DNA from: Xiphophorus maculatus
Lineage: Eukaryota; Chordata; Actinopteri; Cyprinodontiformes; Poeciliidae
DNA length: 64,000 bases
Assembly (NCBI RefSeq): GCF_002775205.1
Contig: NC_036464.1
Location: forward strand, 248,001-312,000
Reading direction: 5' to 3'
This document shows positions 1 to 64,000 of this stretch, in pieces (position 1 is the first letter of the stretch; each line of letters starts with the position of its first letter). A program made the position numbers and the translations under genes. The notes beneath the pieces were generated by a model. It searched no databases and was not told where the DNA came from. It saw only the letters and a list, made by a program, of their open reading frames with translations.

Positions 1-75
1 CACAGATTATCCGTCTCTTATTAAACTGACACATTATGGTGACAGTTTTAACGAGTATTTAAAACAGTGGAGTTT
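1..75. mobile_element. foldback MITE, family A, end fragment
   Basis: CACAGATTATCCGTCTCTTA and ATGGTGACAGTTTTAACGAG match the right half of the family A elements (CACAGATTATCTCTCATACT, CATGGTGACAGTTT). The rest lies outside the window. Confidence 0.5.
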
Positions 76-3000
76 GTGTTTGTTCGGGGCGTGAAGCAGT
101 GACCTGTAGAAGCTGACGTAGCTTTGTCCCGTGTTCAGGTTGATGTAGCTGTAGAACGGGTCTCCGTACTGAAGCACCGACCCGATGTGAGGCAGCCCGT
201 CCGCATCCAACTTCCCGTTCACTTTCGGGTCGCCCGGCTTGGCCCCGAACACGACGCCGTCCTCACCCTTCACCTTCTCCGCCAGGTCCACTAACTCCGT
301 CTTGTAGATGCTCCCGTGAGCAAAGCCTCTCTCCCACGACGACTTGTTCACGATCTAATGACATCGAGAAGCGTCAGCGTTTCATCCCTAAACCAACGAT
401 TCTCAAACTTTTTCAGTTTGATTAACTCATTTAACAAACAAACACGGACCACCTAACATGAAACTGCCCCACAACATGTTAATATATAACCTGGAAGGAG
501 AATATTAGTTCTTAAATCAGTTATTTTCATGAACAAATCTACTGGGGCCATTTTGACTTATTCATAGATTCTGAAAACGTGCTTTCCAATGATATGAAAT
601 ACATAGAAATTAAAAAAGAAGTTGTTCTATACCAACTGTGGTATGCATTAATAATATCTTACGGCTGTTTGAAATTTAGAGTCACAATAAAAGAAAAATA
701 GACATGAGCTGCTTGGCGGGAACAAAAATCCATCTTCTGCACCATTACATATAAAAATAACACCCCCACTTCTATAAATTGTATTTATTTGCGAATTAAA
801 TTAAATAAAAATAACAAGAGCGTTATAAGCAAACAAAGACTTAAAAATAAAGAACAGTTCTCACCAACTGAGACTCGTTCACGGCTTAGAGCGGATCAAA
901 ACAAATCTAATCGTTCGTGAACGACACATCAATACTCTGAGCGGGTTTAACTTCGATCATAAGTAATCCTGACGTTGTTTTCTTTCCACCGGGTTCTTCA
1001 CTTTTTCTTTTGAGTGACCTGGCTTTAAGCCTTTTACCCATTATTACTTCTAAACATAATACTTTGGGTAAGCTAGCTGTGGCGTCGCACTTTTAGATGA
1101 CGTCACGGCAAATAAATGGTTGTTTACATGCAGTACCTTTCTGACCACTAGACGGCGCCCGGGGACCACAGTTTGATAAAGACTGCTCCAAAGCGGGATA
1201 CAGAAACCAGACCGTTAACCCGCGCTTACCATGGCGTCCTCCATGTCGTAGCCCGTGTAGGAGATGACGGCGACGACGGCGTTGGTGCCGCTCGGGTAGT
1301 TGTCCAGGTTGTAGTGGTCGTACATGTAGGGCCGGACCAGAGCGCTCTGCGGCGTCTGGAGCCGGTACAGCTTGTTGTCAGAGCGATCCGTGAACGAGTG
1401 CAGCGGGAATCCCATCGTCTGCTTCCCTGCAGTGGAAGACGGCCGATTCACAGGATTTAACAGTTCCCCAGCCCCTCCAGGATGGTTTATTTATGATTGT
1501 TGCGGCTTAAAATTAGGGATGGACTTAAAGTTTTATCATGATATTTTGTGGTACTGATGCGATAAAAATAAAAGTGATAACTATTTAACTGTGTGGTTGT
1601 GAATCACAATATACACAGTCAATATCATTAATTACCGATTTGTTTTTTCTTTAAATATCTGAAATACTACAAAACTGGCAACATTTCCTGTTTTAGCCAC
1701 AGTTTTCTCTACACTTTATTTTACATTGAATCAGAGTTTAGGCAAGTGGTAAAACTTTAAACTGCTGCTGTGTTAGTTACCAAGCAGGTTGTTGCTAGGT
1801 AACCGGGGAATGAGTGAGTTGCTAGGTAACCAAAGAGAGAGACAGTCGATTCCACCAGTCTAGCTTAGCTAGCAGAGAGAGACTTTACTGATCCCACAGG
1901 AGAAATTTTCTTTCTCCCAGCATAGAACACAATAAAAATGTAAATAAGTAAATAGATAATAAATAAAGTAATAATTAGAAGCATACGACAATAAATAACA
2001 ATGAGAAACAGTCCAGACCAGCAAACTGTCATCATGGCATAAATTGATAAAAGAATTACAGTTTTTCAGTAAAATTTTGCTGGATGCTTGTGGTATGACT
2101 TATTATGAAATACAAAAAAGGCTAGCTAAAGAAAAACTTGTGTTGTACATTTTCCGTTTAAGAACATAAAAACTCGCCACGGAAAATCTCATCCTAAAAA
2201 ATATTGCAAAAAGCGTTGGATGAACACATTAGTGCCATTCTTTAATTCCAGTCAAGGGCCACAGAAAATTAACTAAAGGGCCACAAATGGCCTTCGGGCC
2301 ACAATTTGGACACCCCCGGTGTAGCCGACTTACCCATCTGGCACTGGTACATGTTCCTGGGGCTCTGGTTGTGGTCGGAGTAGGGGATGAAGTTGGCCAC
2401 CACGCTGAGCATGCTGTGGGGGAAAAGCTCCTGGTGCGTGCTAACACCTGGCTCTATCTCCGCCTCCAGGATCCCCACGTTGAGGTAAAGCTGCAGGCGA
2501 ACAGCGTCCAGCTGGTTTAGTGCTGCTGGTTCCCCAAAACCAGTTTAACAATATGTTAATTTACCTGTTCAAACGTGCCAATCAGCTCTTGCTTCCCAAG
2601 AGCCAAATTCTGGACGGGTCGCATCATGCGGCACAACGTAGTGAAGAGGAACAGGCCCGGATACAAACTGGGCTTCCCGGTTTTAGGAACCAGGACGATC
2701 TCAGTCCAGGGAGGGACTTTCTTCTGTCCCAGAACCTGAAGGAAGAGTTCAGAGGTCAAGTTTACCTGGAAAAACAACCAGGAGGACGAGAAATATTCAT
2801 CCAAGTCACCTTAAAGCGGCGCAGCGAGTCGGCAACGGATGGAGCCAAATCAGCTTCAACCCAACCGACAACGGACCCATCCAGAACCACCGGGTAGCAG
2901 TCAGAGAAGGCCTGACCCGGAGAACCGTCCACCGGGGTGACACCTGGGGGGAGGAGAGAGAGAAATAAGAAAAAAAGAAGACAAAAGAAAAATGACAGAT

Positions 3001-6000
3001 TGAAAGAAAGAAACAGAGAAAAAAAGAAGCAAAGAAAGGAAAATAAAGAAAGGAAGGAAGAAAAAGCAAGAGAATTGGAAAATGTAAAAAAATTAAGCGA
3101 AAAAGGGCATAAAGGAAATAGAAAAGAAAAAATGGAATGAAAAAAGGTAAAAGGAAACAGAAGAGAAGAAAAAAGGAATGAGAAAACAATGAAAAAACAA
3201 AAAGACAAAATAGAAAAAAGAAAGAAAGACAGGAAGAAATAGAGAAACAGAAAGAAAGCAAAAGCAACAGAAAGCCAGCGGTGTCGTTCTCACCCAGCGA
3301 GCAGAGCAGCGTCGGCAGCGCGGTGGTGTACGCGGTGGCGGTGACGACCTCGCAGCTCGCCGTCATGTGGTTCATGAGGCCGCAGGGCTCGCCGTCCGGC
3401 GTGTGGACCGGACACAGGAAGCCCCAGGACTCCGGCAGCAGCTTCCTGACCGACGTCGTCCTCATCTTGGCGAAGGCGGCTCCTCTGTGGACGCAGCGGA
3501 AGTGCGACAGGTAGCGGATGAAGTTCAGTTTGTCGGCCACGACGCACAGGCCCGTGTTCTGCAGCATGCCGAGACCTGGAGGACGAAACGACCTTTGACC
3601 CCACAGGAAGAGCTTTCCTCTTATGCCATTTCCATTGACCTTTTAGATTTAAAAGTAACCTTCAATTTGATGCAACTTTAGCTATTAATATATCAAAGAA
3701 CTAGTTGGATTTAATTTTAGCATTTTAGCTCATAAACAAATGTTTGTAAACTAAATGGAGTAAGTCGGTGTTAGTGGCAACATGAAGCTAACATTAGCAT
3801 TTTAGCTCATTTTGATATAAAACTGAGCTTAGCAAACTAAATGTTAGTAAACATGCTAGTGATAGCCCTAATAGTAATGGCAGCATTTAAGCTAACATTA
3901 GCATTTGAGTTAATTTTGATATAAAACTAATCTAACATACAAATTAAGTAAATCTGTGCAAGTCAAAATGCTAGTAAGAGCCCACATACTGACGGTAGCA
4001 TTTAAGCTAACATAACGGCATTTCTTTGTTTCGACCCGTCTGAAACATACAAAGAATTGAACCACAACCTTCTGTTAGTGCATCAACATCTCTGGACCAC
4101 TTTAAGGAACTCCTCTTTTCAGTGGTAGCAGCTGTTCTGGTGGTTGCTAAACTTTAAATTAGCTTCTCATCCTCTCCCAAGCATTAAGATAATTTCTTTA
4201 ATCCCAAGTTAAGCTAGCTAGCTAGCTGGTCTTTGTGGTTGTTGTTGTGCGTACCTGTTTTGGAGTGCAGGTTTCCGGTGGCCAGCAGATATTCAAACGG
4301 TTTGGTTAAATCCGACCCCATGGTTAACAACTTCATCACATTCTCAGTGCTCAGTTCGCCGGTCAGCTTGGACCCTCGCTTATCGAAGGAAAGCTTCACC
4401 GATGTTAGCCACGCCGTTAGTCTCTCCTGCGGGAGAGATTCAACGGAGTTAAATTAAATCTTAATGAAGACGAGGTTCACACGGGTTTCCTGAATTTACA
4501 AGTTGTTTATGGGTATTTTCAAAGGAAAGAAAACAGATGAAGAAAGGAAGCAAAGATGTAAAAAAGGGGGAGAGAAAAGAAAGAAAGGACATGAAAAGGT
4601 AAAGGAAAGAAGATAGAAAGGACACAAGAAAGAAAGGAAGGAGGAGACAGGGGGAGGAAGAAAGGAAGGAATGAGGAAAGGAACATATAAACGAAAGAAT
4701 GAAGGGGGAAATTAAGGATGAAAGACAGGAAGGAAGGGAAGAAAAAGGATGAAGGAAGGAAGCAAGGATGTAAAAACAGGGAAGGAAGAAAGAAAGGAAT
4801 CCAAATAGAAATAAAGGAGGCAAACAAGGTAACACAGATGGAAAGGAGAGATGAAGGAAAGAGGGACAGAAAGAAGGAAGGATACAGAAGAGACAGGAAG
4901 AACCCAAATAAGGGCGGGCGGGTCTGACCTTCAGGAACATGAGGTAGAGCTGACCCGGAGTCAGAACCTCCTGGCACATCAGGCTGTCCGGGTTCTCCTC
5001 CATGCACTCCTGCTTGGCGAAACTGAAGAGCTTCCGGGTCGAGAAGCACAGCAGGTAGAACTTCTCCAGGTCCGACTTCAGGTGGATGCAGAGGCATTCG
5101 CTGCACACAAAACGTAGAATTTCACCATCATTTTTATTTATTTTTATTTCATAACTGTCCTGCTCTTTGTAGGGAGTTGATGTCACCGAGGGCACCGCAT
5201 GCGACGCATAACTCAATGCTGCACAGCATTAAATTACACGTTTAAAAAAGTATTATCTGATAAACTGGCTTGCCATACATGAACATCTAGAAGGATGCGA
5301 ATATTGAGGAAAAGTTTAATACTTTGAGTCACTCATTCCAGAAAGTGAAACTCATTATTAGGGTTGGACAATAAATTAATAATAATATAACATTTGATCA
5401 ATATCAATAGATCACACATCAGATAGGATATTCAATAATCAATATGTAGACTATTCACTGAACTCTGATCCAGAAGCTAGCTTGGTGGAATCAACTGACA
5501 CTCATTCTTTGGTTGCCTAGCAACTCACTTATTGTATGGTTGCCTAGCAACGACCGGATGAGTAACTGTCGCAGCAGCAGCAGCAGCTTAAAGTTTCTCC
5601 TCATAGCTGCTTAAAAATAAAAAACAACGTCGTGAAGTGAAAGAAATGTCACACGGCCAGTCTGGCAGTATTTCAGACACCTAAAACAAAAAAATTAATC
5701 AACAATTATCGATAGTCTGATATGAAACCCTGATATTGTGATAAATTTTTCAGACATATCATCCAGCTCTATTTATTATATACATTAATTATACAGAGTG
5801 AAATATTTCAAGCCTTTATTTCTTGTAATTTTGATCATTACGGCTTAATGTGAATGAAAATCAAAATTTTTTCTGAGGTCTAGTAGTTTTAGACAGAAAT
5901 GTCACATTTTGGTCTCAAATAGCCCTTATTTTAAAAGGACGACTTTGTTTTCAGAGATAATTTATGTTATTTGTCGTTTCTGTTTTATTTATTTTTTATT

Positions 6001-9000
6001 TTTAAAATGTCTTCCAATTCAGTGTTAGATGTTCATTAGAATTTGAAACTTATTGATCAATGCCATTAGTGAAAATGGTCTCAAAACAACAATACTGTCT
6101 TTTATTGCAATCACTTTTCAGACAATTTATCATCCCAAGCCTAGTTGCCTGTGATAATTCTGTCCCAATTAAAAATAGAAAGTCAAACTTTTGTATTATT
6201 CTTGAACTGAAGTGGAGGGCCACACACAATCAGACCACAAATGGCCCCCGAGCCACACATTGGACACCCCTACTCTAACCACTAATCCTCAAAACTACAA
6301 TGAAAGACATGAAAGCATTTTAAAGGGCTTCTTTGTACATTATAATAAGTCTTTACTTTAGCAGGAAGTTAGCGCATTGCTCGTTGGTGTACCACTCCGG
6401 TACGCTCAGCTTGACCCGGAAGCGCTCGCCCAGGTAGTCGAGCAACTTGCTGCGGGTGGTGCAGCCCTCCTCCGACACCATGCGCAGCATTTCTGACACG
6501 CAGGTCTTATAGAAGGAGTTGTCCTCGCTGCCTTTGATCAGCTCCTGGTAGATCTGGAAATCTGTGAAGTCCACCAGAGCCTGAGCAGCCGAGAGTCAAA
6601 CAAAAATACAAACTTAAAATCAGGAAGGCACCGACCCACTTTTTCCAATACCAATATCTGAGGTATAGTGTTCTACTTTATTTGTAGAAAATCTTTTAGA
6701 CTAGTCCCAAAATTTCTGAGTTTTTCATAGCAAAGTTTTGACTTTTGAAACTCAGGAATTTCCAAGATTTTGGGGTTCTTTTTGTCTGTAACTAAAAATT
6801 TCTGAGATTTTTCTAGTAATTTAGCAATAAAGCTATCTGAGGTACAGTAGACTTAAAACATTTCTTTTTGTAAAACACAGACATAAATGTAAAACGCCTG
6901 CTAGGATCCTCGTAGATAGAAAAAAGGAGTAAGTACTGTCAAGAAATAGATTAATAAAGAAAGGAGAGAAAAAAGATTTCAAATGTTGGAAATTTGCTGA
7001 AAAAACCCTAAAATTTTTAGATTAAGATCAAACATTTTCTAAAAAAAAGTGGAAATTTCTGACTTTGAAAAGTCTACAATGTCATTGAATATCTCAGAAA
7101 TTTTGACATTAATCTCAGAAATTTGCAAGAAAAAAACTCAAACATTGAAACTAATGTCAGAATTTTTGTAGAAAAAAAAAACAAAACTTGAAAATTCCTG
7201 AGTTTAAAAAGTCAAAAGTTTTCCACTTTTGGGAATTTTCTTAGTTTGAAAAATCATCGAATGTTTTTTCTTGAGAATTTTAGAGACTAATCTCAAAATT
7301 TCTTAGTCTTTCCTAGTAAATTTTTGACTTTTGCAGCTCATAAATTTCCAAGTTTTTCTATCAATTTTCTGAAATCAATCTCAAAATTTCAGGTTTTTTT
7401 TTTTTTTGCAGAAATTTACTCCTTTTTTTTCGCCATATAAATGCACTGGATTACAAATGTGTTTGATAACTAAGAAACACCAAGAAAGTGCTGTTAGGAA
7501 TTATAAATGCAAAATAAATAGAATGAGACTGAATAGATCTGCATTCATGGATCTGACACATGTTGTAGAATTTTATCAGTACCGATACGGTTATCGGATC
7601 GGTGCAGGTAACGGATCGGTACCGGTATCGGCTTGGTGCGTTACCTTCAGAGCGAAGCCCAGCGGCAGGAAGAACATCTCCTTCTGGTAGATGAAGTTCA
7701 GCATCACGGTGCCGTTCTCCAGGTAGTGGAGGTTCATGTTGATGGCCGAGTGCTCCTCCCTCACGCAGTGCAAGGAGATACCTGCCAGCAGTAGCCGGGA
7801 CTTGTTCTTAAAGGGGCGGCTCTCATTTTTAAAGGGGCCGTGGCTCTGCGTCCTTACCGTACTGGGTGTATCCCTGACCGCGGCTCTTCCACTTGGGCCT
7901 GGACATGGCGACCGGATAGTTCCTCCTCTGCTGTATCAGCATACGGACGACCTTCTCGATGCCGTTCATGATGAAGTAACCTCCCATTTCCTGCCAAATC
8001 AAAGACAATTAGTGGGATTTAACTGGAACAACTCCTTTGCTCTTAAAGTCACAGCTTTACTTTATAAAATCTGGACTTTTAGTGATTTATTTATAATATG
8101 AAATGATTATGGATGTCAAATCTCCCCCACAGCATGATGCTGCCACCACCTTCGCTACATAGTTAGTTGTTAGGTATGAACCTCTCCAAGGAGGTGGTAT
8201 AATCCTGACTGCATACCTGATGAATCTTTAGCATTTCATTCACTTTGTGCAGTGCACCAGTGCTTTTGGCCTCAAATAACCTCCCAGCATGATGCAGCCA
8301 CCACTCTACTTTAAAATTAGCAAGCCTTCTTGTTTACATCTACAAATAGAGTCTGTATTTTCTGCAACAGTTTGCATAGTGAGTAATCATTCCACCATTA
8401 AAATAAATCACTTAAAGCTTGAATCTGATTGGCCGTCATGGTTGATGATGACATCACGGACGGAGTAGCGAACCTCTGCCTCTTCATGATGCTTTACGAG
8501 CTCCTTAGGCGACAAGCCGTGGAGGTTGCAGAGCTTGGACTTCACCATGATCGGCACCTGACCCAGGGACTGCTTGATGATGCCTTTCGGGATGCCATTG
8601 ATCGCCCAGCTGATGTCCGCCTAAAACGACACAACGCGCCGTCAAACAGAGGTCCAAGGTCTCTGTTTTGATCCCGGTCTGAGGGACGGGGCCTTACCAC
8701 CAGCTTTCCTTTGTAGGAGCACCTCCTGCCTCGGCACTCTGCGGGGTAAACCTTCATCTCGGTGCAGACACTGCCCTTGGTGACCACTGGGTTGTGGATG
8801 GAGGCTTCCACAAAGGCGAGGGTCACTTTGTCCTGTCTGAACATGAACTCCAGGGGCGGGATGGCCTGAGAGGAAACACTGGGTAAAATCAAACATGGCC
8901 GACGAACAGCTCATAGCTAATAACAATACATCAATAACAATATATAGCGGGATAGACATAATATCAGTATAATACGTCTAGAAAATATTCAATATTCACT

Positions 9001-10030
9001 GAACGCCAATCCTGAACAGCACGACATTCTGGTTGATGTAGCCAGAGGAAAGGCAGCTAAGCTAGGTTGGTGGAATCAACTAACTCTCTCGCTCTTTGGT
9101 TGCCTAGCAACAACCTGCTGAGTAATTGGCACAGCAGCAGTTTCAAGTTTCCCTCCATATCTCACAACTGCTTAAAAATAAAAAACAGCAGAGTGGAGTA
9201 AAAACTGGATGAAACAAGAAAGGTTACGCGCCCAGTTTGGCTGTATTTCAGATATTTAAAGGAAAAAACCAATCAATAATTATTGATATAGACTGATATG
9301 AAATGTTAATATTGCGATACATTGTGCAGCCATATCGTCCAACTCCGTTTATAACTTTCTGTTACAGCTGCATCTCAAATTAAAATAGTGGGGAAAGGTT
9401 ATTTAATTAGTTATCATTTAAAATAACGTTGTTAAATTTATGTATTCTAAGATGATCAACAGGTCATTGAGTGATCAAGAGTAATAAATATTAATTACAT
9501 TGAAACAATCCAAACAAATCACCTTCCTGCTCAAATTAAATGCTTAAACACAATAAACAAATTTACACCAAAAAAACTAAAAATGTTCTCACAAACTTTT
9601 CTCGCATCCAACAAACAGAAATAATTTTAATTAACCTAAAACAAGTTAATTTTAGTGCGAACATGAGTAATAAATGGACAACTGGAATAACTTTATGAAA
9701 AATGACGTTTGGGTTTTAATCTGCTCTAATTTCACCCAGAATGACATAAAAATATCCGCTTGGCATTTAGCTGAGTGACGAATCGATATAATTTAGCATC
9801 TTAAGCTAAATCACTGAAGCTTATTACTCCGTATTAGATGTCCGGTGACCCACCAGGACGACCCGAGCGAGCCCCTCGGTGACAGCCTGGTTAAAGGACT
9901 CGATGTGGGCCTTGGTGAGGTCCTGGACGGCGGGGTGCTGTTTGTCCTTCAGTTTCCCGAAGCCTCCATCCGTCAGGTTCTTCAAACTCGGTCCCTGAGG
10001 CAAATTCGCCCACTTATCAGAAGGCTCCAT
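1..10030 (-). CDS. polr1b: RNA polymerase I subunit RPA2 (second-largest subunit), 3' end beyond window
   Basis: Second-largest catalytic-core subunit of RNA polymerase I, which makes the 47S pre-rRNA in the nucleolus. Exons read on the minus strand: 10030-9854, 8865-8698, 8620-8474, 7990-7858, 7781-7645, 6580-6357, 5100-4929, 4426-4255, 3575-3294, 2943-2810, 2735-2565, 2490-2334, 1426-1230, 354-104. All junctions are GT-AG and phases agree; they give about 840 residues of a protein that is about 1135 aa in human. Recognisable stretches are the N-terminal protrusion (YPAECRGRR), [17 protein letters not shown], the fork region [20 protein letters not shown] with [40 protein letters not shown] and [10 protein letters not shown]. 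The start ATG gives the family N-terminus (W-NLP-GPSLK). The hybrid-binding, clamp and zinc-ribbon parts lie to the left of base 1. No frameshift is seen. The assignment rests on remembered homology to human RPA2 and is strong. Confidence 0.96.
1481..1870. mobile_element. dispersed repeat of the X-box-bearing family, copy 1
   Basis: Lies in the polr1b intron between exons 12 and 13. It shares with 5355-5775, 8905-9345 and 56040-56290 a region reading roughly AAACTGCTGCTGTG, then GTTGCTAGGTAACC. It holds two perfect copies of the palindrome-like 13-mer GTTGCTAGGTAAC (1791-1803, 1818-1830). The ends are not sharply defined and there is no coding capacity. Confidence 0.5.
2250..2323. mobile_element. 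hAT-like terminal fragment
   Basis: The sequence ends in ...CCACAATTTGGACACCCCC, resembling the common vertebrate hAT terminus CAGGGGTGTCCAAA in reverse. A related end is at 6205-6275. No partner end was found nearby, so this is a fragment in a polr1b intron. Confidence 0.4.
2945..3290. repeat. purine-rich tract filling a polr1b intron
   Basis: From about 2948 to 3275 the plus strand is almost wholly A and G (GAAA/GGAA words). This is nearly the entire 350-nt intron 9 of polr1b (2944-3293), so the intron RNA is almost pure pyrimidine. It was probably produced by slippage of GAAA/GGAA units. Confidence 0.85.
3690..4020. repeat. degenerate tandem repeat with AGCTAACATTAGCATTT words
   Basis: Three to four imperfect units of roughly 60-110 bp share the words AGCTAACATTAGCATTT, AACTAAATG and ATGCTAGT. 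They lie in the polr1b intron between exons 8 and 9. Similar TTAGC-rich stretches occur at 42090-42370 and 60010-60480. Confidence 0.55.
4524..4915. repeat. second purine-rich tract in a polr1b intron
   Basis: GGAAGGAAAGAAAG-type sequence on the plus strand covers most of the 502-nt intron 7 (4427-4928). The transcript there is polypyrimidine, as in intron 9. Confidence 0.85.
5355..5775. mobile_element. dispersed repeat of the X-box-bearing family, copy 2
   Basis: Starts near TAGGGTTGGACAAT and ends near ATATCATCCAGCTCTA. These are imperfect inverted ends (GGTTGGACAAT against ATCATCCAGC). It carries two perfect GTTGCCTAGCAAC motifs (5512-5524, 5539-5551) and the AGCTTGGTGGAATCAACT block shared with copy 3. 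It is intronic in polr1b. Confidence 0.6.
6205..6275. mobile_element. hAT-like terminal fragment
   Basis: GTGGAGGGCCACACACAATC leads to GAGCCACACATTGGACACCC, the same type of end as at 2250-2323. No internal coding sequence is seen. Confidence 0.35.
6640..7430. repeat. low-complexity array of inverted CTCAGAAATT / AATTTCTGAG words
   Basis: About 800 bp in polr1b intron 5 (between exons 5 and 6) is built from imperfect units mixing TTTCTGAGTTTTT, GAGATTAATCTC-like palindromes, CTAGAAAAA and GACTTTTGAAACTC in both orientations. The same kind of sequence recurs at 11505-11660, 25510-26225, 27545-27660 and 63000-63525. Confidence 0.6.
8905..9345. mobile_element. dispersed repeat of the X-box-bearing family, copy 3
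   Basis: Lies in polr1b intron 1 and is closely similar to copy 2: GGTTGGTGGAATCAACTAAC, GTTGCCTAGCAAC at 9099-9111, GATATGAAATGTTAATATTG and a terminal CATATCGTCCAACTC. Non-coding. Confidence 0.6.
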
Positions 10031-10140
10031 GTTTCTGCTTCAGCTTGTTTACCACATGGCCCTGCTGACACCGGAAGCACATTTATGAGGCACCGGAAAA
10101 GAAGCAGGAAGTTGTGCCTTTTCTGCCATCTTGTGGTGGT
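10031..10140 (-). promoter_or_regulatory. polr1b proximal promoter with ETS and YY1 motifs
   Basis: Just upstream of the polr1b ATG there are three GGAA (ETS-type) cores in about 40 bp: CCGGAAGC at 10071-10078, CCGGAAAA at 10093-10100 and CAGGAAGT at 10105-10112. GCCATCTTG at 10125-10133 is a YY1-type motif (CAAGATGGC on the gene strand). No TATA box is evident. The combination is typical of TATA-less housekeeping promoters. Motif reading only; the transcription start is not known. Confidence 0.5.
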
Positions 10141-10439
10141 TAATAAACTTTCGCTCACGACTCCATTCGGTAAATTAGTTTATAGTGGAAACAAGTTGAC
10201 AAATATTTTTATAGGCAGCGAATTATATGTTGTATTCATGCTGAGAATGGTTAATATTTTTTGGGTTTGAAATTTGATCAGAGTGTGACATCTTGTTACA
10301 AATAATCTTTGTTACATTGCCGTCATATTGTATTCTCAGAAACATAAGCGGTTTTTCTGCATCGTTTTCCCGCTGCGCACCGCACTAACTCATTAATATC
10401 TACATCTCCAGGTTTCAGTTTGTTTAAGTTGTAATAATA

Positions 10440-10590
10440 AGTCACTACTTGAATACTTTTTTTTTTTTAACCAAATTCTTTTTACTCTTACTTGAGTAAA
10501 TTCTTGGATGGCTACTATTAACTTTTACTTGAGTAAAAATATGTTGAAGTAGTGCTACTCTTACTTGAGTACTCTGCCCACCTGTGATAT
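10440..10590. mobile_element. fragment of the TACTTGAGTAAAA hAT-like family
   Basis: Contains TTTTTACTCTTACTTGAGTA, TTCTTGGATGGCTAC and GAGTACTCTGCCCACCTGTG, matching the end of the element that forms mypn intron 1 and the copies at 44945 and 56283. It lies upstream of polr1b. Confidence 0.55.
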
Positions 10591-11071
10591 TAAGCATATT
10601 AAGAAATACGGAAAGTTTAATCTTTATACCTTTAAGAAATGGTAAATGGACCGAACTTGTCCAGGGCTTTTCCAATCATTTTGACCACTCAACGCGCTTT
10701 ACACTAGAGTCACATTAACCTATTCGCACTCACCAACGCGCACACATTTACACACCGATACGCAGATCTACTACTATTAATAATATTAATTTCAGATTAA
10801 TACTAACTAAATATTAACCTAGTTTTTATATCACGCTTGTTTTATGTTCTTTTACATATTTCTCAACAATGATTATTTCTGTAAGGGTATTTTTTAACAG
10901 AAAAGTAGGTGGTTATTTGCGCAGTTGTCCAGTTGGGGGCGCTGCGGAACCAAGAAGCTGCAGTGGTTTTAGTAGAAAACGTGACGTTGTTGTTGCCCCT
11001 CTAGACGCTTTACTGCCCAGGTTATAGTAGTTGGCGAGGCGGCGTAAGAAGATGAAAACATTACCGTAGTA

Positions 11072-11370
11072 AAAAGACTGAGTCTCGCTGTATTACTCAG
11101 GCTGCGCTACAGCGTCTATTCACAGGCGCGATCCCACTACTGAGCGGCACGGGGGCTTTGACCTGCTCCGTTCCCGACCTGGGCCGGTGCACCCCTCCTT
11201 AGGCGACCTGGTGGTCCCGGGCTCCCCCAGGAGCACCATATCGATACCGAACTTAGTGCGGACACCCGATCGGCATAGTCCGCTGCAGCTCAGAGCTCCT
11301 GAGCTCAAACGATCCGCCAGCCTCAGCCTCCCGGTAGCTTGGATTACAGGCGCGCGCCACCGCACCCGGC
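11072..11370 (-). ncRNA. 7SL (signal recognition particle) RNA, left copy
   Basis: RNA component of the signal recognition particle, transcribed by Pol III. On the minus strand it begins GCCGGGTGCGGTGGCGCG at 11370. It keeps the Alu-domain words CCTGTAATCC and GGGAGGCTGAG, the S-domain word AGTAGTGGGATCGCGCCTG, and an end ACAGCGAGACTCAGTC followed by a T run (plus-strand AAAAA at 11071-11075). The length of about 299 nt equals the usual 7SL size, and no deletion is seen. An ATF/CRE site lies about 45 bp upstream. Identity comes from recognised similarity to human 7SL. Two long ORFs on either strand here are by-products of the RNA gene. Confidence 0.93.
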
Positions 11371-11412
11371 GAACGATGCCCGCTCTCAACGGACATTTAG
11401 CCTTTAGCAAGG

Positions 11413-11420
11413 TGACGTCA
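11413..11420 (-). promoter_or_regulatory. ATF/CRE site (TGACGTCA) of left 7SL gene
   Basis: The perfect palindrome TGACGTCA lies 43 to 50 bp upstream of the 7SL start at 11370. Human 7SL genes need an ATF/CRE site at about -51, so position and sequence both fit a functional external promoter element. Confidence 0.8.
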
Positions 11421-11504
11421 TCACGTACTGCCGACGTCTGCTGGATCACAACAACCAAAGACGTTTAACCTACGACAGCGCATTTGGGCCAATAAAGGGG
11501 TAAA

Positions 11505-12115
11505 TTTCCGCCAAACCACTCAGACATTTTCTAGAAAAAACAAGTACATTTCTGAGCTCCAAAAGTAAAATATTTGGTAGAAAAAACGACAATTTTCTCT
11601 ATTTTTTTCAATTACATTTTTTACTTTTCAAACTAAAATTTTCACGTCTCTCTTTATTTTTGATATCCTTGTGCTGTTCATGTAATATGAGAATGAAACT
11701 GTACTAATACCAGAGTAAAGTCCTAATGATGCGAGAATAAACCAGGAACATAATCGCAATAAAATTAAGATAATGTCATAGTATTAGCAGAATAAAGTAA
11801 TAATCATACGGGATTAAAGTCAAGTTTATAAAAGAAACTCGCGATTATATGAGAAAAATGTTGCAATTACTCGAAAAAGTCGTAAAGGTACCAGAATAAA
11901 GTCGGAATGATGCAAGAATAAAGTCATAATATTACCAGAATAAATTAATAATCATATGGGAATAAAGTTGGAATTGTATGAGGAAAAAAGTCGTAAAGGT
12001 GCCAGATTAAAGCCGTAATCAGATGGGAATAAAGTCGGAATAAATACGAGAAAAAAGTCATAATGTTGCAGGATAAAGTTATATTGTTATTCTGGTAATA
12101 CAATGGCTCTTGCAT
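11505..12115. repeat. spacer between the 7SL arms: AATAAAGTCATAAT array
   Basis: The first 150 bp are TTTCTGAG/CTAGAAAA low-complexity sequence. From about 11690 there are many imperfect ~20-40-bp units with GAATAAAGTCATAATNNTACCAG and AGAAAAAAGTCGTAAAGG. Similar arrays are at 14530-14680, 42520-42780 and 54560-55165. No gene is seen. Confidence 0.65.
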
Positions 12116-12251
12116 GTCGGAGTCAAGTGTTTTTAATGAATGATAAGATAATAATACTAAGGTAAGTAGTAGTCTCCTGTTTCAACCGATAAAAGTAAGA
12201 AAAAGGAAAATGTTCGGTTGTTGTGATCCAGCAGACGTCGGCAGTACGTGA

Positions 12252-12259
12252 TGACGTCA
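12252..12259 (+). promoter_or_regulatory. ATF/CRE site (TGACGTCA) of right 7SL gene
   Basis: Same motif and same spacing (-50 to -43 relative to 12302) as in the left copy, matching the known placement of the 7SL upstream element. Confidence 0.8.
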
Positions 12260-12301
12260 CCTTGCTAAAGGCTAAATGTCCGTTGAGAGCGGGCATCGTT
12301 C

Positions 12302-12600
12302 GCCGGGTGCGGTGGCGCGCGCCTGTAATCCAAGCTACCGGGAGGCTGAGGCTGGCGGATCGTTTGAGCTCAGGAGCTCTGAGCTGCAGCGGACTATGCC
12401 GATCGGGTGTCCGCACTAAGTTCGGTATCGATATGGTGCTCCTGGGGGAGCCCGGGACCACCAGGTCGCCTAAGGAGGGGTGCACCGGCCCAGGTCGGGA
12501 ACGGAGCAGGTCAAAGCCCCCGTGCCGCTCAGTAGTGGGATCGCGCCTGTGAATAGACGCTGTAGCGCAGCCTGAGTAATACAGCGAGACTCAGTCTTTT
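12302..12600 (+). ncRNA. 7SL (signal recognition particle) RNA, right copy
   Basis: Starts GCCGGGTGCGGTGGCG and ends ACAGCGAGACTCAGTC in a TTTTT Pol III terminator (12597-12601). No differences from the left copy were noticed over the part compared closely. The Alu domain, the helix 6 region (CCTAAGGAGGGGTGC) and the helix 8 region (CAGTAGTGGGATCGCGCC) are all present. The two genes point away from each other, with their promoters facing the shared spacer. Confidence 0.93.
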
Positions 12601-12850
12601 TACTACGGTAATGTTTTCATCTTCTTACGCCGCCTCGCCAACTACTATAACCTGGGCAGTAAAGCGTCTAGAGGGGCAACAACAACGTCACGTTTTCTAC
12701 TAAAACCACTGCAGCTTCTTGGTTCCGCAGCGCCCCCAACTGGACAACTGCGCAAATAACCACCTACTTTTCTGTTAAAAAATACCCTTACAGAAATAAT
12801 CATTGTTGAGAAATATGTAAAAGAACATAAAACATGCGTGATATAAAAAA

Positions 12851-14051
12851 CAAAATATTTACTATTAAAGGTTTATAGATGAAACATTCAATATTTCTTA
12901 ATATTCTTAATATTAATCGTAAGTGTTAGCTGAACACTTAAGTGTTAAATTATGAATAGTAAAGTCTTGTTGAGAGTCTAAGAACGAAGAAAAATAATCA
13001 GTTATTTATTTTTACATTTATATTTACCTTTTCTTTAGATTTTAAATTACAAAGTAGCAACTTTGCTTTTGTTTTTAGGTTTTAATACATTTTCTTCAGT
13101 ACACTCTTGAACTTTAATGACAATTAGGTGATTTACAAAGTACTGATGAAGAAAAGCTAATAAAACAGAAACACCTGTGTTATCCTTTTATGGTTATTTT
13201 CTGGGAAAATATAGTGAACATATTGCATGAAAACACCTAAAATAGCTAAAGCTAGCATTTTTAAATTACCTTTACATTTTTATTATGGTCTTTTAAGAAT
13301 GCAAACAAACACAGGAGACCTATAGATTCCTCAAACATGCCAGAAAGATTCAAGGCAACAACATTGTAGCATGACATAAAGCGCAAAACAATGATCTGGC
13401 ATAATGCACCCCTCTTTAAATTTGTATTTTATTGTTAGAAAAAACATCACTACCAACAAATTATTTTTTAGTATTTGCAGGTGGTGTGTGTTGTATAAAA
13501 AAAATGGTATTACCAATTCTTTTCTGGTAAGCAAAGATTTAAACAAAATATAAGTTTACTCTCTTTTAATTACATACATACAAATTATCTTGCGCTCAGT
13601 TAATGTAGATCAGCAGCGGCTGTAACTCTGGCCTGAACCCAAATAGAGTAATGCCTAATCCTGAAACATGAAGATTTAATATAAAATTCACACCAGATAA
13701 TGAAAAAATAATAAATCACATTGAAACTGTAGTTTATTTGAAAAACAAAACCATTTTGAACAGCAGTCAGTGGCACAAAAAGCTGAAATGTATTACATTC
13801 ACAGCATTAACAGCAAAAGTTACACAAAACATTAAAAATCATTTACATTTTGATTTTATCAGATAAAATATGGAACATGTAATTTTTATACATCTGGAAC
13901 GGAAACATTCACATCCACACATTTTTTATAGCATAGACACAAACTAAATATTCATAAGAAGGTAGAAACTTTAGCAGCTGAATGCCTGAAAACAGCAGGA
14001 AGCAAATACTTAAAGAGAGTAATGAGAGCTAGCATTTATGAAATTATGAAA
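12851..14051. other. intergenic AT-rich sequence, includes dnajc12 3' UTR
   Basis: No coding exon, RNA gene or clear transposon is seen. The right-hand part must contain the 3' UTR of dnajc12 (minus strand, stop at 14052-14054). TTTATT words (AATAAA on the minus strand) are present, for example near 13733, but none stands out as the polyadenylation signal. Confidence 0.5.
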
Positions 14052-17000
14052 TTATATTTCATAATTTCTGAACTTCTGCAGCAGACACGATGGAGAGTCA
14101 GAGGCCCAACGGAAACGCTGATGATAAAAATCGCCTGATTGGAAAAAAAAAAGAAAAGATTATTATATGGTAGGCAATGATGTGAAAATTAAGATAAATA
14201 TCCCTTCATCTTTCCATATTTGTGTATTTTATTGGGATTTTGTCTGGTAGCATCTAACTGAGAAATGGAAAGAAAAGAACTCATTGTTTTCAAACATTAT
14301 ATGACTATTTTCAAATTAAAATCTGAAAGGTGCGGTGTGCATGTCTTAAATTCCACCATCCACATTTATTCTTTGAAGACTCTTGGTTCTTGGTCAGAAC
14401 ACAAATTTGACTTAAAAATAAATCTCAGATTTATTTATTTTTTCATTCTTTTCTAAAAACAAAATAAAAAAATGACAGAAACACTTTCAAAAAGTGACTT
14501 TTATGTCAGTCATCCATTTTATGGATTATATGGCATAATATCAGTGCCATGATATGATAATTTTTTTGCTTAATTACAAGAATAAAGTAATAATATTGGA
14601 GGAATAAAGAAGCAATTTTACCAGAACATCTAAAAATTGTGGGAAAAAAGTTGTTTTAATGAGGAAAAAAAGCTTTGATAGAGTTATAAAGATCTAAAAA
14701 GGCTCAGTAGTTTACAAAATTATTTCCAAGTAATGCTATTGATAATTATTTTATTCTAATGTGTTAGAAGACGGAGTATTTCCTGATCTGTAAAGCTGAT
14801 ACCAAAGCTTAACTTCACAAAATGCTCAACATTTCTCAGTTTTAGTTTTTGTTGGTTTTCACATTGGTGTGCAACTTTATTCTCACATGAAAAAGTGAGA
14901 ATAAAATATACAGTTTTTTATTGCACAGAACAGTTTTTTTTTTTTTTTTTTTGCAATATTTTGACTTTATTGTCACAGTTTTTAAAAATGTAACCCGGCC
15001 TTAACATTTTGTTGTAGAATTGACCTGAATTCAAAGTCCATATAATCAGAACCCTCGTCAAACAAGTTGGCAGCCAAGATGATTCGATTTCTATGTATTT
15101 TACTGGACTAGCAGACAAGTTTAGATATATTTATTAAAGTTGTTTTTTTTTAAATACCTGATGTTATTTACTTACTTAATGCTGCTTCGTTTGAAGGATT
15201 CTCCGATGTTCCGTCGGTCTGTGAAGCAGCCAGATCTTCCGGTTTGCAGGACTCCAGCATCGGTTCCTTCTTGGTTCTCACAGCCCAATGCATCGACTGC
15301 AAACGCAAAAAAAAGCTGCGTCAGTTAGTTAACTGCAGCTGCAGCTGCTTCAAAACCTGGAAACCTACAGAGATTGAAGATGCTTCGTACCGTTTTTACC
15401 GAATCATTCAGGGCTCGCCATTCGTGGAAGGGAATACTAATCCCGCTTCTTTTCCACAGGTCGTAGTTTCTCCGTTTGGCTTCGTCACACAGAACTTCTT
15501 TGGCTTCTTGCAGTTTTTGGAAATCAGCCACTGACCAGAAGAAAGCAAATACTTAGAATAATTATGTCTAAGACATATTAATAATAGTTTAGAATGTAAA
15601 GAAAAAGCAGCCTCTTGTCTTATGCTATTTTCTGGAGGCCCTTAAAAACTTTGACTAAAATGACAGTTTTATAAATAGATGTGATAAATGCTAGTTTTTG
15701 CTATTTTTCAGTTTTTCATGGAATAATTTCATTTTATTTCCACAACAGAATGACACTAAAAGTACCATACTTTTTTTTAAATCTATTTTTCTTGTTATTA
15801 GGCTGGAAACTGTATGCAAATATCAAATTATTATTTATTATTATTTAATTTCCCTTTGGGATTAATAGAGTATTTTTGAATTCAAAAACTCCATATGTGA
15901 AAATATACCCATCATCTTTCTGAAAAAGATTTATGTTTTCTCTTTATATGAAAACCTAAAAATAGGAATAAAATGCTGGTTCTTCAAAAATTACAACAGA
16001 TTTACTGCAATTGGTAACTTGTCAAAAATTATAAGATGTCTTTTTTCAAAGACAAGGTAATTTTTGTGTCTTTAAACTCGTTTTGTTTAGCTGGACTGAG
16101 TGGAAAAGTGGCTCTATGGAATGCAAAGGTTGCAGAACACTGGTCTATCTCATACAATCGCAAAAAACCTGTTGAATTAACAGATGTCTTCAGTTGAAGA
16201 GAAGTTAATCTGAGACTCACCTGCTGTTGGGTTGTCCTGGTGTTTATCTGGGTGACATGCTAAGGCTCTGATCTTGTATTCATTCTGAATCTGCTCGGTC
16301 TTTAAGAAAACATACACAAAACAGAAAAAACAATTCAGATACATTTCAATAATATTGTCTCTGATGCCTGGAAATTGAGTTGCTAGCATCATCAGACCGT
16401 CACACAGCAACTGTCTTCACTCAGAGGCAGGGGCGCTGCCAGGAACCAAAAATTTAATTGGGCCCCCCTATGCAGCTGCTGTTACAATTTCTCGAGTCTA
16501 TCTGAGCCATCAAAAGCGTCACAATTTTTAAGGCTTGCAACGGCCTTGCTTTCTTTGGTCCAATACTGATAACTAGCACAATATTTACTGCTCGTGAATT
16601 TTACCTGCAACAGTCCACATACAGTATGCAAGTAGGTTGCTTAAATTTTTTCTATTAGTTTTAGATTAGTGAAATGTCTCTCCCCACAAGCAACAGTCAT
16701 AAGCAACCCGTAGAATATTCATAAAGCAATCCAGACTTCTCAAAAAATGCTATGATGTTGCATTTTATTCAAGCTGCAGTATATAACTTTAATAAAAAAT
16801 ATGTTTTCTCCATGTTTGTTAAAGCTGTCACCATGTCGTGACAGTTTGTTATGAGACAGAAAATCTCTGAAAACAATCAATCTCCTCCACCTCCTCCTTG
16901 AGCTGCTAAAGTAATGCAACGGTCCGGCCAAAACAACCAATCAGAACCAGGAGGAGGGTCTTAGTGCTGTCAATCAACATCATTCATTCACTGCTAAATG

Positions 17001-18421
17001 TGCTAATGGTGAAAAAACAACTTATTACAGGAAAATCGTTTATCTGCCATCACTGGTAGCTATGCTAACTACCAGTTAGCATAGCATTTACAACAGGCTA
17101 TGCTATAGCTGCAGCATAGCACAGAGTGAGGGGGAGGAAGGATGAGCAGCACCATATGAGATGGTGATTGACAGCACTAAAACTCTCCTGCCACTGACTG
17201 GTTGTTTCTAGCACTTTGAGAAAGCAGAGGAAATATATTTTTCACAGATTATCTCTCATACTATACTGTCACAACATGACAGTTTAACAAATATGTGAAA
17301 AAATGTTTTTTTTTTATAAAAAGTTACATACTGCAGCTTTAATTTCACTTAGGAGAGGGCAGGTCAGGAGGGATGTGGGTTAGAGCTGCTGCTGACTCAC
17401 TCATCTGTTGTTAAGTGATAAAAGGTACAGGGACACATTAAATATATGAATATCTTGGTATTTTTTTCCTTAATTCATTAAATGCTAGTCAAATGGAGGC
17501 AAACAGTCTGTAGCTAAGCTAACTATGCTAAATGGTTGATAATATCACACAGTCTACCCAGCTCTCTTGTATTTATAATTTTTCTTGGGGGTATAGTAAC
17601 AGCCTCAGTCGTTCTTGTCTTCTACTGACTGCTGCTGAACATGGCCAAGGCTCCAAGCAGGAACGAACCATTTCATGCAGATCCAGGAGGTTCAGGGCAA
17701 ATATGGATGTGTGTTTTTTGGTCTGGGAGGGGTAGCATTTCATTTTTACTGCTAAAACAATCTTTGAAAACACAATATGATTAATTTTGTAATTGACAAT
17801 GCCCCTTTTTTATTTCTATGAACAAGAAATAAATAAATAAATTGTGGAGGGCCCCCTGTTGGCCAGGGGCCCTTAGAATTATCATAACTTTCCCCCCCTA
17901 TACAGCGCCCCTGGTCAGAGGCCTCTTCAGATTCGTTGCAAAACTGACTGCTACCAGAAATGGTTCCTGCACAGAGCATCACCATCCACAACGACTCTAA
18001 GCAGATACTAAGATGATGAATTCAAGCTCTAGTTAAAAAACTACAAAATGCGGACTCTTTACAACAGGATTAAATTACTCTCTTCTGATAGCAGAGTCTT
18101 TCAAATCCAGTTTTTGATCTGTAAAAGGTTTATTTGATTTGCGAAAGATCACCGTCATGAAGCAACAGGTTTCACATAAATTTACTTTGAATAACAAAAA
18201 TGAACTGAGTCTTTAAATAACAATTTATTTATCAATAATAGTCATCCAATACTCTATGCTTCTGGATTAGTATTTAAAGAAACGTGTTAGATGTAATGTT
18301 CCAGCAAATAGACAGAGCCTTGAGTCATCCACTGGCAACTTACCGATGACAGTTCATCACAACCTAACAACCCGTAGTAATCCTCCAAGTCTTCAGGTTT
18401 AGGACCCAAAATAGCCTCCAT
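14052..18421 (-). CDS. dnajc12: DnaJ homolog subfamily C member 12
   Basis: HSP70 co-chaperone that in mammals assists folding of phenylalanine, tyrosine and tryptophan hydroxylases. Exons on the minus strand: 18421-18344, 16299-16221, 15530-15391, 15296-15176, 14134-14052 (stop). All junctions are GT-AG and the phases close, giving 166 aa against 198 in human. The J domain starts at residues 14-16 (EDYYGLLGC), and the catalytic tripeptide HPD sits in CHPDKH, encoded by exon 2. Exon 3 encodes FQKLQEAKEVL and WRALNDSVKT. The last exon gives RFRWASD and the highly conserved C-terminus KFRNYEI. The middle linker is shorter than in mammals. Several exons are too short to show as long ORFs. It is divergent with sirt1, as in human. 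Confidence 0.93.
14530..14680. repeat. AATAAAGTAATAAT-type array
   Basis: Short run of ACAAGAATAAAGTAATAATA, GGAGGAATAAAGAAGC and GGGAAAAAAGTTG units in dnajc12 intron 4. Same type as the 7SL spacer. Confidence 0.5.
16768..17342. mobile_element. foldback MITE, family A, copy 1
   Basis: Its ends are AAGCTGCAGTATATAAC and GTTACATACTGCAGCTT, nearly perfect inverted termini. The two halves are also inverted copies of one another (CACCATGTCGTGACAG against CTGTCACAACATGACAG; CAACCAATCAGAACCAGGAG; TGCTGTCAATCA against TGATTGACAGCA), so the element can fold into one long hairpin. It lies in dnajc12 intron 1. Other copies: 22001-22494, 24202-24723 and the end fragment at 1-75. Confidence 0.8.
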
Positions 18422-19020
18422 TTATGAGTTGTTTAGAAAAACGTTTGAGGTCGCTTTTTATCGCAACCTGATGCAGCTGCGTCAGATTACAACTGTTTAT
18501 TTCAAGGACTGGTCTAGCTCGGCCTCTCCCCAAACGTTTTATAGCATTGCTGATAAAAAAGAAATTACACTAAAGACACATTAAACTGATAAGAATGTCA
18601 ATCAAATCTCTTCAGTTGAATAAACGTGTCCGTCCTTTTCTCGCGTGACGTATGTTGCATTCAAGAGTTTCGATAAAACCTCTGAGCTAAAAGTGCATAT
18701 AAGATAAATATGTATTTGTCATTAGTTTTATGCTTAGAAAACCATGTGCATTTCCGGGCAACTTAAATCAATTAAAATATAGTAACTCAATCACTATTCA
18801 CTCATCAGAAGGCTAGAATTTTGTGCTTCAATCCCATTTTAGCACAGTTTTAGCGATTCGCATTTTTCTTTGAGTATTTGAACGCAGCACCAATTTGTTG
18901 TGGTTTAATGTCACCGACGCACAATGGGGACATTTCGCTCATTCTTACTGGCGGAGAGCAAGTCACGTGATGCCAGCTGTCCGAGACGAAGGAGCTGCGC
19001 AGCGGGTCTGTGGGCTGAAG
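18422..19020. promoter_or_regulatory. shared dnajc12-sirt1 divergent promoter region
   Basis: Only 599 bp separate the two start codons on opposite strands. Visible motifs are a perfect E-box CACGTG at 18964-18969, about 50 bp before the sirt1 ATG, and a CRE-like GTGACGTA near 18645-18652. No TATA box is obvious for either gene. Shared regulation is an inference from the arrangement, which also occurs in mammals. Confidence 0.6.
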
Positions 19021-22000
19021 ATGGCGGACAGAGAGAACGCTCTCGGAACTGCTTATTCAGGAACCTCTGAGATGGACGAACCTATTGCAAAAAGGTCAAA
19101 AATCAATACGGTGACCAACCACGGATCTAGAGCCATAGAAACGGACACAATCTCATGCGTTTCGCCGGCCATTGGGAGCCGGGAAGAGGCGGGGAATTGT
19201 GCCGAGACAGCGGAGAAGAAGGAAGCGAAGCCGGTGATGATGGCGGTGGAGCAGGCCCTGGCATCGCGAGGCGGGGACAACAATGGACTGAGTCTGCCGG
19301 TCTCCGAGCCGCACAAACTAGCTGGGCAATTAGGCGACAGCACCGCCTTTGGTGCAACTGAGGAAGGTGCCGGTATGTAGAGCGATGGACGTCCCTTCTA
19401 CGGCAACGCTGGTTGGCTTACCAACTCAATCAAATCACCGGCTAGCTACTTAGATTTTTACGATAGCGAAACTGTGTTATTCTCTTCTCTTACTAAAGTA
19501 TTATATTGCCCTTTTCATTATTTTTATTAGGTTTTCTGAAGAAGAACAGAAAGCTTTCAGCTGCGCTTGTGAATTAGACAACTTTTTTCAATGGGAATAA
19601 ACTTGGATACTAACTTTGCGTCAGTTAGCCGGTGTAGCGCTAAATTCTGTACACCATTCATCTGAGATCCGCCTTTTTTAAGGCATCCTGCTGCATTGCC
19701 TTTGCATAAAGGTGTTGTAATTCATTCTGATAATTTGGACACTTTTAAGATTATAATAGTTTTGATCAATTATTAGACTATATTACTGCATATGCTAATA
19801 TGCCTCTGCTTACTTCGCCTTTTCGTAGCAATAGGAGAGCCATTTCGTAATAGATTAAGTTATTTAATTGTATCGAACTATGACCATTTACCAGTCAGCC
19901 TCAGCCTTTTTTTCTCCCTCTCTTTACAGATTTTCTTGGACATAACGATCTGCTTCGCAATGGTCTTGCTGTCACACCAGAGCACATTGATGAGGAAGAT
20001 GACAGATCTTCACATGCAAGCTCCAGTGACTGGACTCCTCAACCGCAAATAAGTAATTTGGAGAATTTTACTGTCACTTCCTACCAGAAAGTTCGAGTTA
20101 TTATGTTTATTACTAATCTAAATTACATTAACCCTTGTTTTTCTGTCATGTTTCATCTGTTAACAGATTCATACAGTTATATACAGCAGCACATCAGAGA
20201 GACGGATCCACGGGCCATTCTGAGGGATCTGCTTCCTGAAACCATCCTCCCTCCAGACCTGGATGATATGACGTTATGGCAGATAATCATCAACATTTCT
20301 GAGCCTCCAAAAAGAAGAAAACGAAAAGATATCAACACCCTGGAAGACGTGGTGAAGCTGCTTCATGAAAGCAAAAGGATCCTAGTCCTGACTGGCGCTG
20401 GTGTATGTATTTGTACTTATTTTAAAAATGTCTAATTTAAAATGTTATTATTAAAATATCTATTTTGTGTGTGTTTTTAGGTGTCCGTTTCATGTGGAAT
20501 ACCAGATTTTCGCTCCAGAGATGGAATTTATGCACGACTTGCTGTAGATTTTCCTGATCTTCCAGATCCTCAATCAATGTTTGATATTGAATATTTTAGA
20601 AGAGACCCTAGGCCCTTTTTCAAGTTTGCTAAGGTTTGTTCATGCCTTCTCATCTTTTTATTACAATGATAAATGATTGCTGACAAGTTTCATTCAGCAA
20701 CTTAAATCAAATCAAATTTTATTTGTATAGCACATTTCAGCAGCAAGGCATTTCAAAGTGCTTTACATCACAGAAGCACAATGCAACATAGAACTTAGTA
20801 AAATTTTAAAATGTTAGAAGCTAGTGGAAGATAAATATGGGCTTTTATATTCCGTTAATGTTGAATTTGCTCCTTTTCTTGCAGGAGATCTTCCCTGGTC
20901 AGTTCCAGCCGTCGCCCTGTCACAGATTTATATCCATGCTGGATAAACAAGGGAAGCTGCTTCGCAATTACACTCAAAACATTGATACGTTGGAGCAAGT
21001 GGCCGGAGTTCAGCGAATCATCCAGTGCCATGGTGAGTTTTTATTTTGTTTCCTGCTCTATAATCCCTTTCTATATGGTGATTTAAAAACAATACACTGC
21101 TTTTTGTCCTTTCAGGGTCATTTGCTACTGCTTCGTGTCTTGTCTGTAAATACAAGGTGGATTGTGAGGCGATAAGGGCTGACATCCTCAATCAGGTATT
21201 TATTGATTAAAAACCGGTTCAAGTCTGTTCAAAAATGCGGCCTTAGGCATTACAAGTAAATAAAATTATTACTTATGAATTTGGAAATAAAATGGGCTAA
21301 AAACTGAACTTCAAATATTCATATGCAGTTTGGAAGAAGTGAGCTGTAAAAATTAACACAAAAAGGTAAATTCATAGAAATTTTGTTGACTAAAAATGTT
21401 GAAGTTAAAAGATTATTGTAGTTGTTTGTATAGATTTTATTAACCCCAAATTTGCTTCTGTAGCAAATGAAGCTGATGGAAACTTTTTATTATTTATTAG
21501 GATGCGCTTTTCAGTCACAAATTTGTAGTATTTTCCTTTTATTAGCTGTGTTTTATTTTTATTTTATTTTTGCTTTTAATATTATAGAAAGTAGGGCAAC
21601 AAACATTCAGCAACTACTTACTCATTTGTTTACTCAGTTCTTGTTTTTGTTCCAAGGAATAGACTGAAAATATTTTCAAGAGGAACAAAATTGAAAATAT
21701 TTGACCCGTAAACTTATGGAGCTGTTCGGCTTTTTAGGCATCTATAATAGATTTTTTTCTTATGTTTTATAAATAATCCACAACAAAATCATTTTGTGTT
21801 TTTAATTTGGTGTAAAAATGTTTTCAACTTGACAATTTTGGCCTGCAGTGCAAAAAGTTTGGTCACCACTGTCATAAACATTGTTTCCATCTATGATTAT
21901 TTTTTTACTATTTAAATGTACAATTTTTGTAGCATTGCATTAGAAAAGTTTGAAGTAAACAGCAACATTTAAAACAAGTTTTTCACACATGCCTGTAGTG

Positions 22001-25000
22001 ATTTAAAGTTTTTTTTAACATATTTGTTGAAGCTGTCACTATGTTGAGATAGATATGTGAAAAAGAAATCTAGCTCCTGTGTTTTCTGCCAGTGCTAACT
22101 AGAAACAACCAATCAGAGCCAGGAAGCGGGTCTTAATCCTCCCTTTGTCTCTACTACACTGCAGCTCGCATATCATGTTGTGAATGCTAAGGCTAGTTAG
22201 CATAGCTACCAGTGTTGGTGGATAAACAGCTTTCCTGAAACGGTAAGTTGTTACTCTGCCATTAGCACGTTTAGCAGTGAGTACACAAGATTTATTGACA
22301 GTGCTAAGCCCCGCCTCCTGGCTCTGATTGGTTGTTTTTGTGCGTTTCTTTAGATGGTAATGGCAGCTCAGGGAGGAGGTGGAGGAGATTGGTATCTTTT
22401 CATAGATTATTTATCTCATGTTGTAACGTCACAACATGGTGACAGTTTTATGTTAGAAACATATTTTATATGAACATTACATACTGCAGCTTTAACCAGC
22501 ATGGAAACTCTTAATTAACCGTAATGAATAACCAAAGTCTTCCTGCAGGTCGTCCCCCGTTGCCCCCGGTGTTTGGACATTCCTCTGGCCATCATGAAAC
22601 CTGACATCGTGTTTTTTGGAGAGAATCTTCCAGAACTTTTCCACAGAGCCATGAAGCAGGACAAAGACGAGGTCGACCTTCTGATCGTCATCGGGTCGTC
22701 TCTAAAAGTCCGGCCGGTCGCCCTCATCCCGAGTATGTCTTACCGGAATCTTCTTCCTGTTGTCTGTTGAAGGTTTTTGGTGCCGTAATTTCAGTTTTTT
22801 CTTTTCCCGTCTTCGTCCAGACTCCATTCCTCATGAAGTGCCTCAGGTTCTGATCAACAGGGAGCCGCTGCCTCATCTGAACTTCGATGTGGAGCTGCTG
22901 GGCGACTGCGATGGCATCATCAACGAACTCTGCCATCGGCTGGGCGGAGACTTCGAGCAGCTCTGCTTCAACACTCTAACCCTTAACGAGATCACAGAGA
23001 AACCACCGCGGTTAGCAGAGCCGCCGCCGCCAGATGAGGCTTCCACTGACCCGGCGGACAAACCTCCAGAAGAGACGGAGAGCAAGAATGTCAAGGAAAC
23101 TGTAACGCTGTCCGAGCCTTGTTCGAACGCGGCGAGTCGAAGCGCGGACGACGCCGAGTCGCCGGAGCCTCAGAGAGAGGACGTAGCGAAAGACGAGGCG
23201 GGCGAGGCGAAGAGCCAAACCTCAGTGCTGGACAATCGAAAGCGATACTGGATGAGTCGGGTCAGCAGGAGTCCAATCAGCAAACGGCTTGAAGGTGAGT
23301 TAGAGACATGCAGCAAAAATCATTTAAAAGGGCGGTGTTGTATTTTGCTAACAAATATCACCATTTTATGGAAAAATCAATTAATTATGTTACCTTCAGT
23401 TGTTCTATAAAATATTATACATATCAAATTTGACTTTAACGCCTTGAAATCGGGTCTCTGTCACTTTAAGAAGGTCCTGCTCTTTCTGAAACTTTGCCTT
23501 GATTGAACATTTAACACTGGAACCAGAAGCAATTTTAAATATCCAAAGTAAATTATAAAATAAAATGAGTTATGGAGTCTCTGCAAACAACAAATCTGTA
23601 GTTGAGACCAAAGCACCAAAATAAAGACTTTTGTCATCCAGTTTTTTAAGAAAAATTGGAAAAATGAAAAACAACAAAATCATGCAAATGGAAATAGTTT
23701 TAATTTATCACGCGAATAATTGATTTATTGTAACAGGTTTTTCACGAGCGTTGCACTGAGAAGTAGCTCATATAATGATTAATATTCTCTCATTTGGTTT
23801 AAATAATAATAAAATCTGTGTAGTAGTTAAGCCAAACCTGCACAAAAAAATATAATTTTATACTTCAGGTATAAAACACATTTGTCTGTAAATATGTTTT
23901 AGCCAAAACTCTTTTAAGTGTCGTAATTTTAGCCCCACCTATTTCAAATCCTATTTTAAAAAATTCAAGTTAGGCATATCTAGCTATCTAATCAGTCAAG
24001 GCAAAAATAATAAACAGATCAGCCCTACTTTGTATTAATTTTAAGTTGAGTAGAGATTGTTTTGTTTTGTTTTATGATCAAGCATTCACTAAAGAAATGC
24101 TGTGTTATTACATTTTAGGCTATAAATGTTTTTTTTATTTAAAAAGAGGAGTTACTTTTTTATTTGCATGTTTTTGTGTATTTTTAATTTATAAAATAAA
24201 CTTAAAGCTGCAGTTTGTAACTTTTATTTAAAAAAGGGTTTTTATTTCTGTCACAATGTTTGACACAAGTTTATGAGGCAGAAAATCTGTGATAACATCG
24301 ATCTTCTCCACCTCCTTCCTGTGATTCTGTTTCTGTCTGAGGAAACGCACCAAAAACAACCAATCACAGCCAGGAGGAGGGGCTTAGCGCTGTCAATCAT
24401 CCTCAAGTATCCCTGATAAATGTGCCGAAGGTGGAGAAAGAACTTAATGATACAGAAAAAAACATTTATCCGCTGTCGTCAGCTATTATGCTAATTAGCC
24501 TTAGCATTCATGACAGAGGGGAAGGGAAACTAGCAGACAGAGTGATTGACAGCGCTAAGACCCACCTCCTGGCTCTGATTGGCTGTTTCACATTAGAACT
24601 GGAAGAAGGCAGAGGAGCTGGATTTTTTTCATAGTTTTCTTATACTATACTGTCACAACATGGTGACAGTTTCAACAAATTTGTAAAAATACTTTTTATA
24701 AAAGTTACATTCTGCAGTTTTAAGGAAATAAATAAAAAATGTTGAGAATTCATCTGATTAATCATCACAATAATTAATTACTAAAATAATGAATAATATG
24801 CTGTAAAATGATGCATGTTTTAGGCACTTTAATGGTAATGAATGAAGAGTTGTAATATTTACTTTTAAAAAAATCCAGATTATCTCTAAATGTGACACTG
24901 GGCATTGTGTTGGTTTTCTGCAGGCGGTCAGTACCTTTTCCAAGCACCGAATCGATATATCTTCCACGGCGCCGAGGTCTACTCCGACTCAGAGGAGGAC

Positions 25001-25207
25001 GAGACATCGAGTTCCTGCGGGAGCGACAGCGACGGCTCCGACTGCAGCCAGGACGGGCCAGAGGACTGCAGCGAGGCCGAGGACGGCGCCCGGCCAGCGG
25101 GCGACGAGGCGACCCACAGAGACACGTTACCACTAAACGAAGAGGCCACGCCCACTCTGCAGACGGACTTCACATCAGAACACTCTGAGAGGACCACACA
25201 TCTCTAG
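19021..25207 (+). CDS. sirt1: NAD-dependent protein deacetylase sirtuin-1
   Basis: Nuclear class III deacetylase of histones, p53 and many regulators. Exons: 19021-19372, 19930-20052, 20167-20402, 20481-20633, 20885-21032, 21116-21195, 22549-22732, 22821-23294, 24924-25207. All are GT-AG with closing phases; product 677 aa (human 747). The start MADRENAL follows AAG and is in frame with exon 2. An acidic/Ser stretch ([19 protein letters not shown]) precedes the core. The [11 protein letters not shown] is kept. The catalytic core shows [27 protein letters not shown], the catalytic His in IQCHG (split by intron 5), two zinc pairs CLVC and [19 protein letters not shown] and INREPLPH. The C-terminal activating segment ([20 protein letters not shown]) is present, followed by an acidic tail. 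The N-terminal poly-Ala/Gly region of mammals is absent. Confidence 0.97.
20705..20795. repeat. dispersed TTTGTATAGCACATTTCAGC tail repeat, copy 1
   Basis: TTTATTTGTATAGCACATTT, CAGCAGCAAGGCATTTCAAA and GTGCTTTACATCA in sirt1 intron 4. It resembles a widespread fish SINE/LINE tail; the family was not assigned. Related copies are near 32574-32690 and 48617-48690. Confidence 0.5.
22001..22494. mobile_element. foldback MITE, family A, copy 2
   Basis: In sirt1 intron 6. The right end TTACATACTGCAGCTTTAA is intact and the left end is worn. The inverted internal blocks AACCAATCAGAGCCAGGA and TCCTGGCTCTGATTGGTTG are 18-bp reverse complements, and CTGTCACTATGTTGA pairs with CACAACATGGTGACAG. Confidence 0.75.
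23318..23780. mobile_element. family B MITE (GGGCAGTATTATG), worn copy
   Basis: In sirt1 intron 8. It shares CAAATTTGACTTTAACGCCTTG, AAATCGGGTCTCTGTCACTTTAAGAAG-like words and GAGAAGTAGCTCATATAATGA with the copies at 38963, 57606 and 61523. The right end is degraded. Confidence 0.5.
24202..24723. mobile_element. foldback MITE, family A, copy 3
   Basis: In sirt1 intron 8. Ends are TTAAAGCTGCAGTTTGTAAC and GTTACATTCTGCAGTTTTAA. Internally, AACAACCAATCACAGCCAGG mirrors CCTGGCTCTGATTGGCTGTT, and GCGCTGTCAATCA mirrors TGATTGACAGCGC, giving long hairpin potential. Confidence 0.8.
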
Positions 25208-25245
25208 GCGTACATTTCACAAAGCACTAACTGTCTTCTTGGGTT

Positions 25246-25277
<32 letters not shown>
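25246..25277. repeat. (AT)n microsatellite
   Basis: Alternating AT with one C interruption (ATATACATATAT), about 32 bp, 40 bp after the sirt1 stop. Confidence 0.9.
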
Positions 25278-25509
25278 AAAGACGCATAAATATGTTCTTA
25301 TATTTTTGGCTGTCATACTTACTGTTATTTTTTCATAAAGCTGAAATGGCATCTCACACGTGTGTGTAAACATAGCAGGTCTCTTCTTGTTCGGATTGGT
25401 CGAAAGCTTCATGAGCTGCTTGGTTTCGTTTCATTGCATCCATTTTTTCTCTTAAATTCACCCACTCTGTTCCTGCAACACTTTGTTCTATGACGGCATT
25501 TTAAAGCCA

Positions 25510-26225
25510 CTGTAAATGGGGGAAAAAAGACAGAATTTCTAACAAAACAACTCAACAATTTCTGAGTTTGGAAAGTTTAAAAATTGCTTTAAAGAGATCT
25601 GAAATTTTGAGAGGAATCTTGGGAATTTCCTCGAAGAAACTTGAAAATTTGCGAGTTTTAAAAGTTGAAAATTGTTAGAAAAAATAAGAAATATTGAGAT
25701 CCCACAATTTTTCTAGAAAGATTTTGATTTCTGAGTTTGAAAAGTTGAACATTTTCCTGAAAAAACATATTTGAGATTAATCTCAGCAATTTTTGAATTT
25801 GGAAAGTTGAAAAGTTGCTAGAAAAAAAATCTGAAACTTTCAGATTAACTTCAGAAACTTTCATAAAAAACCTTGAAAAATGTTAGTTTCAAAATTTAAA
25901 AGTTTTTTACTTAAGGAAATTTTAGTCCAAATTCTAGACATTTCCAAGTTGCTTCTAGGAAAAATTTGAGAATAATTTCAAAATGTATGAGTTCTTTCTA
26001 GCAAATTTTCAACTTTTAAAAGTCAGAAATATATATATACATATATATATATATTTTTTTTTTAGAAAATTTCAAAGATTAATCTAAAAATTTCAGCATT
26101 TTTCTAGCAATTTTTTAAACTTTTCAAACTCAGAAATGTCCACGTTTATTCTTTCTAGACAACTTCTGAGATTAATCTAAAAATGTGAGTTTTTTGGTGA
26201 AAATATACTGTTTTTATGGTATTTT
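25510..26225. repeat. low-complexity array with GAGATTAATCTC palindromes
   Basis: Around ten imperfect units containing TTTCTGAGTTTGGAAAGTT, GTTGAAAATTGTTAGAAAAA and TTTGAGATTAATCTCAGC lie inside the presumed sirt1 3' UTR. A second AT run is at 26030-26052. Same type as 6640-7430 and 63000-63525. Confidence 0.6.
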
Positions 26226-26982
26226 TTTACCCATCTACAATGGCTCTGATTTAAGGTCATAATGTTGAGTTTTGTTCTCCTAAATCGCTCTGATTCTGAC
26301 AGTGGTTTCTGATTAGGAAGCATGTACGTTTAGAAGCCTGCTGCCTGTTTATTACTGGATTCTCAAGAGTTTCAGGCACATTTTTTGCTGATTTGTTAAC
26401 CTGCATGAGATATAAATTCAGTTTTCCCCCTTTCTTTGGGTAAATTATGGAAATAAGGAACAGTACTCTTTAATTTCAAACCAAAGAAGGTATTACCTGC
26501 ACACTCATCTGTGGTTTTGTATGTCCTGTCCTTTAAAATCTTCATTGGGCAGCTACTTTTCTGGTCAAGCCTCTTATTTTTATATTTGGGAGTGAGACAT
26601 ACTCGTCAACGGGTAGATGGTAGTTTTTAATTTGTATAAAGTTGTACCAGAGGCTTTATATGGAGGAGAGGTCTGGCTATACTGAGCTGTAAGCTGTAGA
26701 AATATACTCTAATCGAAAACCGGCACTTTTTTCTTTTCTGTACGACGTCCGGTTTTGTTGCCTCTCTTTGTTTTAGAGGGAAACGGAACTAAAATCCTGT
26801 TAGATTGGCTACAGCAAAACATTACATATGCTTTTTGGAGGCTGATGTTTTGTAAACCAGATTTTAAGAAATGTTTTTATATCATAACTGTTTCTTCTTT
26901 GGGGTCTGACTAAAAAACAAACAGAAAGCTCTTGCGATTTTTTTTTCCATTGAAGGCATCTTTTCTCCACATGAAAAATAAA

Positions 26983-28066
26983 AACTTAATTAGAAAATGT
27001 GACTGAATTAAAACAGGGTATCCGTGCATCCTTAAGTCTTAATATATCTTAAATTAAGGCTTTAGAATGTCTTAAGTTCAATTTTAAAATAGTGGCCGTT
27101 ATTATCTTAATTACAGATCTCACCTTTTGTCATGACAGAACAATTTAATCTCGTATATTCTATGAATTACTTATTTTCTCGGGAATTTTCTGTCAGGCAA
27201 ACGTTTGAGTCGCACCCAAGATGTGACTCGAGACCGTCGAGGCTAGCTAACTAGCTGCTAACATCAATGCTAACTAGCTGCTAACATCAATGCTAACTAG
27301 CTGTGTTGCGTCCGTGTTGGCTGGACGAAGTTTGTACATTTCTGTGGAGATACAAGTTTTTATTTTTTATTCATAATGGTCTTAAAATGTCTACAGAAAC
27401 CATATAAAAACAAAAATGTAATAATTGATGGTCAAATCCAATCAAATATAATTTTTAGTTTTGACGAATGTTGATTCTTCAAGCTTTTGAGCGGTACAAG
27501 TGAATAAATATGCAGGTAACGTGTCTGCGTCTTAACACGGCGTATTAGGGAAATTTAGAAAAAAGAGTCAATTTTCGCCAAAAGACTTAGAAATTTTCTT
27601 GGGGAAAAAAATAGTAATTTCAAAACTCTAGAATGTTAGAATTAACTAAGTTCAAAATCCAACACACATTCAGGTACAGCGGAGATGCTAGGTAGTTGAA
27701 ACACCAAAACTCGAGAAATAACTTTATTGTCATATCCTCAGAAACAAACTGGGCAACACAATTAGTAGCCAACTTAGTAAGACAATTATAAAAACATGAT
27801 TAAGCCTATTTTATTCGCAAATATGGGCACAGTCGTGTTAAAATCATTTATTGTTTTAAAGTGCTTACATTGTACTATAGCCCATTTATTCATACATTGG
27901 CTATGCCTGCTTATAATATTGTATTTGTTGAAAGACATCTAACCAAATCTCCAGTTCTATACTTCACTTCATAAAGTTTTAGAATATATATAATAAAATC
28001 TAATATTTATTTAATAAATTGAAAAAAGATTCTTAGTTTACTTCTGACCAAATGGCAAAAATTTAC
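26983..28066. other. sirt1-cacul1 intergenic sequence
   Basis: No exon or RNA gene is seen. It includes a 23-bp unit (TAACTAGCTGCTAACATCAATGC) repeated about 2.5 times at 27248-27303, a short TTTCTTGG/AGAAATT low-complexity patch at 27545-27660, and AT-rich sequence leading into a tetranucleotide microsatellite. Confidence 0.5.
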
Positions 28067-28215
<149 letters not shown>

Positions 28216-28379
28216 AAAAGCAAGTTATGTTTTTGCTAATTTTTTAAAAAAATATTTTTATTGGTGTTTTGCTATATTTACAGAGATAATTTAAGGTGCA
28301 GGTCCTTCGTAAGTAACACTGCGTTACATGCTGATTTAATTTGATTCACGAACACAGTTCATTTTTGTTTCTTTTTGTC

Positions 28380-28621
28380 ACTGTTATTGGTACTACAGTG
28401 GACGGGCCAACCCAACAGGTTGGAACTACATTTCCCATCGGATGATGGGAGAGGATTCTCTGCTGTCCTGCGATACAAACTGTCGTAAAATGTGAGCTCA
28501 GAGCAGAAAGAGGGATGCACAGCACCGAGCACGGCTGAGAGTTTTTATTTGTTTTCGCTTGTTTCTGTCAGAATGTGTCAGTAGTTCTGTTCGGTTCTGG
28601 ACCTCAATTGCTATCGTCAAG
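28380..28621 (+). promoter_or_regulatory. cacul1 promoter region with ZNF143/THAP11-like motif
   Basis: AACTACATTTCCCA at 28424-28437 resembles the ACTACAATTCCCA element bound by ZNF143/THAP11 in vertebrate TATA-less promoters. It lies about 190 bp upstream of the chosen ATG. The start site is not known. Confidence 0.45.
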
Positions 28622-31600
28622 ATGGAGGCCATGGAGGACGACAGCTCGGAGGTTAAAGACGACCACAACCACAACTATTGCGGTGGTAAAGTCAGGGCGG
28701 CGCTTAGCAGCCAGGTACCGGATGGAGTAGGAGCCCCTGAGCCCGTCTGTCCAACGGTACCGGGGGGAGAACCGGCGAAGCGGCAGGCGAAACCGTGGTC
28801 CGGTAGTCCCCGCGGGTCAAAGTTCATGGACTCGGACACAGGCAGTGAGAGCAGCGAAGTTAGCGAGCCGGACTGCTCGGCTGCTAGCACCGAGGACAAA
28901 TTCAGACTCGACTCCACTTCCAAGTTTCGTAAGGGCCCGAAGAGCCGCGGTCCATCTGCAGCTCGGTTCTAGGTTCTGTTTTTACCGCTAAAGCGGTGCT
29001 TTCAGGTGACTGACCACCCCTCTTTCCCTTGACCCAGTGTTGAATGCGATGGCAGTAGAAGACTACCGGAAAAACCACTGGCCCAACCTGGAGGAGGCGA
29101 TAGACCGCCTGCTGATCCAGAACTTCTCGGACCACATTTCGGTCTCCTACGCTCAGATCTACGGGTAAGACTGGATGCACACCAGGGCCGGTCCAAAATA
29201 CCGTGAGGCCCCGGGGAGGGGGCAGTTGATTTGTGGGTACCGACTCTAGTTTGTGTTATTTATTAAAACAAATACCAGTAAAAGAAAAATCACAGATCAT
29301 TCCTCCAACTTTCTGAGAGCGTACTGGTACCAAAGTGAACAAAGAATTAAAGCTGCAGAATAAGTTCTGATGTAGCGAACTTTCCAATCTACTGGCTGGT
29401 CTGTGTCCTCCCAGAAGCATGAAAATCAGCCTATGGAACCCTGGCATGTTTTCTTTTTATCTGGAAATTTTGCACATGTGCACCTCGCTGGAGGGCAAAA
29501 AGGCGAATCTTTTGCATTCTGTTTGTAGCCGGCAACAATCCAGTCAACAAAATAAAACCTGGAGATGTAGGTATTATTAGCTTAGTGCGCCACAGCAAAG
29601 GGAAAGATAACGCAGAGAAAAGTTACATGCTGCAACTTTAAAACTGTTACAGAACCACACAAAAATGTACATCTCATTGTTTTAAAGTTATTTTAATGAG
29701 ATGCCAGAGCAAGGATGTTCAAAATTTGGCACCTGCCATTGATTTTATGCAAATTATAATTCAAGGATTAAACAAATTAGGACAAAACTACAACTTTTTA
29801 AATTAAAATTTGCTTGCAAAAATGTTAGATGCAACATAAAGTGATCATGATCATCTTTTCCAAGCTCTCTGGTTTCCTTCTGTTGCTATGGTAACTAGGA
29901 TCACATCTGCTCATTGATTTATTTGTTAAAAAAGTAATAATTAACTTTATTTGTTTAATTAAATTAGTTGTTAGATTGGAGAGTAGATAAAAAAAAATTC
30001 CAACATTTCATGTGGATGAAAACATTTCTGAAACCGATCTTGTGTGTAAAATATTATTATTTTTAAACAAAATGGTGGCGACATTTGTTTTTAAAAAGAC
30101 ACAAGAGATGTTTTTTTTTTTCCTTTTTAGAGAATTGGTTGTTTCTGGTGGAACATATTTATAAACAAATTCTTTTTGGTTTTATGTTTCATGCAAAATG
30201 TACTATTTGGCTTATTTTCTCATCTGAGAACGTTGTTCTTTAAGCAGTTTGATTGCATGAGTAAACTCAGGTAGACAGAATGCTGAAACTGAACCAGAAG
30301 ACACTACTGCAAAGCATTACTTAAAGATTTAAACATTTCTGTAACCAGATTATTGTAGATTTCTTTATTTTTATTTTCTGGTATCAACCTGCTCTGGCCA
30401 CCAGGGGGCGCCAAGCTGTTTTTACATCAGGGGTCGGCAAATACATTAATATTGTAACAGAAGGTAAACTTAAAGCACAACAGAGTCACGTGGTGCGTCA
30501 ATCCATCCAGGACGCACTGCAGGGAAAATAAACATTTAATCATGAATGCTAATTATGTATACACTTAGTCATTTTGATAATAGGCTAATATAGCTAATAT
30601 AAACACTTAAAGATTGTTTTGCCTTCATTATAAACCTTATATAAGGCTTTTAATTTTTTGCGGCTGCAGACAGATTTGTTTTTTGTTTTTCTGGTCCAAA
30701 ATGGCTCTTTCAACATGTTGGGTTGCCGACCCCTGATCTAGATCAACTAAAATGTAGGACTTGATTGTTTCCTCTGACTTGTTTTCTCAGCTACGTCTAC
30801 AAGTGTGTTTGCCAGCAGCACTCTGAGCTGCTCTACAGCGACCTGACCTCCAAGATTTCAGCTCACCTGCAGCAGGTTTCCACACAACTACAGGTGAGAA
30901 AACCCAAATCCAGCGAATTACCACCAGATAAAACTAAATAAAACTAAGATATGTTGCTTATTTACAGGCCAGCCCAACTGAAAACCTGATTGAAAACTTC
31001 AACATCGCTCTGACTCAGTACTTAGCGTCTCTTCAGTGTATCGTTCCAGTGTTTATATACTTGGTAGGTATTATCTGTAACCAAAGAGAAACTTTTTTAA
31101 AGCTGGTTTTAATGTTTTTTTTCTTCAACATTTTCAGAACAAGTTTTATATTGAGTCGAAACTGAACCGAGACCTGAAAGAGGATCTGATGAAGCTGTTT
31201 GCAGACCATGTTGCAGAAGAACATCTAAGCAAGTTGATGCGTGAGTGAACGTGATTATTGCAAAAGTCTTCATAACCTTTCAACTTTTTCACTCTCACAC
31301 TAAAACAAACTTTTAAGTTACTTTTGGATGATTTTATTGTGATGGAACAAAACAAAGTTGTGTGGTTTGTTGTGTTCCTTTGTATGGAGCTATATTAGGG
31401 TCATAAGTTTGTTCAAAAATAATTTTGAAACTAAAAAAAAAAAGATTTTAAAAACTTCTTGCCTTGTTTGAGCGGAGACCTAAAGTGTTGCAGGTTTGGA
31501 ATTATGATTGACATCTACAGAGATAAATTGAGATCATAAAGTTGGAAGGAAAAACTGGGAAATTTAAATAAATAAATAAAAAGAAATTGAAAGAATTTTG

Positions 31601-33316
31601 AAGCTGAAAAATATAATTTGTAACAGAAAAAAATTCATGAACCGGAAAAATTTCTTTTCAGTTTATGGCCCTCATGTCCATATTATGGACCTTATGTGGG
31701 GCTATAAAGTCTTTAAAAAAATTAGAGTATGAAAAAAACTGAAAGAGTTTGGAAACTCAAAAAAAAATACTGAAAGTGGAGGAAAAAATGAAAGTGAAAA
31801 AAACTGTTGAAAGTGACTGTAAGAAAGTCTGAAAGTGAAAAAAACTGTTGAATCTTAAAGGTAGTTTTGATTTTGATTTTGGTCAAAATTTGCTTTTATT
31901 TTTATATTAAAATAAAGGCTCAAACCATGTGGCCCTAATTTACTTCCATACCATAGCTTACAGGATACTGTTTGTTCTCCAACAAACCTTATTAGTATCT
32001 AGGATAGGGGTGTCAAAAGTTTTTGTACATCAGTTGAAATCTAATCCCAGCCTCCAAAAATATAATTTTTAAAAATAAAAATGTTTTTATTTCTAACCTA
32101 CTTGGTAACGAAGATGAAATAATTTTCTTGTAGGAAAGGGATTACAGATCAAATGTTTTTTTTTTTCTAGCTAAGAATACTTTCCTAAAGCACCAGCCGT
32201 CCTGTTAATTTTCCAGTTTTTGTTTTTTTTTCAGCTCTGCTCATTAAAGCTCACTCCATGCCGTTCCAAGTGCAGCCGTCGACGATGGCCAGCGTGGTGA
32301 AAGGCCTCCACAGCCTGCGACCAGGTGGCCAATCAACGTTTTTAACGAAAGAGATCAATAACTTTAACATCTTTCTGATGGATAAATGTTTTGTTTCTGT
32401 TTCAGAGTGGGCCCAGCTCGCTCCGGCCCTCTTCTCCAGCTTCATCCCACAGATCCACCCCCCCGCCATGGAGTCGCAGCTGCTCGATTACGCCGACTGC
32501 GACCGGAAGCTGCAGATGGAGCTCTCCATGAACGGCTTTCCACGGCTAGTTTCCCTCCACTTCACACCAATCAATCAATAAATCAATCAAATTTATTTGT
32601 GTTGCACATTTCAGCAACAAGGCTTTTCAAAGGATTTTATCATGAAAACACAAAAATAAAAATCATTAAAATCAAAATGCAGTCACCAGAAAGGTTGGTA
32701 TAGTTAACAAAAATCATTTTTGTGAATTGAAATAAATAAAAACGGCAGTTTTCACCAGTTGTCAACCAGTTACGGGACTCCATACTGGCGGCAATTACGC
32801 TAGCCCACAAAATGGCAACCCCAAAAGTTGGAAAAATTTATTCAATAAAAACTGTATATATTTTTTGAAAATGGTCTCTTCTTCCTAGTGTTCACTACCC
32901 AAACTTAATCATAATACTTTATTCATTTTTAGGTGCGAAATTTAAAAATGTCAAAGTATAAGAAAATTTGTAAAAACAAAAAAATATTTAATAAATAGTG
33001 TGTTTGCACTCTAAGAAGAAATTAAAACTATCTGAATTAGACAAAAAGTCACAAAACTATATTGAAAAACCCCTAAATATTTTAACTTTAGTCACCAGTT
33101 AAGGCCTTGAAATCACAACTGACATCTACGGAGCGACATTTAGGCAAAATGTTTGTGAAAACTTTGAAAGTTGAAACTGAAAACAAATTTTAAACAGGAA
33201 AAAAAGGATTTGAAGGAAAAAAAATCTGAAACTAACGTTTTTTTCTTTGTTTTGGTTATTTGTTTTCTGTCTCCAGGGGCGACCAATCCCGCAAACGTGC
33301 CAGCGAAGACTCCTGA
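28622..33316 (+). CDS. cacul1: CDK2-associated and cullin domain-containing protein 1
   Basis: Cullin-repeat protein reported to bind CDK2 and promote G1/S transit. Exons: 28622-28928, 29038-29164, 30791-30893, 30968-31063, 31138-31240, 32235-32324, 32406-32544, 33277-33316; 334 aa (human about 369). Exon 1 is the variable Ser/acidic N-terminal region ([12 protein letters not shown]). The conserved part begins [20 protein letters not shown] and continues [57 protein letters not shown] and [15 protein letters not shown], ending [13 protein letters not shown]. Junctions are GT-AG except the last intron, whose phase-consistent donor is GC (CCACG|GCTAGT). Reading through that donor adds only about a dozen residues before a stop at 32579-32581. 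The exon 1 donor (TTTC|GTAAGG) was chosen by phase. Confidence 0.9.
29345..29642. mobile_element. possible short family-A-like MITE
   Basis: Ends ATTAAAGCTGCAGAATAAG and AGTTACATGCTGCAACTTTAA resemble family A termini, but the interior is different. Lies in cacul1 intron 2. Confidence 0.4.
30428..30735. mobile_element. hAT-type MITE with perfect 13-bp inverted termini
   Basis: CAGGGGTCGGCAA at the left is exactly mirrored by TTGCCGACCCCTG at the right. About 308 bp, no coding capacity, in cacul1 intron 2. Clear 8-bp target duplications were not recognised. Confidence 0.75.
32574..32690. repeat. dispersed TTTGTGTTGCACATTTCAGC tail repeat, copy 2
   Basis: AAATTTATTTGTGTTGCACA then TTTCAGCAACAAGGCTTTTCAAAG-type words, immediately after the exon 7 donor of cacul1. 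Related to 20705-20795. Confidence 0.5.
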
Positions 33317-33603
33317 TGGCGCCGGCTCTGTTGCAGAACTCTACTGCGCCTCCTACAGATTGAGCCCACTCGCTGCTCTAAATACACACTCAACATTGCC
33401 TCACGTTCGTCTCTGTTGACGCGACGCCACAAAAACACTGTGAACGACACAACGACCGCAACCTTTTTCATTTTGATGCAAGGGAGGGAAAATCGACACT
33501 CTCAGACTTCCATACACGTTCTTCCCTCTCTGATTCCAGCTGCTGTGATTTGCGTCTGCAGCTGGAAATCCTGTGAATGTTTGATACATAAGGGGCTAAT
33601 AAA
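33317..33603 (+). other. cacul1 3' UTR with AATAAA signal
   Basis: AATAAA at 33598-33603 lies about 280 nt after the stop and is followed by T-rich sequence, a good candidate for the polyadenylation signal of a short 3' UTR. Confidence 0.55.
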
Positions 33604-35330
33604 CACTTTCTAGTTGCTGCTAACCATAATCTTTGTGTTTAAATCCCACAAATCGCTTGTTACAGAAAAAAAAACAAACGTAAGACCTCTGTTGCAATTC
33701 TCTACTTTTACGTTGCCTTTAACGCATAACTAACAAAATAAAACGTTTGCCAAAGAGGAGCAGAAGATATTTAACTATTATATGTGATGCTTTTCATTCA
33801 GGCTCCTTCCTCCCTTTAACGTTTGCACTGATCAGCCATTACCAGTGCATCTTCACATCAGCTGTTAACTTATTTCTGTAATGTAAGATAAAAGTTGTAA
33901 ATTATATTGATTTGCTAATTACAGAATGATGGATGTAAAGAGTTTAATTCTGTTAATTTAATGAAAACTTCAAATTAGGTTTTTTTTGAAAATTACAGCT
34001 ATTTTTTTAAACTCTCTCCTGCAACACTTTTTGTCCTTCCACTAAACTTTCTGTTGAATGCAGCAGCTTCTTTTATGCTCCTTCACTACAAAACCCCAAA
34101 TTTTACTCAAGATTTCTGGTCTATTCATTGTAAATGTCTTGTATTACACAAGACAAAACTAACTTAAGTTACTTTTCAGCAGGAAATTGGAGCTTGTTTA
34201 AAATTAATAATCCATACAGAAAAAAGAGAATTATGACTTTAATCTCAAAATTGTGACTTTTTTTGCTCCAAATTTTGACTTTTTGCAGAATTCTAATTTT
34301 AATCTCAAAATTCTGATTTTTCTCCAAATTCCAACTCCAAAGATTAAAATCTGAATTCTCTTTTTCTGTTGTGGCCCTAATCTTCTTCCATACCATCCAG
34401 ACTAACATCTTATTTCCTTTTTTATTTTATTTTTTGTCTCTCTGCTCTGCTTTTAGCCTTACATGCACAATTTGCAGATTTTTTCCAGAAAGTGCCAGAA
34501 ATCCTTGTGAACCTTTTGATATCCCAGATTCTATTTCTTCATGGATCTGATGAGTCTTTATGCAAACGTTAAGATGTACAGCTTGTTTATAATGTATATA
34601 GTTTGCCACTGCTGCATTTTCCTCTAATAATCTGATGAGTATTTTGATACAAGCTCTTACACTGTTTTAAGTGTAAATAGACGCTCTAGTTTTCTCTCTC
34701 TGTCTTGTTTTTTCTAAAACTTTTTGATGAAGTAGAGAAAGAGTAAAGTTTCAACACTGGATGTAAACAGTTATAGTTTTCCTCCAACAGAATGAGAAAC
34801 AGTTTGTGTTTGTGGAAAATGTTTACAGAGAAACCGACCTGCACGGGAAAATTCTCGTCTAGTTTCAGGAGGAAAACAATGTTTGAGTTTCCAGATTTTT
34901 TTTTTCTCTCAGCTCTGTTTTTACACGATAAATTAATTTCTGATGATCCAGATTGTTTGCTTTTCTCTGCCAGATTTTTAATAAAAGATGCACAAAGAAA
35001 ATGTTTTGGTTTTTCTATCAGTTTATCCAGGAATACTTCATCTGTCTATCATTTATTATCTCTTCATCCATCCATCATCCACTCATCCAAAAATGAACCA
35101 TTTATCCATCCAAATCTTCATCTGACATTTTCTCCATCCATCTGTGCATCCAACCATTACTCCATCCAACATTTTCTCTTTCTACCCATTCGTTCATCGA
35201 ACAATTTATGCGTCCATCCATTTAAATTTGAGTTCTGAAATAACCAGAGAATTCTGGGAATTTGAGTTTGTTAACCTGTCAAACTCTGGATGTTTTGTAG
35301 GAAGATCTCTGACCTCCTAACTCTGGTTCA
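33604..35330. other. cacul1-mypn intergenic sequence
   Basis: AT-rich sequence with no exon or RNA gene recognised. 34080-34200 resembles part of the foldback element nested in mypn intron 1 (AAGACAAAACTAACTTAAGT, TACTTTTCAGCAGGAAATTGGAGC-like). 35040-35220 is rich in CATCCATC words, a decayed tetranucleotide repeat. Confidence 0.45.
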
Positions 35331-35637
35331 TTCAGAATATAGAGGCCCTCTCCCCCTCCTCCTCCTCCGTCCAATGAGGCGGGTCGCCACCCAGAGACAC
35401 ATGGGTCCCATCCCGCCCCAAAAATAACCCTGCCACCGCCGCGCTGTCAAATGCTGCCACTTTCTCCGCTGGTCGCGGCTCCTCCGCTGCTGATTTTCCT
35501 CTGAACTCCGAGCCGGTGGCGGTGTGAGGGAGAGCAGCTGCCTGAATCCGGGACTTCTCCAGGTGGCTGGAAGACTGGGACCCCCCTCCAGCAGCAGCAG
35601 CACAGGTGGTCAGAGACCAGCTGGGTCTATTCTGAAG
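35331..35637 (+). promoter_or_regulatory. mypn promoter and non-coding first exon
   Basis: A GC-rich island contains CCAAT at 35371-35375 and CCAAAAATAA at 35418-35427, one base away from a MEF2 site, which would suit a striated-muscle gene. A good donor (TCTGAAG|GTAAAC) at 35637/35638 probably closes a 5' UTR exon that splices to 36739 (CATTTCAG|CAGCATGG). The start of transcription is not determined. Confidence 0.5.
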
Positions 35638-36742
35638 GTAAACCCGACCCACCCCCATTTTGTTTGGCCTCTCTCTCTTTGTGCCGGTGGCTTATCTATC
35701 TTCAGAAACAAGCTTGGCTCTATTTCTGTAATGAAACGGGACGGGTGTTATCGTCCTCCGCAGCGTCCTGATAATTACACTTCTGTTGTTGTAACTCAAT
35801 AAATCCTGGTCGGAGCTGATCAGAATCAGGCCCAAACGGATAAAAGATTTTTTGTGTTGATTTTCTGCTTGTAAACTGACCCCCCCAGACCAACTTTGCT
35901 ATTATTAGATGTGACGCGCCTGTTTGCAAAGTATTAATGCTCACAACAGCTGCAGCCTGTTGGAAGGGCATCGCTCCTCCTCCTTAATTTGCGCTTCTTT
36001 TTTTTGTCAGCAGCATTTACGAGCTTTTTTTTCCACGTCTGTTTTCGGTAACCTGCATCATACCTGAAGAGGAAAATCCTTTCTCAGTGAAAACGTCATC
36101 CAGGTGTTAGTGCGAGGTGGACAGAGAGAACCGATCCGGGGTCAGGAACCCGATTCCCCCTGCGGAGGAGCAGGAGGCCTGAGGAAGGCCGCAATCCGGC
36201 TAAAATAAAATACTATTTTTACTACACGCCTTCATTTCAGGAGTAATGCGAATTACAAGATTATTGTGTGGTCATTGTACTTTAACTATTTAATATTTAT
36301 GTTTCGACCACAATTTGATGGGGTTTTTTTAGGGCATTTTATGCGAAAAACCAACACATTGCGTGGCGTATAATTGAGGGAAAAGAAAATTACTAATTAG
36401 GACTGCAACAAACAATTAATCGAATAACAAAAGCAACATTCTACATATTCGAATCATTTTATACAATATCAGAAATGCATTATTATTATTATTGTTATTA
36501 TTTATTTTTTTGTTATTTTGTTAGTTTTGTTTGTTAGTATGGATAACTTTGCTTGTTCCCAGTCTGCTGGATCTGATCAATCCGAACAGGATGGAAATGA
36601 TCAAAACAAATGGGATTAAAAAAGGAGTCAATGTGGGAGAACTGTAAGGAAATGTTTGAACCTTTTTTATAACACCCTCCGTTTTCGTGCTTATGAACCC
36701 ATTTATTAGCGTTTGGAACTGATGTGTGGCCATTTCAGCAGC

Positions 36743-39700
36743 ATGGAGGACGACCCGGAGCAGCCTCCGTCTCTCTCCCAGCTGCTGAGGGTGAGCTACG
36801 AGGCCCGAGCCCAGCACCGCCACGACGAGACGAGCCGCTCCGACGCTCCGTCCTCCCGCATCCAGATTTACGGCTCTCTGAAAGCCAAAGGCGACGAAAC
36901 CGTGGGCCACAACGACGCCCAGTTCCCAGACCTGTCAGCCTTCCTCAGCCAGGAGGAGCTGGATAAGAGTGTGAACTTGGCCTGCCAGGCCATCGGACAC
37001 GAGACCCGAGACGAGAAAGGCGACGTAAAGGCCGCCGTGACGTCAGGAACCGCCGCCATAAGTGACGCCACCAACCACCTCTCCCAAAACACAGTTTCTT
37101 TATCCGCCGTAGCTCCGGTGTCAAACCACTTACCTGCGTCTTCATCCGCCAGGTTCACAGCTGACAGGAAGACGCACAACAGGCAGAGGTGGGTACAGTG
37201 GCCCAGTTAGAGTAGCATATTTTTACTCAAGTAAAAGTAGACAGTAGCCGTCCACTGCACCGTTACACTGCAAAAACAGTCTTACCGAGTATTTTTCTGT
37301 AGTTTCTAGTGCAAAAATCTTATCACACTTGAAATAAGAGAAAACTAACTTTTAAGTATCATTCCAGCAAGATGTAGGAGCTTATTGTAAGTAAATCATT
37401 TCTTAATATTGATGAAAAAGTTCTAGTTCCACTAGCAGATTGACTATCAATTTGCCCTGCGCCGTTACCTAGCAACGCCAGCCAAGCCCAGCCCGTTACC
37501 TAGCAACCCAGTTCTAGTTCCACTGGAAGATTATTTCACTTATAACGTGGTAAAAATGTTTTGTTATAAGTGAAGTAATCTACCAATAGAAGTAGTACTT
37601 TTCATCAACATCAGGGAATTAGTTATTTAAAACAAGCTCCTATATCTTGCTGATAAGTTACTTTTAAGTTAGTTTTGTAATAATTCAGGTGTACTAAGAT
37701 ATTTGCGCTAGACCAACAATACTTTGTAAGATTTGGTGTTTTTGCATTGTGGTAAAAGGTCTACTCAAGTACTGAATAATTGATCAAATTATCAATTATT
37801 TAATATTTAAAAATAACGTAATCTGACAGAACAAAATGACTTTGGAAAGTTTTGTATTTTAAGAACCAAAATGACAATAATTCATATAAGTAACAAAAAA
37901 TAATAAATCAGGCCAATCAATTTTTTCCAAATCAGTTTCGTTCAATAAAAACTTATGAGACTTCAACAAAGGCTGGAATTGTGTCTGTTTATGGTGAATT
38001 TCTGGTTAAAACATGTTTGTTTTTCATTCAGTGGGTAGAAAATCCAGAAATTTTTACTCAAATAAGAGCAGAAATACTTCATAATGAAATTGTTCAAGTA
38101 AAAGTAAAAAGTAAAGCATAGTAAAAATACTCCTAACAGTACATTATTTCAAAAAAGTTACTAAAGAAAACATAATTGAGTAAATGTAACTAGAAACTAC
38201 CCAACTCTGCTCTGGTTACCTAGCAACAACTTGCTTTGTCACAAGCAGATTCAAGTTCCCCCAACTCCGGTTACCGAGCCAAAATAGTAAAAATACTCTG
38301 AAAAATTAAAGAAGTAAATGTAATTGAGTAAATGTAACTAGTTGCTACCCAATTCTGGCAACAGGCAAGACAACATGACGAGGGACAGTGTGGACGCCAG
38401 CGAAGGACTCAACGACACCAGCAGTCTGGCAAAAAGCTCCCCGTACGGTCCGGAGACCCAGTCCAAGAAGGAGTTCCTCAACAAGGCGGCGGACTTCATT
38501 GAGGAACTGTCTTCTCTCTTCAAGGCCAACAGCTCCAAGCGGGTCCGACCGAGAGCTTGCAAGGCCCACCGGACCAGGATCCAGAGCAAAACCCAAACGG
38601 ACGATGCAGTTTACCCCATCAGCCCTGACAACAGGGAGCGCGCTGCCATGCCTGTGGAGGGGGAGCAGGAAACACCCGGGCCGGCGGCGGCCCGGCAGGA
38701 CCCGGGGAGCGGGCGATTGGAGTTTCAGGACTGCACGGTTCCTAAAGAGGAGCAGTTTGACTGCGTTTCTCAGGAACCGCAGGATCTGGATGAAAGCCTG
38801 GCGCCGACAGAGAGTCCGAATCACACGGAGTCGGCATGTGAACCTCCACATTTCATCCTGAAGCTGAAGAGCAGGGAGGTTCCTGAAGGCACCAAGGTCC
38901 AGCTAGACTGCATCGTGAGGGGACATCCTGTCCCTGAAGTCCGGTAAGAAAAAATAAACTGCTTAAAGGGGCAGCATTATGTGTTTTCCAGGTGTATAGT
39001 GCCATATTATAGCATAATTAAGTAACTGTTTTCATCAATTGTTATATATCAAATATGACTTAAAAGAAATTTGACATTGTAATTTAACCCCTTAAAATTG
39101 GTCTCTGTCTCTTTAAAAACTCCTGCTGTTTCTGAAACTCTGCCTTTAGGAAATCATCACAACATGGCTCCTCTATTAACCCTTTATCAACATTTTCACC
39201 AGGGTTGCTCTGAGAAGTAGCTCCTATCATGAGTGCAGTTCCACGTGTTTGCTAATTGCTGCTGGCTAGTCTGAAGGAGCTATGGGAGGAGCTGTGCCTT
39301 GAAGGCGGGTCTAGGTCCTTCCAGGCATTTTGCTCGGCTGAATGGTTGCCATGGAGATTAAAGGATTTCTCAAACATGTATGAAAGAATCAAATCAACAA
39401 TCCAGCAACACAAAGAACCCAGAAAGTATTATATATTTATAGATATATTTTGAACAAACTATGGCCCTGATGTAGCTCCATATTATTCAGCTTTATGTAA
39501 CTTGCCAAGTCTCCCATCAAAGAGAGAAACTGAGAATGTTTTACTGACACTTTCAGAATCACGTGAAGAGTTGATACAGCTAGCTATCAAATAATCACTG
39601 AACGGATTAGGAGTTCGGAAGGAAGATGCTGTTTGTTCCTGGGCCATCCTGACAGAAGTGACATGTGATGATGGCCAGCAGCTGGTCCTGGTTCTGAATG

Positions 39701-42700
39701 GTGTGTGTGTGTGTGCATGTGTGTGTGTGTGTTGAATGGAGTAAATCGTGAAAACAATCAGTCAGAGTTGTCCACAGATCGCTCCTCCGTACAACTAATC
39801 ATCAGAATGCGCTAACATGTGATGTTATTTCTCACGCTGCATTCAGCTGGTTTCCCGTCTGTGCCGGTGTTGTTGGGTTTCCTCCCAGAGCAGCTGAGCC
39901 GTCGGACTATAGGGGGCATGGGCTTGTTGGTCCTCCTGAACATTGTTGAGCCTCTAACTTATACGTGTCCGTGGAGAATGTAGCTGCTGGCCATTTTTAG
40001 ACCGGACTGGCAACGCGAGCTGCAGTCTTGTCTGATAATGGACCGGCTCGGCTCTTGACGGAACTGTGAGGCGCTCGGTGAGATTACTTGAATAGTTTTT
40101 GCTCAGATGATGCATTTATGAGTTTGTGTTGACATTCAGGTGACCTCTGTTTCACAGTTAGCTCATTTTGTTGTGGTTCATGGTGAAAGTTGTGACGTTG
40201 ACTGACTGTAGGGCAGCATCTAGTGATTAATCGTGTAAAAAAAAAAAATTACACATTCCGCAGAGTTTTCATTTAATTTTTATACATCAATCAAAATGTA
40301 TTTTTTGTACAATTTTGGCTTAATTACGGCTATGACTATGTTGTTTTTTCACCAAATAAATAATTGCTTACTAAATTAGTTTAGTACGATTATTTCAATA
40401 ATCGATTAATCGTGATTAATCGTTTCAGCTCTGCACCAAAGCGTTTTTATGCATTTAAAATACATTCAAAGATGCAAATATCCATGTTTAAATAATAAAG
40501 TAAACATTTTATTGCCTAAGATGCAACAACATGGCATTCTTCAAGTGAATTTTTGATTATTTGAAGCAGAGGATTCATCTGCAGCTAAACAAGTACTTCA
40601 AACATTAACATGTGAAAAGCTCTGCCCTTTCTCCTCGACTTAACATTGATACAATGTATGGCTGATCTGTTGTTTATGTTTTGAATTAAGCAATTAATAG
40701 TAATTAAAGGATTTTTATTTTTGAACCAGGTGAAGCTAAAACTGCCACTTGAAGTCCTATAGGTAGAAAATATTGACAGAAACAAAAGTATTTTCTTAAA
40801 CTTAAATGAAAAAATTAGGAATTTTTGTACAGTTTTGGCTTAAATACCACTCTGAGTGTGTTATTCTTTCAACATTTTGCCTTTTTATATACTCCAGTTA
40901 ACAAATAATCAATTTGAGTAATTGATTAATCATGATTAATCCGATTAAAGGTTTCAGTCCTATTTGGCTGCTTTTGCCGTTTTAGCTGTGAGTTGTCTCA
41001 CTTCAAGGAGCCGACGTCATTGTAAAGTGCTGTACTGTCTGTCCACATTCTGCATTGTGTGTACTCTGAGTCTATGTTTAGTGTCGTGCGTAAGGTCAGT
41101 GAGTCGGAGAGGAAACCTCCTCTCTGGTTCTGATCTCAGGAGGGAAAATAGCCCAGCAGGTGCAGCCAGGCCGGGTCTTCGCCTTCATGGGCCAACCGCC
41201 TCCTCCTCTGCTACTCATGCTTTCAATTTAGCCCCTTACTCATCAGAAGCGGCTCCGCTCGGACCCCACAGCTGTTGTTTTGGGATTGAAATCCCGCGTG
41301 TGTGGCTTTTTCTCTTCCTGCTACCACAGAACCGTAAAAGCTTAGATCACTGTCCGGTTTTTTGCGCGCGGACAGGTTTATTGCTGAGCGATGACACCAT
41401 CATACGCTTCTTGTTTGGCCATTGGTTGGATTTTATGGAGTATCAAGGCCTCATCCTCTGAAAATAGACGCCTGCTGACGTAGAGGTATGTTGCTGCTCC
41501 GGGCGGAGGAGTTTGATGTTAACAGCTATAGATTTACAATTAAAATGTGGCTTTATGCCACATTATGTCAAATGTGGGATAAAGTACGTCAATATTTCTC
41601 CTTCTCTTTCAAATTTCACTTGGTTTACCGGTGCTGGTGATGCACCGGTGTTGCAGTAAAAAAGATGCGACTTGCTCATGAAAATCTTTAACTGTTGGGA
41701 ATCAGACCAGAAACAGTTAAATGGGAGCAAAAAAAGACACAACAACCACCAACATCTTCTTATTTGACACACAAAACTGTAAATAAAATGTGTGTTATGT
41801 TTGTTTTCAGCCCACATTAGTTATAGCTCCAAGTCATTTGGTGCATCCCCACCAGTTTTCCACAAATTCAGAAATCCGATCCTTTTTACCTCTGCGAAAT
41901 AGTTTAATCTCAGTCCAGTTGGGTGGAGACACGTCAGTATTGTCACTGATTCTCAGTTAGTTTTATATCTGGATCATGAGGTGCCATTTGTAAAGTTACA
42001 CTGTCAAAATGTAGCAGCAATAATTTGGATTATTTACCCTGTCATAAGAGAAGACATCTGTATTTACATATTTATAAATGCCACAGTTTCAAACTAATTA
42101 TTTAGTTTACAAACTATCAGGCTACAAACACAAATTTAGTAAATTGTTTTAGGTTGAAGCAAAAATATTTAGCACAGCTAAATATATTTAGCTGTTAAAT
42201 TTAGCCAAGCTAGATATTTAGCCCCAAAGTAAATGCTTTGCTAACTAAATATTTAGTTTGTAAATTAAATACTTACCTCGTTTAGATTGCTAACTGTTTA
42301 CTTTGAATCTAAATATTTAGTTAGCAAGTTAAATATGTAGTTCACAAACTAAATATTTGGCTGGGCTAAATTGTTTTTTTCATAACATATCTAATCTATT
42401 TTAATTGATTTTATTTCTGTCTTTCTTTTCTTAAAAAGAAGTAACTGATGAGAAATATTTTCATAAAGTAGATTTTCAGTCTCTCCATTGTGACTTGTAC
42501 GGCAGGGCATTAGGGCCAATTTAGTGTAATTCTTGCTTATTTACAAGAATACAGTCACAACAAAGATGCAGTTTTACCAGAGAATCATCTTAAAATTATG
42601 AGAAAAAAAATTGAGAGAAAGTCTTGGATAATTAATTTAGTTTTTTGTGTTGAAGTTCTTGTTAAATTACTACTTCATTCTTCTAATATTAAGACTTTAT

Positions 42701-45700
42701 TCTCGTATTACTATGCCGAGAATAGTCATAGCAATACGACTATGACATTTTCACTTTATTTAAAAAAAAAGAAGAAATATATTTAAAACACGAATATATA
42801 ATTGTAGATTTGACCTGAATTTAAAGTACAAATAAATGCAACCTGTAAAACATGGTTCTCAAACAAGATGGCCGCCCTCAGTGCTGACATCACTCTGAAC
42901 TATGAAAATCCAAGGAGTGTATTGGTGGGGGAAAAAATTTGATTTTTCAAAAAGTTAATCTTCAAAAACCAAAAAGGACTAATTGATGAAAATCTGTTTA
43001 TTGCCCCACCCTGCCTGAAGCCTCCACAGAGCAGATTAAATTACACGAAGTATCAGAGTAAAAGTGTCCAAATGCAAAATTATGCCACACTTTTCAGATT
43101 TGTAATCTTAAAAGAGTTTCTGAATAAGTAACTTTCCTGTACTGTGGTGAGATCCTGAGATGAACGAATAAAAACGGAGGTGGTTTACTTCCGTTTTCAC
43201 TTCCAGGTGGTTCTGTGAGGGAAAAGAGCTGGAAAACAGCCCTGACATTCAGATCATCACCAGCGGCGAGCTTCACTCTCTGGTCATAGCAGAGGCGTTT
43301 GAGGAAGACACCGGCCGATACTCCTGCTTCGCTTCCAACGTCTACGGGACGGACTCTACGTCGGCTGAGATCTATGTTGAAGGTGAGGCTCGCGTTTATT
43401 TAAAGCATCAGATAATCACCTCTTCAGAGCTTTATTCACACGCATGTCTCATCCTTCAGGTGCTTCCTCTTCAGACTCTGAGGCTGAACAGCGATTTGAT
43501 CATGTAGCCCAGTGAGTTTTACTGTCATGACATCAATCTGGTCAGAAATTTACCTTCTGATAACTAAATATTTTTTATTTTATCAATTTATTTATTTAGC
43601 TGCCATTTTTTATCCATTAATCATTATTCGTATTGCAGCAGGGACGTAAACATGTTTGAGTTTACTGGGAGCAGTGATGGTTATAAAGTCTAACAGTTGG
43701 TTTATTAGATTAAAATTAGTTTCAATCGATTAGACTTTCTTTCAGTGTTGTAGTTTGGCCGCCATCCAGCAGAGGACGCTGCTGGTCATCCTCCAACGGA
43801 GCCAGTTGATGCAAGATGGCGGCCGAACTAGAACTGGAAAGAGAAACGGTCCGAACAGAATCCGCTGTGGGATGAAAAAAAAATCACTTAGTGTGGCTCT
43901 GTTCTGAAATAGAAACACTTGACAAACTCCTTAAGTTTCACTTTAATAGCTTTTTATTCTTCCTACACAACGGAGCTGCGACAACTTCTCTACCAAATAT
44001 TACCGATGTGCTACGAAGGTTAATAACGTGAGAAAACCACAATTTATTCAGTAAATATTTAATACTGCTGACACAAAATAATAATTTAATGATGTTTTTG
44101 TTAAATTTAGCTTGTTATGACAAATTTAACGCTTTATGTTACAGAAAGACTCGATACAAGAGAAAACTCAGGTTTTTAAGAGAATGGCAGCTTGTCAATT
44201 AATAAATCAACCACCCTTATATTAACTCTTTAGTGGATAAATTGAATCTCTAAGTAGTTTCCAAAAGTGAGAATGAAAGTTTTCAATAAAAATACATTTC
44301 TGCATGAAATTCCTGCTTTTAACAACCAAATCTGCATAATCCTATTCCTCCTCTTCTTCTGTTTTTGTTTGTTTTTTAAGGTTGCAGCGGAAACCAAAGT
44401 CATCTCCATCTTTCCCTCAGTCGTCAAACCAAACTCGGCCTGTGAAGGAGGACGACTCGGCATTGTCTCCGCTCGCAGCAGCTGCAGTGGAACCGGAGGA
44501 GGATTTGACCCGAACTGCTACAGAAGCTCCTCTACCCGTCCGGACATCTGCCACCATACTGCAAGTCCCAGAGCTCGCCAGAGTGACCCTGGTTCCTCCT
44601 GCTGGGGAGGAGCAAAGAGTGCTACCTGTGCAGGTGTTTCCCACTTCAGCAGAACTAACAGAAACTGAAAACGCATCAACATTGGCTTTAAATCCAGCCG
44701 GGTCGTCCATACTGTCCACTGCAGAACAAACGCCGCAACTTCAGGTAAACGAGCTGCAAGGTTTCCGTCTGCAGCCTCATTTTTATCCAAAATATTACAA
44801 CCCACATGTCTTCCTGTGAAGTTTTCCAAAACAGGAAGAAAAAAATGGGATTATTGTTGCTCCGGAACTGAGTTCATTTCTAAAAATGTATCAGTTCAAA
44901 TCCAGCAGCATTTCTATTTTGGCATTTTTAAATGTTTGTTTGGATCCAGCAGAGGAGGGCAGAGTTCCCAAAAATGTACTGAAGAAAGAGTAGCACTACT
45001 TCCACATATTTTTACTTAACTAAAAGTAAAAAGTAATTACTTAAGTAAGAGAAAAACAGTATTTGATGAAAACGTATTGAGTAACTGAGCAAAGCATTAA
45101 TCATGTTTAAAAGTTACATTGTCAGACGCACCAAAATATTGGTAATTTTGGTATTTTAAACACCAAAATGAAAATAATTAATATAAATAACAAAAGGTTG
45201 GAGCATTTTTTTCCATGTCAGTTTCTTTCAATTAAAAACTTATAAAACTTTAATAAAAATTGTAGGTGTGTGTCTGTGCCTGGTGAAATTTAGGTTAAAA
45301 CATGTTTCTTTTACATTCAGTGGGTAGAAAATCCAGAAACTTTTACTAAAATAAGAGTAGAGATACTTTATAATAAAATTACTCAAGTAAAAGTAAAAAG
45401 TGCAGCATAGTAAAAATACTCCTAAAAGTTTTTTGTTTTTTTTAAAGTTATTTGAGTAAATGTAACTGAGTAAATGTCCGTAGTTACTACCCGGCTCTGG
45501 TTCTGTGTTTTCCTGCAGACTCCAACCTTCAGCCAGCACTACTCAGAAGAAAGAAGCGGGCCGCCCGTCATGGCCGCCCCGGTGTTCACGGAGGTAGAAA
45601 CCAGAAGTTTACATACGCTGAATTAAGACACAAACATTTATTTTCTTTCTGTCTGAAGTAAAATCAGACCAAACTTCTCTTGCTTTGGGTCAGTTTGAAT

Positions 45701-48700
45701 CACCAAAATTATTTCTGTTTGCTAAATAACATAAAAGTTTGTGAGAAGATTTTTAGATATTTATTTTTTTGCAAATTTCTTTCAATCCAGAAGTTTACAT
45801 ACATCTCATCAGTATCACTTGGGTCAAACCTGTTGGGTTTCCTGCTGCAGCATTTAGCCAATAGACATAACTTTGGTCATTCTGCCATTAACGCTTATGA
45901 GAAAAAAATGATTGTGTCCATTTATTGTGTGTATGTAAATATGTGGTTCCAGCTGCGTTTATGTATCCCTCCGTTTCCTGTTTTGTGAAAAGAGCCTACA
46001 GGAGCTGAGTGCGTCAGAAGGCCAGCTGGTGGTGCTGGAGTGCCGGGTGAAAGGAGTCCCGGCTCCGCGGGTCGACTGGTTCAGAGACGGAAAACTCATA
46101 GAGGACTCCCCTGATTTCAGGATCCTACAGAAAAGTAAAATCTGCCGCCTGTGTTTTCATATCCGTCTGAATAAACGTGTAGAAGAAGAAAAAGCGGAGG
46201 CATTTAAGAGCAGTTCGTTATTTATTTATTTAATGTGATTTTCAGATGTAGAGGGGATATGGATGACTTACAAAAGGTTTTTACAAGAAAAAAGACTGAA
46301 AAGTGTGGCATGCATATTTGTTTTAATGAGTTTCTTGTTCTAACGAGACAAGTTTTATGTCTCTTCATGAAGGGAAACTTTCTTGTTGTGATGAGAAGTT
46401 TTATAAGTTTTTTGGTTTAATGAGATTTTTATATACCACTCTGATTTTTTATGAGAAAGCTTCCCGTTGTATCGAGAACGTTTTCCGTTATAACGCACGT
46501 TTCTTATTTAAACGAGTTCCATTACAAGACGAGTTTTATATAACGCTATTTGTTGAAGGGTTTTTGTTATAACTGTGAAGTTTCTTGTTTAAATGAGAAT
46601 GTTTTGTTATGAAGTTTTATGTCTCGCTATAACGACAAAGTTTCTCTTTATGAAGTGAAATTTGTAACTGGACAAAATGAACTTTTACTTTTACTGCAGC
46701 TGGAAAAGGTCAGCAAGTAAACAGATAAAATTAAATGAGATCTGTGTTCAATTTAAATGTATTTCTCAAACAAAAATCATCATGAATTTGTTAAAAAAGC
46801 TTTTTATAGATGAGTTTGTGACTAAAGTTGGTTTCTGTTCTTGTTTCAGAGCCCAGATCTCCAGCAGAACCAGGTATGAAACTCATTCAGTCTGAAACAC
46901 ATGAGCTTCACCAGAGCAGCGTTTAGAGGAGCTGCAGTGTTTAAAGTCCTCAGCTCTTCTTCTGTACATAAGCCAGGGCTGCGACTCCCACAAACTGGAC
47001 CTTATAAGGTATCCCCCATCCCTGGCTGACGTGGTCCTCCTGCAGCAGCTGCACACCGACTCCCAGCTGAAGTGATGCGTAGAAAAACACGCTGCTGGGC
47101 TGTTTGAAGTGATGCAGGGTTCTTTGTTTTGTTTTTCTTGCAGAGGAAATCTGCACGCTGGTTATAGCTGAGGTTTTTCCAGAGGACTCAGGGATGTTTA
47201 CTTGCACAGCCAACAACAATTATGGAACCGTTTCCAGCTCTGCTGCTCTGAGGGTCAAAGGTAAAACTCCTCTTTCTTTCAACAGAATTAAAAATGTGAG
47301 AGGTTCAGGGATAATGATTATTTTAGTAATCGATTAATCTATTTATTATTCTGACAATTAATCAAATGATTCTGCATATTCTGGAGATTTTTTATTTAAC
47401 CATTTAAATCTTTTTTTACACAATATTAGAAATACATTAAAATGCAAATATACAACTAATTCAATTCCTTTTTAAATAAGAAAATAAGCATTTTATTTCC
47501 TAAATGTATTCCTTTAGAAAATCTGAACCAGGTGAGACAAAGGTGTTTTTATCTTAAATGCACTTATTTATATGCAGTTTTGGCTAATTTACTGCTCTGA
47601 CCAAGTGGCCTTTGTAAAAATCTGTATACTCCAATTAACAATTAATTGATTACTAAATTAGTAGACCATTTCAATAATCAATTAATCGTGATTAATCGTT
47701 TGAGCCCTATAGTATTTTTGGATGAATTTATAAATTGTTCCTGTGTTTTCTCAGCTAACAGCAACAACAGCAGCCATGCGAGGCCTTTCAGCGGGTTACT
47801 GACAGAGTCCCGCCGAGACCAGGGCTTCACCCCGTCGGCTCCGGCTGTGACCTCCCACCCAGAGGTCACGGTGAGCAGCAGCATCCGCCTCGAGCCGCTG
47901 GTTTCCAGCACGTTATGCCTCGACCCATTAAATACCAGCACCCTCCGTCTGGAGCCCTCTGTCCTGAACTTGGACGGCGTCTCGGGGTCCAGTGGTCCAC
48001 GTGTCGATCTCCAGAACCCCAGGCAGATTTTCTCCAGTCAAAGGCCTTTCACTGTGTCTCCTGCGGCGGCGAATACGCCTGAGCAGAAAGCGTCCAGACC
48101 GTCGGATAGACATGCCAAGGCAGCCCCAAACCGGCCAAACGGCGGCAGCGGCGTGGTTCCCCTGCCTGACCCTCCGCCTAACTCCTGCCTGAAAACAGGA
48201 ACCCTGACGAACCACAGAGACTCCCGAGCCGGCGCTAGAGTCGGCCTGCGCGTCCACTTCAAACTCCCCGAGGATGAGGAGGACGAAGAACAAGGCGACT
48301 ACGACGAAGACCTCAGTCTGGCATTGTCCGGCAAAGAGCCGCCGCCAGTACTGGCCAAGCCCAAACTGTAAGTAGAGCCAGGATGAAGTTATATTGATTA
48401 ATGAAGCTGATTTATCAATTAATAATTCATTTATAGGTGGCCATTTTCTTAAAAACATCAGTTTTCTCTTGTATCAAGGGGGCTGACCGTCTGTCCATAA
48501 CATGAAGGTTTTTTATCAGATGAAATTTTTTTAAAGAAGAACATCATATTTTAACCATTTTTTTAAAAATAAACAGAAAATTGTGGTTTTCTCAGGTTAT
48601 TAAACATAGACCTAATTATCAAGTCAAAGTTTATTTATGTAGCACATTTACATTTCAGCTGCTTCACAATAATGTCAACATCATAGGCAGATATGACAAA

Positions 48701-51700
48701 ACAAGAAATAAAATTTAAGTTTAATGAAAAAACAAAAATAAAATTGGTAGTAAATTACCAAAAAATATGAATAGAAACCAAAACTTCCCAACAATTTCCC
48801 AAAAACTTGAATCAATTAATAGTAAATTATAGCAAATCAGCAACCTTTTTAAGTTACTAAGGAGATTTTAAAAGAACAAAACATGTTAAACTCTTACTTC
48901 CCCATAAACAGAGATATTCTTACAGAAGTACTGTCTGTTACTCTTGAAGGAAAGTTAAAACTTGCATTAACTCACCACAGCCCTCAAAAACAACCGTGCG
49001 TTTTGGCGCCATGTTGTTTTTCATCATGTTGCGATTTTTCTCGTTAAATCCGCCACCTTCATTAATTTAACTTTAATTAGCACCTCAACAGGTTTAACGT
49101 CGTCATGCAGCTCGGCTGGCCGCCATGTTTGTTTTACGTATTAAGGGACTCCCTGCTTCAGGATGACCAGCGGCGCCCTCTGCTGGATGGAAGCCAAACT
49201 GCAACACTAAAAGAAGGTCTCAGCGGGCATTATTAGTTAATCGATATGAACTAAATTTAATCTAATAAACCATTAGTCGACCATTTGTTTGCATTCGTAG
49301 CTGAGAGTTGTGTGAGTTATGCAGAGGGACGTGTCAACGCAGCAGAGGAGGCGGCGCGCTTCCTCCTGCTTCCACTGACAGCAGCTGCAAACATTTCAGT
49401 TCTTAAACTCACACATGCAGACGTGAAAATGTGGATCTTCAGGCTTTCCAAAACAAAGGATGGCGTTTTTTATTTGTAAGTTTGCTTCTTTTTGTTTGTA
49501 TAAATAAATTTGCAGAAACTTGCCTTTTATTGGTTGTTTATTTAAGATTTCAGCTTGAAATTATAGTTCACTGTTTTGCAAAAATGCAATAATTTATGTT
49601 AAATAAGCTGTAAGCTGCTAACACTGAAAGGTAAATTTGTTTGGAAAAGAGATGGTGCTGTTTGTGAGCCACTTGTTTTTATTCCATAAAAGGACAGCTC
49701 GGTTTTCCTCATGCATGCCCCACTCAGCTTCACTGCATCCACATAAACGCAGTGAGTTCTGCAAAGGTATTCATCCTCCCTCAAGCTTTTTACACATTTT
49801 GTCACAAAGTTTACTGTGTCTTACCGTTTTTATTAGAAGGAGCAACATTAATTTGCATTTATTTCTTATTCTGACACCTTTAAATCCAGTGAAACCTGTT
49901 TAGAAATCTCCTAAACAGTAAACAAAGTCTATCTGTCTATAATTTAAAGAGAAAATTCACATTTTGCATGTTTTTGTACTTCCATTTGAGTCTCAACTGC
50001 TTTTAAAAACCGTCAAAGCGCTTACAAACAAAACACCCAACTGTTTCTACTGGCCAAAAGTTTATGTTCTTTGGTGTCTGGAAAACGAGCAGTTTCAAAA
50101 TCCTCCAGATGAAGTCGTATTTGGACACTGCACCGTTACTTAGCAACCACAGCAGAGGCCAGTCCGTTACCTAGCAACCCAAGTGAAACTCAAACATGTT
50201 TGTTCAGCTGGATTTATCGCTTTCTTTTTATTAGCTTCCTTTGTGTTGATATAATATTGTAGTAATACTGCCATCTCCCATTGCTGAAGGAACTTTAAAA
50301 ATCCATCCAGTCAACGATGGCGTCCATTATTACTTCCATAAACAGTTTGCTTCTGTTTGATGTTTACATTTTTCTTCTGACCATATGGGTCGCTTTGGGG
50401 TTGCAAACCGTTAACACAAAGGTCTGTTTGCAGTCACACTTAATTAGTAGCCCTGAACAGCCATGCAAAAAAAAAAAAAAAATCCGATTTCAGCAAAAAA
50501 ATTGGAATGGAGAATCAATACCTGCTGTGTGTATGAGTTGTTTTAAACTCAGATGGAAGTTGAAAACAACTTCAAGTCAAGCCTTTAGATATTATATGTA
50601 AAATATATGAAAAAGCACCATGTATTTTTCTGTGCAGGACTTTGTTTTGCTCTCTGTCGGTTTACGTCCCGACAGGTTTAAGACTTGTGTTGCTTGCATT
50701 CGTTTCCATCAACAGGGACCCGGCTCAGCTTCAGCTTCTGCACAACCAGGTCCTCCTGGAGCAGCAGCAGGAGAGCGAACCTCAGACCAAACCCCACACC
50801 CATCACCGGCCCCACCACCCATTCCAGACCCAGCTCCCCTCTGAGGTCCAAAGTCCCTCTGAGGGTCCTCTGTGGTCTCCCAGAATGCACCGTGAACCTC
50901 AGATTCCTCCGCTGAGCGCCACCAAACCTCCAGCTCCTTCGTTCAGCTCCGCCCCAGCCCTCAGCGCTGCCTCCTGGACTCCTCCTGCTGCTCCTCACCT
51001 CAACATGTCCCCTCTGGTGACCAGTCCGACCAACACCATCCACGCCTCCCATCTGAACCTTTCCCCCGCAGCTCTGAGCAGAGCCGGACCCAAACCCCAG
51101 TTCAGTTCTCCGCCGGCTCCAAAGCTCAGCGCCGCTCCACCAGACTCATCCGTTCTGCAGTTCATGTCCCCGACTCCTCAGCTCCGGAGCACTCACGCCT
51201 CCCTGATGAACCTGACCGCCGTGTCCTTCAGCTACACCCGGCCCAAGGAGTTCATCGCCGCTCAGACCCTCTCGCCCATCAGGAGTCTGTCTCCGACAGA
51301 ATCGCCGGTTCCGCTGCTGCAGGAGCTGGCCGCCGAGCTCAATTCGTCGGCGGCCAGCTCCCCGACCCCACCGCCGTTCTCCCCGCCGCTCACGTTCACC
51401 CCCACCAGGGTTCTCAAGTCGCCCACCAGTCCTCCGTCCCTGTTGTCGTCTCCCACGTTTCTGAACAGCGGTCTGGGCCTACGGGCCCAGTCGCCGCCGC
51501 AGGCGTCCTCCCCGACCTCCAGCAGCTCCTCGCCCAGCCCCATCCAGAACCCGGTGGCCTTCCTGAGCTCCGTCCTGCCGTCACTGAGCCCGAGTCAGCC
51601 CACCAACTCCATGGGGCTTCCCAAAGGAGCTCCGTCAGGGTGAGTTCCCTCTACGGCGCAAATGATTAATCGTGATTAATCGATTTTTTAAAATAATCGT

Positions 51701-54700
51701 CATTGATTCATCATCAAAAAAAATCTATTTTGTGAAGAAAAAAAAAACATATTCAGAGCAGCAATTCATCTAAAATTGTACAAAAATATATTTTGCATTT
51801 AAGATAAAAACACATTTGTCTGTAAATATGTTTGAGCCAAAACTTTTAAATCTATTTTTAATGGATAGAAAGGGCTTAAGTGGTTAAATGACAATGTAGA
51901 ATGTGCAATTTTTTGTTACCCAATTAATTGTCAGAATAATTGAACTTTTAAGTGATTATTAAATTAATAATCAGTTGCAGCCCTAGATCCTTCTCATAAA
52001 AGCTAGCGTTGCTACAAGCTAGCGTTGCCATGAGCTAGCGCTGCTATGAACAAGTGCTGCTATGAGCTAGTGCCGAACAACATGGCTCAAAAATAGAATC
52101 TTGATTTATGTTTTTTTTCATAGAACACGAGAACATTTTTTTTATTTTTACCGCAAACCTTCATTACATCTTCATCCTCTGCAGGGTCAAAAAGAAAACT
52201 CCCAAGACTCGCCTGCCGTCAGCTGAAAACATCAGTGAGAGCAAAGAGCTTCTCCTCCAGGACATGGAGAAGACACTTCGGTTAAAAAGCGATGCTCCTC
52301 AGTTTGCACATCAGCAGGTACCGTCTGAAATCTGAAATCTTTCTGTGCAAAAAACTGATCAGTTATTTTTAAAGTTTAACTCGGTGTGAAAGAAAACCAC
52401 AGAACAGAAAACAAATGTTACAACTTATGTTCTCCTCCAAACTTATCAAATAATATAGAAAAAGAGTTAAAGCTGAAACAGATTTTCATGTAAAACAAAC
52501 TATTTCTCTACATGGGATTGTTTTACACGTCTCCACCAGGTGTGTGAAAAGGTGTAAAAGGATGTTGCATGTATGCATTCTCCCCTCATGTTTGGATAAA
52601 CATGGAGTCAGACTAATTTCCACACCTCCTCCATATCAAAGTGCTGCAGCCACCATCATCCATGTCATTCACAGAGTAACAACACACAGTTTGCTCGCTC
52701 AAACCTGCAGCTTGTGTGTGGTTGTTGTTTTTTCTCAGCTTGTAGGATTAGGCCTGTCACAATAACACATTTTGATGGATGATAAACTCTCCCTGAAGTT
52801 ATTGCAGTAAATGATAATATTTTGGTTTTGAGACTATTTTCAAGTAATAAAATTTTAGTAATTTTAATGAATATTTAACACAGGAACTTGGAGACATTTA
52901 AAATATTCATTCTAGCTGAGACCAAAGCTGGAAGACTTTTATCATCCAGCTTTTGGTAGAAAGGGAGAAAATGACAAATCATGCAAAGAGAACCTACTGA
53001 GCTTGTTTTAATTTATCATGCAGCTAATACAAAGCTCTCATGTGACGTCACGCTTCGGTGAACTTTGCCATCTTGGCAGGCGGTTGCTATGGAGTTGCTA
53101 TGACAACAATAAAAAGGATACAAGCTTAGAGCTAGCTCCCGCCTCGTTCCTGTCTAACTTATAAACAACACAAATTACAACTATTACAACAAGTACTCTA
53201 CCCACCTCAGTGTAGTACTAAGTTACTTACTGTCGTACTTACTGCCGAATTAGCAGAATTAGCTTAGCTTATATAGCTTTTATCTGCTAGCTTAGACGGA
53301 CATGTATGCTACGTGTTTGTTACTACGTACTTACTCTGTCAGGCACCAGAACCATGTCATTCACATGAAGAGTTCGTAAGTTCTTTACAAATCATTTTAA
53401 AAGTTGATTGTTCAGGCCTCGAAACTCCACTATGGAGTACGTACTCTTCACTAGCTAGTTAGTCATATTGTAATAGGAAATCGGAGGCAGCTTGTCCACA
53501 TCGTCTGACATATTTTCCTTCTCCGTCTCATAGGGTCGATCCCAACAGCAGCCATTTTGTTCATGTACCGTATTTTCCGACGCACTGTTAATGAATGCTC
53601 TATTTTCGATCTTTTTTCATACATAAAGCGAAACAAAACAGTCAGATAAGTCAGTCAATAAGTAATACGTCGCGCAGTACGTATTACTCCGCGACGCTCC
53701 AGACTATGGTAGCCGTAATGTAACTAAAACATTTTGACAGAGCACAAAATCGCTCTTATGAGGCGCACTTTCATTTTTTGATATAATTAAAGGATTTTAA
53801 GTATGCCTTATAATCCGGAAAGTACGGGTATCTTTCTCTCACACACACGGTATTTTCTTTTCTTTTTTTTGTCTGGGAGCCATGAGTCCATTATGCTTTT
53901 ACCTACCAAGATGGCGCTGATCACTTCCGGTTCAGACCTGTGGGAGCTATGTATTGATTTGTTATTGTGACAGGCCTGTGCAGGATGTTTGTACCATTTG
54001 TGTGTATTTGGTGTTCATCCATCCCTGTCCTCTCGTAGAAGCTGAGTGTTAAGGGGAAAACAGCGAGCAGACTCCTTGGACCAAACAATGCTGCTACTGT
54101 CATTAACTATGATGAGGTACAAGGATCTTCCACGGCTCTGCTTTGCTCCTGGCTGAATGAGTTACCGTCTCAGACCAGAAACTTTCAAAATACGCGCACA
54201 TTATTCTGTTCTTTTACAAATAATCATTTTAATTAATATCTGTAATCCAGCATTTAAGCTTCTGTCGACTAATATATAACATGCACGAATAATTCAGTCA
54301 AAACTAATTGTGAAAATTCATAAAATTTTCAGCTTCCTATTAAATCTACATCTCAACTTTCCACTTGAAACTTTGGCAACAATTTTTAGCGTAATTATTC
54401 TCCCATGAAGTGCTTGAGATCCATACAACTAATTTGTGGTTTTATTTGGGGTCCGAAGGATAAAAAGAAACTGAGCGATTATTTCTCTGTTTTACCCTGA
54501 ACTGTTTGGTTTTATTGAGCAACAGGTTTTCTACCACCTAAATTAAGGCCAGACTAAGATTTTTTATTTTTTTTTGAAATTATGAGAATAAAATCAGCTT
54601 TTATTAGTAGAATAAAGACGTAATATTTCCAGAAGAAAGTCGTAAGAGTACTTGGAAAAAGTCTAATAATCATTTCAAAGTCCTGCGACTGATGATAATC

Positions 54701-57700
54701 TGATGCTGATGTGTTAAGAGGACTGATACCAAAGTATAATTTCACCAGATTCTTAACTTTCCTCATTTAATTTGTTTGTGAAGGACTTCTCATGAAATTA
54801 TTTTATCTTAGAACTTTATTCTCAGAGTGTGAGTTTATCCGGATAATATTATGATTTAATTCTGGTAATATTATGAGTTTATTGTCGTATGTCTACCAGA
54901 TTATTACAACTCGACTAGCCCCTTATAACTATGACTTGTTTCTTGTATTAGAACTTCTTGTAATATCACTTTTTCTGTGTACGACTTTATTCTCTTATTA
55001 TTAGAACTTCATGCTGACTTTCTTGTTTTATTACAACTTTTTTCTCCTAATTTTGCGACTTTTTCTCACATTATTATGAATATATTCTTGTAAAATGACC
55101 TTTTTGTGGCATGACTTCATTCTCATATGACTTTATTCTTGCAATTTATCTTTTTTTTTTTAGCCTGGTCCTGATACTCCGTTGTATTAAACAGACAGTC
55201 AAACTTCTCTGCATGAAAGTTCAAAATTTTTTGTAAAAGCTGCACCAATTTCTAAAACGTAACAGCAAACAGGATTTAATGAATTATAAATTTGTATTAA
55301 AGGTACATCTGACTTTACATGAGGAATAAGTTTGTATGCCTGATGATTCCTGCACATGGTTTTGCATGTGGCTGCAGTCGTCAGTTTCTCAGGCAGATTT
55401 GATGAAAATATGGAAACGTCGCTCTAACCCGACTGCCTGATTACTCGGACGTTGTTGCTTTTCTTTCTGCAGGAGTACAAAGTGTCCAACTTTGAGCAGC
55501 GGCTAATGAGTGAAATCGAGTTTCGCTTGGAGCGAACGCCGGTGGAGGAGTCGGACGACGAGGTTCAGCACGACGACATCCCGACCGGGAAATGCATCGC
55601 CCCGGTTTTTGACAAGAAGCTGAAGAACTACAAGGCGATGGAAGGCGTTCCCGTCACCTTCACCTGTAAAGTTCTGGGCGTCCCGTCTCCAAAGGTGAAA
55701 CCCGGCCCGGTTCTGACCGTCCGCCGTCGTTCCCCACACACAGTCGCTCACATCTTTGGTCCTGATCAGGTCTACTGGTTCAAGGACGGCAAGCAGATCC
55801 TGAAGAAGAACACCCAGTACCAGAAGCTGAGGGAAGGCGACGGGACCTGCTGCCTGCACATCGAGTCCACCGCCGCTGACGACGACGGAAACTACACCGT
55901 CATGGCCGCCAACCCTCAGGTTCAGTTTCATCTTTCCTCTCTTGGCCCGGTCCCAAAACTCGCACTTCTGCCCTGGTGGCCTTCAAATGCGCGTTCATGC
56001 TTGGGCTGAAAAGCTTGTGTAAAGGCGTTTCATCTCGGCTGATGTCAATAATTAGTATGTTTTTGCTTTAAATATCTGAAATACTCCCAAACCGGTGAAT
56101 GACATTTCTGGTTTTACTCACAGTTTTCACTTCATAATGTTTTTTACTTTTAAGCAGTAATGAGGCAAAACCTTAAACTGCTGCTGCGTAAGTTACTCAA
56201 CAGATTGTTGCTAGGCAACCAAATGTGTGGGGGGGTACTTGAAACTGCTAGTTACCCAGCAAGTTGTTGCTAGGCAACCAGAGAGCAGAGTTGGCTGGTA
56301 ACTAGTTATAGTTACTTGAGTTACTTTCTTGTAAAAATGTACTTGTAAGAATGTTTTTGCTACGCTGTACTTTTTAACTTTACTTAAAAATTGTTATTAT
56401 AAATTATCTCTGCACTTACCTGAGTAAAATTTCTGGATTTTCTACCCACTGAATGAAAAACAAACATGTTTTAACCTAAAATTCACCAGACACGGACACA
56501 CCTGTACTTTTTGTTAAAGTTTCCTCAGTTTCTTACTGAAAGAAACTGATCTGGAAAAAGTTATTTTGCTTGATTTTGTTATTTTTGGTCACTTAAATGA
56601 AGTATTGTCATTTGATTCTTAAAATGCCAAAATTTCCTTTTAACTTTATATTTGGTTCATCTGATGAAGTAATTTTTAAATATTAATCGATTGATAATTT
56701 GATTAGTTACTCAGTACTTGAGTAGACTTTTTATCAAATACTTTTTTACTCTTACTTGAGTCATTTCTTGGACGGCTACTTTTTACTTTTACTTGAGTAA
56801 AAACATGTTGAAGTAGTTCTACTCTTACCTGAATATATACGTAATCATACCTTTAAGTAGCTGAATGATAGCAGGAGGAATTGCCTTTAAGGCTCTGTTA
56901 AATTGACTTTTAATTAGTATTTTTTGACTAAATCATCATATGATAAAAAGTTTCCATCTTGAAAATATGGCAATGTTCAGCAAGGAAGCTGTCTGTCGCA
57001 AAAAAATCATTTTCCAAAGGTAAAGTATTGAAATAATTTTTGTTTTGCTCTACTGTACCTTTGTGAATACTATCAAATTTTTCTCCATGTTCAACAAGTT
57101 ATAGCAAACAGCCAAATATCTGCTGTAATGGCTTTGGAAAGCTAAAATATGTATACTGTACATTTAAAGTCAATTGCTTGTTGTAGTTGTCGTTTTTAAT
57201 GCCCAGTTCTGCCATTTTGGAATGAGGCGTACTGTAACAACTCTCTAATTTCTGCATGTTTGTAAGTTGTCGAACCCTTGTGTTCACTTCGACTGAGTGT
57301 GCGCTTCGGAGAGGGCTGCAGGGTGTTGAGCGAGTATTGGGAGTATTGGGCCTTTCTATCAACACCGTCCTGCTGGAGGCTCTGGCTGATTTTGGATTTG
57401 CTGTTTGGTGATCTCCAGGGACGAATCAGCTGCTCGGGACATTTGATTGTCCAATCTGGACCACCGCGAAGCCGGCTGACGCCTATTCAGTCTCAGAGGT
57501 GAGCAGACCTTAGATGGATGTGATCTGACAAACAGAGAGTGAGGAACAAGCAGTTACTTCCTGTTCCTGGACTAACATCAGTCTGATTTAGTGGATGTCC
57601 AAATCACTTTTAAGGGCAGTATTAACGCCATTTTATGTCACAATCAACTGTGTTACCATCACTGTTTATAAAAATCCCATATAGTTCAAATACGATTTAA

Positions 57701-60700
57701 AAGAAATTTGACATTGTAATTTAACTCCTTGAAATTGGGCCTCTGTCTCTTTAAAAACTCCTTCCTTCAGGAAGTCATCACCACATTTCTCCTCTATTAA
57801 CTTTTTAACAATGTTTTTACCAGCGATAACTCAGAAGTAGCTCCTATAATGAGCTCAGCAGGTCCACCAGGTGTTTGCTAATTGCTGCTGGCTAGTCTGA
57901 AGGAGCTGAGAGGGGGAGGAGCTCTGCCTTGAGGGCGGAGCTATGTCCATCCGGAAGTTTTGAAAACCTGAGTGGTTGTCATGGAGATTAAAGGATTTCT
58001 CAAACATGTATGAATTAGAAAAAGTTTATTTTACATAATACTGCTCCTTCAAACGTTTCACATTAGAATCCTCTGATCAAACCAGTTCCATAAGTTTAAA
58101 AAGCAGGCAGATGCGACCCATAGTCCAAACGGATCAACTCAGATCTTCTTACTGCCTAAAAACATCCAACTTACATTTGTGGATCTAATTCAGATCCGAA
58201 TGTTTTCAAAGCGTCTGCAGTCTGACCAAGTATGTCACATTTTAGAGAAGACAAGTGTTTCGTTGTTGACTTACCATCCAGAAACCACTTGCTGTATTCT
58301 TGATAGTTGTGCAGGAGGTTCTACTTCTGCTTTTCAGAGTTTCATGGTTGTATAATTGCGCATCTGGTTGCAGCCATTTTCATGAGTTTACACTCATGAT
58401 ACACTAATTCCTAATGTTGAGTTAGGGTCGTAGCCAGCAGCAGTTTTTTTGATTTAAAGTGACAAGAGGCCATAAAGCAGCTTAAATCTGATTATCTAGA
58501 AAGGATTTTGTGCATAAAATGTGATGAAAATGTTTTGTGTAGCTCATAGACAAAACATGAGCTACACAAAACTTGCTTCCTAACCTGGTCAAGGAAGCAT
58601 ATCAGGTCACCTTTAAAGTAAATGTTGCATTCTGTAATTTTGCTGCTGTTTTAACCTGATAAAATGACAGAAATGTTCTGTAACATGCCTTGCTGATGAT
58701 GATGCCAGGGTTCGCACTCGCATCCAGGAGGTGGAAGGTGAACAAACCCAGGAGCGTTTCTTCCGACCTCACTTCCTCCTGGCTCCCGGAGACATGATGG
58801 CTCACGAGGGCCGACTCTGCAGACTCGACTGCAAAGTACGGGCCATTAAAAACACCGAGAACATTAGCGTTTTGTTCTTCTTTTAGCTCCACCTTACTGT
58901 TGGTGTGTCATCTCCAGGTCAGTGGGCTCCCCAGCCCTGAGCTGATGTGGCTGGTCAACGGGAGGCCCATCTATCCAGACCTCAACCACAAGATGCTGGT
59001 GCGGGAGAACGGCGTCCATTCCCTGGTCATCGACCCGCTGACGCAGAACGACGCGGGAACGTATACGTGTATCGCGAGCAACAAGGCAGGACAGAGCTCC
59101 TTCAGCCTGGAGCTGAAAGTCGTTGGTGAGGTGCCACTAAGTTAACATTCATTAGCTGAGTTTCCGTTCACCAGATAATTGGACATTATGAAAATAAATT
59201 TACTTAATAAAAGCATGCCAATTAAAAATGTTAAAAAATTATAGACATTTTTGGCACTTCTTGTTTGTATTGAAATTAATTTATTTCGCAAATCTGTAAT
59301 GAAAACATGTTTTCGCATCGCACGAGTCACATGATCAGCAACCGGATGTTACTACTGCCGGAAACGACAAAGAAGATGACAGGAAGTAGGAGGATGATGT
59401 TTTTTAATGACTTTTTGCAAGAACTATCTTATTTACATGTGTTTTTAATTGCATTTCATATTTAATAGAAACAACGCAATTGCAAAGTTATTATTATTTT
59501 CCGATATTAGCGGAATATCGACAGTTTTGCGCACATTTGTAATAGAAACGCAGCATTTTTTTTTGCAGCACTTTTTTTTGTTTTGCCATAAAATAAGTGA
59601 AATAAATTTGATCTCTCTGCTTAGAGAAAGAAATGAAGCACCCGCCGCAGTTTGTGGAGAAGCTGCAGAACATGGGTATTCCTGAGGGGGCGCCGGTGAG
59701 GCTGGAGTGCCGCTTGGCGGGAATGCCGCCTCCGGCCATCTTCTGGAAGAAAGACAATGAAACTATTTCAAAAACGAAGAGCAGAATCAGGTTAGTACCT
59801 TTTGTTTTTATTTCTAAGAAAATTATACTAAAATCAGATTTGAATAATTTGTAACATAAAAAAGTGAATGGTTGTGAATCTTTACTGGTGGCAGATTGAT
59901 GTATACTGGTCAGAATATTATCATTTTGTTACCATGGAGGAATTAATCTAAGGGATATTTTTACCATCTAAACATTACGTTTGTCCTAAAAGTGACTAGA
60001 AGTTGAGACGTTTTATACAGTGATCTTAGTCGTTAACTTTACCTATTTTTTTTGTATGTTTAGCATTAGCTTCCAATGTTTTTTTTGTTTCGTAGTTTAG
60101 CGTTAACTTATGCTAATTTTTTTATGTGTTTAGTGCTTGCCTCTGTTAATTTTTTAACATTTTAGTGGTTCTGTTAGCTTTGATTAATGTTTTGTGTTTA
60201 GCTGTGTAGCTTTACTTCCCTCTCGTTTTTAATGTGTTTAGTGTTAGCCTCTGCTAATTGTTTTATGTGTTAAGCGGTTTAGCATTAGCTTCTGATCATT
60301 TTTTAAGTGTGCAGTAATTTAGTAGTAGCTTTTGCTAACTGTTTTGTGTGTTTAGCATTAGCTTCCACTAATTTTTTATGTGTTTAATGTTAGGTGTTAG
60401 AAGAGCTAACATTGTTGTTTAGCAAATTAGTAGTTAGTGGTCTTAGTTATTTAGTTAGCCAGCTAATAATGACTGCTACTGTAAGGCAAACATATGTCCT
60501 ACATCTATGGCAGCCATTTTGAAATATGAAACCTAAAACCAGAAAAATATAAAAGATTTCTGTGGACTAACTGGCAATTTTAGTGCAGAAATTAACTTTC
60601 CATGACAACCATGGTGGCCATCTTGAAAAATAAAAATAAAGAGTAAATATGATCTCTTTGCGTCCAATTATGTACGATTTGACACCAAAAGTATTCATTT

Positions 60701-61293
60701 ATGATAAATATTGGAAAATTTAGTGCAAGGATACATTTAGAATGTGTCCATCTTGAATTTTCCAGTGGCTAACTTTTTCTTTTTTGAAAAGATGTAATCT
60801 CTGTTAACATCTGTCCCACGTTCTTGTGAAACATTTTGCTGAACTATTAAATTGTCTGCTGGTGGAAATAAGTCTAAACTCTCTTATTATTTCAGCATGA
60901 CGCAGGACTCCACAGGATATGTCTGCCTTCTTATTCATCCAACAACAAAAGATGATGCTGGCTGGTACACTGTGTCAGCTAAAAACGATGCTGGAGTTGT
61001 ATCTTGCACCTGCAGACTTGATATCTATGGTAAATACTCTGCACAGCTGTCAGGTTTCTGAAGATATCCGCTCTGTAACTGTGTAGTAACTCCAGCTTGC
61101 TGCTGCGTCTTCAGCACAGTGGCATCAGAGTATCCCAGCACCAATGAGGAAAGCTCCGCGAGCGAGCAGCCGCTACGCCGCTCTGACAGGCCAGGGGTTT
61201 GACATTAAGTCGGCCTTTTCCACGTCAGACACCAGCCCCGTCCTGTTCGCCAGCTCGCCTCCGGAGGCCACCCTGGAGAGCGACGAGCTGTGA
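36743..61293 (+). CDS. mypn: myopalladin, sarcomeric Ig-domain protein
   Basis: Z-line scaffold linking nebulin/nebulette, alpha-actinin and CARP. Coding exons: 36743-37188, 38365-38943, 43207-43382, 43460-43511, 44381-44744, 45519-45593, 45993-46134, 46850-46873, 47144-47260, 47755-48367, 50716-51639, 52185-52317, 54039-54116, 55473-55694, 55770-55919, 57419-57498, 58709-58835, 58918-59125, 59625-59790, 60896-61029, 61115-61293. All are GT-AG and all phases close: 4989 nt, 1662 aa (human 1320). N-terminus SLSQLLRVSYEA, PDLSAFLSQEELD and LNKAADFIEELSSLF match myopalladin. Ig1 spans exons 2-3, Ig2 exons 6-9, Ig3 exons 14-16, Ig4 exons 17-18, Ig5 exons 19-20. A long Pro/Ser region (exons 10-11, with VLAKPKL and IQNPVAFLSSVLPSL) separates Ig2 and Ig3. 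The C-terminus LESDEL matches. Exon 8 has only 24 nt. Palladin was considered, but the N-terminus and neighbours favour mypn. Confidence 0.95.
37184..38357. mobile_element. hAT-like element forming mypn intron 1 (coding)
   Basis: Begins CAGAGGTGGGTAC and ends GCTACCCAATTCTG, imperfect inverted termini. It is flanked by ACAACAGG (37176-37183) and GCAACAGG (38358-38365), an 8-bp target duplication with one mismatch. Its sub-terminal TACTCAAGTAAAAGTAG and GTAACTAG words place it with 10440-10590, 44945-45497 and 56283-56840. Both duplications lie in mypn coding sequence in the same frame. The inferred intron is 37189-38364. A second copy of the right end occurs inside at about 38200-38209. Confidence 0.8.
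37264..37751. mobile_element. foldback element nested in the mypn intron-1 transposon
   Basis: CACTGCAAAAACAGTCTTAC at the left mirrors GTAAGATTTGGTGTTTTTGC plus ATTGTG at the right. The interior halves are also inverted (GATGAAAAAGTTCTAGTTCC against TACTTTTCATCAACATC). Two X-box 13-mers lie near the centre. Confidence 0.65.
38963..39440. mobile_element. family B MITE, copy in mypn intron 2
   Basis: Left end TTAAAGGGGCAGCATTATG. The interior shares ATTTGACATTGTAATTTAAC, CCTTTAGGAAATCATCACAA and GAGATTAAAGGATTTCTCAA with copies at 57606 and 61523. The right end is truncated. Confidence 0.65.
39701..39732. repeat. (GT)n microsatellite
   Basis: GTGTGTGT runs with one CA interruption, about 32 bp, in mypn intron 2. 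Confidence 0.9.
40200..40965. mobile_element. ATTAATCGTGATTAATCG repeat family, two adjacent partial copies
   Basis: Partial copies end near 40428 (CGATTAATCGTGATTAATCG then TTTCAGCTC) and 40958 (TGATTAATCATGATTAATCC). Both share TTTTGTACAATTTTGGCTTA-like words with 47306-47711 and 51655-51987. No coding capacity. Confidence 0.6.
40966..43206. other. remainder of mypn intron 2
   Basis: No exon is supported. An ORF at 40964-41461 has no recognisable homology. 42090-42370 is a decayed repeat of AAATATTTAGTTAGCAAACT-like words, and 42520-42780 is an AATAAAGTC-type array. Confidence 0.5.
44945..45497. mobile_element. TACTTGAGTAAAA hAT-like family copy, mypn intron 5
   Basis: Starts near CAGAGGAGGGCAGAGTTCCC and ends near GTAGTTACTACCCGGCTCTG. 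The interior (TGGTGAAATTTAGGTTAAAA, CATTCAGTGGGTAGAAAATC) matches the intron 1 element. It ends about 20 bp before the acceptor of exon 6 at 45519. Confidence 0.7.
45594..45960. mobile_element. probable Tc1/mariner-like remnant
   Basis: CCAGAAGTTTACATACGCTG at the left and TCCAGAAGTTTACATACATC at about 45788 resemble direct repeats of fish Tc1-like transposons (AGAAGTTTACATACA). No transposase reading frame remains. Confidence 0.5.
46300..46670. repeat. degenerate repeat of TTTCTTGTTNTAACGAGAA units
   Basis: About ten imperfect ~30-bp units such as AGTTTCTTGTTCTAACGAGA, GTATCGAGAACGTTTTCCGT and TATGTCTCGCTATAACGACA in mypn intron 7. Confidence 0.6.
47306..47711. mobile_element. ATTAATCGTGATTAATCG repeat family, copy in mypn intron 9
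   Basis: Begins GATAATGATTATTTTAGTAA with CGATTAATC and ends CAATTAATCGTGATTAATCG then TTTGAGCCCTA. It includes CAGGTGAGACAAAGGTGTTT. The right end stops about 45 bp before the exon 10 acceptor. Confidence 0.65.
48617..48690. repeat. dispersed tail repeat, copy 3
   Basis: AAGTCAAAGTTTATTTATGT then AGCACATTTACATTTCAGCT in mypn intron 10. The remainder of this 2.3-kb intron shows no exon. Confidence 0.4.
51655..51987. mobile_element. ATTAATCGTGATTAATCG repeat family, copy in mypn intron 11
   Basis: Begins ATGATTAATCGTGATTAATC and ends AATAATCAGTTGCAGCCCTA, in opposite orientation to the intron 9 copy. It is followed by a small GCTAGCGTTGC repeat (52000-52075). Confidence 0.65.
52750..53977. 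mobile_element. 1.2-kb non-autonomous element with 17-bp perfect inverted termini
   Basis: AGGCCTGTCACAATAAC at 52750-52766 is exactly mirrored by GTTATTGTGACAGGCCT at 53961-53977. It fills most of mypn intron 12 (52318-54038). No transposase ORF is seen. It contains a nested element at 53567-53828. Confidence 0.8.
53567..53828. mobile_element. nested MITE with CCGTATTTTCCG / CGGAAAGTACGG ends
   Basis: ACCGTATTTTCCGACGCAC at the left and CTTATAATCCGGAAAGTACGG at the right are imperfect inverted termini of a very common fish element. It sits inside the 52750-53977 element, so it inserted later. Confidence 0.65.
54560..55165. repeat. AATAAAGTC / GACTTTATTCTC array in mypn intron 13
   Basis: Many imperfect units such as AGAATAAAGACGTAATATT, AGTCGTAAGAGTAC and ACTTTATTCTCAGAG, first in one orientation and then in the other. 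Same family as the 7SL spacer. Confidence 0.6.
55695..55769 (+). other. 75-nt stop-free intron inside mypn Ig3
   Basis: Donor CCAAAG|GTGAAA and acceptor GATCAG|GTCTAC separate PSPK from VYWFKDGKQ, which are contiguous in other Ig domains of the family. The intron is exactly 25 codons long and has no stop in frame, so retained transcripts would insert 25 residues into the B-C part of Ig3. Confidence 0.75.
56040..56290. mobile_element. X-box-bearing repeat, copy 4
   Basis: Shares AAATATCTGAAATACT, ACATTTCTGGTTTTACTCAC and TTAAACTGCTGCTGCGT with copy 1. It has GTTGCTAGGCAAC at 56207-56219 and 56266-56278. Lies in mypn intron 15. Confidence 0.55.
56283..56840. mobile_element. TACTTGAGTAAAA hAT-like family copy, mypn intron 15
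   Basis: GCAGAGTTGGCTGGTAACTA at the left, then TTACTTGAGTTACTTTCTTG, and TTTTACTTGAGTAAAAACAT with GTTGAAGTAGTTCTACTCTT at the right. It abuts the X-box repeat. Opposite orientation to the copy at 44945. Confidence 0.65.
57606..58052. mobile_element. family B MITE, copy in mypn intron 16
   Basis: CTTTTAAGGGCAGTATTAAC at the left and TTACATAATACTGCTCCTTC at the right are inverted ends. The interior matches copies at 38963 and 61523 (AATTGCTGCTGGCTAGTCTG, GTCATGGAGATTAAAGGATT). Confidence 0.75.
60010..60480. repeat. TGTTTAGCATTAGCTTC minisatellite-like repeat
   Basis: About eight imperfect ~50-bp units such as TGTTTAGCATTAGCTTCCA, ATTTTTTATGTGTTTAATG and GTGTTTAGTGTTAGCCTCTG fill part of mypn intron 19. 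Confidence 0.65.
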
Positions 61294-61522
61294 CGGATGC
61301 GTCCGCCGTGTTCTGTGACCGCCAGGTCCAAACACGATGAGGCTAACGGGGAAAAACACCAACAGAGCAGATTTTGTGTGGTACATTTTTGAAGTGTTGC
61401 ATTCAGATTACAGCAGCAATCAGCACTGAAAAGCTGCGTTTCCATTACAAATGTGCAGAAAACTTTGTTGATGTTCCGCTAAAGTAAAAAACAACAACAT
61501 GATTTTGCAATTGAGGCGTCTC

Positions 61523-62036
61523 CATTAAAGGGGCAGTATTATGTTTTCCTCTCACATAATGCCATTTTATAGCACAATCAAGTAATCTTCAAGTATCTTA
61601 CCTTCAGTTGTTATGCTGAATATATCAAATATAATTCTGAATTTGTAATTTAACGCATTGAAATTGGGCCTCTGTCTCTTTAAAATCTCCTGCTCTTTCT
61701 GAAAATTCACCTTCAGGAAGTGATCCCAACATGGCTCCCCTATTAACCCTTTAACAACGTTTAGCAACCCTTCAGCTCCTGCAATGTTCCACCAGGTGTT
61801 TGCTAATTACTGCTGGCTAGTCTGAAGGAGCCTAGTGGGGGAGGAGCTGCATCTCGAAGGCGGGGCTATGTCCAACCAGGCGTTTTGCAGCTGCGTGGTT
61901 GCCATGGAGATTAAAGGATTTCTCAAACATGCATGAAAGAATCACGGCAACACTCCAGGTTTGTTTTGGGTGCAGTAATAACATAATACGATGATTCGCT
62001 CCAAAAAGACGATTTTACATAACACTTCCCCTTTAA
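61523..62036. mobile_element. family B MITE, best-preserved copy, downstream of mypn
   Basis: CATTAAAGGGGCAGTATTATG at the left and ACATAACACTTCCCCTTTAA at the right are good inverted termini, about 514 bp. It starts 230 bp after the mypn stop and therefore may lie in, or end, the 3' UTR; its left end supplies an ATTAAA at 61524-61529. Confidence 0.8.
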
Positions 62037-64000
62037 GTAAGACATACAGTTAAAATTGCGTGAACAAGTTTGCATCGCCATCGTTCTTTCTGTTGTCTTT
62101 TTTCCCATTAAACTGTATTTTATTTAAACAAATGTCAAGCACACAACAAAGGATACAGAAAAATCACATTTAAACAAACATATTCAATTAGATAAATACA
62201 TGCATTACATTTTTCTTCATTTCTTAAAAAAGAAGAAAATATGGTGCTTCATTACGAAATTTACATTTATGAACATAAAATTTAGCCAAAAGAATTAAGG
62301 CTAAATTGACATGTGATTTACAAAAAAAATTTTCCCATTGCAGTTTTGCAAACGGCACTAATTTTGATTCAGTGCAAAACATTTTTTAAAAATAAAAAAA
62401 ACAAAATTTTATTTCCAAAATTGGTGTTTCCATTGAGCGACTTTTCCATAATTCCAATTTGCACAATTTCAAGGTAAATGGAAACGCAGCTGTAGAGTTT
62501 TTCACCATTCCTATTTACTCAAAGACATATGAACAAAATTTTACATGCAGAAAAAAAAAACATACGCAGTCTTAGCAAAGTCTCATGAGCCACTTGAGAC
62601 GTTTTTCTCTTTTAGGTTTGATTGATTCACGTAATTTTTACCTTATAATTATCTTTGAAGACGCAATGAATGCTTAACGCTGCTGGTCTCCACTCTTAAT
62701 TGTTGGTTCTGTTCCTTAAGTGCTTCTTGTGCCCTATTTACCTGAGCTGCTTGTGCTGGTTGCTCACTAACGTTCACCTGTAGCTGAGAATATGAGCAAA
62801 AAGACACTTTTCAGATCCTTTCAAATCGAGTTTTGTTTCTCTCAAATTAGACATTAAAATTCAGCAAGAACTCAACTAGTCACAGATTTTTTTTTGTGGG
62901 AAGTAACAACAGATTATTCCCTGAAAATATGCCCCTTTTTCAGAAAGCATGAATTAAAAGTGCAAAATTAAAAATATCTAGGTGCATTCTAAACAAAACC
63001 AAAGAGAAGTTAATTTTGGCTTAAAAAAATCTGAAATTTTGAGATTGACCTCAAAAAATTTTTTAGAAAAAAACCTTTAAAATTTCTGACCTCCAAAACT
63101 CAAAAATGTACGAGGAAAAAAAGCCTCAACATTTTGAGATTAATCTCAGAAATTTTCTAGAAGAAAAATAGAAATTTCTCAATTATGAAAGTTACAATTT
63201 TTTGACTTTTCAGACTGAAAATTTCCAAAAGTCAAACGTGGAAATAAAATTTCCACATATAAAAAAAACAAACATTCGGAGTAATCTCAAAATTTCTGGG
63301 GTTTTTTCTAGTAAATTTTCAACTTTTCATACTCAGAAATGTATTTACTCTTTTCTAGAAAATTTATGAGAATAAACTAAACATTTCTGCGTTTTTTCTT
63401 GCATATTTCTGACTATTCAAACTAAAAAATTTCAGTTTTTTTTCCTAAAAGATTTCTGAGATTAATCTCAAAAGTTCAGAATTTTTTGGCAGAAATTTAC
63501 TCGTCCTTTTTTTTATATCTACAGTGGGCTTAATATGGCGGTGTATGAAACGCTATTGGCTGCCAATAACATATTTTCCTTGTTGCTGATTGGCTGAACC
63601 CCAAAAAGCAGAGATAACAGACTGAAGATTTTTCCCCCCCCAACACTTACAAAAGGTATTCCCAGTGCCCAGTATCCCAGTGCTTTGGTTTTTCCACCTT
63701 TTAATTCCAAATTTTATTAAATTAATCTTTTTCTTCAAAATTCTGCACACAAAAACATTATTATGATGATTAGGAAAAAGTTTGAGATTTTTGCAAATTT
63801 ATTTAAAATTGTGTTTTAACACATAATGTTTATGTTCACTGGAAACTTTATTATAAATGCATCACTTTTATTTATAAAAATAAAATCAAAAATTTAGAAA
63901 TAAAATAAGTATTTTTCTCCTACAAATTAATGTGAATAACTTGGATTAAGTGAAGTTTATTGTTTAATGTTTATTTGTCTTCATTGGTTGCTTAGCAGGA
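62037..64000. other. sequence downstream of mypn, no gene seen
   Basis: AT-rich, with TGCAAAAATTTCCATTG-type low-complexity words. 63000-63525 is an array of the GAGATTAATCTC type (perfect palindrome at 63136-63147). No exon of a neighbouring gene was recognised up to the right edge. Confidence 0.5.

Follow-up and report, generated by a model that had tools for sequence, protein, structure and literature searches.

To our knowledge, well-documented introns made by transposons are few in vertebrates. The maize transposon Ds, a hAT element, was reportedly described by Giroux and colleagues in 1994 as being processed as an intron.

Among published systems, all cited here from excerpts, the introners are elements that provide one splice site while the target duplication provides the other (Gozashti et al. 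2022, PMC9860276). Introns 3 and 5 of notothenioid slc26a2 were reported in 2025 to be transposon-derived (PMC12357937). Vertebrate intron gain is described as rare (PMC3151243); gain by intronization is treated for human genes, with methods not designed for transposons (PMC12124190), and introns inside domesticated transposons are also on record (PMC3257199). A Xiphophorus opsin paper contains the term "intron gain" once (PMC3087554). An earlier report of an intron gain in mypn was not found among the open-access titles and beginnings of abstracts that were listed, in one case 20 out of 3,554 matches, and by which alone most papers were judged.

Here we describe a mypn intron in a window of Xiphophorus maculatus DNA, the window being the whole stretch of 64,000 nucleotides analysed. 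In an ancestor of the sampled poeciliids, a transposon insertion very probably created this intron, with the donor coming from the element and the acceptor from the duplicated target.

A hAT-like element between mypn codons

The locus is organized as follows (window coordinates):

36743..37188, plus strand: coding exon of mypn, starting at MEDDPEQ and ending at the new donor; open frame
37176..37183, plus strand: first target-site copy, ACAACAGG, coding for ..HNR
37184..38357, plus strand: non-autonomous hAT-like transposon with imperfect terminal inverted repeats; 1,174 bp
37186..37194, plus strand: donor GAG/GTGGGT from the 5' end of the transposon
37189..38364, plus strand: predicted phase-2 spliceosomal intron, GT..AG
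37263..37752, no strand assigned: nested palindromic MITE-like insert with ends CACTGCAAAAACA / TGTTTTTGCATTGTG; limits approximate
38118..38357, plus strand: 3' end of the element in repeated copy, with a short spacer between
38325..38364, plus strand: 3' splice region, with branch-point-like TGTAACT (38333-38339), pyrimidines at 10/16 and CAACAG
38358..38365, plus strand: second target-site copy, GCAACAGG, source of the acceptor CAG/G
38365..38943, plus strand: mypn exon 3' of the new intron (QDNMTRD..PVPEVR), with donor CCG/GTAAGA at its end
43205..61290, plus strand: range covered by the other mypn exons, as far as ..ATLESDEL, from tblastn of P0001

The best match of the two joined exons is the myopalladin of Xiphophorus couchianus (P0001, 97% over both exons), and this protein of 1,680 residues is alignable by tblastn to window positions 36591-61290. 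Only residues 630-637 gave no tblastn match, and PRSPAEP of that stretch is legible at about 46852; one alignment crosses 25 extra codons, presumably a small intron, at about 55671-55745. The exons aligned by this search contain neither stop codons nor frameshifts, and the rest of mypn looks intact. A pseudogene reading was dropped, as the gene is apparently intact along the P0001 alignment. The search of solved structures matched nothing but Ig domains, among them those of titin and palladin. One Xiphophorus model has a coding exon upstream, at 36591-36644, so that the name "first coding intron", used in the sequence-only reading, depends on the isoform. Elsewhere in the window, we take the ORFs at 18874-23407 (plus strand) and 2809-5228 (minus strand) to resemble, by eye, sirt1 and the RNA polymerase I subunit gene polr1b, respectively. 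An inverted duplicate is formed by ORFs with a common start, VSLYYSGCATASIHRR.., at 11082-11465 (plus strand) and 12126-12590 (minus strand), and the tetranucleotide CTAT is repeated 37 times in a perfect array at 28067-28215.

The element sits without a gap between mypn codons, coding sequence abutting both of its ends, and separates two exons (36743..37188 and 38365..38943) that were formerly continuous. It starts with CAGAGGTGGGTA and ends with TACCCAATTCTG, between the flanks ACAACAGG and GCAACAGG. Transposons of the hAT type carry short terminal inverted repeats with CAG at the start, and are further recognized by an 8-bp target-site duplication. The terminal repeats at mypn (CAGAGGTGGGTA / CAGAATTGGGTA) are complementary at 10 of 12 positions, with CAG..CTG ends, and the 8-bp flanks are identical at seven of eight. 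Among 62,810 8-mer pairs taken at the same spacing in the window, 0.056% match equally well; in a control that crossed exon 1 with exon 2, 153 of 251,140 pairs (0.061%) reach 7/8. A match of this quality is unlikely as a chance event. At the second target-site copy, the P. mexicana model P0006 reads LLPNSDNRQ, which, back-translated, most simply implies that the copy in that species is ACAACAGG, a perfect duplicate, and hence that the target duplication was probably perfect originally.

An ORF scan found no ORF of at least 80 aa within the element. From the letters alone, the interruption had been read as one repeat with inverted ends at 37176-38365. The element is real and its ends are inverted, but that span included both 8-bp flanks, and the interior is a nested composite: it holds a palindromic insert, and its 3' end is doubled, the 3'-terminal 57 bp being present at 38153-38209 and again at 38301-38357 (81% alike). 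The same reading counted at least three other copies of the family in the window; relatives do occur, but all are partial, comprising two long ones (45074-45499, plus strand; 56231-56736, minus strand) and several short pieces, as found with a query that ran from 37188, the fifth base of the element. The copy at 45074-45499, in an older mypn intron, stops about 19 bases 5' of the native exon start at 45519 and may thus contain that intron's branch point. In addition, GAGGTGGGTA is present on the minus strand at 53199.

Predicted splicing and the two-residue scar

The ends of the intron are the ends of the element and its target duplication, within coding sequence. The donor GAG/GTGGGT has the top score in 37000-37400, 8.7 on a hand-entered weight matrix; on the same matrix, the best GT near the mypn exon ends scores 3.8 to 11.0 at 13 of the 14 scanned, and one end has no GT. 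This donor is also implied by six NCBI models and by P0184. The second target-site copy supplies the acceptor CAACAG/G, preceded by a modest pyrimidine tract (10/16), and TGTAACT, about 27 bases before the acceptor, is by eye a fair branch-point candidate. When 37188 is joined to 38365, the frame stays open for 342 codons up to the next donor. The last five bases (CAGAG) of the exon at 36743..37188 derive from the transposon, and the joined frame predicts HNRQRQDN instead of HNRQDN, a two-residue insert. A scar-free GC donor (exon end 37182) was rejected: it fits none of the six NCBI poeciliid myopalladin models, the HNRQDN expected from it is shown by none of 11 poeciliid entries, and it scores -1.4 on the hand-entered matrix, which penalises every GC donor heavily.

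With the joined exons as query, 496 homologues were found; the best 120, each standing for a 90%-identity cluster, were listed. Six of these 120, all poeciliids (P0001-P0005 and P0007), have the two-residue scar. They come from Xiphophorus couchianus, Poecilia latipinna, P. formosa, Gambusia affinis, P. mexicana and Poeciliopsis prolifica, representing four genera, and comprise every listed NCBI poeciliid model named myopalladin (6/6). Nine of the listed matches are, by our assignment, members of the poeciliid family. The three UniRef-only poeciliid entries (P0006, P0008 and P0009) are without the scar, and each time the NCBI model of the same species has it. The split of the splice sites proposed in the sequence-only reading, with a donor in the element, an acceptor in the duplicated target and a scar of two residues, agrees with these protein data.

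This exact junction is not shared by five other poeciliid models, four from UniRef (P0006, P0008, P0009 and P0121) and one from NCBI (P0184). Translations of the element end appear in P0006 (P. mexicana; LLPNSDNRQ) and P0121 (X. couchianus; LLPNSGNRQ). In P0184, an NCBI hypothetical protein of Gambusia, the donor of the element is followed by a segment like window 41152-41286. The corresponding stretch at 41138-41286, in the next mypn intron, resembles the tail of P0184 (89% over 45 residues, 41152-41286); the match may reflect an alternative exon or else an error of prediction. RPARYLAT of P. latipinna P0009 resembles 37476-37508 in the intron, a weak match (E 2.5), and part of the intron may be used as an exon in that model.

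Such models could be taken to mean that splicing of the element is weak or variable, the insertion being mildly damaging and tolerated via alternative isoforms that use an upstream donor or skip an exon. The P. formosa protein P0008 seemingly reaches the same acceptor from an upstream donor, P0184 omits the following exon, and P0009 is without the stretch around the site; moreover, the six agreeing NCBI models are computed, come from a single annotation source and represent close relatives, and are therefore not independent. We nevertheless consider this explanation quite unlikely: one exact junction is common to all six, the flanking residues are conserved on either side in all four genera, the donor is the strongest nearby by the hand-entered matrix, and read-through into the element meets a stop codon at 37208-37210. 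NCBI annotation models of this kind generally draw on RNA-seq. The six models predict splicing at 37188/38365, as a transposon-made intron would require.

The site in outgroups and other vertebrates

Protein comparison revealed that the scar is absent from Anableps, Fundulus, Cyprinodon and Ameca. The score with the scar exceeds that of the empty site by 16 to 22 in the six poeciliid NCBI models, whereas the empty site is favoured by 12 in Anableps, Cyprinodon and Ameca, and Fundulus gives a tie. The proteins thereby point to an unbroken exon in the nearest outgroups. The comparison with related fish that the sequence-only reading had suggested places the scar in six poeciliid species and not in the nearest sampled outgroups.

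A further search found 137 homologues, of which the best 120 were listed. In 90 of these 120, a single ORF runs from the LSAFLSQE motif across the site to the exon end, PxVR, and stops there. The frame of the window likewise stops at the exon end because the donor reads TAA in frame, and single ORFs that end exactly at the donor would for this reason most likely be reads of unspliced genomic exons. Those named include Tupaia, Alligator, Apaloderma and Sinocyclocheilus. The other 30 (among them P0121 and P0184, multi-exon models, sequences with different ends, and cases that lack one of the strict motifs, several ending in PxVR) do not bear on the continuity of the exon at this site. For relatives without the element, the 90 of 120 listed homologues, presumably genomic reads, indicate that there is no intron at the site, as do the nearest outgroups by protein; the site looks like part of one uninterrupted exon in other fishes, birds, the alligator and the mammal Tupaia.

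An older intron at this codon, later overwritten or filled by the element, is very improbable, given that coding sequence abuts both ends of the element and is duplicated there, that the same 90 listed homologues have one ORF across the site, and that the empty site is the closer match to the Anableps, Cyprinodon and Ameca proteins. An artefact of the assembly or of one individual is hardly credible, as models from six species carry the scar and models from two of these species contain element-end translations. Altogether, the clade-limited scar and the apparently unbroken exon in other vertebrates support the claim, made in the sequence-only reading, that a transposon made the mypn intron.

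Proposed origin and comparison with known systems

We propose that a non-autonomous hAT-like element inserted into the uninterrupted large coding exon of mypn in the ancestor of Xiphophorus, Gambusia, Poeciliopsis and Poecilia, and that the insertion duplicated 8 bp, ACAACAGG. The 5' terminus of the element would have acted at once as a good donor, CAGAG/GTGGGT, its 3'-terminal region would have contributed a modest pyrimidine tract as well as a branch-point-like site, and the second target copy would have become the acceptor CAACAG/G. The mRNA would retain five bases of the element and one of the target, so that the protein gains two residues in frame. Use of the annotated junction by the cell, the choice of branch point and a single insertion in the common ancestor are inferences. 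To call the intron domesticated, as had been done, exceeds the evidence.

By arithmetic, five retained element bases and an 8-bp duplication with AG at positions 6-7 yield a six-base, two-codon scar, and AG at positions 3-4 also preserves the frame; the terminus may therefore predispose insertions in the mypn orientation to become in-frame introns. We rather doubt that the hAT-like family qualifies as a genuine introner of vertebrates, one that through its ready donor and an AG at positions 6-7 would have made several introns in genes of poeciliids or related fish.

Maize Ds reportedly resembles the mypn element in being a hAT element that is processed as an intron; the reported case is a mutant allele of a plant, whereas the mypn intron is common to several genera.

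In the excerpts cited, slc26a2 is, like mypn, a teleost gene with an element inserted in an exon; the gt-ag of its intron 3 lies within the direct and inverted repeats of the element, NTE-1, which has tgt..aca ends and 4-nt direct repeats, and its authors infer later growth of the intron via a second element (PMC12357937). Unlike NTE-1, the mypn element has CAG..CTG ends and is flanked by an 8-bp duplication, and the models of six species show a protein scar of two residues. Introners share with mypn the split splice sites and added codons, with 4 bp of element and an 8-bp target-site duplication in Aureococcus; however, introner families were kept, in the excerpted account, at no fewer than four similar introns per genome that did not arise via gene paralogy, whereas mypn presents a single intron (PMC9860276). 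The mechanism is thus already known from introners, maize Ds and slc26a2, and the mypn case adds another example. Its merits are a clean anatomy, a protein scar common to the models of four genera, and a vertebrate host. The probable order of events is legible at one locus, from target duplication, element donor and target acceptor to the scar and the clade that shares it, which makes mypn a good test case for a new intron that would be spliceable at once, and would then persist and grow by nested insertion.
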